Positions 1 through 64,000 of a DNA stretch of 64,000 bases are shown piece by piece. This DNA comes from Apostichopus japonicus (taxonomy: Eukaryota > Echinodermata > Holothuroidea > Aspidochirotida > Stichopodidae). A program made the translations under genes and the position numbers. Every line of letters begins with the position of its first letter. The first letter of the stretch is position 1. The stretch covers positions 4,029,501 to 4,093,500 of the forward strand of contig NC_092573.1 in assembly GCF_037975245.1 (NCBI RefSeq). The letters are read 5' to 3'. Below the pieces are notes generated by a model. It was not told the DNA's origin and ran no database searches. It worked only from the letters and a program-made list of their open reading frames with translations.

Positions 1-3000
1 CATGTACACTAACATCAAAGATGCCATGGATAGCTTGATTCATACTTCTGTGCTGGAAGAGTGTGCTTGTCTACCTCCAGACTCAGAAGATGTTAACAAG
101 CTTCTCAAAATAATCGTACGTAATTGTGCATGAAATTTTAGTTTCCGCTGCAGTTATTGCACATGTATGCTGTTTTTGTTTTTTGATTTATGGAGGGGGG
201 GGGGGGGAGGGTTTTCTTGATGTACAAAACATTTCTTTCATGGATTTCTCATATGGTGTTAACTTAAAAGGTAGATTTACTCTGTGAAAATCTCTTCCAA
301 CTAATACTTGAACTCGATGGGCATCCTTAGTAACATTTCTCTTTTAAATTGGAGGTTTTAAAATTGAGACTTTAACCCTGAGTTTTATTCTATTGCAACA
401 TTCCATTGTACTCAATGTAATGCCCATCTTATCTGATTCGGTTTGGTATCTCCTTTCTCTTAGATTGATCATATTGCAAGTCACCCAGGATCTGAAGGAG
501 TTGTCTTTCAGCAGTTGCTACACATTTCGTCTCATGAAGGAATGACTCTTCCGATCAGGGCCCCCAAACTGGAAAATGTCGCTGCTTCAGCGCTGTCGCT
601 CAACACCATCAGCGACACTATGGAGATCGAAAACGATTCTCTCTGGGAAGACGTCAGAAGCAGGATCAAGAAGTACTTCCTGGGACTGGTGCAGGCGATC
701 AAGTCGGATGAGATATACAGTTCACGACCGAGCAGAGTCGAATTGGTGCAAAGCATGTGTCTTCTCTACCCAGTGTCAGAGATCTGGTCAAGTTATGAGA
801 AGCAGAGATCGCAGAGAGTCGTCCACCTGACCCACGAGCGGTTATGCTCGACTGCAGATGGAGATCTGTCCGAGGTTCCTCCGTCGTGTCTCAAGGATAT
901 CTCCGAGAGACTTCCGACTCTGATAACCACCCTGAAACAGCTCATGCGGGAGGATTTTCATCTCTTTATGTTTGGAGTGTTTGGTCAAGAAGTGGATTTG
1001 AAGACTGCATTATGGAAGATTTACATCTCAAAAATAAACGATGAACTTCAAAGTCATTTAGATGCCATTGCAGCAAAGAAAGGAGAGAACAACCAGATGG
1101 CTAATGGGCATGCAGCAAATTACCCATCCATGCAAAGTCTGGCCGATGTAACATCTCAGATATCTTTTGATGATAGCCATAAGACCATAAGTAAGACCCC
1201 AATTTATGGAATATCTGTGTGAACGGATACGATTCATACCATAACTTAATGTGTCCAATTGTGTCTAAACAGTTTTTTGGGGTCCTTCTCAAGTTGAATA
1301 TCATTGAGACATTATATGAGTAATTCTAGTACCTCGTATTGGCTTGTAGTTGTAAGTCAGTTACTCAGCTAGGGAGGGATGTTTAAGTCGGTGTAGCACA
1401 TCATTCATATCACTGTATAGTGGGTAACTCTTGATGGTTTCCATAATGATTAATACGGTAAATATTTCATTTGACCGTCCTAGAGTTAAATGACTTGACC
1501 TTTGGAGACCAGACGTTGAATTGGTTGATGTCATGTGGTAGCGTACCGCATTTGGATTAACATTGTCACAAAGTCAATTGTATTGCAGTTCAATGCCTTT
1601 AGCCTTTTGTTTCCAGACTTGCTGTATTTGTCTGACAGTGAAATTCACTGTGCAGCATTCTGAATTAATCAGTCACTGTAAGATGATGAGTTGTATAGTT
1701 TTTTAACATTGAGCAAAGATGTGTGCGTACTTCATTCTCCTTGTTTAGTGACCTCGGTTATTCAATTGTGGCTTCCCAAGTTTGTATTCCCTTGTCAACT
1801 GTTACGATTACATCCCCTCTTCTTGCAGTTTCAGCGCCATTTACCATGTCTGACGATGAAGTGAAAACTTTGTTGTCAATCGCAGAGATGTTTTCCAGGT
1901 TGAATAATTTCTACAAGTCTTTGTGCTACCAAGCATCGTGGGACACCACCCTAGCATTTAAATTACCAGTCAAAAGCAAAGGCCATCTTAAAGGTGAATA
2001 TTCTCTGACAGCATATTTTGAGTTTGGTTATAAACTTTGACAAACCTACTATGTTAAATGTTACTAAAAATAAGAATGTGTGAGTGATAAAAAGAAAGAT
2101 CTAATATTTTTTTTTTCATCAGGTGAATAGTGAGTTAGTAATAATTCCATTTAAGTCTAAAACAAATTATTACGCAGATATTTGCCATATTGGTGTTAAT
2201 CATTCAAAAAATGTCATCAAGAAGTTTCAAAAATATTTTACTTTTTATTTATGAATTGAAGTGAAACATGGCTTTGCATGGTGATTTACTACAATATTAA
2301 GTTAATTTATAATCAAAATGGATCACAGATTTTAATAACAAAATCAATGCCAAGGGCTGCTTTCATATTGATGCGTATGTGGATCCACATTTGTTGCTGT
2401 GTATTTTTTATATGCCCATAGTGCAATATTTGCAATAAAATATCTCAAAAACTAATAAATAAATAAGCAAGAAAACTATATAGAGGGGGGTGGGAATATA
2501 TATACAGCACCTTAGATTACTGGAAAGAATGTCTTGTACTGGGTTAGAATGTGATATAATTAAAACAATGGGTTGGACGGGGGGGGGGGGGGGGTGGGAG
2601 GAAGGTTAGCAACAAAACATTAACATCATAGGTATTTCATTTCAACTTCTGCACATGGAAATTACCCATGGAGTTACCTTACTTGTGTTAAACAGTTTCT
2701 GACTCATCTTGGAAGAATTTTCATGAATACCCCAATTCTTTTTCTTTTTCCATGTAGTATAACTTTGGCATTTTTACCCATTAGTGGTTTTTTTAACCCC
2801 CTCCATATACCATTATAATCAATGAAAAAACTGTATGGCAGTTAATATGACGTTTGCATTGTTCTCTGAACTGTTTGCAAATTTTGAGTGATAATAAAAT
2901 ATACTTAATTATGCTGCTCAGAACACTGCTGGTAATAAGGGTTCAACCCATTGGGTTACGACGCCATAGATGAAAAGTCAGTGACAATGTTCTAGTGTAG

Positions 3001-6000
3001 CTCTAAAGGCAGCATTTCAAAAGAAACATTCCTACTGATGTCAAGTTTGTTTAACCTGTTGAGTCATCTACCCTTGTTAATTCCCCTAAACTAATACAAT
3101 TTTTTTTTGTCAACCGCAGGAGTTTTGAAACACAAGAAAGATATGAAAGTGCAAGATATGACAGGGCCATTGGATTATGATAGGAGGGGTGTATTACCGG
3201 ACGCAATCCCTCCTCCATTTGGTGCTACTCCAGGAATGTTAGCAGATGGGATTCTGGCCGCTGCTTCATCAGATATCGTCTTGGAAACACCTGCCTCTCA
3301 GGTCAGTAAAAAACAGTCATATAATCTTTTGAGTTCTCTTGCACTACAGCAATATGGTAAATTTGTGTATTTAATTTAGCCCAAACTGTAAGTCAATTAA
3401 TAAAGCATTTGTGACAGAATATGACGATGATGATTAATTTGTGACAAATGGATGCTCATCAATCAGAGAATGGCCAATCTACCGACTTAAGCACACAGTC
3501 CAAGTCAGCTCCTCAAATAAGAAAAGGGTCTCTCGTATCATATATATTTAATTTACAAATTTGTTAATGACAAATGAGGGTCAAAATTTATGCTTGGGTG
3601 CTCTGTTTGTTTATATGATGCTAAAATAATGCTTTCTTGGGGGCTCTTAACAAGTCTGTTGATTAACATCGACAACTACTGTGATATTTGGAGTTGACAT
3701 GATCATCAACAAATGTGTTTCAAAAGGAACAACATACGTGGTTTTATTTGAAATTGACCATTGACAAAGATATATTAAAAATGATCCTGCATTGATTTGC
3801 ATCAATTCTGTAGGAGTATAGCAAGTGGTGATACTTTTGTACTTAACTCATCGCTTGCGAGACCTTAATTGTGGTTGTGTAAAGGGTCTAACCCTGCAAA
3901 GGCTTAATCGCACAAAATGATCTGCTTTTTACAAGCAAGTATTACAATAGAATATTAATACATTAAGAATGTCAATGTACTTTTGGGGGAAGCTTTATTT
4001 GTTTAATACAATTATAAACACTTAGCATAGTCCGGAAGCTCTTTCAAAGCAGAAAGACCTACTTAATTCAGCCATTTGCTTAATGTTTATGCGTAAAATT
4101 GTCTAACCACACAAAATGATCTGCTTTTTACATTAGTATTACAATAAAATATCAATACATTAAGAATGTCAATGTATATTTGGGGAAGATAGTTCTTCAA
4201 GACAATTGTGAACATGTAGCATCGTCCGACAGCTCTTTCAGAGCGGAAAAACGTACTAAAAGTAATTGCTTGAAAGGTCTTAATTGTTGATGTGTAAAGT
4301 GTCCAACAGTTCAAGTGCTTATTCAAAAATTATCTGCTTTAGACATTAGTATAACACTAGAGTGTTAATACATTAAGAATATCAATGTAGTTTTGGAGAC
4401 GCTTTATCTTTTCATGACATATTGTCAACATTAAGCATATTCTGGAACTCTTTGAAAGCAGAGGAACGTAGAAAAGTCAGCTTCATTGCATATTACATTG
4501 TTATGCAAATATACGATAGAATTCATAAGGGATGAATCAGTAGTTAACTTCTTAGTGAAATAGGACTTGATATTATGACTAGTACACTAATGTGTGTATA
4601 ATCTGAAAGTTTTGAGGACCTGCAAGGTTATTTTTATTTGTTAAAATTGATAAATGTTGCCTACCTTTGGTGGTTTGTATCAACAATCCTTGATTCTATC
4701 TGATAAAATGCTTCTACCATAAGCAGCCGCTTGCTGGAATCTGAAATCATCATAATCGCTGCAGAAGTTGATGAAAAATGATGACATGCAGAATTAAGTT
4801 TAATAATATCTTAACAGTAGTTTAAATTTTCTTGAAGTAAATAGAGGGATGGTATATTACACCTACGTAGATGTCTGTGACTCTGATATGGATGTCGCAG
4901 ACATACTGTACAGTACAGACTCGAGGTCAATTGTCTGCACTAATACATACATGTGTAGGAGATTGTATTACATGCCACCTACATGAATGAATTTGACCTT
5001 CTAAGGTGGCAGACAAGAACATTATCTATTTGTAGTTCATCTTTTGTTTTGTAGTTTAAATTCTGTACTTCTTTGTAGCAGAATATCAACTATATGGTCT
5101 CAATCTGACCTATATATCCATGATGTAATGGATTCGTGGTTTGTCAACAGTTACTACTGTAAGTGGCCATTGATATGGTATACAATGTATAGATCTATTC
5201 AGTTATACATATTAGGTAGTAATGAATACAAGCAAAGCAATTTAGAGATAGAAGAGATTCCTTTGTGCTTATAATGTGTTCATGGTTTATTAAACAATAT
5301 TGGATAAGATAAATTTTTTTTTTAAAAAGTCTGGGTATTGGTAAGAAGTAAACACTGTTTAGAAATAGCTTATATCCACTGCAGAAAGCCTGTATAGAAA
5401 TAAAACATGAGCATCACTATTAGCTCAGATTGTAAGCTAGGGAGGAAGATGCCAAAAGACATGTGTATGTGAGGGGTAGGTGAGGTTAAAAGTGGTGGGG
5501 GAGAGGCTAGATAAGGATGTACTCCTCTAGACACATGCAGTATGCTACCTCTAGAGAGGTTGCTGCTACCCCCAGGATCAAAACATTGTGAGGGTTATTG
5601 ATTAGGTTGTAAACAAACTCTTGAGTGTAACAGGTATGTTAGTCCTATGGGAATGGATCACTTTATAGTCATTTTTATTCTCATGATGTCTTCGTGTAAC
5701 AACCAGTTTGACATACAATTAGTGCATGCAATGTAACCTCTCCACCTATCCCTCTGGCCTCCTTCCCCTCCCACGGTCCCACCCACACACTTACATCTTC
5801 CTCTCCATCTTACAACGTCGGTCAATAGTTTTACACGAGGCAGTAGTCATCTCCTTTCAGGGTGAAATAATTTTACATTTTAGACAACTGATAATTGATT
5901 CTCTCTCACCTAAATGTGCACAATGAATGATGTTGCACCCACATTTCAATATTTCTTTAAATGAAATGTTGTACTTGTAAACTTGGCAGCTGCATCAGTA

Positions 6001-9000
6001 CAAGGTTATTTCTGACTTGGATTCTCTTCTTCAGTCTCAGTTTCCTTTATTCCAGTATAAATAGCATGAAATACAATTCATAAGTAGGAGATTATATAAA
6101 GTTATGATACAAAAAATTACAATAAAAAGGAAAGCGATTAAAGACATTTAACAGGGTAAAGTAACACAATCAACAGTTTTGAAAATTCAGTCGATTGTTT
6201 TTCAGGTTCAGTGTGATCTTACTGTAGATCTTGCACTATGGATTTATGGAAGATGATTACTTTTAATACTATATGAAAAGTACATTCCTGCAAGTTATGT
6301 CTGTTGATTACATTATTTTGCCATTCAGACTGTAATTCCACAACTTTCTCTTTAACATTCATTGCTTTTAACATTCACTATCGTTTCCTGTTATTTTCAA
6401 AGTTCAACTGGAGTTGAAGTCACTGTACTCTTAAAGTGCCAGCAAGTTAGATTTTATTGCATAGTGAAATTGAATTTGCCAAATGGTCCGTCCAATTTTT
6501 TTCTTTTCAGTTTCGCTGTTGATAACTTCAGTAGTAGATTAGACAATTAGATATAATGTGTTACATCCCTCTTTACTTGCCACGTTTTTTTCCACCCCTT
6601 TTTTCACCTTTTTTTTTTCCATTTTCAAGTACAAATTCCCTTTAAGTAAATTTGGAATTTAAGAGAAAACACTTGAGGATAATGTATCCTGTTATGAGCA
6701 GCATTTACTGTAACAACAAAATATGAAGAGGTAATGAGTTCTGTTGGAACATATGTGCGAGCAGTTGATAACCTGCCCAACTATTTGCAGTTGTTTTTTG
6801 CAAGACCAGCATCTCATATCTGAGAAAATTATAGAATTTGGTAAACATGTGTATAAAAACATAGTAATTAAGGGAAATAATAACTGCAAAAGAAATAGAT
6901 ATCCATAATTCAACCCTTTTCTGCTACTTATTTGGCAAATATAGTGATAATGAGCAAGAATTCACAATTTGTAGTTCTGTGAATAATCAATAAAGATATG
7001 TTTTAAAATACTTCCTTTTTTTTTTTTACTTTTTCCAATGTGCAGAAAAACAAGTGGAACTGGTTCTACCTTCTGGATAAGTTCCTTCCATCTTTAATAG
7101 AATCTTATTCAAGGCAAACCAAGGAGGATTTGATGTCCAAATTGGCAGAAGAAAATGTGACATGGCTTCAGAATCATCATTTGAATGCAACACGCTTTGT
7201 GTTTGGTAAAGTAGTTTTTTGTTGTTAATTTTTTTATGTTAATATTTGATCAATTCAGTGAATATTGCCCAGTTTGTAGTCATTCATGTCTTACTGCTGA
7301 ATGCAGTGTCTGGCAAAGCAATGTAGTGTCCTGTCAGTAATATTTCATGTCTTACTGTGAAATGCAGTGTCTGATAATCAATGTAGAGTCCTGTCAGTAA
7401 TAATCCATGTCTTACTGCTAAATGCAGTGTCTGATAAATCAATGTAGTGTCCTCTCAGTAATATTTCATGTCTTACTGCTAAATGCAGTGTCCAATAAAT
7501 CAATGTTGTGTCCATTCAGCAATATTTCATGTCTTACTGCTAAATGCAGAGTCTTGCAAATCAATGTAGTGTCCTGTCAGAAACATTTCATGTCTTACTG
7601 CCAAAAGGTAGTGTCTGGATAAATCAATGCAAATCAACCCCAGTCTCCAACTTTATATGTCAATTTCTGATTTTGCATTTTTCTAATTCTTCTTACAGAT
7701 GGCAGGGGAAAAGATCTATTTAAAGGGTTTGAGACTTGCCACGTCACAGAGGTATATTGATGTGATAGGATTTTATTCTACATTATTTTATTTTTTTGAT
7801 TGAGGTTTTTTTCTTTGAGTGCTTGCTCTTTTAGTATTAAGTTTGTTTTACAAACTCTTCCAGTACACCTTTGGCAAAGATCTCCTATGGGTAGAAAAAT
7901 TAAGCTCTTTAAATGTTATACATGAACCTAACAAGTATGTATTGTATGCAGATAAACTAATAGATAGTAAACACAGACTCTATATATTTTTTCATTTATT
8001 ATTTAAGTTTACAGTCATGTTCAGGGCCAAGGCCCTCTCACACGACTTTACAACCCTGGTCATTGATAACTTGACACACCTACACACCAAAGTGTGCACA
8101 ATTCAATCAATCTCTCCTGGAGCACCACAGTGCACCACAACCACATGTCCCCCGGGGGACTTCCCATAGGGTGCAGCCACAAACCAGCGCACGCAACTAT
8201 ATTTACAAGTTACCTCGCAAGTCCCCATTTATACACCTGGGTGAAGAGAGGCAATGGAGACAAAGCGCCTTGCCCAAGGACACAACGCAAAGATCTGTCC
8301 CTGGCTCGAACCTGTAATCCTTAGATCACAAGTCCACTGCCTTAACCACTTGACCACAACGCCCTCACCTCTATACATCTATACATGATTTTGAGCTACT
8401 AAACGTTTTCGTACTAACTCTATTAAAAGCAGCAATGTTTTTTTTTAACTCTTACCTACCTGAATCCACCAATTGACATTCCATGCTAACCCTTATATAT
8501 TTATTTTTTTAATTTTTCAGAGCACAATGTTCCTCGTCTCCTCCATGGGTCTCCTCACCCCTCTGGAACCACTCTGGTTGGAATTACCCCTCAGATACTT
8601 TAAATCTGTTCTTGTTAATGTCAGCAGAGAATGTCTTCAGCATCTTGTCAGCCATCTCCATAAGGTTTGTACTAAACTTTGCCTGAAGGAAAAATATCAG
8701 TCTTTGGAATAATAGTACTGATACTCATTTAAACAGAAATTTTCCCCTAATGAACTATGGTGTGAATGAGATTATAAAGCAATGTATGGACACATTTAAA
8801 CAATTTTTCAAATCCTTGCTGGAAACCAGAATCTCTTTGCCATATTCAAATTGAAGCTTTGCATTGTTTGTGAGCAAAAATCCTTTGAGGATTTGGTATT
8901 TCTGGTTTGTGAAATGACAAAGTAAGATTTAGTTTTGTTGTTCTAATGTTTCAAACATGTTCAAACTGTTGAACTGTAACATATTTTCCCTTGGTTGCAC

Positions 9001-12000
9001 AGCAGTGATTATGCCGGGGGAGGGGGGTGGGAGCCTCCACCACCCTGAGAAATCAGTCAGATGCTGAGGTGCACTCTCGTCCATTGGTGGGTACGTTAAC
9101 TAGTCGCCTGCCTCCTAATTAGCTGAACACCCATTAAACAGAGAAGGCTAGATACAAACTTTGTCTTCCTCCACAATCATGGCATGGAATTGGTTTCACA
9201 GAATTAAAAAATTCAGCTACACTGAGCAAAATGAAAAGCAACTTGCAAAAAATGTTCCAAGTAAGGGATTTAATAAAGAATTTACTGTGAATAAGATTAT
9301 CAACCAGACAGAAAGTTAGTTTACATTTGTGAAAATACAAGCAAGAAACCGCCAAGTCAGTCCCCTGTAGTCCAAAATTACTCTGATTTTCACCTCATAT
9401 GTACTGTACTTTGTTGTGACTAAAAGTTAGTTTACATGTTTGAAAATGCAATCAAGAAACAGCCAAGTCCATCCTGTGTAGTCCAGAATTTCCCAGATTT
9501 TCACCTCATAGAAACCGTGTTGTGACTAAAATGATTTCAGACAGGAGGACAACAATAAGTTTGGGCCAATCATTTGATTAAACGTGTAATATCAGGCTTG
9601 TCACCAAAATATGTTTCAGAAAGATCAATATTATGACCCATGGCAACAAACTTTGAGAAACCTTGCTGTACTATATGCTAGTTTGAAAATCCTCAACCTC
9701 TGAAAATACTTTTGAAGGTACAAGTAAAGATGTCAGCTGCTTTTAGTTTGTTTTACTTGAAGTCACTTAATACAAAATTAAAATTAAATTTCAGAGCACA
9801 AAAAAAATGATAACTTGGAGGAACTAAACTGTAACCTGATATTAAAGTAATGCTGTCTTTCTTGATTTTATTCCCCCTTTAGAAACTGGAAGAGTTTATA
9901 AGGCAGAGTGCATCGTCTGATGTAGCCATCAGTGTGAAGGAGTTGTATGTGCTGTTAGCTTCAGCAGCGTCAGTGGTTCTGTGGTTGAGAGGCTCGGAGT
10001 GGCTACGCGCAGACAATGAATCAAGGTAACTTGACATATCAGACGTTGTAGCTCCATCAAAATGCCTTTTGTTTTTTCATTCAACATCTCGAAAATGAGA
10101 TGTTGTCCTTTTCTTCCCGCGGGTGTTAGTTTGATAGCATTCAATGTTTGATTTTATACCATTTGCAGAATGGAGTAAAGCATGACACCTGTTATGTCTA
10201 GAGTTTGATGTAGAAGATTTCTCCAAATAAGGAAATAAAGGGCATCTTTTGAGCTTGAGGCATTATGTCATGTGATGATGTAATAGGCAATTCCATTTTC
10301 AAAATTGTCTGCAATTTGGTTGTGCATCAGTAGGAGAAAGCAGCACCCAAAATAGTATATATTGATACAAAGATGCCACTTTTGGTCTGGTGCCATTTTA
10401 TGAGTGTAACAGGCAAACAGTACAGTGAATTGCATCAGTAGAAAAGCTTTGATTTGTTGTTACTACATTCCATTTTGATCACCTAAAATAGAAAGACTCA
10501 AATTCTCACAGAAATTTGTGTGCATGAAGCATATACCTACTTCATTGAATACCAATTGCTGACAAGCATTTAGCTGATTTCAATTATAAGACATGTTACT
10601 GAGATTTATTTTTAATGTATTGTCAGTGTTTAACAGAGGTTAGAAGCGTGACAATATTAATTGGAAGTATGCAACATGTTCCTAGTTTTTAATTATCACC
10701 AAGTCGATGCAGAAAAAGCAATCAATACTGTTTTGTGTAGTCATTGAAATGTGACGAAACTGATTGCCACTTTTATGATTTAATCTATTTCCTTCTCTAA
10801 ATTACAGACAACATTTTGCTGCCATGGAAACCCAGTTTGAAGAGTTACAGTCTGCATTATCACAGCAAATTAAGGAGTCCCACAACCATTCAATTCAGTT
10901 TGTGGTTTTACAAGATTCAGAAAGCCACCACTGGCAGGATCCAAAGGCGTTCTTTGAGGTACAATTTATTCAATTAACAACCCATTTATATCAAACGATG
11001 TCCACCCTTCCTTCCTTCCCTATGCCCGTCTCCCACCTCTGCCCATAATTATAGCAGGTAAAGTTGGCTATTAATTCTCTACCCAAGGATGTTTCTGACA
11101 TTACACCAATCCTTGTTTTTTTTTTTTTTAATAAAACAAGACTGAAGATTCTTTTGATTTTGTTAAGTAAATGCTGGTATTATTTAGAATGTACTCACTG
11201 GAAGTGTATGTTATAGAAACCAATTCTGGGTAGTAAGTGCTAGGCAGACACATAGTGAGTCCATTCTCATACTTATCTTCTAACATAGTGAGTCCATACT
11301 CAGTACTTGTATGCTAACATCGTGAGTCCATACTCAGTACTTACATTCTAACATAGTGAGTCCATATTCAAATTTATATTCTCACATAGTGAGTCCATAC
11401 TCATACTTATATTTTAACATAGTGAGTCCGTACTCATACTTATATTCTAACATGGTGATTCCATACTCATACTTATATTCTAACATGGTGAGTCCATACA
11501 AATACTTTATATTAGAGAGTCCTTACTCATACTTATAGTCTAACATAGTGAGTCCATACTCATACTTACATTCTAACATAGTGACTCCATACTCATAGTT
11601 ATAATCTAACATAGTGAGTCCATACTCAGTACTTACATTCTAACATAGTGAGTCCATATTCAAATTTATATTCACACATAGTGAGTCCATACTCATACTT
11701 ATATTTTAACATAGTGAGTCCGTACTCATACTTATATTCTAACATGGTGATTCCATACTCATACTTATATTCTAACATGGTGAGTCCATACAAATACTTA
11801 TATTCTAGCATAGAGAGTCCTTACTCATACTTATATTCTAACATAGTGAGTCCATACTCATACTTATATTCTGACATAGTGAGCCCATACTCATACATTT
11901 CCTTATGCATGGGTAATTGCCCGTACACTGATGAGCATTTTGAAACCCTAGCATTAGATAGTAGGGCAATATTAAGTATTTGTACTTGCCTATAGAGCCT

Positions 12001-15000
12001 TGCGCTCGTACTCAAAGGAAAACTATTCTTGTACTGGCATTCATGTCTGGCAATAGGTATGGTCAAATCGTCAACCAAAACAAAACTCTGAAGGCTGAAT
12101 TATGCCAAATTATTTCCTTTGGGATCATTCTTACCTATCATCGTAAGGAGATATTCGATATAATACTTGATCAGCCAGAGCACTGTGAGATGAGGTCTTC
12201 TCACTCTTTGCTTTTCTCCCAGGATGAAAGATGTTCCTTTTCAGTCCAGATGTGGAATCTTCATGTCGAGAAGCTGAGACGTGAACTGTGGGCGTGGTGT
12301 CCCCCAACCCAAGCCAAGGATATCTTCGGATGTGTCCTAGGACAGTCAGTCCAGTTTCTCTCTTCAAGATACAGCAGAGCTAAACCTTCTTACAAGAGAA
12401 CCAAACAATTCAGGTGCAGTTATTTATTTATTTATTTATTGATTACATTTTTTCATTGAAACTTTCATTTTTCAAGGTATTTAAATATTTAATTTCATGT
12501 GGGTTATGAGATAACTGATAGCAAGAAAAAGTAGAAATTTGAAAGCTAGAAAAAGGAATAATTTTGATATTTGTTGATATTTTCTTGATTTGATTTTCAG
12601 ATGTGACATTCTTCTCATCCTCTCGTCTACCCTGGAGCACCTCTTTGCTGCTGCTGATACCATCGAGAAGGTCCTACCGATGTTTCCATCCATTCAGACG
12701 CACCCCATGAGTCAAGTACACTGTCCATGTACTAATCTGTTGTCTCCCCTAGCGGTGGTGACTTCACCACTCCCGGAACTCTATAAGATCTTCAAGAAGG
12801 GATACGGCCAGAGGCAGAGATTCAGAGAAGAGAAACACCCGGATCCTTCATGGATGGGTTGGATCTGGCCAGAACTCTTTGAGAGATTCCAAAGGTATTT
12901 TCTCTATTTTTCCTTGATCTAAATATTGTTTTATAATTAACATTGTAGTTAAATAATATTCCAACATCTTAGACGAGTGTAAGTAAGTCAAACTTCAAAT
13001 TTAATCATTTGCCAAGACGTTACTTTTGCAATTAATGAAATACTTGACTGTATTTTGTTCATGCAAGCCTCACCCAGGAGACGAGGCTTCTCACAAAATG
13101 CACTTGATTTACTGAGTAGTGTGATGACTTTTTTGAAAATCCAACTATTATCGTATTAGCCTAGTCATCCGTAAACATTAATTACTACTCCTTCCACTTT
13201 CAGTCCGCCGAAAAAATAACGGTGGTCTTGCCAAACCGAATGGGTCGGCGAAAGGTTTGAAAGGCTGGTCTGCCAAAGTTCGAGTGTTCAAAGTTTGACT
13301 GTTGGGTGGTCCACAAAGGTTGGGTAACTCTAAAGAAAAGGATAAGATTGTCACCTCAGTCAACACTATGGAGTAGAAGAAACTTTGTAGATGATAGGTC
13401 TATCTTCGACTTAACGTTAATTTTTTTGCCTCATCATAGTTTGTCCGAGATGCCCGATTCTTCCGCTGTTTTTCTGATTGTGAAGCTCCTAAATGCACAG
13501 CAATGTTACAACTACCCATTACTGCTGCAGGTTAGTAGCTTCTTATCTTATTGATGATTGTATAACCAACTACTATCTTTGCTTACCTGATTTTATTCTG
13601 CTGGTAGCTCAGGGAGTCCAGAAAGGTGAAAAGATTAATTACAATGAAACAGATTTCTGTTGTGATTACCAGTTTACAGCATGTAAGCTATTTTGCATAC
13701 GCCAGCTTTGTAATCAGTAGCAAAGTACTAGTAGTATAGTACAGGCTCTCAATAAGCATCCTATTTGCAAATCTGGCTGTGAAGATATTAATCTTGTCCA
13801 TGTAAGAAAAATGGGTCCACAATCTTACACTTTCATTTTCCTATAACTAACCTGGGCATTTTGGTCAATCAACTGTGTCTTATTATGGTAAGTGAATACG
13901 TGGATTTAATGTATACTACAGCCTCATTCCTCACAACTGCTACATTTGTTTATTTATGTGACAGGAAACTTGTTTGTGTATTTAAGAAACAGGAAATTGT
14001 TTGTGTATATATGTGACAGGACTAACCATCTGTTTTAAGAAAAAAACCAAGATTCCTGTAAACATTTAACGGTACCTTCATTTGTTGAAGATGTAACCAT
14101 TAAAACGATGGCAAAACTAATCTGCTGTATAAGAGTAATAAAACTTTTTAAATGAATCCTCATCTGATATTAAGTTGTAAGTTACTAAACCTTGGACTTG
14201 CTCCACAGGTACAAGCAGCTACCTGCCTGTGTTATAATGCATCCCCCCACCCCTCCCCCGGCAATTAATATTTCAGTTTTTGTTATAAATTCTATAAATA
14301 TTGAATTACTTTAATAGTCATCTCATTTTACCTTCCAGGCATTACTGATGAGAAATAGCCTTCTGTCATGCTTACTTGCCAGGGAAGTCGGTAAGTATTC
14401 AACTGTGCATTCATTAGCCATACTGTAGCACTGGTCTGTGAGTATCCTACTGTGCATTTATTAGCCATACTGTAGCACTGGTCTGTGAGTATTCAACTGC
14501 ATTCATTAGCCATACTGTAGCACTGGTCTGTGAGTATCCTACTGTGTTATAATGCATCCCCCCACCCCTCCCCCGGCTTGTGTATCAATTAACAGTTTCT
14601 TTGTTTTTGTATTTTTTTTTGTATTTTTAATAGTGAAAAACAAATGGTGCCTCAATTGCAAAGTAAATGACGAAAATAACACCCGAAGAAGTTAGACTTT
14701 TCAAACTATCTATTGTTTCTGTTCTGTCACAATGGTTGTATGTTTTTGATGAAATTTTATCAATACCACTAATTTGATATTGTTTGCTTATTGCTCAGGT
14801 AATACAAAAGATGCAGTTGTGAAGTATGAGTATGACAACAATCCAGCCAAGTTTGAAGAATTTACGGATTACCAACAGAATCTTATCGTCAATTTGGGGA
14901 AGCTTCTTTCAGTTTGCTCGGACTTTCCAAAATCTCTGAGCAGCTTCCTGCTGGCCTTGGTGGAAAGGTAAGATCCTCTTTTGCCTCATGTTTTAAATTT

Positions 15001-18000
15001 TATTCCTGTATGGACTTATTTATTCCTTGAGTTAATGCCAAGGATGGGGAGGGGGGGGGGCAATGGGGGTTTGAAAATTTCAAGTCTTGTGATTAGATAG
15101 AAGGTAATAGTTTGCATTCTAGAAAGATAACCGAAGTGATGAAAGAGGGTTCATTTTTTTTTCTTCAAACTTATTTGTGTTCTTTTCAAGTCTCCATTTT
15201 TGGGTTCATAAATTTATTACATATGCTAAACCTTTGCACCAGTGAACCTTTATTTAGCATAATTAGCAATCAAGTAAATGAAATTAATCAAAGTTTAAAA
15301 ACTACAAGAAACTTGATCACAGTACCAAAAAACTAAACGATTCTCAAATTGTCAAACCGGATGTGTTGATGTACACTCCTGAAGTATCAAGAAAACTTTA
15401 AGCATAAGCATAGGCTACGGGTCTGTTTATTTAATATCAGCAGCATCCCAAGTAGAGGGTTTCTTTTTTTCTGGGGGTGGGGGGAGGGGGGGTAGAGTCT
15501 CAGAATTGACAAATGCCAATGATCCTTTTGACTAACCCTTTGATATTCATTAGTATATTTGCTGGTTCATTTGAACTTTTTGGGGGGAATTTTTTGTAAC
15601 TTCCAAAGGACATTCTTTGCCCTCGCATGATTGTTTCGAGGGTTTCATTGTATGAAATATCGGATTTTCTCTATTTTTTAATTTTTTAATTCAATTTTTA
15701 ATGTAGGGAGTACAACTTTTCTGGTGGTAAAGTACAGGAGCCATTACATTTGAATGAAGCACCTCTATGGATGAAATGCATTCTGGGACTGCTACAACCA
15801 TCATTTGTGAGGTGAGAACCCTTATTTCTCAATGTGCAAGAAACATTTGGATGATTGAACAAAGTTAATATGAACGAGCAAAACAGACAAATAGATGGAC
15901 AAACAGACAGGTGAAGGGACGGAGGAATGAAGTATAAAATTGATAAATGTTCATATAAATAACCATTTGATATCTTCACTCAAAGGATAGTAAATACAGA
16001 AGGTGCAGATATTCATCCCAACCCTTCAAGTTGGGACCTTTGACACTCTTCTTTGTAAGAGTATGCTACCAGTGAATTAAGTGTCACCTCAAGATACTGA
16101 AAGTACTAAATCAATGTTGGTCACAAAGCACACCCACCCACCCATCCCACCCCCCCCCCTTTCAACCAGGTCACACTTACACCCCTGCTTGCTATGAGTA
16201 TCACTTTAGATATGTTACTGGTTATAATGTTATTTATACATTTGTATCAAATATCGATTCAGTGTCTATAAACGTTTATGAATGTTGGTCACATTGACTC
16301 TTAGAACTACCCCCCACCACCCCACCCATTCCACCCTCCTTCAACCAAGTCACACTTAAACCACTGCTCAAAAGCTTTAGGTTTCCTTTAATAAATGCCA
16401 TTAATATCACTACACTTTTTTATTGTATTTATACATTTGTGTCAAATGTCCATTCAGGGTCTATTGAAGAATCAGTTGTTGATGATTTTTGTTTGACATA
16501 TTGATTTTAGATGTCTGGAAGAAGCTGCCAGTCAACTGCAGTTAGATGGAGCACCTTCCAATAATCCACCGGGATTTCTTGAGAATCTGAGACAGTTACC
16601 CTGCGGCTGCAGAATCAGAAGTAAAGGACAAATGCTAATGAAGAAAGGTAAACAACTTGAAAATCAAGATCAAAATCTTGATCTAAGTCAAATCTTAATC
16701 AAGATCCCAAAATGTTCTTTAACAAATAATAATAATAATAATAATATCCCTAGAAATATAAGCAGCTTTTTTTATGCATTGGTTTGACAAGTTTAGCAAC
16801 CCTACCAAGTAGTACACAACATAAGATTACAGTTGTACCACATTCTTTTAGATTTTTTAGAAGAACCAGTTATCAATCAGTTTTAGTAAATTCCCAACAT
16901 TTCATCACCCAGGCTTATGATATCTTTGAAAATCACATGCAAAAGGCAAATTGGGAAACTTGAAAATTTTGCATACAAATAAACTAATGTACATCAATTG
17001 ATTTTAATTATTATTACTTTTTAACTAGAATTGGAAATTTAGGTCAAAATCAACTCAAAAAGCTGCTATGAAAGCAGAAAATTTTGCATATGTGGTAATT
17101 TGAATGAAATGTTGTGACTCTGACAAGCTATACACACCATTCAGGAAAAAGAAATGCCCCTGCTCCCCCACCCCCCCCCCCCCCCCCGGCCACATGGTCA
17201 TAGTGTGCAACTGTTCCAGTCTATAGTGTAACTCTTAAAAGTTAATACTGCTGCTGTTTTTGTTGTCATAACTGTTTCCATTGTGAGCTGTCAGACTGAA
17301 TAATCATTTCCAGATTTGTTTTCAACTCGACAGAGTTGTGGACCGGGCAAGTTCGTTAAAGGAAAGTCTTTGTACATGAATATATGATAGAATGAAACAT
17401 ACTGTTGAAATTAAACACCTATTTACAAAAGTATTGAAGCAGTGCAGACAGACTTCTCTGTTAAACCTATTTGTAGAAAGTTGTCATTCAAGTTATAATG
17501 TGATCTTTGTTAGTTTACTACCCATGTTATCATGTCTTGTTTAACTAATCAAAAGTTGATTTACAGATCAAAGAGGATCCATTTTTGTATTTTTTCTTTC
17601 TTTCTTTTTTTTCCATCTCTTTTCTTGTTCAGATGAGGAGGAAGGTCTTCTGGATTCCTGTAGAGCATTTCTTTCTAGTTTGCTGTCAGAAATTTCATCG
17701 TTCCCGTTTTCGCTGTGCATGTTCTTTCAGAGATTAGAGAAACTTCTGCCAGCTCAAAACACCAACCTACCTCTCAAATCTGTCGGTTTGAAGGCAAGTT
17801 GAATGAAATTGTCCCTGTTTACTCGTTGTTAATGTCACGATTAAAAAAAAAAATTGAATAATAATGTAAGATAATTTAAGCTTAAATGTCAATACATTTG
17901 TAATAGATCAGTACCAGATTTGTTGGAAAGGTATAGTTCACCTTACCTTCAGTAAAATTAATTTGAAAAACAAATAAGCAACAAATTTGCATGATTCTAT

Positions 18001-21000
18001 CAGATTTGTTGTTGTTTCTCAAATGGTCTTTTGTGTAGACTGAACATTGGTTGAGTACAATACATACTTTATTTCCTGTGTCCTTTGTTTGTCCAATGGG
18101 AACTATATGTCCAAGAAAAACAAAAATTTAACTAGAAAAAATGCAAAAGATGAAATAAACCAAGTTTGCACGTGCTTCTGTTGAGTTGGTTATGTGTACC
18201 AGCTTCAAACTTATCCTGATGTATCTAGGATATTCTTCAATAATAAATTTTTACGCTACTTAGATTCCATTCCTATTTTCCTGTAGATAAATGATATTAT
18301 GATTCTTAATATTATGATCTTTGCCACTAGACCCACCTTTTTCTTCTGTTGTATTTAGACTTGACTTGCATTTGTTCTTCAACAGATTATCGTTCAGATT
18401 CTGTTAATGTTTCTAAACGATGAGTTGGAGGTTCGAGTCCATCTGAAGGGTGATTTGCCTGATAAACCTCTAAAACAAGTTTGCCAGATTGGTCGCTTGG
18501 CGTGCATTGCTATCCTTGGACGTAACTTAGGTATGAGTAATGTTCACATATGCAGATATTGTCATATTTCTGAGAGGGTAAAGCCAACAAGCCATGGCTT
18601 TAAACCTTTAAATCGTTTTGTTACATATCGTTGGAACTAAAATTACTCTACCATAGTTCATTCCTCATAAGTTTTCTCTCAAGTATTATAAGACTTGTAA
18701 CTCTGGATGAGTACTGTTCAAGTATTTGTTTGGCCAAAAAAGGGGAAGTTTGGCTGGTAAATTGATAATTGTGGTTGTCTTGATGAAAATGATAATTTCA
18801 TTCCAGACAGTGTTCTTGTCATAAGTTCAAGCGTATATTGTATTTCGAAAAGTGACAGAAATCCTTGATGTACCATTGGTTTCCACAACAGATATATTTA
18901 TGTTTTTTTCTGATTATTGTGACATGAGGGGTTTACATTACCTCAATGGCATTTCCATGCACAATGCAGGTCAAGGTCCTTAGTGATAAGTGCAAGACTT
19001 TTATGAACCTAAGCTCTACGTTCTCCTAATCACACGGCGAATCTCCTTTCAATTAATATAAAAAAAAATACAAGTTGGAAATAAGACACAAGCTGGACAT
19101 TGTTGATTCATGCTTTTCCTTGATAAATCATTAACATGAGCAAAACTTCTACTGGACCCCATCATTCAGTGCCTACTCCTCTCCCCTGCTTCTCAGATAA
19201 CGTGGATATCCCGATGGACCTTCTTCAAGAATTTGGTCGACAGCATGGAGAGTGGCTGACAGACACCGTTCATTCAATGATCGAACATTTTCAGAGAAAG
19301 TGAGAACACATCTTTATGCAGTCCACATTAAGATTATGAATTATCGAATTCAACAGTTACATCATGTTCATTTCTTGCATGTTCTGTGACATCTTTTTCA
19401 TTTTGGGTACAAAACGTTGTAATCCAAAACTCACAAGAAAGGCAAGAGAGACTATATCCGACCTGCCAGCTGTTTTTGACCTTTATCAGTGCTGTATAGT
19501 AGCCTACAACTAAATTAAGAAGGACAGCTTGGCGAGACTTTTTTCCAAATTGTTGGTACTTTCGCAAAGATCGAAAAACCTTTTACACAATATTGGACGC
19601 AATGACTGCCTTGAACTTTTGGTTTAAAACTGTGAACCTCTGTAATTTGAAGTTTTATTACGGTTTTATCTTACGGTTTTAAAAAATTTGCTATTGGTGA
19701 GAAAGTGAAAATATGTCTTTAAGCAGTCCACATTAAGACTATGAATATCAAATTCAACAGTCACATCATGTTCAGTTCTTGCATGTTGTGTGACATGTTT
19801 GTCATTTTGGTACAAAACGTTGTAATCCAATATGGTTTAACAATTTTACAATTCCGATTTAAAAAACTTCCAATCTTCAGAGAGCTATCTCACCAGCAGG
19901 ATATCTGCTTAGAAGATGCAGCTCTTGCCTACCAGGAGCAATATTTCTTGATGCTTTTTCAAAGTGTTTCATCGTACCCAGATGGTAAGTTTGATTTATC
20001 GTAAGTAAATTTGATTTTTAGTCTAACTTTGCGTATATGTTCTTACATTAGGTTCTCTGATATTTTCATGTGTAACTGTACTGATGAACATGATCTATAT
20101 TTCTCTTTGTTTATGGTTCCCATTGTGAAACTCCATGAAGAATATTAAGTGGCTTGAATATCTTTCAATTTTATTAGATTGTGAATCATAATTTTCCTTT
20201 TCTTTGCAGTTAAGGGTGGTCTCGGAACGATTTACAGAGCAGTGACCAATAACGTTGTGAGTATATTTGTATTTAAATTTTAAAGTAAACATGTATGTTT
20301 GATTGTTTTATGTGAATGTATGTATGGCAAGGAAACTGTATTAATGTTAATACCAAATATCTTCTAATTGGATCTCAAATGCTGGTGGTTAATATGTTTT
20401 GTAATGAAACATTCCCTGTATAGACAAATTTATGCAACCTACTTAGCCAGTTTGTTCTAGCAGTGTCACAAGAGATGTTTAAAACTCTTCAACACAAATA
20501 AAAACCACTGTAGTCTAATGTTCTACAATAACCTCGTAGTTGATGTTCTTAGGTCTAGCTAATTTTCATATAAAGCTTTGGAGAACAATACTTAACAGTA
20601 ACCATGTAGAACAAATTGAACAATACATCAGTTCTGGTAAAACACAACAGTATCCGTGAAGAACAATACATCAGTTCTTGTAAAACAAGAGAGTACCCAT
20701 GAAGAAAAATACATCAGTTCTTGTAAAACACCACAGTATCCATGAAGAACAATACATCAGTTCTTGTAAAACACCACAGTATCCATGAAGAACAATACAT
20801 CAGTTCTTGTAAAACATCACAGTATCCATGAAGAACAATACATCAGTTCTTGTAAATCAAGGCATTGCAGCGGGGAATGTGCCAAGTCTGAAGTGATGAG
20901 ACACAACTGCATGTAGCTCAACCACAGTTACTAATATTACTGCACCAGATGTAAAAGACTCTCTTGGCTCTCTTAGCTGAACAACATCCAACCTGCTCAA

Positions 21001-21635
21001 CACAGAGAGTAACCATTGTTTTGATATCCAATTTACCGATGTACATGAAATCTTTGCTCTAACTGAATCCAATCTGTACAAAAATAATTAATATCCTGTT
21101 CACTGCACCTTTGTATAGCTTTCATTTCGTATATGTACTTCATGGAATGTTCATGTTACTGGACTCTGATTTGTCTGGTCATGTGCGTTATATCTCTGTT
21201 CAATGGATCTGAAGAAAACATGATTTAGTTAGTTTTACCCCTTCCATATTTATAAATTTTTACTCCGTTTTCATTAAGGATTGGCTTCAGTCCGTCATGG
21301 AGATTCCTCCAATGCCCGTTCTCAGAACGGCAAATCCATCGATTCTGTCCTTCAAGTTCGATGGAGAAGACGGTGGGCGGAGCGAGCCCTTCAACCCCGT
21401 CAACCAAGTCAATAAGATTGGAGACTCTCCGTTCACTTTTGACACCATCTCTGACGTCTCTGTGGACTGGAAAGGTTTACTTCAGAGTGAGATTGGACTG
21501 ACCAAGACAAGTTTTCAGCTGTTATTGTCTCACCGTCACGACATGCAGGACGAGACGTCATTGGAGGAATCCGAGATGAAAGCTGTCAGAGTTATCCGGG
21601 CCAAGTACAACCTGGACCGAGCCGATTTTGTATGA
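1..21635 (+). CDS. KIAA0825: KIAA0825 homologue (DUF4495 family), 22 exons, 5' end outside window
   Basis: Exons: 2-115, 464-1190, 1829-1993, 3120-3301, 7046-7205, 7699-7751, 8521-8664, 9883-10025, 10808-10958, 12223-12413, 12601-12894, 13440-13530, 14339-14390, 14799-14967, 15707-15811, 16511-16647, 17633-17793, 18386-18530, 19197-19299, 19881-19984, 20210-20256, 21279-21635 (stop). Every junction keeps frame and the sum is 3795 nt, giving 1264 residues; human KIAA0825 is about 1275, so only a short N-terminus is missing. The second exon carries DSLWEDVRSRIKKYF and LLYPVSEIW, which match the remembered human N-terminal region (MWDDIRLHLRRF, LLFLYPESEV). No catalytic motif, signal peptide or membrane segment is evident; the protein looks helical and cytosolic. 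Molecular function is unknown; human variants have been linked to postaxial polydactyly. The intron after 17793 uses a GC donor. The family call is from memory and not aligned. Confidence 0.82.
3302..7045 (+). other. Long intron of the KIAA0825 homologue
   Basis: This 3.7-kb intron holds no convincing coding exon; the short open frames in it have no protein-like features. It contains a diverged threefold repeat of roughly 210 bp at about 3870-4480. The rest is AT-rich with nothing recognisable. Confidence 0.6.
3870..4480. repeat. Diverged tandem triplication, unit about 210 bp
   Basis: Three successive blocks share the motifs ATCTGCTTT, AATACATTAAGAAT, TCAATGTA and AGCTCTTT or ACTCTTT in the same order. 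They begin near 3870, 4090 and 4310. Divergence is substantial, so this is an old intronic repeat. Confidence 0.65.
7283..7625. repeat. Minisatellite, unit about 61 bp, 5-6 copies
   Basis: The phrases CATGTCTTACTGCTAAATGC and AATGTAGTGTCCTGTCAGTA recur about every 61 bp in the intron after exon 7046-7205. Copies differ by scattered substitutions and small indels. Confidence 0.85.
7985..8368 (-). mobile_element. tRNA-derived SINE with 7-bp target duplication
   Basis: Read on the minus strand, the element starts with a tRNA-like head. Its A box resembles TGGTCAAGTGG (complement of 8346-8356) and its B box is GGTTCGAGCC (complement of 8303-8312). A body follows containing GTCCTTGGGCAAGG and GTATAAATGGG, phrases that I associate with SINEs of marine invertebrates. 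The element ends in an A/T-rich tail. CTCTATA flanks it at 7978-7984 and 8369-8375. It lies antisense in a KIAA0825 intron. Confidence 0.8.
9313..9530. repeat. Tandem duplication, unit about 110-115 bp, two copies
   Basis: The sequence around GAAAATACAAGCAAGAAACC with its TTTTCACCTCATA block is repeated from about 9425, with similar flanks including TTAGTTTACAT. It is intronic and noncoding. Confidence 0.7.
11251..11899. repeat. 33-bp minisatellite, about 20 units, with higher-order repeat
   Basis: The unit is close to ATAGTGAGTCCATACTCATA followed by CTTATATTCTAAC. A block of about nine units beginning at 11356 is repeated nearly exactly from 11648, a 292-bp higher-order period. Because 33 is divisible by three, long stop-free frames appear on both strands; these are artefacts of the repeat. 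The array lies in a KIAA0825 intron, and most units carry GTGAGT in the sense orientation. Confidence 0.92.
14228..14577. repeat. Direct repeat of about 35 bp flanking a 52-bp exon
   Basis: A pyrimidine-rich phrase beginning TGTTATAATGCATCC occurs at about 14228-14262 and again at about 14543-14577. Exon 14339-14390 lies between the two copies, which look essentially identical. Confidence 0.75.
14391..14545 (+). repeat. 47-bp array seeded at a splice donor
   Basis: The first unit begins exactly at the GTAAGTATTC donor of exon 14339-14390. Further copies start at 14438, 14485 and 14530 (partial), each with GTGAGTATCC or GTGAGTATTC at the same position. Each unit therefore repeats a donor-like core. 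The array is embedded in the intron between exons 14339-14390 and 14799-14967. Confidence 0.88.
16100..16470. repeat. Diverged duplication, unit about 180 bp, two copies
   Basis: Both halves contain AATGTTGGTCACA, a C-rich CCACCCA tract, AAGTCACACTTA or AGGTCACACTTA, TTTATACATTTGT and ATTCAG followed by GTCTAT, in that order. The repeat is intronic. Confidence 0.65.
17794..18385 (+). other. GC-AG intron of the KIAA0825 homologue
   Basis: The exon ending at 17793 reads TTGAAG followed by GCAAGT. The next exon starts after TTCAACAG at 18385. Frame is conserved across the join (phase 0), and no nearby GT donor preserves it. AAG|GCAAGT is the strong flanking consensus typical of genuine GC donors. 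Confidence 0.8.
20600..20860. repeat. 43-bp minisatellite, about six copies
   Basis: The phrases AACAATACATCAGTTCTTGT and AGTATCCATGAAG recur every 43 bp, nearly perfectly in the last four units. It lies in the last KIAA0825 intron. Confidence 0.88.
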
Positions 21636-22159
21636 GTATGAGGACAACCGATTGTTGAATGATTTGGAAATATTCTGGTATTATTCTTTATCGGAGAGGG
21701 CTTTGGATTAGAAATTATGTTTTAAATGAGTAGTGGGAATCATTAGTCCTTCACAGACATTTCCAAACGAGCACTGGGTATTATTGTTTTTAATATCTTT
21801 TATTACTTTTTAAAAAGTAAAAGATGCCCTCCTAGGGATTGAACATGTTGTATCTATTCTTTATTTATTCTGATTTCAAACGATGGAATTACAAAATAGA
21901 GATGTTGCAGAAAAAGGTGAGAGGGATATATAAACTGTAGAATATATAGGTAATCTGATGTTTAACATTGTTCATACATATATATATATAGATATGAAAT
22001 ATAAATTTAATATATCAATCTCTGCATATGAAATTTGTGCATTACTGAAAGTGGATAATATGGTAGTTTAGGTTATGATGCTGAAGGCTCAGTAACCTTT
22101 GTAACCTTGCTGGCGTGTGGATGCGACAGCCGGCTTGTAAACACCGTACATGGCCACAT

Positions 22160-22342
22160 AATAAAAAAATTAAATTCTAGAGTGTTATTACAGTGAAAAG
22201 CTTGTAAAAACGATATCTTAAGACCAATAGGTTGAATCAATGTTATACTGGGTACGTAGATGCCCCATGATGCGTAGATGTGCCCAATTGTTTGTGGTTC
22301 CCATCTTATGTATGTTAATGAGTGGGCCAGGCTTAAAATAAA
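22160..22342 (+). promoter_or_regulatory. Candidate poly(A) signals of the KIAA0825 homologue
   Basis: AATAAA hexamers occur at 22160-22165 and 22337-22342, about 0.5-0.7 kb after the stop codon. Which one is used, if either, cannot be decided without transcript ends. Confidence 0.35.
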
Positions 22343-22595
22343 ATTCTTAAAATGTCAATATCTCTTCAACAGTATTTCTGATTAAGTTCATACTTGGTAT
22401 GGTGATATTACTACATACTACATAGAAAGTATGTGCTCTTTGCAACAACAACTTTGACCTCATTAATATTCATGAGTTGGTGGGGAATAGGAATTAATGG
22501 GAAATAGTCAAAAACAGCTTTTAAATATCATCTCATCAACCACAAGTTGAATCAATGTCTTACTTGGTAGATAGATGCCCCATGATTGAAATTGG
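22225..22595. repeat. Diverged direct repeat, spacing about 315 bp
   Basis: GTTGAATCAATGTTATACTG followed by TAGATGCCCCATGATG near 22231 recurs as GTTGAATCAATGTCTTACTT with TAGATGCCCCATGATT near 22548. It is probably part of an old interspersed repeat. Confidence 0.55.
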
Positions 22596-22968
22596 CAGAG
22601 GTCAAAAGAAGTCAACGGGTGTCAAAGTCTGAAATCCTTTTAATCCTTCATAATAGTTTTTAGTGGAACCATGTAGTGATTCTAGGTACAGATTAAGCAT
22701 GCCAAACCCAAGATGAATAAATCCACAATTAGTATTTCTTTAGTAAAACCTATATACCACATCCTATTTCCCCATTGATGTTTAAAGCTGTTTACCTCTT
22801 TAGTAATGTCATGGGTTTGCTATTTCTTTGCTGTTTAGTATTTGAAGATTTTACAGTAGTTGGAAGGATGAAATTAATTTGGTTTTTTTTTTATGTTATG
22901 CTATTATGCAACAACATGTTTGCATCGTTTCTGTTATATCTTGAATTCAGTCATCTTGTTAACCATTA

Positions 22969-23866
22969 TTCTGTTATGAGTTCATAGCTTCTGATATTGG
23001 CATTGTGTTCACTTTGATGTAAACAGCTATTATGTTATAAGAACATAGCTTCTGATATTGGCATTGTGTTCACCTTGATGTAAACAGCTTTTCTGTTATA
23101 AGTACATAGTTTCTGGTATTGGCATTTTGTTCACCTCAATGTAAACAGCTTTTCTGTTATAAGTATATAGCTTCTGATATTAGCATTGTGTTCACCTTGA
23201 CGTAAACAGCTTTCTGTTATAAGTACATAGCTTCTGATATTGGCATTGTGTTCACCTTGATGTAAACAGCTATTCTGTTATAAGTACTTAGCTTCTGATG
23301 TTGGCATTGTGTTCACCTTGATGTAAACAGCTATTATGTTATAAGAACATAGCTTCTGATATTGGCATTGTGTTCACCTTGATGTAAACAGCTTTTCTGT
23401 TATAAGTACATAGTTTCTGGTATTGGCATTTTGTTCACCTCAATGTAAACAGCTTTTCTGTTATAAGTATATAGCTTCTGATATTAGCATTGTGTTCACC
23501 TTGACGTAAACAGCTTTCTGTTATAAGTACATAGCTTCTGATATTGGCATTGTGTTCACCTTGATGTAAACAGCTATTCTGTTATAAGTACTTAGCTTCT
23601 GATGTTGGCATTGTGTTCACCTTGATGTAAACAGCTTTTCTGTTATAAGTACTTAACTTCTGATATTGGCATTGCGTTCACCTTGTCAAAAGTACTTAGC
23701 CTCTGATATTAGCATTGTGTTCACCTTCATGTAAACAGCTTTTCTGTCATAAGTACTTAGCTTCTTGATGTTGGCATTGTGTTCACCTTGATGTAAACAG
23801 CTTTTCTGTTATAAGTACATAGCTTCTGATATTAGCATTGTGTTCACCTTGATGTAAACAGCTTTT
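22969..23866. repeat. 60-bp minisatellite, about 15 units, higher-order period about 304 bp
   Basis: The unit contains TTCTGTTATAAGTACATAGC, TTCTGATATTGGCATTGTGT and TCACCTTGATGTAAACAGCT. A variant series of five units (marked by CTATTATG, TTTCTGGTATT and CTTGACG) starts near 23027 and is repeated from 23331. It lies about 1.3 kb downstream of the KIAA0825 stop. Confidence 0.92.
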
Positions 23867-24778
23867 TCATCTTTTTGTTGCAAAGTAATGAAATGCAACA
23901 CTCAAATGTATCAAGTACTTACATAAACGTAGTGAACTTCCAAGAGATCTTCGTAGGGATTAGTTCAAGTTTTCAAAGTTTTCAAATGATGTCTGACATT
24001 GTCTTTTCAAAGTGTCAATCTATAGAGATACTTAAAGTAATTCTCAACAACTTTTCCTTATGCTTTTAATAACAATCATCTTAATATTTATCATCTTAAC
24101 ATCACATAATGTTCATGTGTAGCTTACCTGTTTTCCTTTCTCTCTATGGAGGACAGTTTGGTGTGATAAGTTACAAGGCTACATATGCATCTGCATGCAG
24201 TCATCATATATAGCTTTAAGCTTAGAAAGTACAAAATGTTCTGAGTGCGTAATCAAGGACAATAATTCTGTACTAGACTTAATTAATTACACTTTCCGTT
24301 TCATTGTTCATGTTTGACTGATTAGAGGCAATGTACAATCAGTCACCTATATATCTTTCTATATTAGTGTGCAATAGACTCATAATAGTCACTAGAGAGT
24401 ATACTGAAATTTGTAGATGTATTATTTAAAATAAAGTCTATATATTACACTCTTGTTTTTGTCTTTCTTAGTCAGTTTTTATTCCATCAAACTTCCAATG
24501 TTAAGTGATAAATAAGCCAGGATCTCTGAAAATCTTGTCTTGTGACTCATCCCATATTGGCAAATTCTTTCAATCATGGCAAACATGACAAATGAGAATG
24601 AACTTTTTAAGTTTGTTATTTATAACCATTGCCAGCCATTTGTATACAATATTTAAATTGTATCAGAGCATGCTATTTCTTTTTAATTTGGCCTAGCCTT
24701 TTGGGGTTGTTTTTTTTCATGCCAAAAAAAATAAATGCAGCTACCCATAGTAACACACGCTGAACATCCATTAAGTTA

Positions 24779-25230
24779 CTGTAGCATACACCCATTAAAA
24801 GCCCCATTGACTTACACACTAAATCATAAAAGTAATGTGGTCTCAAAGTTTAGATTGAAATTCTCACAAGCTAAACATTACCCATCACCGGATAGCTGAC
24901 AAGTTGGCCTTTCATGGCACCATCAATTTTTTGTATCATGACCGTGTAGATTTTTTTGCTATCAGAGCCTGAAGTTTTTGCCACTTATAAACAAACCTCT
25001 TCAATCAACGTATGCTGCTCCTTGGAGGCCTAAAGGGGTCTAAAATTGCAACAATTGACCCAATTTTTGCACCACATGTACTTCCATTCATGCTCTTCAA
25101 CATGCAAGCCCCGTAAAGATTGATTGATAACAGGTAAAAAAAGATGTTCTCCTGCTGCTTTTTGGCACTTTTCCTGAGCTAGAAGAACAATCGTGCGGAT
25201 GGATATAGACTCTAATATGAGTATGCCACC
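24779..25230. mobile_element. Non-autonomous inverted-repeat element, 452 bp (family A)
   Basis: TTAAGTTA flanks the element directly at 24771-24778 and 25231-25238. The ends are inverted: GTAGCATAC on the left and, on the complement, GGTGGCATAC on the right. It encodes nothing recognisable. A second copy with high similarity lies at 36425-36890. Confidence 0.8.
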
Positions 25231-25770
25231 TTAAGTTATAACACGTACAGTAGCATAGCTCCATCTATCATCTATCTTGCTCAATTTGGACACCAAATGC
25301 CAATTGTATGGACGCGACAGTCCAGCGGAAGGCCCGGGGATCCAGACAGACCCCAGCGAAGTAGTGGAGTTACTATCTCGTTTGCAGTCGTTTTGCAGAG
25401 AAACAATTAACTCGTTTTTAGCTATTTGGCAAGGTAGGCCTATTTCGTGAATACCAGGTCGCTGTACAAATATAATCTCGGGTTCAAATCTAATTCCATT
25501 CTACCTAGCCTAGGCCTAATGTTACAACAAATGTACCTGTTACGCGACAATTGCATGCAGTAGCATGGTGACTTCGAAGTTCGGACACTTAAGACTTAAA
25601 ACACCCCAAAACTAAATCTTCTGGTATAAATCATTTGAAAATATACTTCATAAGGTGGGAGAATTTTGTTATAGTACGATACACGGCCAAACTTTCTTTC
25701 CTGCAAACTGTTTTCACGTTGTTTTCCAAGAAGATTCTTCGTGATTGTGGAACTGGTATTTCTTTGCTAG

Positions 25771-26047
25771 AGTATTGCGAAGTTCGGACACGCAACCCAC
25801 AGTGTGGCGCTGGTGATAAAATTGGTGGCGCAGTTGCTCTTTCAGTAATTATAACAGACTTCATAGATCTTCGTCATTTTATTGACAAATATGTAAGTAA
25901 TTTCTTGCACGCGGGTCATTTTGGAGAGAAAATAACTGTAGCTTCGTACTTTTTGGTGAAATTTGACTCTTCCTGTAGATTTTCATGGTGAAATCGTGTA
26001 TTTCTTAGGGTGTCCGAACCTCGCAGTATGCCGAACTTCGCAATACT
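25771..26047. mobile_element. Short inverted-repeat element, 277 bp
   Basis: The left end AGTATTGCGAAGTTCGG is the exact inverse complement of the right end CCGAACTTCGCAATACT. A further inner copy of the CCGAAC motif lies on the right side. No clear target duplication was found. It may be a deleted DNA transposon. Confidence 0.55.
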
Positions 26048-27122
26048 GACTATACTAAAATAATGTAATTAGCATTTAACCTAGTCATGTAAAGCCAGTC
26101 AATAAACGGCCATCATTTTATTAGTGTTATTGCAACGTTTTAGATTTAACATTTATACCAAACAGGAGGTCAGTTCAACTCGCAATAAAGCAACCTAGGC
26201 TATAGGCTAAGCAACCTGGCATAGGCTTGCTGTTGTGAATTAGTATAGTAAAAGCTTCATAATTGATGCGCCTAAAATATTACTAGCTACGATACAGCAG
26301 GCAACCTAAACCTTTTTTGCAGCGGAATAGAGTTACATATTTCATACGTTTGAATCCATTTCAGGTATGTGCTGATCAAATTGTAGTTTTTTATTAAGCT
26401 ATTAATACCCTCCCCAAGTTTTGCCCAAATTTGGGGCATTTGGATATCTTACTCCCTAAAAATAACCAAAATGTTATCAACATGATACCACTACTCTCTG
26501 GGACCTGAGCTAAGAGGCTCAGAGCATAGCAAACAGCACCAAGAGTCAGTGGATGCATACTTAGGCCTACACTACTTTAGCTTATCGACGAATGTATCAA
26601 CTTCGGGGTGTGAAAGATCTTGACATCGCAGACATTTTTCGTAGTATGTTAAGTAGGCACAGAACAAGAAATATTTTGAGATCTTTACAAATCCTTAAGT
26701 GCATCAATTATGAGCTCACCATGCTACACTACTAAAGTTCATAGACTCGGCCTACAACATTATGGGCCTAGAGGCTATATGTGTCCCTAATACTATATTT
26801 GTTCAGGCTAATGTATGAAACCAACTGTGTAGCTCCTAATCTAGAATCTAATAAATTGAGTCTCAGATTATGATAGGAAAATAATGACATTATTTACATT
26901 AATTCTAATCAGCATAATAAGGTCAATATCCGAACAGTGTGTGCTTGTGTACAGTATCAGCATGTCATAACCAAAACCCAAAAGCAAATGATTGCCTAGA
27001 CTTTGTTTTATGAAAGTCACAGTGTCTCTTAGAAGTTTCATTATTGTCTCTTGTCACAAAATACAGATACATCATACTCATAACTTTTTATTTCAGAATT
27101 TTTGAAAACTTCAATCCCAACC

Positions 27123-30100
27123 ATGATGCTCAACCGTTCAGAATATGTTACCATTGGAAATTACATCCTCTGCAACCTACTGGTTCTGATCCTCCCTGGA
27201 TCAATCGGACACAAAGTCGGAGTCGATAACCCAGGTCACATGCTTCCCCTCGGGTCCCATAGACCCCCAGAATCTCCAGGCGTTGATATTTTACCGTCAG
27301 CTCCACATCCTCAGCAATTTTACCAGAACTATGTCCGGGGTAGCCGACCTTTCCTAATAAAAGGACATGCCAAGGATATGCCTGCCTTCAAGCTCTGGAA
27401 TGACAACTATTTAAAGTAAGTCTCAGTTGGATTTCCTCTATATAGAGCACTGTTTACAACAATCTAGTTTACAAACCATTTTGTTTTTTATTGTGACTGT
27501 TTGGATGTAAACCAATTCTTTCTAGGTTGTTTTATACAGGCTGGGATCTTCATTTGCTCAATGATGAAATAAATGTTAGATGAATAAAATGTTAAGGATG
27601 TAACAAAAAAACAAAAGTTTAACTAAAGCCCAAAGCTCACATTCCATTGGCTATCCCCATTGTGTACAGCCCAAAAGTACTTAACAACCATTTTGTTTTT
27701 TATTGTGACTGTTTGGAAGTAAACTAATTCTTTCTAGGTTGTTTTATACAGGCTGGGATCTTCATTTGCTCAATGATGAAAGAAATGTTAGATGAATAAA
27801 ATGTTAAGGATGTAACAAATACAAAAGTTTTACTAAAGCCCAAAGCTCACATTCCATTGGCTATCCCCATTGTGTACAGCCCAAAAGTACTTAACAACCA
27901 TTTTGTTTTTTATTGTGACTGTTTGGAAGTAAACTAATTCTTTCTAGGTTGTTTTATACAGGCTGGGATCTTCATTTGCTCAATGATGAAAGAAATGTTA
28001 GATGAATAAAATGTTAAGGATGTAACAAAATACACAAGTTTAACTAAAGCCAAAAGCTCACATTCCATTGGCTATCCCCATTGTGTAGAGCCCAAAAGTA
28101 CTTCTTCAGCTGTACCTGAGTTCATACCAATCTTGCACTGCATGCCAGTAAAAACACATTCCATTCCTTTGTGATGCAAAAAGATTTGGTGGTATTGTCT
28201 TATTGTATGCCACCTGGGCAGTATTAGCAGGCTGTCAGATGTAACTAGGAGGTGGAGAAACTGTGCTTAAATAGAGAATAATGAGATTTATGCTTGAAGC
28301 CTACAGATGAGGGTGAGTTGCCTGCTTGCAAGTGACCATGGTTTACTTGGTAAGTTTACTTACTGGCTGGAGTTTAATGTAAGTTTTTAGTTTTTGTTTG
28401 TTTTCTTGTGGTGATATATGTTTAAGTTCTCCTATTTGATTTTTTGGTTGGCACCAGATCTAAGTATGGTCACCTCAGTGTAGATGTAGAACAAGGAAAG
28501 AAGGAAAACAGATCGAAGAGCCTCTGGACGATGCCATTGAAAGAATTCCTCAACCAGTACAATGACAGTGACATCTACATGGTAAACAGCCTTCCTAAGG
28601 AAATGATGGGTATGCACTTGATCATAATTTGCTTCGTCTTCGTAATGTTAGTCAGTTGATGGAGCTCTGTTTTGTTGCAAGTACCTCTCAGACCATATGT
28701 CTGAGCTGTACATTGTGTTGAATGAAATTCTGTTGGATGCATTTACTAACAGTGTCTCTGACAGGCATCCAATATATATTTTATGGGATGCCTGTTAACA
28801 GTGTAACCTGGAAGCTTAAATGGAGCCAGTGAAATGTTGCAGAGAGACAAATTGCGGTGACATAATTGGGAGGCTGTTTTTCTATTAACCTACACACTCC
28901 CCCCACACACTCCCCCCCCCCCCCCCCCAATTTGCATCCACTGTTTTGTTCACATCACTAAGTAAAGACCACATTATAGATTTCATGAAAACTTTGATTA
29001 ATTTTTGGAAAACTAAAATTGGAATGGCTAATGGGCTGTGTAACATTATGTTACAAATATCTGTTTTTCATTTGTTTTTTGTTGCAGGTGATGTATGGAT
29101 CATTAAGAGTTTGCTATGTGGTGGTTTCCTTGACAACCTGATGGATGCAGTTTCCTGGTTCAGTAGTGGCGGTACCAAGTCAGTGTTTCACTTTGATGCT
29201 TTAGATAATATTAATTGTCTCATTGATGGAACAAAACAGCTAGTCTTAGTACCAAGGGTAAGAAGTTCTCCATGTTGACATGTTTTAGTCTGAAATAGCC
29301 ATGTGTTTGTTGATTTGAATATCTTGAAAGATTTATTGTTTTGCTGAAATTATTTGTAATTTAATAGTAGCTTATTTGACCCCTTAACGACCATCATATT
29401 AAGTTAGAAACAAATTTGTCGATCAATGATAAGAAGCAAGTTAGATAGAACCAAATTTGTCAGATGAGAGAGAAAAATTGGAAATAGTTGCCATTTTGTT
29501 GGTTTTTGACTCTGTGTCAGCCATATTGCTTTCTTAACACTCAGATATTTCTCTGCAAAATCTGTGCTATAAACCCATCGAATGGGATAGGACATAATAT
29601 AGCTGTGCCTTAATATCTGGAACAGAAATAGTTATTTTCTTCAATTACTGTTCAAATGCAGGGCCATATTTTCTATATCAATCAAGTTTGACCATAACAA
29701 GAAATAAGGAATCTTGGCAAAATTCTTAAAAATCATTTGATGAACTTCATTTACTTGAAATAACCTGTAAGCAAAATATTGCTGAATATTGTCATCATGA
29801 TCTAAGCAATATTCTGGCCTTGAGATCTAATTTAAGATCTAATTTGAATCTTCTGTACTTGTCAGCTACTTCTCTTTCTTTATAACAAAGGATTTTAATT
29901 GTTAATTTAATTGTGAATTTGATTGTTAATTGTATTTAGAACCCAGGTGAACAAAGGACATAGTTATTGTGTCAGGCCTCAGTGTCATATAGCAGGAGAT
30001 TTAATTTAGTCTCGATCATGTTTCAATCATACTCTGAAGGTCTAGTTTTTACACTTTGTATTTAATAATGAAACTGTGATGAGAGACACAATGCCTGACT

Positions 30101-33100
30101 TGATAGCATCTTGTTACTTTAATGACAGACAACCGTCTTACTCATTGTTAAGTGATAACATCGCTGATCAAGATATGACCAGTAATCTTCTCTCTGAGTT
30201 TCACTACATCCCATCCATTTTCTATTTGAATAACTAGTTTATTAATTAGTGTGTACATACTCTGTAGGAACTCTGAATTACAAGTACTACAGTATATACC
30301 GTAATTCAATTAGTACAAAGGATAACACAGTACTTCTGTAGGAACTCTGTGAAACATCAATACTGTATTATTTTTCACTTATGGTTATTAGTTTAATCAC
30401 TTGATTGAATAGCAATTGCAGGCCAAAGTTCCATATGCAAATTAGCTAGTTCTATGAGAAACATTTTGTGTGAGTGTGTGTGTAGGGTGACACAATGTTG
30501 CTGCTTCAATGTAGGCTTGTATTCACTGACCTGTTATAAATGTTTTAATGGCAATAGAAGCGACTTTGAGCTTTCTGTATTCAGTCAGTTTGTTGCCCCA
30601 TAATCTATAATGTATTTCAACTTCAATTTGGAAGAGTTTTTATCCGAACATGTTCCCAATTTCCCTGTTTAATTAGCTGTTCATTCTTTCTCTATTTCTT
30701 TTAGTTTTTGCCGGATGTAAGATGTACATAGTGTATTGAGCCTTACATATACCATCACTTTTGCCAGACTGGTTCCAGTATTCCTAGCCAATTTTACCCC
30801 ATAAAGGTCATATACAGTTAATGCCCTCACCTTCATCCAGACTGGTTTCAATTTCATACTTAGCTATATTTCTTCTCCATGCAGTCATATGCAGAAGACT
30901 TGGACTTTAACGTTGCGGGAAGTTTCAGTAATGTTGATGTTGATCATGTGGACATGGTGAAGTTCCCACAGTTTGCTGACCTACCTTGGTATAGTGTTTC
31001 CATGGTAGCGGGCGACTGCTTGTATATCCCCTACAGGTGAGTAATCATCTTTAGGGGTGGTGGGATTTTGGCAGTCAAGCGACCCCTCATCATGGGTACC
31101 AATTTATGTACACATAATATGGAATAATTTTCAATTTAAGGTATAAAAATACCTGAAAGTGTTTCACACCCCACCAGATTAATATTATTATTTTTGAGCA
31201 GTAATTTGATACTATGAAGTGTTTCCTTTCTTTCCCACAAAGTGCTGTTGGTTGATATCGTAATGCCAGTTAATCACCATAACCTTTCCCCCTTCTCTGC
31301 CTTTTGGCTAAGATCATTTGTAGCATAATGTTCCCCTTCTAGGGGAATCTTGATACACACCTGAAGATGATCACAGTCTTGATGCATGTGGACTGGGGTT
31401 GAGAGCGGATCAGTCGTTTAGTAGTTGGTTTTTCGGGGCCAGGGTCTTTCCTGGGTGACTTTTCTTAAAAAATGTGCCAAAAGAAATGTTTTAGAGGTCG
31501 ACTTTGGTAGACATTGGAAGCTGTTTGTAATGCAAACAATTAGCCTAGCTCTATATATATTTGGGTAGTACCAGATTTGGTTGGGGGCTACCCCCCCCCC
31601 CCCCTCCCGTGTAGTGCATCCACTGCTGATCGCTGATATGATACTCTTCATCAAGTCATTGATGTATCACATGGAACATACCTCTGCAAAATGGTCCCTT
31701 TAGCGAATTCATCATGCCAATATTAATTGATATTGAGAGTATATTGTGAGACACAAGAATGGATAAACTATTTGTGATAACTCCTCAGCCAACAAGCCCA
31801 TTGATTTATAATGCATATATCCTCAGATGGGCCCACCAAGTCCGTTCAGCCGGCAGAAATCTTGCGATTAACATCTGGTTTGCCCATCAACACACCTTCG
31901 ATGACGAAGATTGTGAACGGAAGGGAGAATTACCAGAGTTTGCTCCTCTCAGTGATTTTGAAGTGACCGAAGCGTACGATGCACAAATGAGGTAAAGCTC
32001 TTCTTTGCAATGAGGTCATTGCTCTTTTCAGAATGATTGTGAAGTCATTAACTCGACTGCTGTTTCATCATCGCCCTCGTCTTTGTCATCTCGTTAGACG
32101 TCCTTCTTGTTGTAGTCATCAATGCCTAACAATTTTTGCTTCATCCTCTTCCTGTCCTCATCCTCATCCTCTTTGTCATCTTTTTTTTATCCTTCTTTCT
32201 TTTCTTCACCTTTTTCTTCTTCATTGTCGTCTTCTGCCTCATCCTCTTCATCTTTGTCGCAGATTTTGCCCCCGTTACTCCATCCCCTCCCCCCCCCATG
32301 TATTCCTCCTTCCCCCCCCAAATTCCATCCTCCACCTTGTCACCTCTTTTCTTTGCAAGAGTTGTTTGAAACACAAGAAAAAACAGATTTATGGTTTGAG
32401 TTTAAATACAATCATGAATCAGTAAGTCTTTTATAACTATTTGATCACTCTTCTAGCCTTATCTTGATGTCAACTCTATCTTTTTCATTCTACCAGAGGG
32501 GAGTTGTTACATTTTGCTGATATGAGAGGTGGCGTCTTAAAAGACAGTGATATACCCATTGGGATGGCTTATTTTGGTGCTGGTGAGGAAGAACTAAAAG
32601 CCGTGAGTAGTTTGTTTCTTCGTTATAGCAAAGCTTCATTTCTGATGATATATCTTTGTTTCATGAACCAAGTTGTTACGTATAGATTATTTCATAAAAT
32701 GTCAGCCGGATCTCTGCATGTCTGTTAGTATCTCTCTACTCTAGTTTATGCAAAGTAAAAATAGTCCCATTTCAGGGTGCAATCCTATTCTTCTTATGAA
32801 TTGTTGTCTTGTTAAATGGTTATGGATTCACTTCTTTTAATTTACTGTTAGATATGTCTTCAGGTTTTATTTGTATAAAATGCAGCCATTTTTCAGAAAT
32901 TAGTATAAACTAACTAGAAAGCAACAGAACAGCTTGATATTGTCAATTCGTGAACATCCCATTATAAATGTGAATGGTTTCATGTGAGAATTTTTTTCTT
33001 TATAATCCCTGACAAGAAACATAAATGAAATTGGACTTGGAGAAGTAAAAAGAATATTCAAATATTGAAATATGTAAATCTGGACTCGTTCTTCTTCTTC

Positions 33101-33328
33101 TACTTCCAGGTATTTAATTTCATGGATATCGATAGAGATGGAACGGTTACCAAAGAAGAAATTCAAGACGTTGACAGAGAGGCCTTTAAAGAGATCTTGG
33201 AAGCTTTAGAAGATGCAGATGCAACCGAATGGCAAGGAGAGCAGGAGGCAAATGATATTAATGACATTGATACAGACAGTCAAAAGTCAAAGAAGTCACA
33301 TCTCGAGACCAATAGATCAGAGCTGTGA
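27123..33328 (+). CDS. JmjC/cupin-domain EF-hand protein, copy 1 (seven exons, 418 aa)
   Basis: CDS exons: 27123-27415, 28458-28609, 29088-29257, 30885-31036, 31827-31991, 32497-32602, 33110-33328; all joins keep frame. A consensus acceptor at 27094-27096 suggests a noncoding first exon upstream. Residues 1 to about 27 form a signal-peptide-like segment (NYILCNLLVLILPGSIG). The JmjC fold shows the iron ligands H183-F-D185 and H259 and a likely 2-oxoglutarate lysine K198 (GTK). The 74-residue gap from D185 to H259 resembles that in KDM8 and related hydroxylases. Residues 352-363 form a canonical EF-hand loop (DIDRDGTVTKEE), with a possible degenerate hand before it in exon 6. The protein ends NRSEL, close to KDEL-type retrieval signals. 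I infer an ER-lumenal 2-oxoglutarate oxygenase; its substrate is unknown. The start is the first ATG after an in-frame stop at 27081. Confidence 0.85.
27475..28105. repeat. Tandem repeat of about 211 bp, three copies (JmjC copy 1, intron 1)
   Basis: Units start at 27475, 27687 and 27897 with ACCATTTTGTTTTTTATTGT and continue through TTTCTAGGTTGTTTTATACA to CCCAAAAGTACTT. Copies are almost identical. Confidence 0.92.
32100..32345. repeat. Pyrimidine-rich tract in JmjC copy 1 intron 5
   Basis: The plus strand is strongly C/T-rich with runs of TTC, CTC and poly-C. It creates low-complexity open frames in several frames that are not genes. The homologous tract in unit 2 lies at about 43820-44040. 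Confidence 0.8.
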
Positions 33329-36246
33329 TACCTGTTCTGGTTTTGTTGCTTTCTTCTTTTGATCGGTAACATTTTTTCAGTCTTCATTCCAAATTAATAC
33401 CATTCGGTTTTGTTACTTTCTTTGAAAAAGCTTCTACGGTAGGATTTCTCAAGTTTTATGAATAGTGGCTTTGCAATATATATCATGGTAGTGAGAGTTC
33501 AGTGGCGTAATTCTCTATGTAGGGGTAGGGGTGATGGGGAAAAGAAGTTGGTACCGAGGAAGGGGGAGAGGGTTAGGCAATATAATAGCCTACAGGTCGC
33601 AACCCATTGACAGATTTGAGAGTCCTTAAGAGAGTATATGTTATTTACTAGTAATTTCTCAATTTGACCTTTTCAGTTTTTGCTCTTTCCCTGTATAACA
33701 CTGACATGGTCAAATTGTACGTAAAAAAATGAAGAAAAAAATCCTTTTAAATCAACTGCCGTATTCAGAAATATCTCTTGTTTTATGACTGGCAATATAC
33801 AGATGTAAAAGCTTGCCATATAGAAAATAGTCGAAAACTGAATTGAACATTGTAAAACAAACTTTGGTTCATCTTCCAACAAACAGTAGTGCATGCGTGC
33901 CTCTCTACGTAGCTTCCTTTCCTAATAATTTATTATTACATTAAAAATTGGTGAACATTTCTGATGTGTGAATTCATTTGATACCTTTTGTATCCAAATG
34001 AAGCAGACGATATTATTGTCACAACTCGCACCGACCCATCCCTCACTTCTTCGTAATCCTTGGATTTATCATAGCATTCACTTGTAGTAGACTTTGAAAT
34101 ACCTAATATATTTTCCCGATTTTCTCCTTCGATTTCATTCTACTTCTGTTTTCAAATTTTCGGATATGTATTAGAGGCCTGCAGTATGACTGAAGGCATC
34201 AGTATCATTGTAACATGGTTACATTGATATACATTTTTCCTCAGCCCAGTCATTCATTCCTGCTTCCAGGAAACAATCACCAAGTGCCTTGAATGTTGAT
34301 TCTTTTGTTTCTGTATTTTCTGTATTTTTCTCTACTTTCATTAGTCTTTTGTACATTAAAAAGACTAAACACATAATGATGTGAAAGTTTCCAACCTTAC
34401 ATGAACTCCAAATTGGCATAAGAATTACTATAAATGTTGTATGACAAATGTTTCTTAGACAATATTTCTTTGACTGCCTTGTTTTGTAGATTATATTAAG
34501 CGTTGCTTTGAGTTTTGGATTTATTGGGGAGAATCTGTTAGCCAACTCGTTGCACATTATAAGATATATTATCTATTCATATAATACTTTTAAATGAGTT
34601 GGAAATGACACCTGGCTGGAACAACTTTTGTATACTGCTTGCATGTCACACTGCAAAACACTGGAAATGACACTTTGAATATCTTGTTTCTACGATTAGA
34701 TGAAGGTTGATAATGTTCATACTGTTATTAAGTACAATTGCCTTATAGTATGGTATGAAGGCTACAGCTAAGAGTGACACAAAACATTAGAAATTTGTTC
34801 TAATTGACTGGAAACAGTATTAATCTGAGTATGGATATTCATTTATTTATCTTGCTTCATACATTCTCACATTTGTTACTATTGGAATAGATAAAAAAGG
34901 CTAAATGGTCTTTCATATTTGTTACTTTTCTACTAAAATAAATCAGTTCTTATCTTGCCAGCAAACTTTAATGCCATATATTTTATACTGTTGTCAATAT
35001 ATAAAAGGTGATGGAAAAGTGAAAAAAAGGGTATTTTCATTTCTTTTTTCATAAATATATCAGTTGGTCTCCTTCAATGAAAGAATTCAATGATCATTAC
35101 CATTTTAATGCCAGGATCATAAGCCCCCCCCCCCCCCGCCATCCCATCCCCACTTATTCAGGTAGCTTTCTTTTGCTACCTTTGCCTTGGATTGTCTAAC
35201 ATCTGACTTGGTTGAAACAAAATATTACAATGCTGAATAACCTATCTACACCACATAAAGGGAAAGACTGTTCAGGCATTGAAGTACAAATGTTTATTCA
35301 GGACTGGTTGTACAAGGTACTACACTTCCCCAATGTAATTTTAATGGATCAAGACCAGACCCATCTCCCCACATGCCACCCACCCCTACCGCCCCTCTTC
35401 TTCTCAGTTCTAGTATATTTCTACATTTTCATTAATCCCTTGGTCCCTTTTCTTAGCTTTTCCACCAAGCTAAAAGCATTTGATGCCAATGATCATTTTG
35501 CATTACACTATCTAACCTGCCTCTTCACACATAATTATACTGTAGTTATTCATATCTGGCTAGTGAAGAAGAGTGTTGGTTAAGCTGTGTGTGGTACTGC
35601 GAATGCTACCTGCAAACCTGTATCGAGTTCAGATAATACAGCTCAATTAACGGAAACCAACCTGTCCATAGTAGAAATTGGTGTCAGAGTTCGTTTTTAG
35701 CAGCTTCAAATGAAAGCAAAGACGTTGCCTCTTGGTTTTTTTCATGTTTTGCACAGATCGATAAAATAATGGATATTGACAGCCTGGGCACAACCACCTT
35801 TCTTGTACTGGAGTGGGGGGGGGGGTCAGATGGTAAGTGAGGGGTATCATCTTCCCTTTAAGAAATTTCATTAAAATGGAGGATGTTTAGATGAAAATTG
35901 GTGCTATGTTTTGCAAGGTTTGAAACAATGTAACAAGTTTTCGACTGATTGGGTTATACCCCATAGGCATACACAGGCTATGTATTTACGTACTGTGCAC
36001 TAGGATTAATTGTAAAATTGTCTGCCAGTGAGTGGTAGGGGGTGTGTTAAGCCCACTGATCTTATTCTGGTGGTTAACCCTCACCCACCCCACCTATCTT
36101 CATCGGTCTATGACATTAACGTAAGAATTTCCAGTGTTGCGTTGTCTCGTAGTAATAATTCGATGCAAAGTGAAGATAACAGTACGTAGTACGTACAAGC
36201 AGATAGGGAAGTGTAATTGTTATGTGAGTGTAAATCTGGTGGACTG
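33329..36246. other. 3' flank of JmjC copy 1 and intergenic DNA
   Basis: This probably begins with the 3' UTR. It includes a CAGTGGCGTAATTC motif near 33500 that resembles hAT terminal sequence, and poly-C and poly-G runs near 35125 and 35815. No gene is seen. From about 35.2 kb the sequence is nearly identical to unit 2. Confidence 0.55.
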
Positions 36247-36424
36247 CATCGAGTTTAATAAATCTGGAGGATTTATGTCAATTGGGCGCGCGCGTACCAT
36301 GCATGGAGGGTCATTCGATGTCAACGGGTTTAATGATTCATTTACCTCAATGTTCGATGTGTTCCAGGGTGGTACCAAACTTATATTTCTCTGTAGCAGT
36401 TCGAGAATAGTGTTAGTGACTTCG

Positions 36425-36890
36425 GGTAGCATACGCCCATTAAAAGCCTCATTGACTTACACACTAAATCACAAAAGTAATGTCTTCTCTAAGCCTAGAT
36501 AGAAGTTTTCACTTGCTAAACGCTACCCATCACTGGATAGCTGACAAGTTGGCCTTTCATGGCACCTTCAATTTTCCGTACCATGACCATGTAGATTTTT
36601 TGCTACGAGAGCCGGAACTTTTCGTCACTTGTAAACAAACCTCTCCACTCAGTGGTAAACAAATTTCCTAAGCTGCTCCTTGGAGGCCTAAAGGGGTCTA
36701 AAATTGCCTCAATTGACCCAATTTTTTAACCACATGTGCTTCCATTCATGTTCTTTAACATCAAAGCCACAAAAAAGCACATCCTAATTGATAACATAGC
36801 AAAAAATTGTTCTCCTGTTCCTAATTGGCACTTTTCCTGAAGGAGAACATTTGCCGCGGATTGATATAGAGGCTAATAGGAGTATGCCAC
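36425..36890. mobile_element. Family A inverted-repeat element, 466 bp, unit 1 only
   Basis: The insertion is flanked by CTTCG at 36420-36424 and 36891-36895. The corresponding site in unit 2 (about 47706-47720) is empty and reads straight through. It is homologous throughout to 24779-25230, and its ends GGTAGCATAC and GTATGCCAC are inverted. It therefore inserted after the segmental duplication, or was lost precisely from unit 2. Confidence 0.88.
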
Positions 36891-36925
36891 CTTCGTGAAA
36901 GATTTGCACCAAGACGGATCGGACA

Positions 36926-37554
36926 TATGGCAAGCCGTTTTACCTTTTATTCGATATTTGATGATATCACCAAATATTTGGTGATATCAGCAAATAATTG
37001 TTGATATCAGCAATTATTTGGTGATATCAGCAAATGAATTGGTGATATCAGCAAATCATTTGATGATATCAGCAAATCATTTGATGATATCACCAAATCA
37101 TTTAATGATATCAGCAATTCGGTTCCTCATATCACTAATTAATTAGTGATATGTCGGAATTGTTGATATCAGCAAATGATTTGCTGATATCATCAATTCA
37201 ATTGCTGATATCACCAATTCATTTGCTGATATCAGTAAATATTTGCTGATATCACCAATTCATTTGCTGATATCAGCAAATATTTGTTGATATCAGCTAT
37301 TATTTATTGATATCAGCAATTATTTGGTGATATCAACAAATGAATTGGTGATATCAGCAAATGAATTGGTGATATCAACAATTATTTGGTGATATCAGCA
37401 AATAATTGTTGATATCAGCAATTATTTGATAATATCATCAAATCATTTGATAATATCAGCAATTAATTGTTGATATCATTAATTATTTGCTGATATCACC
37501 AAATATTTGATGATATCATCAAATATCGAATAAAAAGTAAAACGGCTTGCCATA
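36926..37554. mobile_element. GATATC palindrome-array element, unit 1 (629 bp)
   Basis: CGGACA flanks it at 36920-36925 and 37555-37560. The ends are inverted (TATGGCAAGCCGTTTTAC against its complement, with ATTCGATATTTGATGATATC inside). The interior is a run of about 27 units of roughly 20 bp, each centred on TGATATCA and joined by AAATNATTT-like palindromic spacers. A distinct centre contains CACTAATTAATTAGTG. No coding potential is seen. Confidence 0.85.
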
Positions 37555-38697
37555 CGGACATGGGAACTAACGGCGTAAGAAGGTACTGGTACTTCAGGCC
37601 TACGAAATAGTGCTAATATGCTAACGTTAGACATGCTGGCACAGAACAAGTACAGATACATTGGGCTTGCAGCGGGAAATGTCGATGTCTGAATTGTATT
37701 TCAAGAACGATTTTTTGTCGAAAAGGATTTTTGACAACTGTGGAACTACTGATTTGGTTCACACGCAGTGCTTGATGAATACACATCCCGCTGCAAGCCC
37801 AATGTATCTGTACTTGTTCTGTGCCAGCATGTCTAACGTCAGCATATTAGCACTATTTCGTAGGCCAGTACCTTCTTACGCCGTTAGTTTACATGTCCGA
37901 TCCGTCTTAGTGCAAATCTTTCACGAAGTCACTAACCCTATTCTCGAACTGCTACAGAGAAATATCAGTTTGGAACACATCACATGACCCTCCATGCATG
38001 GTACGCGCGTCCAATTGACATGAATCCTCCAGATTGATTAAACTCGATGATGGATGGTGGCATCAGAAAAATAACCAAAATGTTATCAACATGATACCAC
38101 TACTCTCTGGGACCTGAGCTTAGAGGCTCAGAGCATAGCAAACAGCATCAAGAGTCAGTGGATGTATACTTAGGCCTACACTACTTTAGCTTATCGACGA
38201 ATGTATCAACTTCGGGGTGTGAAAGATCTTGACATCGCAGACATTTTGTCGTCAAATTCTGCTCAATGGTATGTTGCGTAGGCACAGAACAAGAAATATT
38301 TTGAGATCTTTACAAATCCTTAAGTGCATCAATTATGAGCTCACCATGCTACACTACTAAAGTTCATAGACTCGGCCTACAACATTATGGGCCTAGAGGC
38401 TATATGATGTGTCCCTAATACTATATTTGTTCAGGCTAATGTATAGGAAAATAATGACATTATTTACATTAATTCTAATCAGCGTAATATGGTCAATATT
38501 ATCCCAACAGTGTGTGCTTGTGTACAGTATCAGCATGTCATAACCAAAACCCAAAAGCAAATGATTGCCTAGACTTTGTTTCATGAAAGTCACAGTGTCT
38601 CTTAGACTTTTCATTATTGTCTCTTGTCACAAAATACAGATACACTTCATACTCATAACTTTTTATTTCAGAATTTTTGAAAACTTCAATCCCAACC

Positions 38698-41600
38698 ATG
38701 ATGCTCAACCGTTCAGAGTATGTTACCATTGGAAATTACATCCTCTGCAACCTACTGGTTCTGATCCTCCCTGGATCAATCGGACACAAATTTAAAGTCG
38801 GAGTCGATAACCCAGGTCACATGCTTCCCCTCGGGTCCCATAGACCCCCAGAATCTCCAGGCGTTGATATTTTACCGTCAGCTCCACATCCTCAGCAATT
38901 TTACCAGAACTATGTCCGGGGTAGCCGACCTTTCCTTATAAAAGGACATGCCAAGGATATGCCTGCCTTCAAGCTCTGGAATGACAACTATTTAAAGTAA
39001 GTCTCAGTTGGATTTCCTCTATATAGAGCACTGTTTACAACAATCTAGTTTACAAATCATTTTGTTTTTTATTGTGACTGTTTGGATGTAAACCAATTCT
39101 TTCTAGGTTGTTTTATACAGGCTGGGATCTTCATTTGCTCAATGATGAAATAAATGTTAGATGAATAAAATGTTAAGGATGTAACAAATACAAAAGTTTT
39201 ACTAAAGCCCAAAGCTCACATTCCATTGGCTATCCCCATTGTGTACAGCCCAAAAGTACTTAACAACCATTTTGTTTTTTATTGTGACTGTTTGGAAGTA
39301 AACTAATTCTTTCTAGGTTGTTTTATACAGGCTGGGATCTTCATTTGCTCAATGATGAAAGAAATGTTAGATGAATAAAATGTTAAGGATGTAACAAAAT
39401 ACACAAGTTTAACTAAAGCCCAAAGCTCACATTCCATTGGCTATCCCCATTGTGTAGAGCCCAAAAGTACTTCTTCAGCTGTACCTGAGTTCATACCATT
39501 CTTGCACTGCATGCCAGTAAAAACACATTCCATTCCTTTGTGATGCACAAAGATTTGGTGGTATTGTCTTATTGTATGCCACCTGGGCAGTATTAGCAGG
39601 CTGTCAGATGTAACTAGGAGGTGGAGAAACTGTTCTTAAATAGAGAATAATGAGATTTATGCTTGAAGCCTACAGATGAGGGTGAGTTGCCTTCTTGCAA
39701 ATGACCACTGTTTACTTTGTAAGTTTACTTACTGGCTGGAGTTTAATGTAATTTTTTAGTTTTTGTTTGTTTTCTTGTGGTGTTATATAGTTTAAGTTCT
39801 CCTATTTGATTTTTTTGTTGGCACCAGATCTAAGTATGGTCACCTCAGTGTAGATGTAGAACAAGGAAAGAAGGAAAACAGATCGAAGAGCCTCTGGACG
39901 ATGCCATTGAAAGAATTCCTCAACCAGTACAATGACAGTGACATCTACATGGTAAACAGCCTTCCCAAGCAAATGATGGGTATGCACTTGATCATGCTTC
40001 GTCTTCGTAATGTTAATCAGTTGATGGAGCTCTGTTTTGTTGCAAGTACCTCTCAGACCATATGTCTGAGCTGTACATTGTGTTGCATGACATTCTGTTG
40101 GATGCATTTACTAACAGTGTCTCTGACAGGCTTCCAATATATGGGATGCCTGTTAACAGTGTAACCTGGAAGCTTAAATGGAGCCAGTGAAATGTTGCAG
40201 GGAGACAAATTGCGGTAAAATAATTGGGAGGCTGTTTTTCTATTAACCTAGAGCCCCCCACACACACTCCCCCCAATTTGCATCCACTGTTTTGTTTCAC
40301 ATCACTAAGTAAAGACCACATTATAGATTTCATGAAAACTTTGATTAATTTTTGGAAAACTAAAATTGGATGGCTAATGGGCTGTGTAACATTATGTTAC
40401 AAATATCTGTTTTTCATTTGTTTTATGTTGCAGGTGATGTATGGATCATTAAGAGTTTGCTATGTGGTGGTTTCCTTGACAACCTGATGGATGCAGTTTC
40501 CTGGTTCAGCAGTGGTGGTACCAATTCAACATTTCACTTTGATGCTTTAGATAATATTAATTGTCTCCTTGATGGGACAAAACAGCTAGTCTTAGTACCA
40601 AGGGTAAGAAGTTCTCCATGGCACACTTTAAGTTTACTCATATTACTGTATGTTGACATGTTTTAGTCTGAAATAGCCATGTGTTTGTTGATTTGAATAT
40701 CTTGAAAGATTTATTGTTTTGCTGAAATTATTTGTAATTTAATAGTAGCTTATTTGACCCCCATCATATGGAGTTAGAGACAAATTTGTCAGAGAAACAA
40801 ATTTGTCAGCTAAGAGAGAAAAATTGGAAATAGTTGCCATATTTTTGGCATTTGACTTTGTGTCAGCCATAGTGCTTTCTTTACACCCAAATATTTCTCT
40901 GTAAAATCTGTGCTATAAAACCATATAATGGGATATACCTTAATGTAGCTTATAAGTAGGGGGTTCTGTGCCTGAAAATCAGGAACCGAATTACTTACTG
41001 TCTTCAGTTACTGTACAAATGCAGAACCATATTTACTCAACCAATCAAGTTTGACCATGAAAGTAAATAAGGAATCTTGCAAATATTCTTAAACATCATT
41101 GATAAACTTCATTTACTTGAAACTGTGTGTAAGCAAAGTATTGATGAATTGTAATTGATGATCTAAGCAATATTCTGGCCTTGAGATCTAATTTAAGATC
41201 TAATTTGAAGCTTCTGTATTTGTCAGCTACTTCTCTTTCTTTATAACAAAGGATTTTAATTGTTAATTTAATTGTGAATTTGATTGTTAACTGTATTTAG
41301 AACCCAGGTGCCCAAAGGACATAAAGTAGTTATTGTTTCAGTGTCATGCAGCAGGGGATTTTATTTAGTCTCGATCATGTTTTAGTCATACTCTGTTTTT
41401 TGTTGGACACTTTTTAATTTAATAATGAAACTGTGATGAGAGACACAATGCCTGACTTGATAGCATCTTGTTACTTAATGACAGACAATCGTCTTACTCA
41501 TTATTAAGTGATAACATCGCTGATCAAGATATGACCAGTGATCTTCTCTCTGAGTTTCACTACAATCCCTCAATTTTCTGTTTGAATAACTACTGTATTA

Positions 41601-44600
41601 ATTAGTGTGTTCATACAGTACTCTGTAGGAACTCTGTGAAGCATCAATACCGTATTTCTTTTCACTTATGGTTATTAGTTTAATCACTTGATTGAATAGC
41701 AATTGCAGCCCAAAGTTCCATATGCAAATTAGCTAGTTCTATGAGAAACATTTTGTGTGTGTGTGTGTAGGGTGACACTATGTTGCTGCTTCCATGTAGG
41801 CTTGTATTCACTGACCTGTTGTAATGAATTTAATGGCAATAGAAGCGACTCTGAGCCATCTGTATTCAGTTACTTTGTTGCCCTTAATTTATAACATATT
41901 TGGAAGAGTTTTTATCCGTACATGTTCCCAATTTCCCTTTTGAAGGCTTTATTAATAATTCTCAATTAGCTATTCATTTCTTCAATCCTTTCTCTACTCT
42001 TGTAGTTTCAGCCAGATGGAAGATGTACATAATGTATTGAGCGTTTCAGATACCATCACTTTTGACCGACTGGTTCCAGCGTCATTCCTAGCCATTTTCC
42101 CCCATGATAAAGTCTTATATACACACAAACACACATAATACTTAAGTGTTAATGCCCTCACCTTCATCCAGACTGGTTTCAATTTCAGCTATATTTCTTC
42201 TCCATGCAGTCATATGCAGAAGACTTGGACTTCAACGTTGCGGGAAGTTTCAGTAATGTTGATGTTGATCATGTGGACATGGTGAAGTTCCCACAGTTTG
42301 CTGACCTACCTTGGTATAGTGTTTCCATGATAGCGGGCGACTGCTTGTATATCCCCTACAGGTGAGTAATCATCGCAAGGGCGTAGGAACCGGGGGGGCT
42401 GGGGGGGCGCCAGCCCCCCCAGTGAAAAATGTGGAGGGGCGGAAGTATCATTCCGCCCCCCGCTTCGCAAGTCAGAAAACCCCTTTTTCATTTCCAAATG
42501 AGAAAAAAATCTCATTTGGAGCACCAAATTGCATCTAAGGCCTGGTGAAAATACAAAATTAAGTTTACAAAATGGAGTGGGTGTTGACGTGTGCTATATT
42601 GCACCAAATTGCATCTGAGGCTACCTGGAAATGCAAAAAGTTCCAAAGGGGAGGGGGACACCCCCTCCCCCAGGCCGGCCATCAGTCTTCAGCCCCCCAC
42701 TCAAAAGTACCTTCCTACGCCACTGAATCATCGTTAGGGGTGGTGGGTAGGTTAAATATTTTAATAGGTGGGATTTTGGCAGTCAAGCGCCCCCTCATCA
42801 TGGGTATCAATTTATGTACACATAATATGGAATTATTTTCAATTTAAGGTGTAAAAATACCTGAAAATGTTTCACACCCTACCAGATTCATGTTATTATT
42901 TTTGAGCAGTAATTTGATACTATGAAGTGTTTCCTTTCTTTCCCACAAAGTGCTGTTGGTTGATAACGTAATGCCAGTTAATCACCATAACCTTTCTTGC
43001 TTCTCTGCCTTTTGGCTAAGATCATTTGTAGCATTATCTTGATACACACCTGAAGATGATCACAGTCTTGATGCATGGGGACTGGGGTTGAGAACAGATC
43101 AGTCGTTTAGTAGTTGGTTTTTTCGTGCCCAGGGTCTTTCCTGGGTGACTTTTCTTAAAAAATGTGCCAATAGAAATGTTTTAGAGGCTGACTTTGGTAG
43201 GCATTGGAAGCTGTTTGTAATGCAAACAATTAGCCTAGCTCTTTATATATTTGGATAGTACCAGATTTGGTTGGGGGCTACCTCCCCCCCCCCTCCCGTG
43301 TAGTGCAGCCACTGCTGATCGCTGATATGTTACTCTTCATCAAGTCATTGATGTATCACATGGAACATACCTCTACAAAATGGTCCCTTTAGCGAATTCA
43401 TCATGCCAATATTAACTGATATTGAGAGTATATTGTGAGACACAAGAATGGATAAAATATTTGTGATAACTCCTCAGCCAACAAGCCCATTGATTTATAA
43501 AGCATATATCCTCAGATGGGCCCACCAAGTCCGTTCAGCCGGCAGAAATCTTGCGATTAACATCTGGTTTGCCCATCAACACACCTTCGATGACGAAGAT
43601 TGTGAACGGAAGGGAGAATTACCAGAGTTTGCTCCTCTCAGTGATTTTGAAGTGACCGAAGCGTTCGATGCACAAATGAGGTAAAGCTCTTCTTTGCAAT
43701 GAGGTCATTGCTCTTTTCAGAATGATTGTGAAGTCATTAACTCGACTGCTGTTTCATCATCGCCTGCATCTTTGTCATCTCGTTAGTCGTAGCTCTTGTT
43801 GTAGTCATCAACAATCTAACAATTTTTGCTTCATCCTCTTCCTGTCCTCATCCTTATCATCTTTGTCATCTTCTTTATCCTTCTTCTTTTCTTCACCTTT
43901 TTTTTCTTCATTGTCGTTTTCTACTTCATCCTCTTCATCTATGTCGCAGATTTTCCCCCCGTTACTCCATCCTCCTCTCCCCCCATGTATAACAATCCTC
44001 CCCCCCCCAAATTCCATCCTCCACCTTATCACCTCTTTGATTTGCAAGAGGAACGTTGTTTGAAACACAAGAAAAAATAGATTTATGGTATGAGTTAAAT
44101 ACAATCATGAATCAGTTAGTCTTCTATTACTATTTTATCACTTTTCTAGCCTTATCTTGATGCCTTCTCTATATTTTTCATTCTACCAGAGGGGAGTTGT
44201 TACATTTTGTTGATATGAGAGGTGGAGTCTTAAAAGAAAGTGACATTCCCGTTGGGGTGGATTTTTTTGGTGCTGGTGTGGAAGAACTAAAAGCCGTGAG
44301 TAGTTTTGTTTCTTGGTTATGCAAAGCTTCATTTCTGATGATATATCTTTGTTTCATGAACCAAGTTGTTACGTATAGATTATTTCATAAAATGTCAGCC
44401 GGATCTCTGCATGTCTGTTAGTATCTCTCTACTCTAGTTAATGCAAAGTAAAAATAGTCCCCTTTCAGGGTGCAATCCTATTCTTCTTATGAATTGTTGT
44501 CTTGTTAAATGGTTATGGATTCACTTCTTTTAATTACCTGTTAGATATGTCTTCTGGTTTTATTTGTATAAAATGCAGCCATTTTTCAGAAATTAGTAAA

Positions 44601-45058
44601 AACTAACTAGAAAGCAACAGAACAGCTTGATATTGTCAATTAGTGAACATCCCATTATATGTGAATGGTTTCATGTGAGAATTTTTTTCTTTATAATCCC
44701 TGACAAGAAACATAAATGAAATTGGACTTGGAGTAGTAAAAAGAATATTGTAATATTGAATTATGTAAATCTGGACTCATTCTCCTTCTACTTCCAGGTA
44801 TTTAATTTCATGGATATCGATAGAGATGGAATGGTTACCAAAGAAGAAATTCAAGACGTTGACAGAGAGGCCTTTAAAGAGATCTTGGAAGCTTTAGAAG
44901 ATGCAGATGCAACCGAATGGCAAGGAGAGGAGGAGGAGGAGGAGGAGGAGGAGGAGGAGGAGGAGGAGGAGGAGGAGGCAAATAATATTAATGACATTGA
45001 TACAGACAGTCAAACGTCGAAGAAGTCACATCTCGAGACCAATAGATCAGAGCTGTAA
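38698..45058 (+). CDS. JmjC/cupin-domain EF-hand protein, copy 2 (seven exons, 434 aa)
   Basis: CDS exons: 38698-38996, 39828-39979, 40434-40603, 42210-42361, 43516-43680, 44190-44295, 44798-45058, all in frame. Architecture matches copy 1: signal peptide, JmjC ligands H185-F-D187 and H261, EF-hand loop at residues 354-365 (DIDRDGMVTKEE), C-terminal NRSEL. Differences include two extra residues (FK) after GHK near the N-terminus. An NST glycosylation sequon starts four residues before the iron-binding histidine (copy 1 has KSV). Seven amino-acid changes fall in the short exon 6. Seventeen consecutive Glu replace EQE after the EF-hand. The reading frame is intact, so it is probably a functional paralogue; which copy is expressed is unknown. 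Confidence 0.85.
39055..39480. repeat. Tandem repeat of about 211 bp, two copies (JmjC copy 2, intron 1)
   Basis: These are the same units as at 27475-28105, starting near 39055 and 39267. One unit fewer is present than in copy 1. Confidence 0.9.
42376..42725. mobile_element. hAT-like MITE, 350 bp, in JmjC copy 2 intron 4
   Basis: AATCATCG flanks the element at 42368-42375 and 42726-42733, while copy 1 has a single AATCATCT at the empty site. The ends are inverted: CAAGGGCGTAGGAACC on the left and, on the complement, CAGTGGCGTAGGAAGG on the right. An 8-bp target duplication and CAGTG-type ends are the hAT superfamily signature. The interior is G/C-run rich and noncoding. Confidence 0.88.
44927..44977 (+). 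repeat. (GAG)17 coding microsatellite in JmjC copy 2
   Basis: Seventeen uninterrupted GAG codons encode polyglutamate after the EF-hand. The copy 1 equivalent is GAG CAG GAG, so 14 codons were gained without shifting frame. Confidence 0.95.
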
Positions 45059-47537
45059 TACCTGTTCTGTTTTTGTTACTTTCTTATTGGTAACATTTTT
45101 CAGTCTTCGATCCACAAAAATACCATTCGGTTTCGTTACTTTCTTTGAAAAAAGCTTCTACAGTAAGATTTCCTCAAGTTTTATGAATAGTGGCTTTGCA
45201 ATATTGTCATGGTAGTGAGAGTTCAGTGGCATAATTCGCTTTGTAGGGGTAGGGGTGATGGGGAAAAGAAGTTGGTACCGAGGAAGGGGGAGAGGGTTAG
45301 GCAATACAATAGCCTGTTGCAACCCATTGGCTCGTCCAGATTTGAGAGTCCTTAAGAGAGTAGATGTTATCTACTAGTTATTTCTTAATTTGACCTTTTC
45401 AGTAAAAACATTCCTTTTTAATCAACTGCCATATTCGGAAATATCTCTTGTATTATGTCTGGCAAAATACAGTCGATTAATTTAATTTTACTTCTTTTTA
45501 CAAATTTTCCGATATGTATTAGAGGCTGCAGTATGACTTGAGGCATCAGTATCATTGTAACATGGTAACATTGATATACATTTTGCCTCAGCCCAGTCAT
45601 CCAATCCTTCTTACAGGAAACAATCACGAAGTGCCTTGAATGTTGATTCTTTTGTTTCTGTATTTTTCTCTACTTTCATTAGTCTTTTGTACATTAAAAA
45701 GTCTAAACACATAATGATGTGAAAGTTTCCAACCTTAAATGAACTCCAATGACAAATGTTTCCCTCAGACAACATTTCTTTGACTGCCTTGTTTTGTAGA
45801 TTATTTTAAGCTTTGCTTTGAGTTTTGGATTTATCTGAGAGACTCTGTAAGCCACCTCATGGCACATTATAAGATTCATATAAGACTTTCAAATGTGTTG
45901 GAAATGACACCTGGTTGGAACAGATTTTTGTATACTGCTTGCATGTCATACTGCAAAACACTGGAAATGACAGTTTGAATATCTTGTTTCTAGGATTAGA
46001 TGAAGGTTGATAATGTTCATATTGTTATTAAGTACAATTGCCTTAAAGTATGGCATGAAGGCTACAGCTAAGAGTGACACTAAACATTAGAAATTTGTTC
46101 TAATTGTCTGGAAACAGTACTCTGAGTAATAGTATACATATTCATTGATTTATCTTGCTCCATACAATCTCACATTTGTTACTAGATAAAAAAGGCTGAA
46201 TGGTCTTTCATATTTGTTACTTTTCTACTTAAATCAGTTCTTATCTTGCCAGCAATCTTTAATGCCATATATTTTATACTGTTGTCAATATATAAAAGGT
46301 GATGGAAAAATGAAAATAGAGTATTTTTATTTCTTTTTGCATAAATATATCAGTTGGTCTCCTTCAATGAAAGAATTCAATGATCATTACCATTTTAATG
46401 CCAGGATCATAAGCCCCCCCCCCCCCCCGCCATCCCATCCCCACTTATTCAGGTAGTTTTCTTGTACTACTTTTGCCTTGGATTGTCTAACATCTGACTT
46501 GGTTGAAACGAAATATTACAATGCTGAATAACCTATCTACACTACATAAAGGGAAAGACTGTTCAGGCATTGAAGTACAAATGTTTATTCAGGACTGGTT
46601 GTACAAGGTACTACACTTCCCCAATGTAATTTTAATGGATCAAGACCAGACCCATCTCCCCACATGCCACCCACCCCTACCGCCCCTCTTCTTCTCAGTT
46701 CTAGTATATTTCTACATTTTCATTAATCCCTTGGTCCCTTTTCTTAGCTTTTCCACCAAGCTAAAAGCATTTGATGCCAATGATCATTTTGCATTACACT
46801 ATCTAACCTGCCTCTTCACACATAATTATACTGTAGTTATTCATATCTGGCTAGTGAAGAAGAGTGTTGGTTAAGCTGTGTGTGGTACTGCGAATGCTAC
46901 CTGCAAACCTGTATCGAGTTCAGATAATACAGCTCAATTAACGGAAACCAACCTGTCCATAGTAGAAATTGGTGTCAGAGTTCGTTTTTAGCAGCTTCAA
47001 ATGAAAGCAAAGACGTTGCCTCTTGGTTTTTTTCATGTTTTGCACAGATCGATAAAATAATGGATATTGACAGCCTGGGCACAACCACCTTTCTTGTACT
47101 GGAGTGGGGGGGGGGGGTCAGATGGTAAGTGAGGGGTATCATCTTCCCTTTAAGAAATTTCATTAAAATGGAGGATGTTTAGATGAAAATTGGTGCTATG
47201 TTTTGCAAGGTTTGAAACAATGTAACAAGTTTTCGACTGATTGGGTTATACCCCATAGGCATACACAGGCTATGTATCACGTACTGTGCACTAGGATTTA
47301 TTGTAAAATTGTCTGCCAGTGAGTGGTAGGGGGTGTGTTAAGCCCACTGATCTTATTCTGGTGGATAACCCTCACCCACCCCACCTATCTTCATCGGTCT
47401 ATGACATTAACGTAAGAATTTCCAGTGTTGCGTTGTCTCGTAGTAATGATTCGATGCAAAGTGAAGATAACAGTACGTAGTACGTACAAGCAGATAGGGA
47501 AGTGTAATTGTTATGTGAGTGTAAATCTGGTGGATTG
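45059..47537. other. 3' flank of JmjC copy 2 and intergenic DNA
   Basis: This is homologous to 33329-36246. It has several deletions in the first half and near identity in the second half. No gene is seen; short frames shared with unit 1 (for example 46503-46874) are unremarkable. Confidence 0.55.
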
Positions 47538-49073
47538 CATCGAGTTTAATAAATCTGGAGGATTTATGTCAATTGGGCGCGCGCGTACCTTGCATGGAGG
47601 GTCATTCGATGTCAACGAGTTTAATGATTCATTTACCTCAATGTTCGATGTGTTCCAGGGTGGTACCAAACTGATATTTCTCTGTAGCAGTTCGAGAATA
47701 GTGTTAGTGACTTCGTAAAAGATTTGCACCAAGACGGATCGGACATATGGCAAGCCGTTTTACCTTTTATTCGATATTTGATGATATCACCAAATATTCG
47801 GTGATATCAGCAAATAATTGTTGATATCATCAAATCATTTGATGATATCATCAAATAATTGCTGATATCAACAATTATTTGCTGATATCACCAAATAATT
47901 GTTGATATCAGCAATTCATTTGCTGATATCACCAATTCATTTGCTGATATCACCAATTCATTTGTTGATATCATCAAATAATTGCTGATATCAACAAATA
48001 ATTGCTGATATCAACAAATATTTACAGATATCAGCAATTATTTGGTGATATCAGCAAATGAATTGGTGATATCAGCAAATCATTTGATGATATCAGCAAA
48101 TCATTTAATGATATCAGCAATTCGGTTCCTCATATCACTAATTAATTAGTGATATGTCGGAATTGTTGATATCAGCAAATGATTTGCTGATATCATCAAT
48201 TCAATTGCTGATATCACCAATTCATTTGCTGATATCAGTAAATATTTGCTGATATCACCAATTCATTTGCTGATATCAGCAAATATTTGTTGATATCAGC
48301 TATTATTTATTGATATCAGCAATTATTTGGTGATATCAACAAATGAATTGGTGATATCAGCAAATGAATTGCTGATATCAGCAAATGAATTGCTGATATC
48401 AACAATTATTTGGTGATATCAGCAAATAATTGTTGATATCAGCAATTATTTGATGATATCATCAGATCATTTGATGATATCAGCAATTAATTGTTGATAT
48501 CATTAATTATTTGCTGATATCACCAAATATTTGATGATATCATCAAATATCGAATAAAAAGTAAAACGGCTTGCCATACGGACATGGGAACTAACGGCGT
48601 AAGAAGGTACTGGTACTTCAGGCCTACGAAATAGTGCTAATATGCTAACGTTAGACATGCTGGCACAGAACAAGTACAGATACATTGGGCTTGCAGCGGG
48701 AAATGTCAATGTCTGAATTGTATTTCAAGAACGATTTTTTGTCGAAAAGGATTTTTGACAACTGTGGAACTACTGATTTGGTTCACATGCAGTGCTTGAT
48801 AAATACACATCCCGCTGCAAGCCCAATGTATCTGTACTTGTTCTGTGCCAGCATGTCTAACGTCAGCATATTAGCACTATTTCGTAGGCCAGTACCTTCT
48901 TACGCCGTTAGTTTACATGTCCGATCCGTCTTAGTGCAAATCTTTCACGAAGTCACTAACACTATTCTCGAACTGCTACAGAGAAATATCAGTTTGGAAC
49001 ACATCACATGACCCTCCGTGCATGGTACGCGCGTCCAATTGACATGAATCCTCCAGATTGATTAAACTCGATG
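47538..49073. mobile_element. Foldback element, unit 2
   Basis: Same inverted arms as at 36247-38049 (CATCGAGTTTAAT at 47538, ATTAAACTCGATG ending at 49073). It lacks the family A insertion but contains the GATATC element. The end lies about 95 bp from the SNX24-like start codon. Confidence 0.8.
47746..48578. mobile_element. GATATC palindrome-array element, unit 2 (833 bp)
   Basis: It has the same ends and the same CGGACA flanks (47740-47745 and 48579-48584) as the unit 1 copy, so the insertion predates the duplication. The internal array is 204 bp longer, which is about ten extra units of roughly 20 bp. Confidence 0.85.
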
Positions 49074-49168
49074 ATGGATGGTGGCATCAGAAAGTTGGGC
49101 TGACTGTAAAAGTGAAAGGCAGGCCGACGAGAACTTCCGGAGAATCGCAGTAAGAGAAGCTGGAGAAT

Positions 49169-52100
49169 ATGATTTCTATTTCGATTCCTACTTTCCGGCA
49201 AGTTGTCTCTGAGGATGAAAGACCATACACGGTACACACAAATAGCCCGGTTAAAATGAATCCACAGGCTTTGGCTGATGACAGGCTATTGTGCAATCAA
49301 CCTAAGTCATATTAACGACGAACTTAATTGTAGTTTAACCCAAATCGCTCTGCAACACAGTAAAACCAAGTAACAGTGATTGAAATAGGCAAGGCCTACT
49401 GTACACTTCTATCATTTGTCTCAATTTCGCGAAACGAATATAAACATCGCCTGGTATGAAGTTACCACGATGCAATGACATTGGAAAATATTTCATTGGT
49501 TGACGGGAAATTTAGCGTATTTCATCATGAAGTTTACATTGCTGCCATGATAAAAGAATAGGCCAACTTGAGAAGAACTTCTTTTGTAAATAGTGGTCAT
49601 ATTTCAGTGGTGCATGATACTGATAGACATTTCAATTGTGTTTAGGCCTACAGTATGTAATGTAGCCTTAGTAATATATCCTTAGGTTTTCTTGCCAAAA
49701 AGCACTCAACTACCCAGAGCTGAGAACCTATAATTTATGAAGACATAATCTGTACTTTGAATACACATTTGTTGTTTCTCTTTCTCTCTGCACAATTCAG
49801 GCTTACCAGATTCATGTCAAGGTGGCCGGAAAGACGCACATTGTTGAGAAGAGATATCGGGAATTCCACACCTTTCACAAGAAGGTACAGAATCACAAAA
49901 GTTTCTCGAGTTAAAGATAAGCTTACTTTCTGAGTGGCTCTCAAAGTATCTAGCCTTGTCTTTCCCAATTACTAATTTGTTTAAGCCAAAAAGCATTTCT
50001 GCTCCTGCAGACAGATACATCTACTTTCCAGCCTGTTCTGAGACTCATCTTCAATTTTTCAATGATGAAGACCATGTGGAAAGTCAAAAGAATTAGTTTC
50101 TATAAATACTCATTGCATATTTTAGAAGACGGTTAACATTCAATTTGTGTTGTATTGAGCATGTTTGGTCATTTCTATTTCATATAGCTGAGGAAAACGA
50201 TGGATATACCCGATTTTCCGCCAAAAAAGGTTCTTCAGCTGTCAGCCAAAGGGATTGAACACAGGAGACAGGGATTGGAAAATTACTTCAACGTAAGTTA
50301 AGCCCAGTTAAATTTTTGTAGCTGTCACATTTATCATATTTTGCTTGATCAGGAATGAACATTTTATTGCCCAAAAGGCAAAAGTGATTTGATGTATATT
50401 TATCTTTGTTTGTATCTGTTAGTGTTATTTGATGGTTAATTACAATACTTCATTTTTTTAACCTTACTAATTCGCAAAAGTGCTGAATATCAACTTAAGC
50501 TGAAAAAGGGACAACTTTTTGTTCAAAAGAGAAAAAACAGCAAATTGTGTTCAGTTGAGGGCTTATTGTTTTGGGAATAACTCATAGCCTTTTTGTTTGC
50601 AAAGTTTGTGATCTAGAATGTTGCAAACAAGGCCTTATTATATCTGCTTTGCTTTAAGAAATTCAAATTGCTCACTTTCAGCCATAACAAGCAATTAATT
50701 TGAGATCTTTTGTTTGTTTTTCAGTCCATCATTTCTTCAGGGTCCATTCCTAAATCCTTCCTTACATTTCTGAGAGTCAAGAACCTGAAGAAATCTGCCA
50801 GCTTCGAGTAAGTTCATTTTACTCTTAAAATGCATAGCTTGAAGCCCCTTGAGGCCCCTCAATAACAATGGACTTTCCACATACTTCTCGCAAGAAAGTG
50901 AACCATTTATTAACTTTACTCTTCCAATAAACAAGCAGATACAAGAGTAAGAAATGCTTGTTAGAATTGTTCACACATTTGTTAACTCATTTTGGGTAGT
51001 AATTCTTCATTTAAAAGTAAATTATGGTTAAAAAAAACTGCCTAAGCGTCTGGTCATATATCGTAAGATTCGGTGCTATTATAGGCCAGTATACGTACTG
51101 TGCCGTAGGGTATCGAGGTCTTGCCGCAATTGAAATGCCTACCTTGTGAAATACGAAAACATCTCGGGTATTCATTAATTTGTTGTTGCAATTATTGGTG
51201 TTTGCAGTTAGTTTCGAGTTAGTGGATGCAATATTAATCGAATCCACGAAATATAAAGCTTTGGGTATGTCTTATCCTCACTGCCATAATGTAAGGCTTT
51301 CAGAAAAGTCACAACTCCACAAAAGCAGATACACAAGTGAAGGGAACACCACGGTAAAAAAAAAGCGCTTGATAGATTCCGTATTCCATATACAAGTTTC
51401 AAAATTAAAAAACATTTGAAAACGTTTACCGTCTGAGTACAATATATACATGCCTACAATACATATGGTTCGTAGGTTTTAGTGTGCAATTTACATAGTG
51501 TAAGTTACATTGGGCTCTAATAAGGTATTATACAACACTTAATTGTATACTGGTCATTTGATTGGTCAATTGCTCGTTGATTGCATGCAAAATCCGCTCT
51601 ATTCCACTCTATGAAATAGAACCATGGGTTATACTATTTTGGTAGCACTTTTTTCAATGGTAAGAGAGCAGAGAAACCTGTCTGTTCAAAACATTCTGTT
51701 GCATGAGTGCATTTTACCCATCTTAATATAATATGTTGTATAAAACAAATAATGAATGGTTTCCATTCGTGCAATAGTGCAAATATTTCATTCGTTGAAA
51801 GATGTAATTTGTTCCATTCAACTCGGCTGCACCTCGTTGAATGGAACATTCCATATTTCAACTCATGAAATATTTGCACTATTGCACGAATGGAAACCAT
51901 TCATTATTTGTATACTATGGTTCCTGTGTAATATGACCATTTTGTATGTGTTACTAGAACAAATTACTCCGGGCTGTAAAATGCAACTTTGTAATTCTCT
52001 GTATCCAGGTCTGCCTGTTACTGTTACTCTGTCTCGTATACTTTGTTGCTTTGGACTGAGACCTGAATATTGCCAAGACTAATATAGAAGATTGGTTAAT

Positions 52101-53035
52101 TACACTTGCTGGTTGTGTTGCCAACGTTATGTTTCCTGATTCGTACCGTCCAAGCATGAAATAGATTGTGACTTTAGGAAGTCATTCGAATATGAGTCTG
52201 TTTACCTTTATAATAAAGAGAATGATCAACTCTTCACCTTGGCATGCAATGCTTCTACAACAGATACTAATCAAAACATTACTAAATTGGAGACAAAACA
52301 TTTATACTTAACAAGCTAGACTGATTAAACACCACAATCCGTCTGCATAATGTAATCTTTCTGTGTTCTTTCTATTAATTCAGCTCCATTGATGAGCTCG
52401 GTACAGATTCGGGAAGGTAAGTCAGATTTTGATTGCTGTACAGTATTTAACCTAAATTATGTTTTGCTCGATGGAATACAGCAAACAAGTGAGGAATGTT
52501 CCAATAAACAATGTATGTAAATGAAATGTAGAACATAACTTACTGTATGTCATGAAGCTTTTATGAGAAAGAATTCATTTGGGTTTGTTTGTTATCAAAA
52601 TTAAAGCCTGTTTTGACGCAAGTCATATCAGATACAAATTTTGAAGCATTTAAATGGATGTAAATGGCAACAATGGAAACAGGTCTTCATATCCTACTCC
52701 GTAGGACTGATTTTGTTTAAAACCTGGCAATGCTCTGGAAGAAATTAAGGAATGAAGAGAAAATATAAAATATATTCAATTATGAAGAAATTTTTTAAGA
52801 ATTTGCACAGCTATTTTTTTTGTTGTTGCCTGTATTTTTAAGACTGGGAGAACTAATGACTTAAGTATTCTTTTTGCCCCCCAGTGCATCAAGCCATCAA
52901 CCAATTCTGGTATTTAAGAGTGACCCTTACCTCCACCCGCCTGTAGGAAAACAAGACATCTTAGTGGAGGGCGTTCTTCATGGGCTCTATGACCATTACC
53001 CAGTGGAGCCGGAGACGTCCAGTTCTAGTTCCTGA
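49169..53035 (+). CDS. SNX24: Sorting nexin, SNX24/SNX22 type (six exons, 172 aa)
   Basis: Exons: 49169-49231, 49801-49884, 50188-50292, 50725-50807, 52384-52416, 52885-53035. They sum to 519 nt in frame; human SNX24 is 169 residues. Almost the whole protein is a PX domain. It opens with IPTFRQ, has the phosphoinositide-contacting KRYREFHTFHKK (about residues 38-49), the proline stretch DFPPKK (58-63) and HRRQGLENYF (74-83). The C-terminal SSHQPILVF, SDPY and VEGVLHGLYD match SNX24. There is no BAR domain or membrane segment. By family it binds phosphoinositides on endosomal membranes. The ATG opens exon 1 with the conserved start (MISISIPTF against human MEVYIPSF). Confidence 0.92.
51745..51911. 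repeat. 167-bp near-perfect palindrome in SNX24 intron 4
   Basis: The outer 47 bases (51745-51791) are the exact inverse complement of 51865-51911. An inner stem pairs GTTCCATTCAAC (51811-51822) with GTTGAATGGAAC (51836-51847), leaving a loop of 13 bases. It is probably a hairpin MITE; no target duplication was identified. Confidence 0.85.
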
Positions 53036-55796
53036 GAATAACCCTGACATTGCTGTCATGATGATAGTGGATCCTGACTGTAGCTTCACAACAATTGGGA
53101 ACCTTTCCTCAACAAAAGAAGCTAGAGCAGTTGATTGCCCAACAGTTGGAAGCCACCCTCAACAGAGAAGCTAGAGCAGTTGAATGCCCAATTCCCAAAG
53201 CATTTACATCAAAGTACTCTGGACATAGTTCGTGCATTCGATTAGTATCAGTGAACTTTATACCCCGTGAAGCTTGTCAAATGGGAAGAATTTCCACTTT
53301 TAGCGAACTCTTGATTTCATCCATGATAGGCAAATCCATTCCATCCATCCATGGTACTTTGGTCAAATTTCCATTGGGTGAGTTATTCAAAGGGGTGCCG
53401 CGGTAGTTAACATATCGATCAAAACCTGACCAGTGGGTGCACTGAAAGCTCTGATGGGTGTTTGATCAACTATGTGAATATTGCTGATAATATTTGTCAT
53501 TATTGAATTCATGAAAATAGCAGCTAGGAAGATAATTTCTAGCTTCTTTTATTGATAATATCCAATGATATTATATCAATTATGTTATTATTTTACATAA
53601 TTTCAAGGAGCAAAGGGGGTGAGTAGGGGTCATTTAAACACTTCCGGGTGGTGTTATGGGGACAAACACTTCTGAATAGCATTATTAGAATTGTTAATTC
53701 ATTTTATTTTGGGAAAAGGGTTCCTAATTGTCCCTTGACCAATTTTTTTACCACATGAACATCAGTCTTCGGAGGCTGCTGTTAGAATACATATTTCATT
53801 CGTGTGGCAATATTATTAGAGTTATGGTAGTATTAGCTTTTGGTAGTATCATTTTAATATATCTGTAGATATTTCAAACATTTTAGTTCTTTTTCAAGTA
53901 TTATTTTACCAAGTTTTAAATCACAAAGTGTGGTCAAAATGAAGCACTCTCCACATTATGCTCTCTCTTTGTGTGAGAGCTCACAAGCTTTCTAAAAGAA
54001 AGCCTATGTGGAGATTGGTTTGTACATGTTCATAGCTATCTGAAAGAGGGTGACCCGAGAGGGACAAGGCTGACCAGAATTTGTCTGTATTTAATATGGC
54101 ACAGATATTTGAATGGATGAATGCCATTATTAATGGGTTGCTCAACCAATAAAAAGTTGTAGTTTGCAGATGTGACATTTCTCATGTGCAATAAAATGAA
54201 ACCATTAGGTAGTGCAATTCAAGACAAGTGTGTTAAGGTAATGTATATATAGAGAGTTGTAAATATTTTTGAGTAATTGAGTTACCACAAAGTTGTACAC
54301 CATCTATAGTTGAAGTTTATCTAAAGTGTAACAGTTTCTCGTTGTTTATGGTAAATACACATTGATTTTTAGCTTCCAAGAAACTACATTCTGTAATTTT
54401 TTTTTTCACATTGTAAGATTTGGATATTGTAAACATTGTATTATTTTAAATGTGTTTATTAGCTTAGTATTAGAAAAGTATTGTTTTGTGTAACTCACAT
54501 TTTATTACAGAACTATTGTTTTGTTTATAACTAATTTTTGTTAAAGAACAATTTTTTTTGTTTTTGATAACTAACATTTGGTAAAGAATTCATTGTAGTG
54601 GACTTGCACAATCGACCCGCTATCAGTTTGGTGATTGGTAGTTCAGTATGTTTTTGTGAAATTCCCTACTTTTTAAATATGTCCGTTTCATGGCTAATTA
54701 ATGGATATGGGTAGATGATGTAGGTTTACCCTACCCTACCCTTAGCACAAGAACTCCTTTTACTTTGATGTAATGTTGATATGTTCAATCTTCTAACACT
54801 GCCAGTATTATATACAGTGGAACAGTTATCGTCAAACAATCCATTCAGATGTTATACCAGTAGATGAAGAGTCATCTAAATGTCACAGCTCTATATTAAA
54901 CCACCTGAATATAAGTCCAAAATCTCTGAATATTTAGGGGGGATTTAATTGAGAGCGTTGTATTAGTTATTAGGATTTATGACCAGAAGAAATTTTGTTG
55001 TATTATAACAATGAATCTACACTATGCCTGCCAAAATAAAATGTGTCTGTTTGTTTGTTCTCTTTTGACTTAAATTTTATGATAAATAATTAAAAGTTCT
55101 GCTCCAGTATTAGTAGCTTTCCATCATCTATTGTCTATTTCAATAATGCAAACAGGTCAGCATTTAGTTTTACTACTCCCACCTAATTCCTGCAATCATG
55201 ACTTCAACAAAGAGTTTACTTTTCAAGTTATTGTATTTACAAGCTTGGGTGTCACATACATGCACAGACACCATCGTATAGATTCCTTTAGCCATAGGCA
55301 AGGAATAAAAAAATATATTTCATAAAAAAGTCTCAAAAGTTAGATTGCCCAGTGTCATAGCTTGTGGTAGGCTTTACATGCTTGTTACTGTACCTCTTTG
55401 GAAGACTTAAGGTACATAGTATTTGTCCGATACTACTGTAACTTCCAATTCTTTAGAAATCCTCATGTAATTTCATTTCTGGAATTTTTTTTCCGCTGAA
55501 ATGTGTCTGGAACAGCAAATTGTGGAATTCACATGACCTGTATCAATCCATGAGGCTCCGCTTATTTTACTACTGATGGCAGACGAAATCCACGCAATCC
55601 ATGAATATGCATTACCACTGACCAGACAACAGCAACTTTCTATATTCAAGCACTTTCGCTCTAAGCAACATGTGGTGGTAACTCCAAAAGCCCCAACTAT
55701 TATCCCACAGAGTTCAAAACCAGAAAATGGTGGTGAATATCAATCCCAATACACAGAAGACTGTGATGCTTTGTTACATGGTTTGCAGTAACCTCA

Positions 55797-55915
55797 CTAA
55801 CCTAGCTAAACCTAACCTAGCTAAACCTAACCTAGCTAAACCTAACCTAGCTAAACCTAACCTAGCTAAACCTAACCTAGCTAAACCTAACCTAGCTAAA
55901 CCTAACCTAGCTAAA
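55797..55915. repeat. 15-bp satellite (CTAACCTAGCTAAAC)n, about 8 perfect copies
   Basis: The unit repeats without visible substitutions, so the array is young. It contains CCTAA on this strand and TTAGG on the other, but it is not a telomeric array. Its 15-base period gives an artefactual LAKPN-repeat frame. Confidence 0.95.
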
Positions 55916-56197
55916 GGCTACAATACTCTTTCCTGACAATTTAAGAATAGCATCCTAAGAAATCATATAAAAATTACATCGAAAAATATTTTGATTTGGA
56001 AAGCTGCATTGGGCTACTAAATCTAAAAACATCTTTTTTCTTATTATTTTAAAACAAAAGGTACCTCAATTGCTATGAGAATGACCAATCATTTCGGATG
56101 CATCAAAATTTAGAAGACGTGCCTCATGTTGACAGTCACCCTGAGGATATCATTTATCACCCAGTAGCGAGAGTTTTCTATATGAATTGTACTTTCT

Positions 56198-56445
56198 TGT
56201 CATGCTTCAAAGCACTCATACTAGCAGTATGAGCAGTATGAATATCCTGTTTATCTATCAGATAAAGGTTAGGAACTGTTCACGCTGTCAGTACCAGTGC
56301 TTTGAAGCATGATATCAGAGGACAGTATAGAGTGGCATTAGCATTAGAAACATAAAGGTTAGCAACTGTTCACGCTGTCAGGATATGTGCTTCGAAGCAT
56401 GATATGGGAGGACAGTTTAGAGGTGTATTAGCATAAGGAAATTGT
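56198..56445. repeat. Small repeat: tandem and inverted copies around TTTGAAGCATGATAT
   Basis: AACTGTTCACGCTGTCAG with GCTTTGAAGCATGATAT occurs twice about 90 bp apart (near 56275 and 56360), with CATAAAGG or GATAAAGG before each. TCATGCTTCAAAGCACT near 56200 is the inverse of the AGTGCTTTGAAGCATGA copy. Confidence 0.7.
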
Positions 56446-56852
56446 CCCATCATGATATCTCTGCATATTCATGACGTATGACATAATTTTGATGGAAGCA
56501 ACATACTTTTATAATGATCAAAATGCATTTGAATAGTGTAAGTGCTAAATAGTGTGAAATTTAATCATCAAAGGCCTTTGACACTGTATCATCATCTCAT
56601 TATTGGTATTCATGAAAAACCTTATTGGACGGAATATCTTTACATCTGTCACACTGTCATTCACTGCTGAGGTTTCTAAATGCAATTTAAACGACTTCAC
56701 AGTTATTTGGCAATGTTGCCTAAATTCAAGAGTCACTTTCCACTGATGTGAGTCATCCGCAACAAACCACATTTTACATAAAGTCCCTGGAAGACTAGAA
56801 GAGATTATCCATCCCTGATCATCATCTGAAACAAACAACCACCGTTGGCTTG

Positions 56853-59800
56853 CTACCTCTCTAAGCACGAACCAATCACATCTCTAACTTCACTCTTCTC
56901 CTCTGACATCCATAGTCTTAGGAAGTCTTCTCTTCTCATTCTGTGTATTAATATAGGAGGTGAAAAAAACTGATTTTTCTCAGCAGAATGGCATCATGGT
57001 CGATATTTTCGTACTTGTTGATGTTCTCTGACATTACCTATGACGTATGATGTCATGTGACTAGTGTCACGTGACTGCTGGTATCATGATAACATGATAT
57101 AACATTATGAAACATGAGAAATAACACGATGCAATTTAGGAGAACTTCTCATTTAAATAGATTATGCAACATTTTGTAAAGGTAGGGAAAAAAATCAATT
57201 TAAAACTTGTTTGAACCTATTTAGCACCAATTCACACAAATCTCTAGGTTATATCTTGTATCGATTATACATTGTATATTAAGTTCAAAGTAACTTGTAC
57301 CTCTGCAATCATTACATCTCTGTACCAGTATATGAATGTGCAGGAACTATGATATCATTTATCACTACAGTTTTAATATCATTCTCTTTTGTCATACTAA
57401 ATTGCACATAGTCTAAAGTGACTCAGCAGAATGTGTTCCCATCATTTTGCCAATCTTTAGCCAAACACATCAAGAGTCTGCCAATTAACGTATATTAACA
57501 ACACTTCGTTTTCATAACTTTGGAACTTATATGATGAATTTAATCAATTAAATTCTCCTTCAGAGTTGCTTACTGCCCTTCTTTCGCCGCCACCCCAACC
57601 CCCCCCTCCTCCACTTCTGTTCATCTCCTATTTTCCTCTTCTCTTTTCTAATCATTTCTTCTCTGTCCCATCGTTTCCCCTCTCCACCGTGAAAAATGGT
57701 AAAAATTAGAGCAAACCTCTTGGAATGAACCTTGTCTTCCAGTTCTTTTGATTTCTGCGATGCGAGTTCCAGAATTTCTCTCGGTAAATCTGCCATTCGG
57801 GCCACGTTGAGTCCATAACTATGAGAAGCTGCTCCTTTCACTAACTGGTATAGAAATGTTAAGGCTGCTAGATTTCCTGCTTCTTCATCGGTTTCTTGAG
57901 AGAAGAAAAGATTCATACAGAGGCAAGAAAAAGATTTGATAGAGAGACAATATCTAATGTGTAGGTGTGGAGACCCATTTTGTTTTCCATTTACATTCTG
58001 CCCACTATAAAATTTATATAAAGTTTTGTTAATTATCCTCTAAAATGGATAGAAGTACTTAGTTTTACACATCCCTCCCCCCCCCCCCTCCCCTAAAATT
58101 TGATCGTGAGAGGGATGCAGGAGGGAGTTCTGCCCTGATTTACTCCTCTGCGTTGTCCGTCAAATAACTAAATGGTTTGTGCAACAAGGGTGAATTTTTT
58201 TTTATCATTTTTCATTTTTTTCAAAGTGAAGAATAATATCAATGACCTTTCCAGTAGCCTCAACTAATTGAAGTTTCTATCAAAAGGTATTTTGGAAAGA
58301 TGAATTAACAAAGAATTTTAATCCAATCCATGCAGAAACGGAGGCAACATTTATGGGGAAAAATAAAGGAATTTCAAAAGTAAGGTAGTTGCAATCAGTT
58401 GTTTCAAGATGAAAAGTGATATTAAAACATATAAACCAAATGAAACCTAAAGGCTAAATGAGACACATAGAAATCAATAACCTGCCCCAGCCAAAGCTGA
58501 TAAGTTAATCCCTCAAGTGAGAAGGGAAAGTAAACCAGATATTTACGAAATGTGAGTGACTTTCAAATGGCTTACGACAATCTTGTATGAATTATGTGAA
58601 GTACATTCAGCCACTGCCTTTATGAGCAATGTTCTTGCTCTTCTTTTTTGCATGTGTTGTTGGAATTATCAGGACTAATGAGAAGGGGGGCCCAAGTGTC
58701 CCGGAAACAGCCCGGGGACCAAAAGCATTGGGGCCAAACCTTATTATGGGGCCCAAGCCCCTGAGAATATAGTGCATCCTCATTTTCATAATATAAAAGG
58801 AGAAATAAAGCTTTTAAAGTGTAGCCTTGAGACAACTTGACCACGAGGCCTGATGTGGTTTTTGACACATCTGGAAGTTTTGATACCTGACAGTAAGGTG
58901 TAAAACTGGTAGGTGAAATACAGTGCTGATTTAATGATACATTTTTGAAGGGTATATTAAAGTTTTTGTTACTTGAACCAAGACTTATCCAACACAAACG
59001 GAGATTCTTTACACCACACATACTCACAATTGGTAAATGCTGTTACACTGCACGCCAGCTAAAATGTAAGGCACAGACCGAACTAACAACAACATTTGCT
59101 AGAAATTATTCAAAAATGTTCAGTACAATCTTGGATATTACAAGACTAGAGTTTCAAACGAGTTTCAAGTTTAAATAGATTGTTATTGCATACAAAATTT
59201 CACATATTTTGTGATGAGGAAGAAATTTAAAAGCTTTATTTATTGGCCAGAAGTGGTCCGATCTGAATAGCCAAGTTAAGCAAGTGGCTGACATCTGTAA
59301 ATGAAATCCAGTGAAAACACTTTGAGGAGAGAGCACTGGAATCTTTTAGATGGAATATTGATCTTAAATCTGCCTTTACCGTGAATAATGAACCCTCCCA
59401 CACACACAAATCAAGACATATGTACCTTGAATACCTTTGTTATTATCAATGAGGAATGACATGTGGTAGTTGCCAACTGTCCCTGGGTATTGACCTTCCA
59501 AGTCTGCCAATGGTGGATAGTGGGTGACAAAGAGGGTCAAGCACTTGATCTATAGAAACAAAAAAGAATTAATTACTGATTTGGTAAATAGCGGGTTGTA
59601 AAACGGTCGAGGGGTTTTTTTTTTTAGAGGACAGGGACAAAAAAAAATACTACTCAAAATTTGTGAAGATGCATCACTGATAAATAGGAAGTTAGGTACT
59701 TAATCCCATCCCATGAGATCAACCAAACCTTTAACTTACCAAAATGTTACCATGCTGATTAAAGCTAAGGGTTAACGGCAAGGTCAGGACTTGACCCTGG

Positions 59801-62800
59801 ATAGTGGGAAGAGGGTAGGACCTGACCCTGGATAGTGAGAGGGGTAAACCAGACAAATGTTGATATTACAATGTCAATCTTACCAACCACCTGAGAATGT
59901 GTGTACAGATTTTCTTCTGTTGATGACAATTTTGAAAGTTGAAAGGGACATTCCAGTGGCTGGAGTTTATTGTTTAGTAAAAATTGCTTGGAATTTATGG
60001 CATCGTTAGGTCAAAACCACATACTTAAAGGAGACCCAAATTCGCAAAACTTTGTGAAATTTTACGAAGGCATCTGGAAACAGCAGCCTTAGTGATATCA
60101 TCATGGTAATGCATTATCTTTGTTTCTCAGCAAGGTTTCTTAATGTACAGCTTCCACAGATGGAAAATAATATTATGGCAAACCGTTTGAACAGTGATGA
60201 AATCCTACATGCAGATCATGTAAAGCAAAGACTTCATGTAAGAGTCACAGTGTGTTACACTAATATCTACCTGTGGACTGGTCATAAAACATGCCCCATT
60301 TATAAAGATATCATAATTATAATAGCTTTTATGAAACAGAAGGACACAAGACACTGTTTTCATACCTCTGAGATGAGATGCTTGGCAGAAGCATCTGCAA
60401 TAGCGACACCATCATGGGTGCTTGTTCCTCTTCCTAGCTCATCCATTATCACCAGACTCCTCGGTGTAGCTTCAGCAAGGATGGTGGAGGCTTCCATTAG
60501 CTCTACCATGAAGGTGCTCTGATGCTTGAAGATGTTGTCCGATGCGCCCATCCTATCATAAAAGTGAAATGGAATGGAGGTTTTGTAAATCAGATTACTG
60601 GTTGTTACCGTAAATGATCACAGCATCTATATGACTATTTATATTGATATGTTACAGTAGTGGTTAATCCTCATATTAAACTTCACCTATGGTATATATG
60701 ATGCACAAACAATTTTTGCAACAAGAAAACCAAGCATGACATTAAACACAATTGGAATATCAAAGTGGGTCACAGAATCTAAAATATCTGGAGTATTGCA
60801 GACAATTTAAGTATTTAAACCAATCCTAGTACTAAAATGGTGGACTAATCTTTTGAACACAGCATCCATCATACTAATGGGTGAACTCACCTTGTGCAAA
60901 CAGCATCTACTGGACTGACAGATGAACTCACCTTGTGTATGAAGCATCCAACTGATTAGCAGATGACCTCACCTTGTGCAAACAGCATCTACTGGACTGA
61001 CAGATGGACTCACCTTGTGTACGAAGCATCCAACTGATTAGCAGATGACCTCACCTTATGTATATAACATCTACTGGACTAATGGGTGAACTCACCTTGT
61101 GTACATAGCATACATCTGACTTGTGGATGACCTCACCTTATGTATATAAGATCTAGTGGATTACTGGAAGAACTCACCTTATGCATATAACATCTACTGG
61201 ACTAATGGGTGAACTCACCTTGTGTACATAGCATACATCTGACTTGTGGATGACCTCACCTTATGTATATAACATCTACTGGATTACTGGAAGAACTCAC
61301 CTTATGCATTTAACATCTACTGGACTAATGGGTGAACTCACCTTGTGTACATAGCATACATCTGACTTGTGGATGACCTCACCTTATGTATATAACATCT
61401 ACTGGATTACTGGAAGAACTCACCTTATGCATATAACATCTACTGGACTAATGGGTGAACTCACCTTGTGTACATAGCATACATCTGACTTGTGGATGAC
61501 CTCACCTTATGTATACAACATCTACTGGACTAATGGGTGAACTCACCTTGTGTACATAGCATACATCTGACTTGTGGATGACCTCACCTTATGTATATAA
61601 CATCTACTGGATTACTGGAAGAACTCACCTAATGCATATAACATCTACTGGACTAATGGGTGAACTCACCTTGTGTACATAGCATACATCTGACTTGTGG
61701 ATGACCTCACCTTATGTATATAACATCTACTGGATTACTGGAAGAACTCACCTTATGCATATAACATCTACTGGATTAATGGGTGAACTCACCTTGTGTA
61801 CATAGCATACATCTGACTTGTGGATGACCTCACCTTATGTATATAACATCTACTGGATTACTGGAAGAACTCACCTTATGCATATAACATCTACTGGACT
61901 AATGGGTGAACTCACCTTGTGTACATAGCATACATCTGACTAGTGGATGACATTACATTATGCATATAACATCCACTGAAATGATGGACTAATGGATGAA
62001 CTCACTATAGCATCCTCTTGACTTGACTAATGGATGTAGTTACCATAGCATCCTCTTGCCTAGCGGATGAACTCACCTTTTGTCTATAATATCTACTGGA
62101 ATAATGGATGAACTCACCATAGCATCTTCCTGTCAAGTGGATGAACTTATCTTATGTATGTAATATCGTCTTGACTAATGGATGAACTCACCATAGCATC
62201 CTCTTGCCTAGTGGATGAACTTACTCACCTTTGTATATACAACATCTCCTGGATAAATGGATGAACTCACCATAGCATCCTCTTGCCTAGTGGATGAACT
62301 AACTCACCTTTGTATGTATACAACATCTCCTGGATAAATGGATGAACTCACCATAGCATCCTATTGCCTCGTGGATGAACTCACCTTTTGTATATAATAT
62401 CTACTGGAATAATGGATGAACTCACCATAGCATCTTCCTGTCAAGTGGATGAACTTACCTTATGTATGTAATATCGTCTTGACCAATGGATGAACTCACC
62501 ATAGCATCCTCTTGCCTAGTGGATGAACTTACTCACCTTTGTAACATCTCCTGGATAAATGGATGAACTCACCATAGCATCCTCTTGCCTAGTGGATGAA
62601 CTAACTCACCTTTGTATGTATACAACATCTCCTGGATAAATGGATGAACTCACCATAGCATCCTATTGCCTAGTGGATGAACTCACCTTATGCATATATC
62701 ATCTACTGGACTAATGGATGAACTCACCTTATGTATACAGCATCAACAGGTGTAATGGATGCACTCTCTGCTGGTACATAACTCCCCAACTGTGCAAGTA

Positions 62801-63757
62801 TTACAATCAACGCCACTTGCTTCAAATATGAGCTCTTACCGCCCATATTCGGTCCTGAGATACAAAGGAACCTTTCTTTGTCTGCCTGATGAGGAGAAAA
62901 AAACAGGAAATCCAACAAAATAGAAAAACAAAGAGGATGAAAAATGAATATACCTCACTGACTTTGGTTAATAGTTTAAATTAATTAACAGATTTTTTTT
63001 TCTTTAAACACCAATCAATGATTGTTATTGGTTAACCTTGAATTCATTACCTCCTGGTTTATCATCCAATCAGCGTTCACCATCAACTTTAGAGAATGAT
63101 CGTAGTCAGCTCAAAAAACCAAACCAAACCAAAAACCTCAAAAACCTGTACCTTTAGTGACAAGTTATCAACAATTTTAAACTAACTAAAATCAAGAAGA
63201 ATCCTCATACAAATCATAACTTGAGAATGGTATCTTTTAGTCTGACGCCTTATAATGTCGGAGTAGCTGAATAAACAAGTCTTTCTTCATCGTTTATACA
63301 ACTACTCTTAAAGTTTCTTGTTAATAAAGTTCAAGTCAACTAAGAGTTTAACACGCTGAACTATTTCATGCATGTCCTTTTCTTGCTCTGTTGAACAATG
63401 CTGTGACCTAGAATAACGTAAACATGATTTTCAGTGTTAATCACTTTGAACTATCTTTTCACTCTCCCTACAGACATGATAAATGCTTGCCCAGATACTT
63501 TCACTTTTCTTTCCTTCTGCAAAATTTCAAAATATGATTACTGTACTCTATAAGTCTAGTTTCTTTTCTGTTCATGTTTGTTTAAAAATCAAAACTGATA
63601 TAAATATAAAGACAAAATTGACTGTAAACTGTCTGTTACCTCCAAGTGTGTACTGTTCGGCACATATTGCCCGCCTTCCCCGAGTAAGGAGCTGACCACA
63701 GGATGCCGACCGTTCTCGATGTGAATGGTTGCTATGGAGCTGTCTAAGATTTCAGGT
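56853..63757 (-). CDS. MSH3: DNA mismatch repair protein MSH3, C-terminal part (last six exons)
   Basis: Exons in transcript order: 63757-63640, 62885-62728, 60552-60366, 59549-59426, 57894-57717, 56940-56853 (stop 56855-56853). All splice phases agree. This gives 283 residues; the rest (human MSH3 has 1137) lies beyond the window. The MutS ATPase is complete. ENGRHPVV comes first, then Walker [10 protein letters not shown] with the following lysine-rich [19 protein letters not shown]. Next are [15 protein letters not shown] and Walker [17 protein letters not shown], then [18 protein letters not shown] and [13 protein letters not shown]. Details such as YHMSFL and THYPP favour MSH3 over MSH6. 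With MSH2 it forms MutS-beta, which recognises insertion/deletion loops in the nucleus. The last exon ([11 protein letters not shown]) is short and less conserved but matches the human C-terminus in position. The intron between exons 62885-62728 and 60552-60366 is largely minisatellite. Confidence 0.95.
60885..62727 (-). repeat. MSH3 intronic minisatellite carrying repeated splice-donor cores
   Basis: The array runs right up to the donor of exon 62885-62728. Left part (about 60885-61960): units of about 48 bp arranged in a threefold higher-order unit of about 143 bp. Right part (about 61960-62727): related units with CACCATAGCATCCTCTTGCC. On the transcribed (minus) strand nearly every subunit contains GGTGAG, often inside CATAAGGTGAGTTCATCC, the sequence of the real exon/intron boundary. 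I counted about 40 GGTGAG copies by eye besides the true donor. Confidence 0.93.
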
Positions 63758-64000
63758 CTGAAGAAATAATAATACAGTCATGAATATTCATAATGTACTA
63801 CAAGAACAACCTGAAACATTCTTTTGATTACTTAAAGGGAAAAAGTTTTGAAACTAAAATATCAGTTTTAGGAAAGAAAAGTGAAGACATTCTATCAACT
63901 ATTTTCATATGCAGGAAGATAAAACTAGCATCAAACTAGGCTTTGAGTTTATTTTTTTGTTCTCAGAAGTCGTTCAATATTAAAAGATCCCATAATAATG

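Follow-up and report, generated by a model that had tools for sequence, protein, structure and literature searches.

The window, by which we mean the whole 64,000-nt stretch of DNA that was analyzed, has a G+C content of 36.5% and gave no matches in either the Rfam or the tRNA scan. Its minus strand carries part of an MSH3 gene, in which the exon encoding the Walker A motif (GPNMGGKSS; 62728-62885, 158 nt) has a phase-2 end (ATA AG), its 3′ end reading CATAAG/GTGAGTTCATCC across the splice junction. The next exon, covering the Walker B region (60366-60552, 187 nt), is preceded by the acceptor TATGATAG, and between the two lies a phase-2 intron of 2175 nt (60553-62727, minus strand), 1855 nt of which (to 60873) consist of a tandem array. 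The true 5′ splice site, GTGAGT at 62722-62727, has a U1 duplex energy of -10.7 kcal/mol and includes an in-frame TGA (62726-62724). When the protein obtained by splicing 62885-62728 to 60552-60366 was searched, solved MSH3 chains matched across the junction, with the best match (E = 8.3e-43) covering residues 671-782 of a 918-residue construct and the second (1.2e-42) residues 887-998 of an 1137-residue chain, both of which we take to be human. The same two-exon product matched Pfam MutS_V at 9.7e-50, so the gene, strand and Walker A exon named in an earlier sequence-only reading of this DNA were correctly assigned. The intron after the Walker B exon coincides, by a two-residue extrapolation of the alignment, with the start of a human exon at c.3001 (residue 1000), a position given by the listing of the variant c.3001-2A>C in the available part of PMC8629245. 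This part of MSH3 thus appears to retain an old intron; the literature searched gave no human position for the intron that holds the array.

Directly behind the Walker A exon, a minisatellite of 47 head-to-tail units occupies 1.86 kb of the intron. The division into units starts at the true donor and yields mostly 41-nt units, the remainder being 33-49 nt long, while Tandem Repeats Finder (TRF) reports the same region as a set of overlapping rows, of which 60873-61978 and 62021-62728 are the main ones and one with a 41-bp period (62670-62766) extends into the exon. The array is real, and the original count of about 40 copies was too low. The boundary first drawn at 62727 also misses part of the homology, which crosses the junction and continues over roughly the last 41 nt of the exon, to approximately 62768. 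Two layers of higher-order structure are present, a pattern that recurrent unequal exchange would generate. In the proximal part (62006-62727, minus strand; 19 units, u01-u19, 33-44 nt long), longer and shorter units take turns, and the pattern recurs every 308 bp or so (94% matches in TRF), a distance of eight units (lag 8 gives 90% identity). The distal part (60850-62005, minus strand; 28 units, u20-u47) is made of 41-nt units except for the first (49 nt) and has a 123-bp, three-unit period, with 88% identity at lag 3; the 90% identity at lag 11 arises because one set is one unit short. The last distal units have diverged. The array ends at 60873 according to TRF and at 60850 by unit division. 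Three unit strings of 11-13 nt did not occur anywhere else in the window.

The array had been described as copies of the 5′ splice site. The donor is indeed copied, but each unit also copies coding sequence: the last 41 nt of the Walker A exon (62728-62768, minus strand), which encode 14 residues, share 33 of 41 positions with the unit consensus when the two are set in exact register. By comparison, the best of 124,016 other window positions reached 24/41, shuffling the exon tail 200,000 times never gave more than 24, and the two 41-nt stretches that come before it in the exon scored only 14 and 8. Individual units share 20-33 identities with the exon tail, the short units scoring lower, and both TATACATAAG, which stands before the junction, and CATCCATTA have the same letters in exon and consensus. 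This agreement bears out the proposal that the array grew from the exon-intron junction, with a unit that spans the boundary and combines exon and donor sequence. The donor end of the unit, GTGAGTT, agrees with the exon's GAGAGTG at five of seven positions (about 2% by chance), and may derive either from the exon or from the old start of the intron. Since the source stretch of the exon aligns to solved MSH3 without gaps (the MSH3 alignment was the one inspected for gaps; bacterial MutS matches have equal spans in the same table), the exon is the older copy and the intron units are its descendants, copying having run from exon to intron.

Homology in register over the full 41-nt unit, with its seven donor letters included, would also be expected had the intron itself been gained at this place: a tandem copy of the last 41 nt of the exon could have become a donor through the single change from GAGAGT to GTGAGT, leaving the array as a residue. 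Intron gain by tandem duplication is described in the part of PMC3087553 available to us, and it shares with the MSH3 array a tandem duplication across an exon-intron boundary. In the described cases, so far as that source goes, a new intron was the result, whereas the MSH3 acceptor is not repeat-derived. It borders position 60553, about 300 nt beyond the array, where no 41-nt stretch exceeds 24/41 to the unit, and the duplicated segment therefore does not supply both splice sites. The next MSH3 intron, moreover, is the old one matching the human exon start at c.3001 (PMC8629245, in part), and we consider gain of the intron by this route rather unlikely.

Several further tandem arrays occur in the window. 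Compared with the MSH3 unit, shuffled sequences scored as high in 19 of 1000 trials for the array at 11250 (plus strand), 38 for that at 14387 (plus strand) and 5 for that at 22967 (minus strand), a slight resemblance that a shared GTGA core may explain; the arrays at 7283 and 20618 showed no resemblance to the unit (971 and 301 of 1000 shuffles as high). No junction was recognizable by eye at the start of the arrays at 7283, 20618 and 27474. The array at 14387-14546 (plus strand; 47 bp, 3.4 copies) starts 4 nt short of the donor at 14391, which belongs to a predicted exon (14339-14390); this exon and its join to the next were read by eye. The units of this array come from the intron and read GTCT/GTGAGT, and the nearest copy of the junction reaches just 14/24, so that we rejected the array as a second boundary-duplicating repeat. 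A 33-nt stretch, TGTTATAATGCATCCCCCCACCCCTCCCCCGGC, occurs twice (14230-14262 and 14545-14577, plus strand), flanking this exon and its array. A 61-bp minisatellite at 22967-23866 reads ACATCAAG/GTGAACAC on the minus strand, which is donor-like, and no exon is shown there. At 11250-11896 (plus strand), a 33-bp minisatellite carries GTGAGTCC in many units, in sense with a plus-strand gene and about 290 nt from the nearest visible donor. Two regions of the plus strand (about 27000-38000 and 38600-49000) appear to be a tandem gene duplication, in which reading frames recur almost unchanged at a distance of about 11-11.6 kb. Cupin_8 matches, an EF-hand match below the Pfam cut-off and an intronic 210-bp repeat (three units) belong to the first copy, and both copies contain a 20-bp array (36954 and 47774). 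Finally, a 15-bp array of CTAACCTAGCTAAAC at 55797-55915 has 7.9 copies with 100% matches, and TRF lists another array at 56262 as well as some short ones.

To score donors, we used the duplex energy with the 5′ end of U1, in the letters we presume for it, and took the 6981 other GTs of the window as reference. On the sense strand, 43 of the 190 GTs in the array (the true donor and 42 copies) pair with U1 as well as the top 1% of that reference, and 23 of these 42 copies equal or surpass the true donor. None of the 74 antisense GTs ranks so high, the best reaching -6.6 against -10.7 kcal/mol. The dozens of sense donors claimed at the outset are therefore present, and they differ clearly from ordinary GTs in the scoring that had been named as a way to refute them. 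Nearly all units (43 of 47, the true one included) open with a top-1% donor, leaving four in which the donor is damaged. The donor string runs on the minus strand as first described, and GGTGAG occurs 42 times and CATAAGGTGAG 15 times in the array; the 14-mer CATAAG/GTGAGTTC, said to be often intact, is present but was found only 7 times with the true junction included, making 'often' generous. The AG/GT splice signal is retained in many units.

We also searched for a near copy of the junction 24-mer within 2.5 kb of nine placeable donors (five in MSH3 and four in plus-strand genes), and found 23/24 for the array donor against 14-16 for the other eight. Among 400 random control GTs (taken outside tandem arrays, between 3000 and 61000), the 95% point was 17, 14 reached 18, five reached 20 and the highest was 23. 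A high junction-copy score alone is no proof; the proof lies in the 41-nt match together with the array.

Tandem repeats across exon-intron boundaries are known as 'mirages' from the lancelet Adh3 and globin genes, where, according to the available part of PMC3087553, AG/GT is kept in many units, lengths are unstable and the data suggest that regular splicing is undisturbed. Similar repeats are reported for lancelet PGBD5, with troponin C cited, in the portion of PMC3902484 at hand. As far as these partial sources show, lancelet Adh3, BflGb6, BflGb9 and PGBD5 resemble the MSH3 array in having a duplicated exon-intron boundary, AG/GT in many units and an ordinary protein gene as host. They differ in scale, in that the MSH3 array has 47 units and two higher-order layers while BflGb6 has 6 and 3 units of 150-160 bp; unit lengths in Adh3 are 10-72 bp (PMC3087553, same part). 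Because it has the three features that can be tested in sequence (a boundary-spanning unit, a tandem array and retained AG/GT), we place the MSH3 array with the mirages by architecture. Repeats of earthworm metallothionein genes are located in the first intron, with spanning of a junction not mentioned in the part of PMC12783039 available. The literature searched, mostly outside subscription journals, contained no report of the MSH3 array.

What the copied donors might do is limited by the reading frame. Past the true donor, the exon end ATA AG continues as AGG TGA, placing a stop in frame (ORF 62724-62954), so every extension terminates at once and the copies cannot productively replace the true donor; the suggestion that they could buffer its loss fails for this reason. 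The decoy or exon-extending effects also suggested are possible in principle, though they would yield a truncated frame if the copies were used, and by this frame the copies could act only as a loss-of-product decoy. The array has 43 strong donors in 1.9 kb, and 23 crude acceptor-like YAG sites in it pass a pyrimidine test that the real acceptor also passes; combined with the donors, these sites would give micro-exons of roughly 20 nt. With both kinds of site, the array could well affect splicing.

A regulatory version of this idea holds that some MSH3 transcripts use the copies, stop after the Walker A exon and undergo nonsense-mediated decay, with array length tuning MSH3 output. The number of strong sense copies and the in-frame TGA in every extension are consistent with it, as is the higher predicted accessibility of the 9-nt site in 7 of the 42 copies than in the true donor. 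A precedent exists in the human IFI6 (6-16) minisatellite, whose repeat units bear multiple splice donors, two downstream units being said to be used in differing isoforms (PMC4526556, in part, citing Turri 1995). Like the MSH3 array, IFI6 has donor-bearing units downstream of an exon, but, on what that source gives, its downstream units produce isoforms, whereas in MSH3 the TGA directly after the normal exon end closes the frame and downstream use leads to an immediate stop. Against regulation by decay, 35 of the 42 copies are not predicted to be more accessible than the true donor, and in lancelets, mirages are said to leave splicing undisturbed (PMC3087553, PMC3902484, both in part).

Nor did the donor columns show significant selection, a further point against this function. 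Counting changes by parsimony on a tree of the related units, which can serve as a rough guide only, the 9 donor columns took 12 changes and the 32 others 72 (P = 0.11), and the core GGTGAG took 9 in its 6 columns, compared with 75 in the other 35 (P = 0.36). For unit positions 1-12 the counts were 16 against 68 (P = 0.04), but this was the most favorable of three sets and was not corrected for multiple testing. Entropy over the 47 units is lower in the donor columns (0.34 versus 0.67 bit), the donor window ranking fourth lowest of 41, but, the units being related to one another, this difference adds no independent evidence. We therefore regard use of the copies with subsequent decay as distinctly unlikely, and an active, length-variable switch in which array length sets the loss of MSH3 to decay as very improbable. 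Were such a switch real, a minisatellite would regulate one of the proteins governing repeat stability; we found nothing tying the array to that role of MSH3, and the link put forward in the sequence-only reading is not supported.

U1 sites are also known to suppress premature polyadenylation in introns (telescripting), and the array, with its 43 strong U1 sites in sense only, might be seen as a platform that holds off such events. The donor columns again lack significant constraint, and there is little within the intron for U1 to suppress because the sense strand of its 2175 nt contains no AATAAA or ATTAAA. This we consider extremely improbable.

We favor, with a probability of about 0.8, the reading that the array belongs to the boundary-duplicating minisatellites called mirages, amplified from the exon tail and its donor and tolerated without a selected function. 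The homology shows that the last 30-41 nt or so of the Walker A exon were duplicated in tandem together with the donor, after which unequal exchange or slippage would have amplified the duplicate to 47 units. Later rounds may have amplified sets of units, giving rise to the 308-bp and 123-bp higher-order repeats. Lying wholly behind the true donor, all copies are removed with the intron whenever that donor is used, and most transcripts probably use this first donor. The array is thus most likely a tolerated by-product, and both its tolerance and its instability are presumed here.

The type of repeat is little known but already described, and the MSH3 case is a large, clear example seeded from the end of a coding exon. 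It shows that the number of units can far exceed the 3-6 that the available part of PMC3087553 reports for BflGb6, a globin gene of lancelets, and, if the host is not a lancelet, that mirages have a wider range than in the literature searched. The direction of copying can be read here, as ancient protein constraint holds the exon. The locus is useful for studying how minisatellites begin, and it provides a natural setting in which to ask how, among 43 donors of nearly equal strength, the splicing machinery settles on the first.
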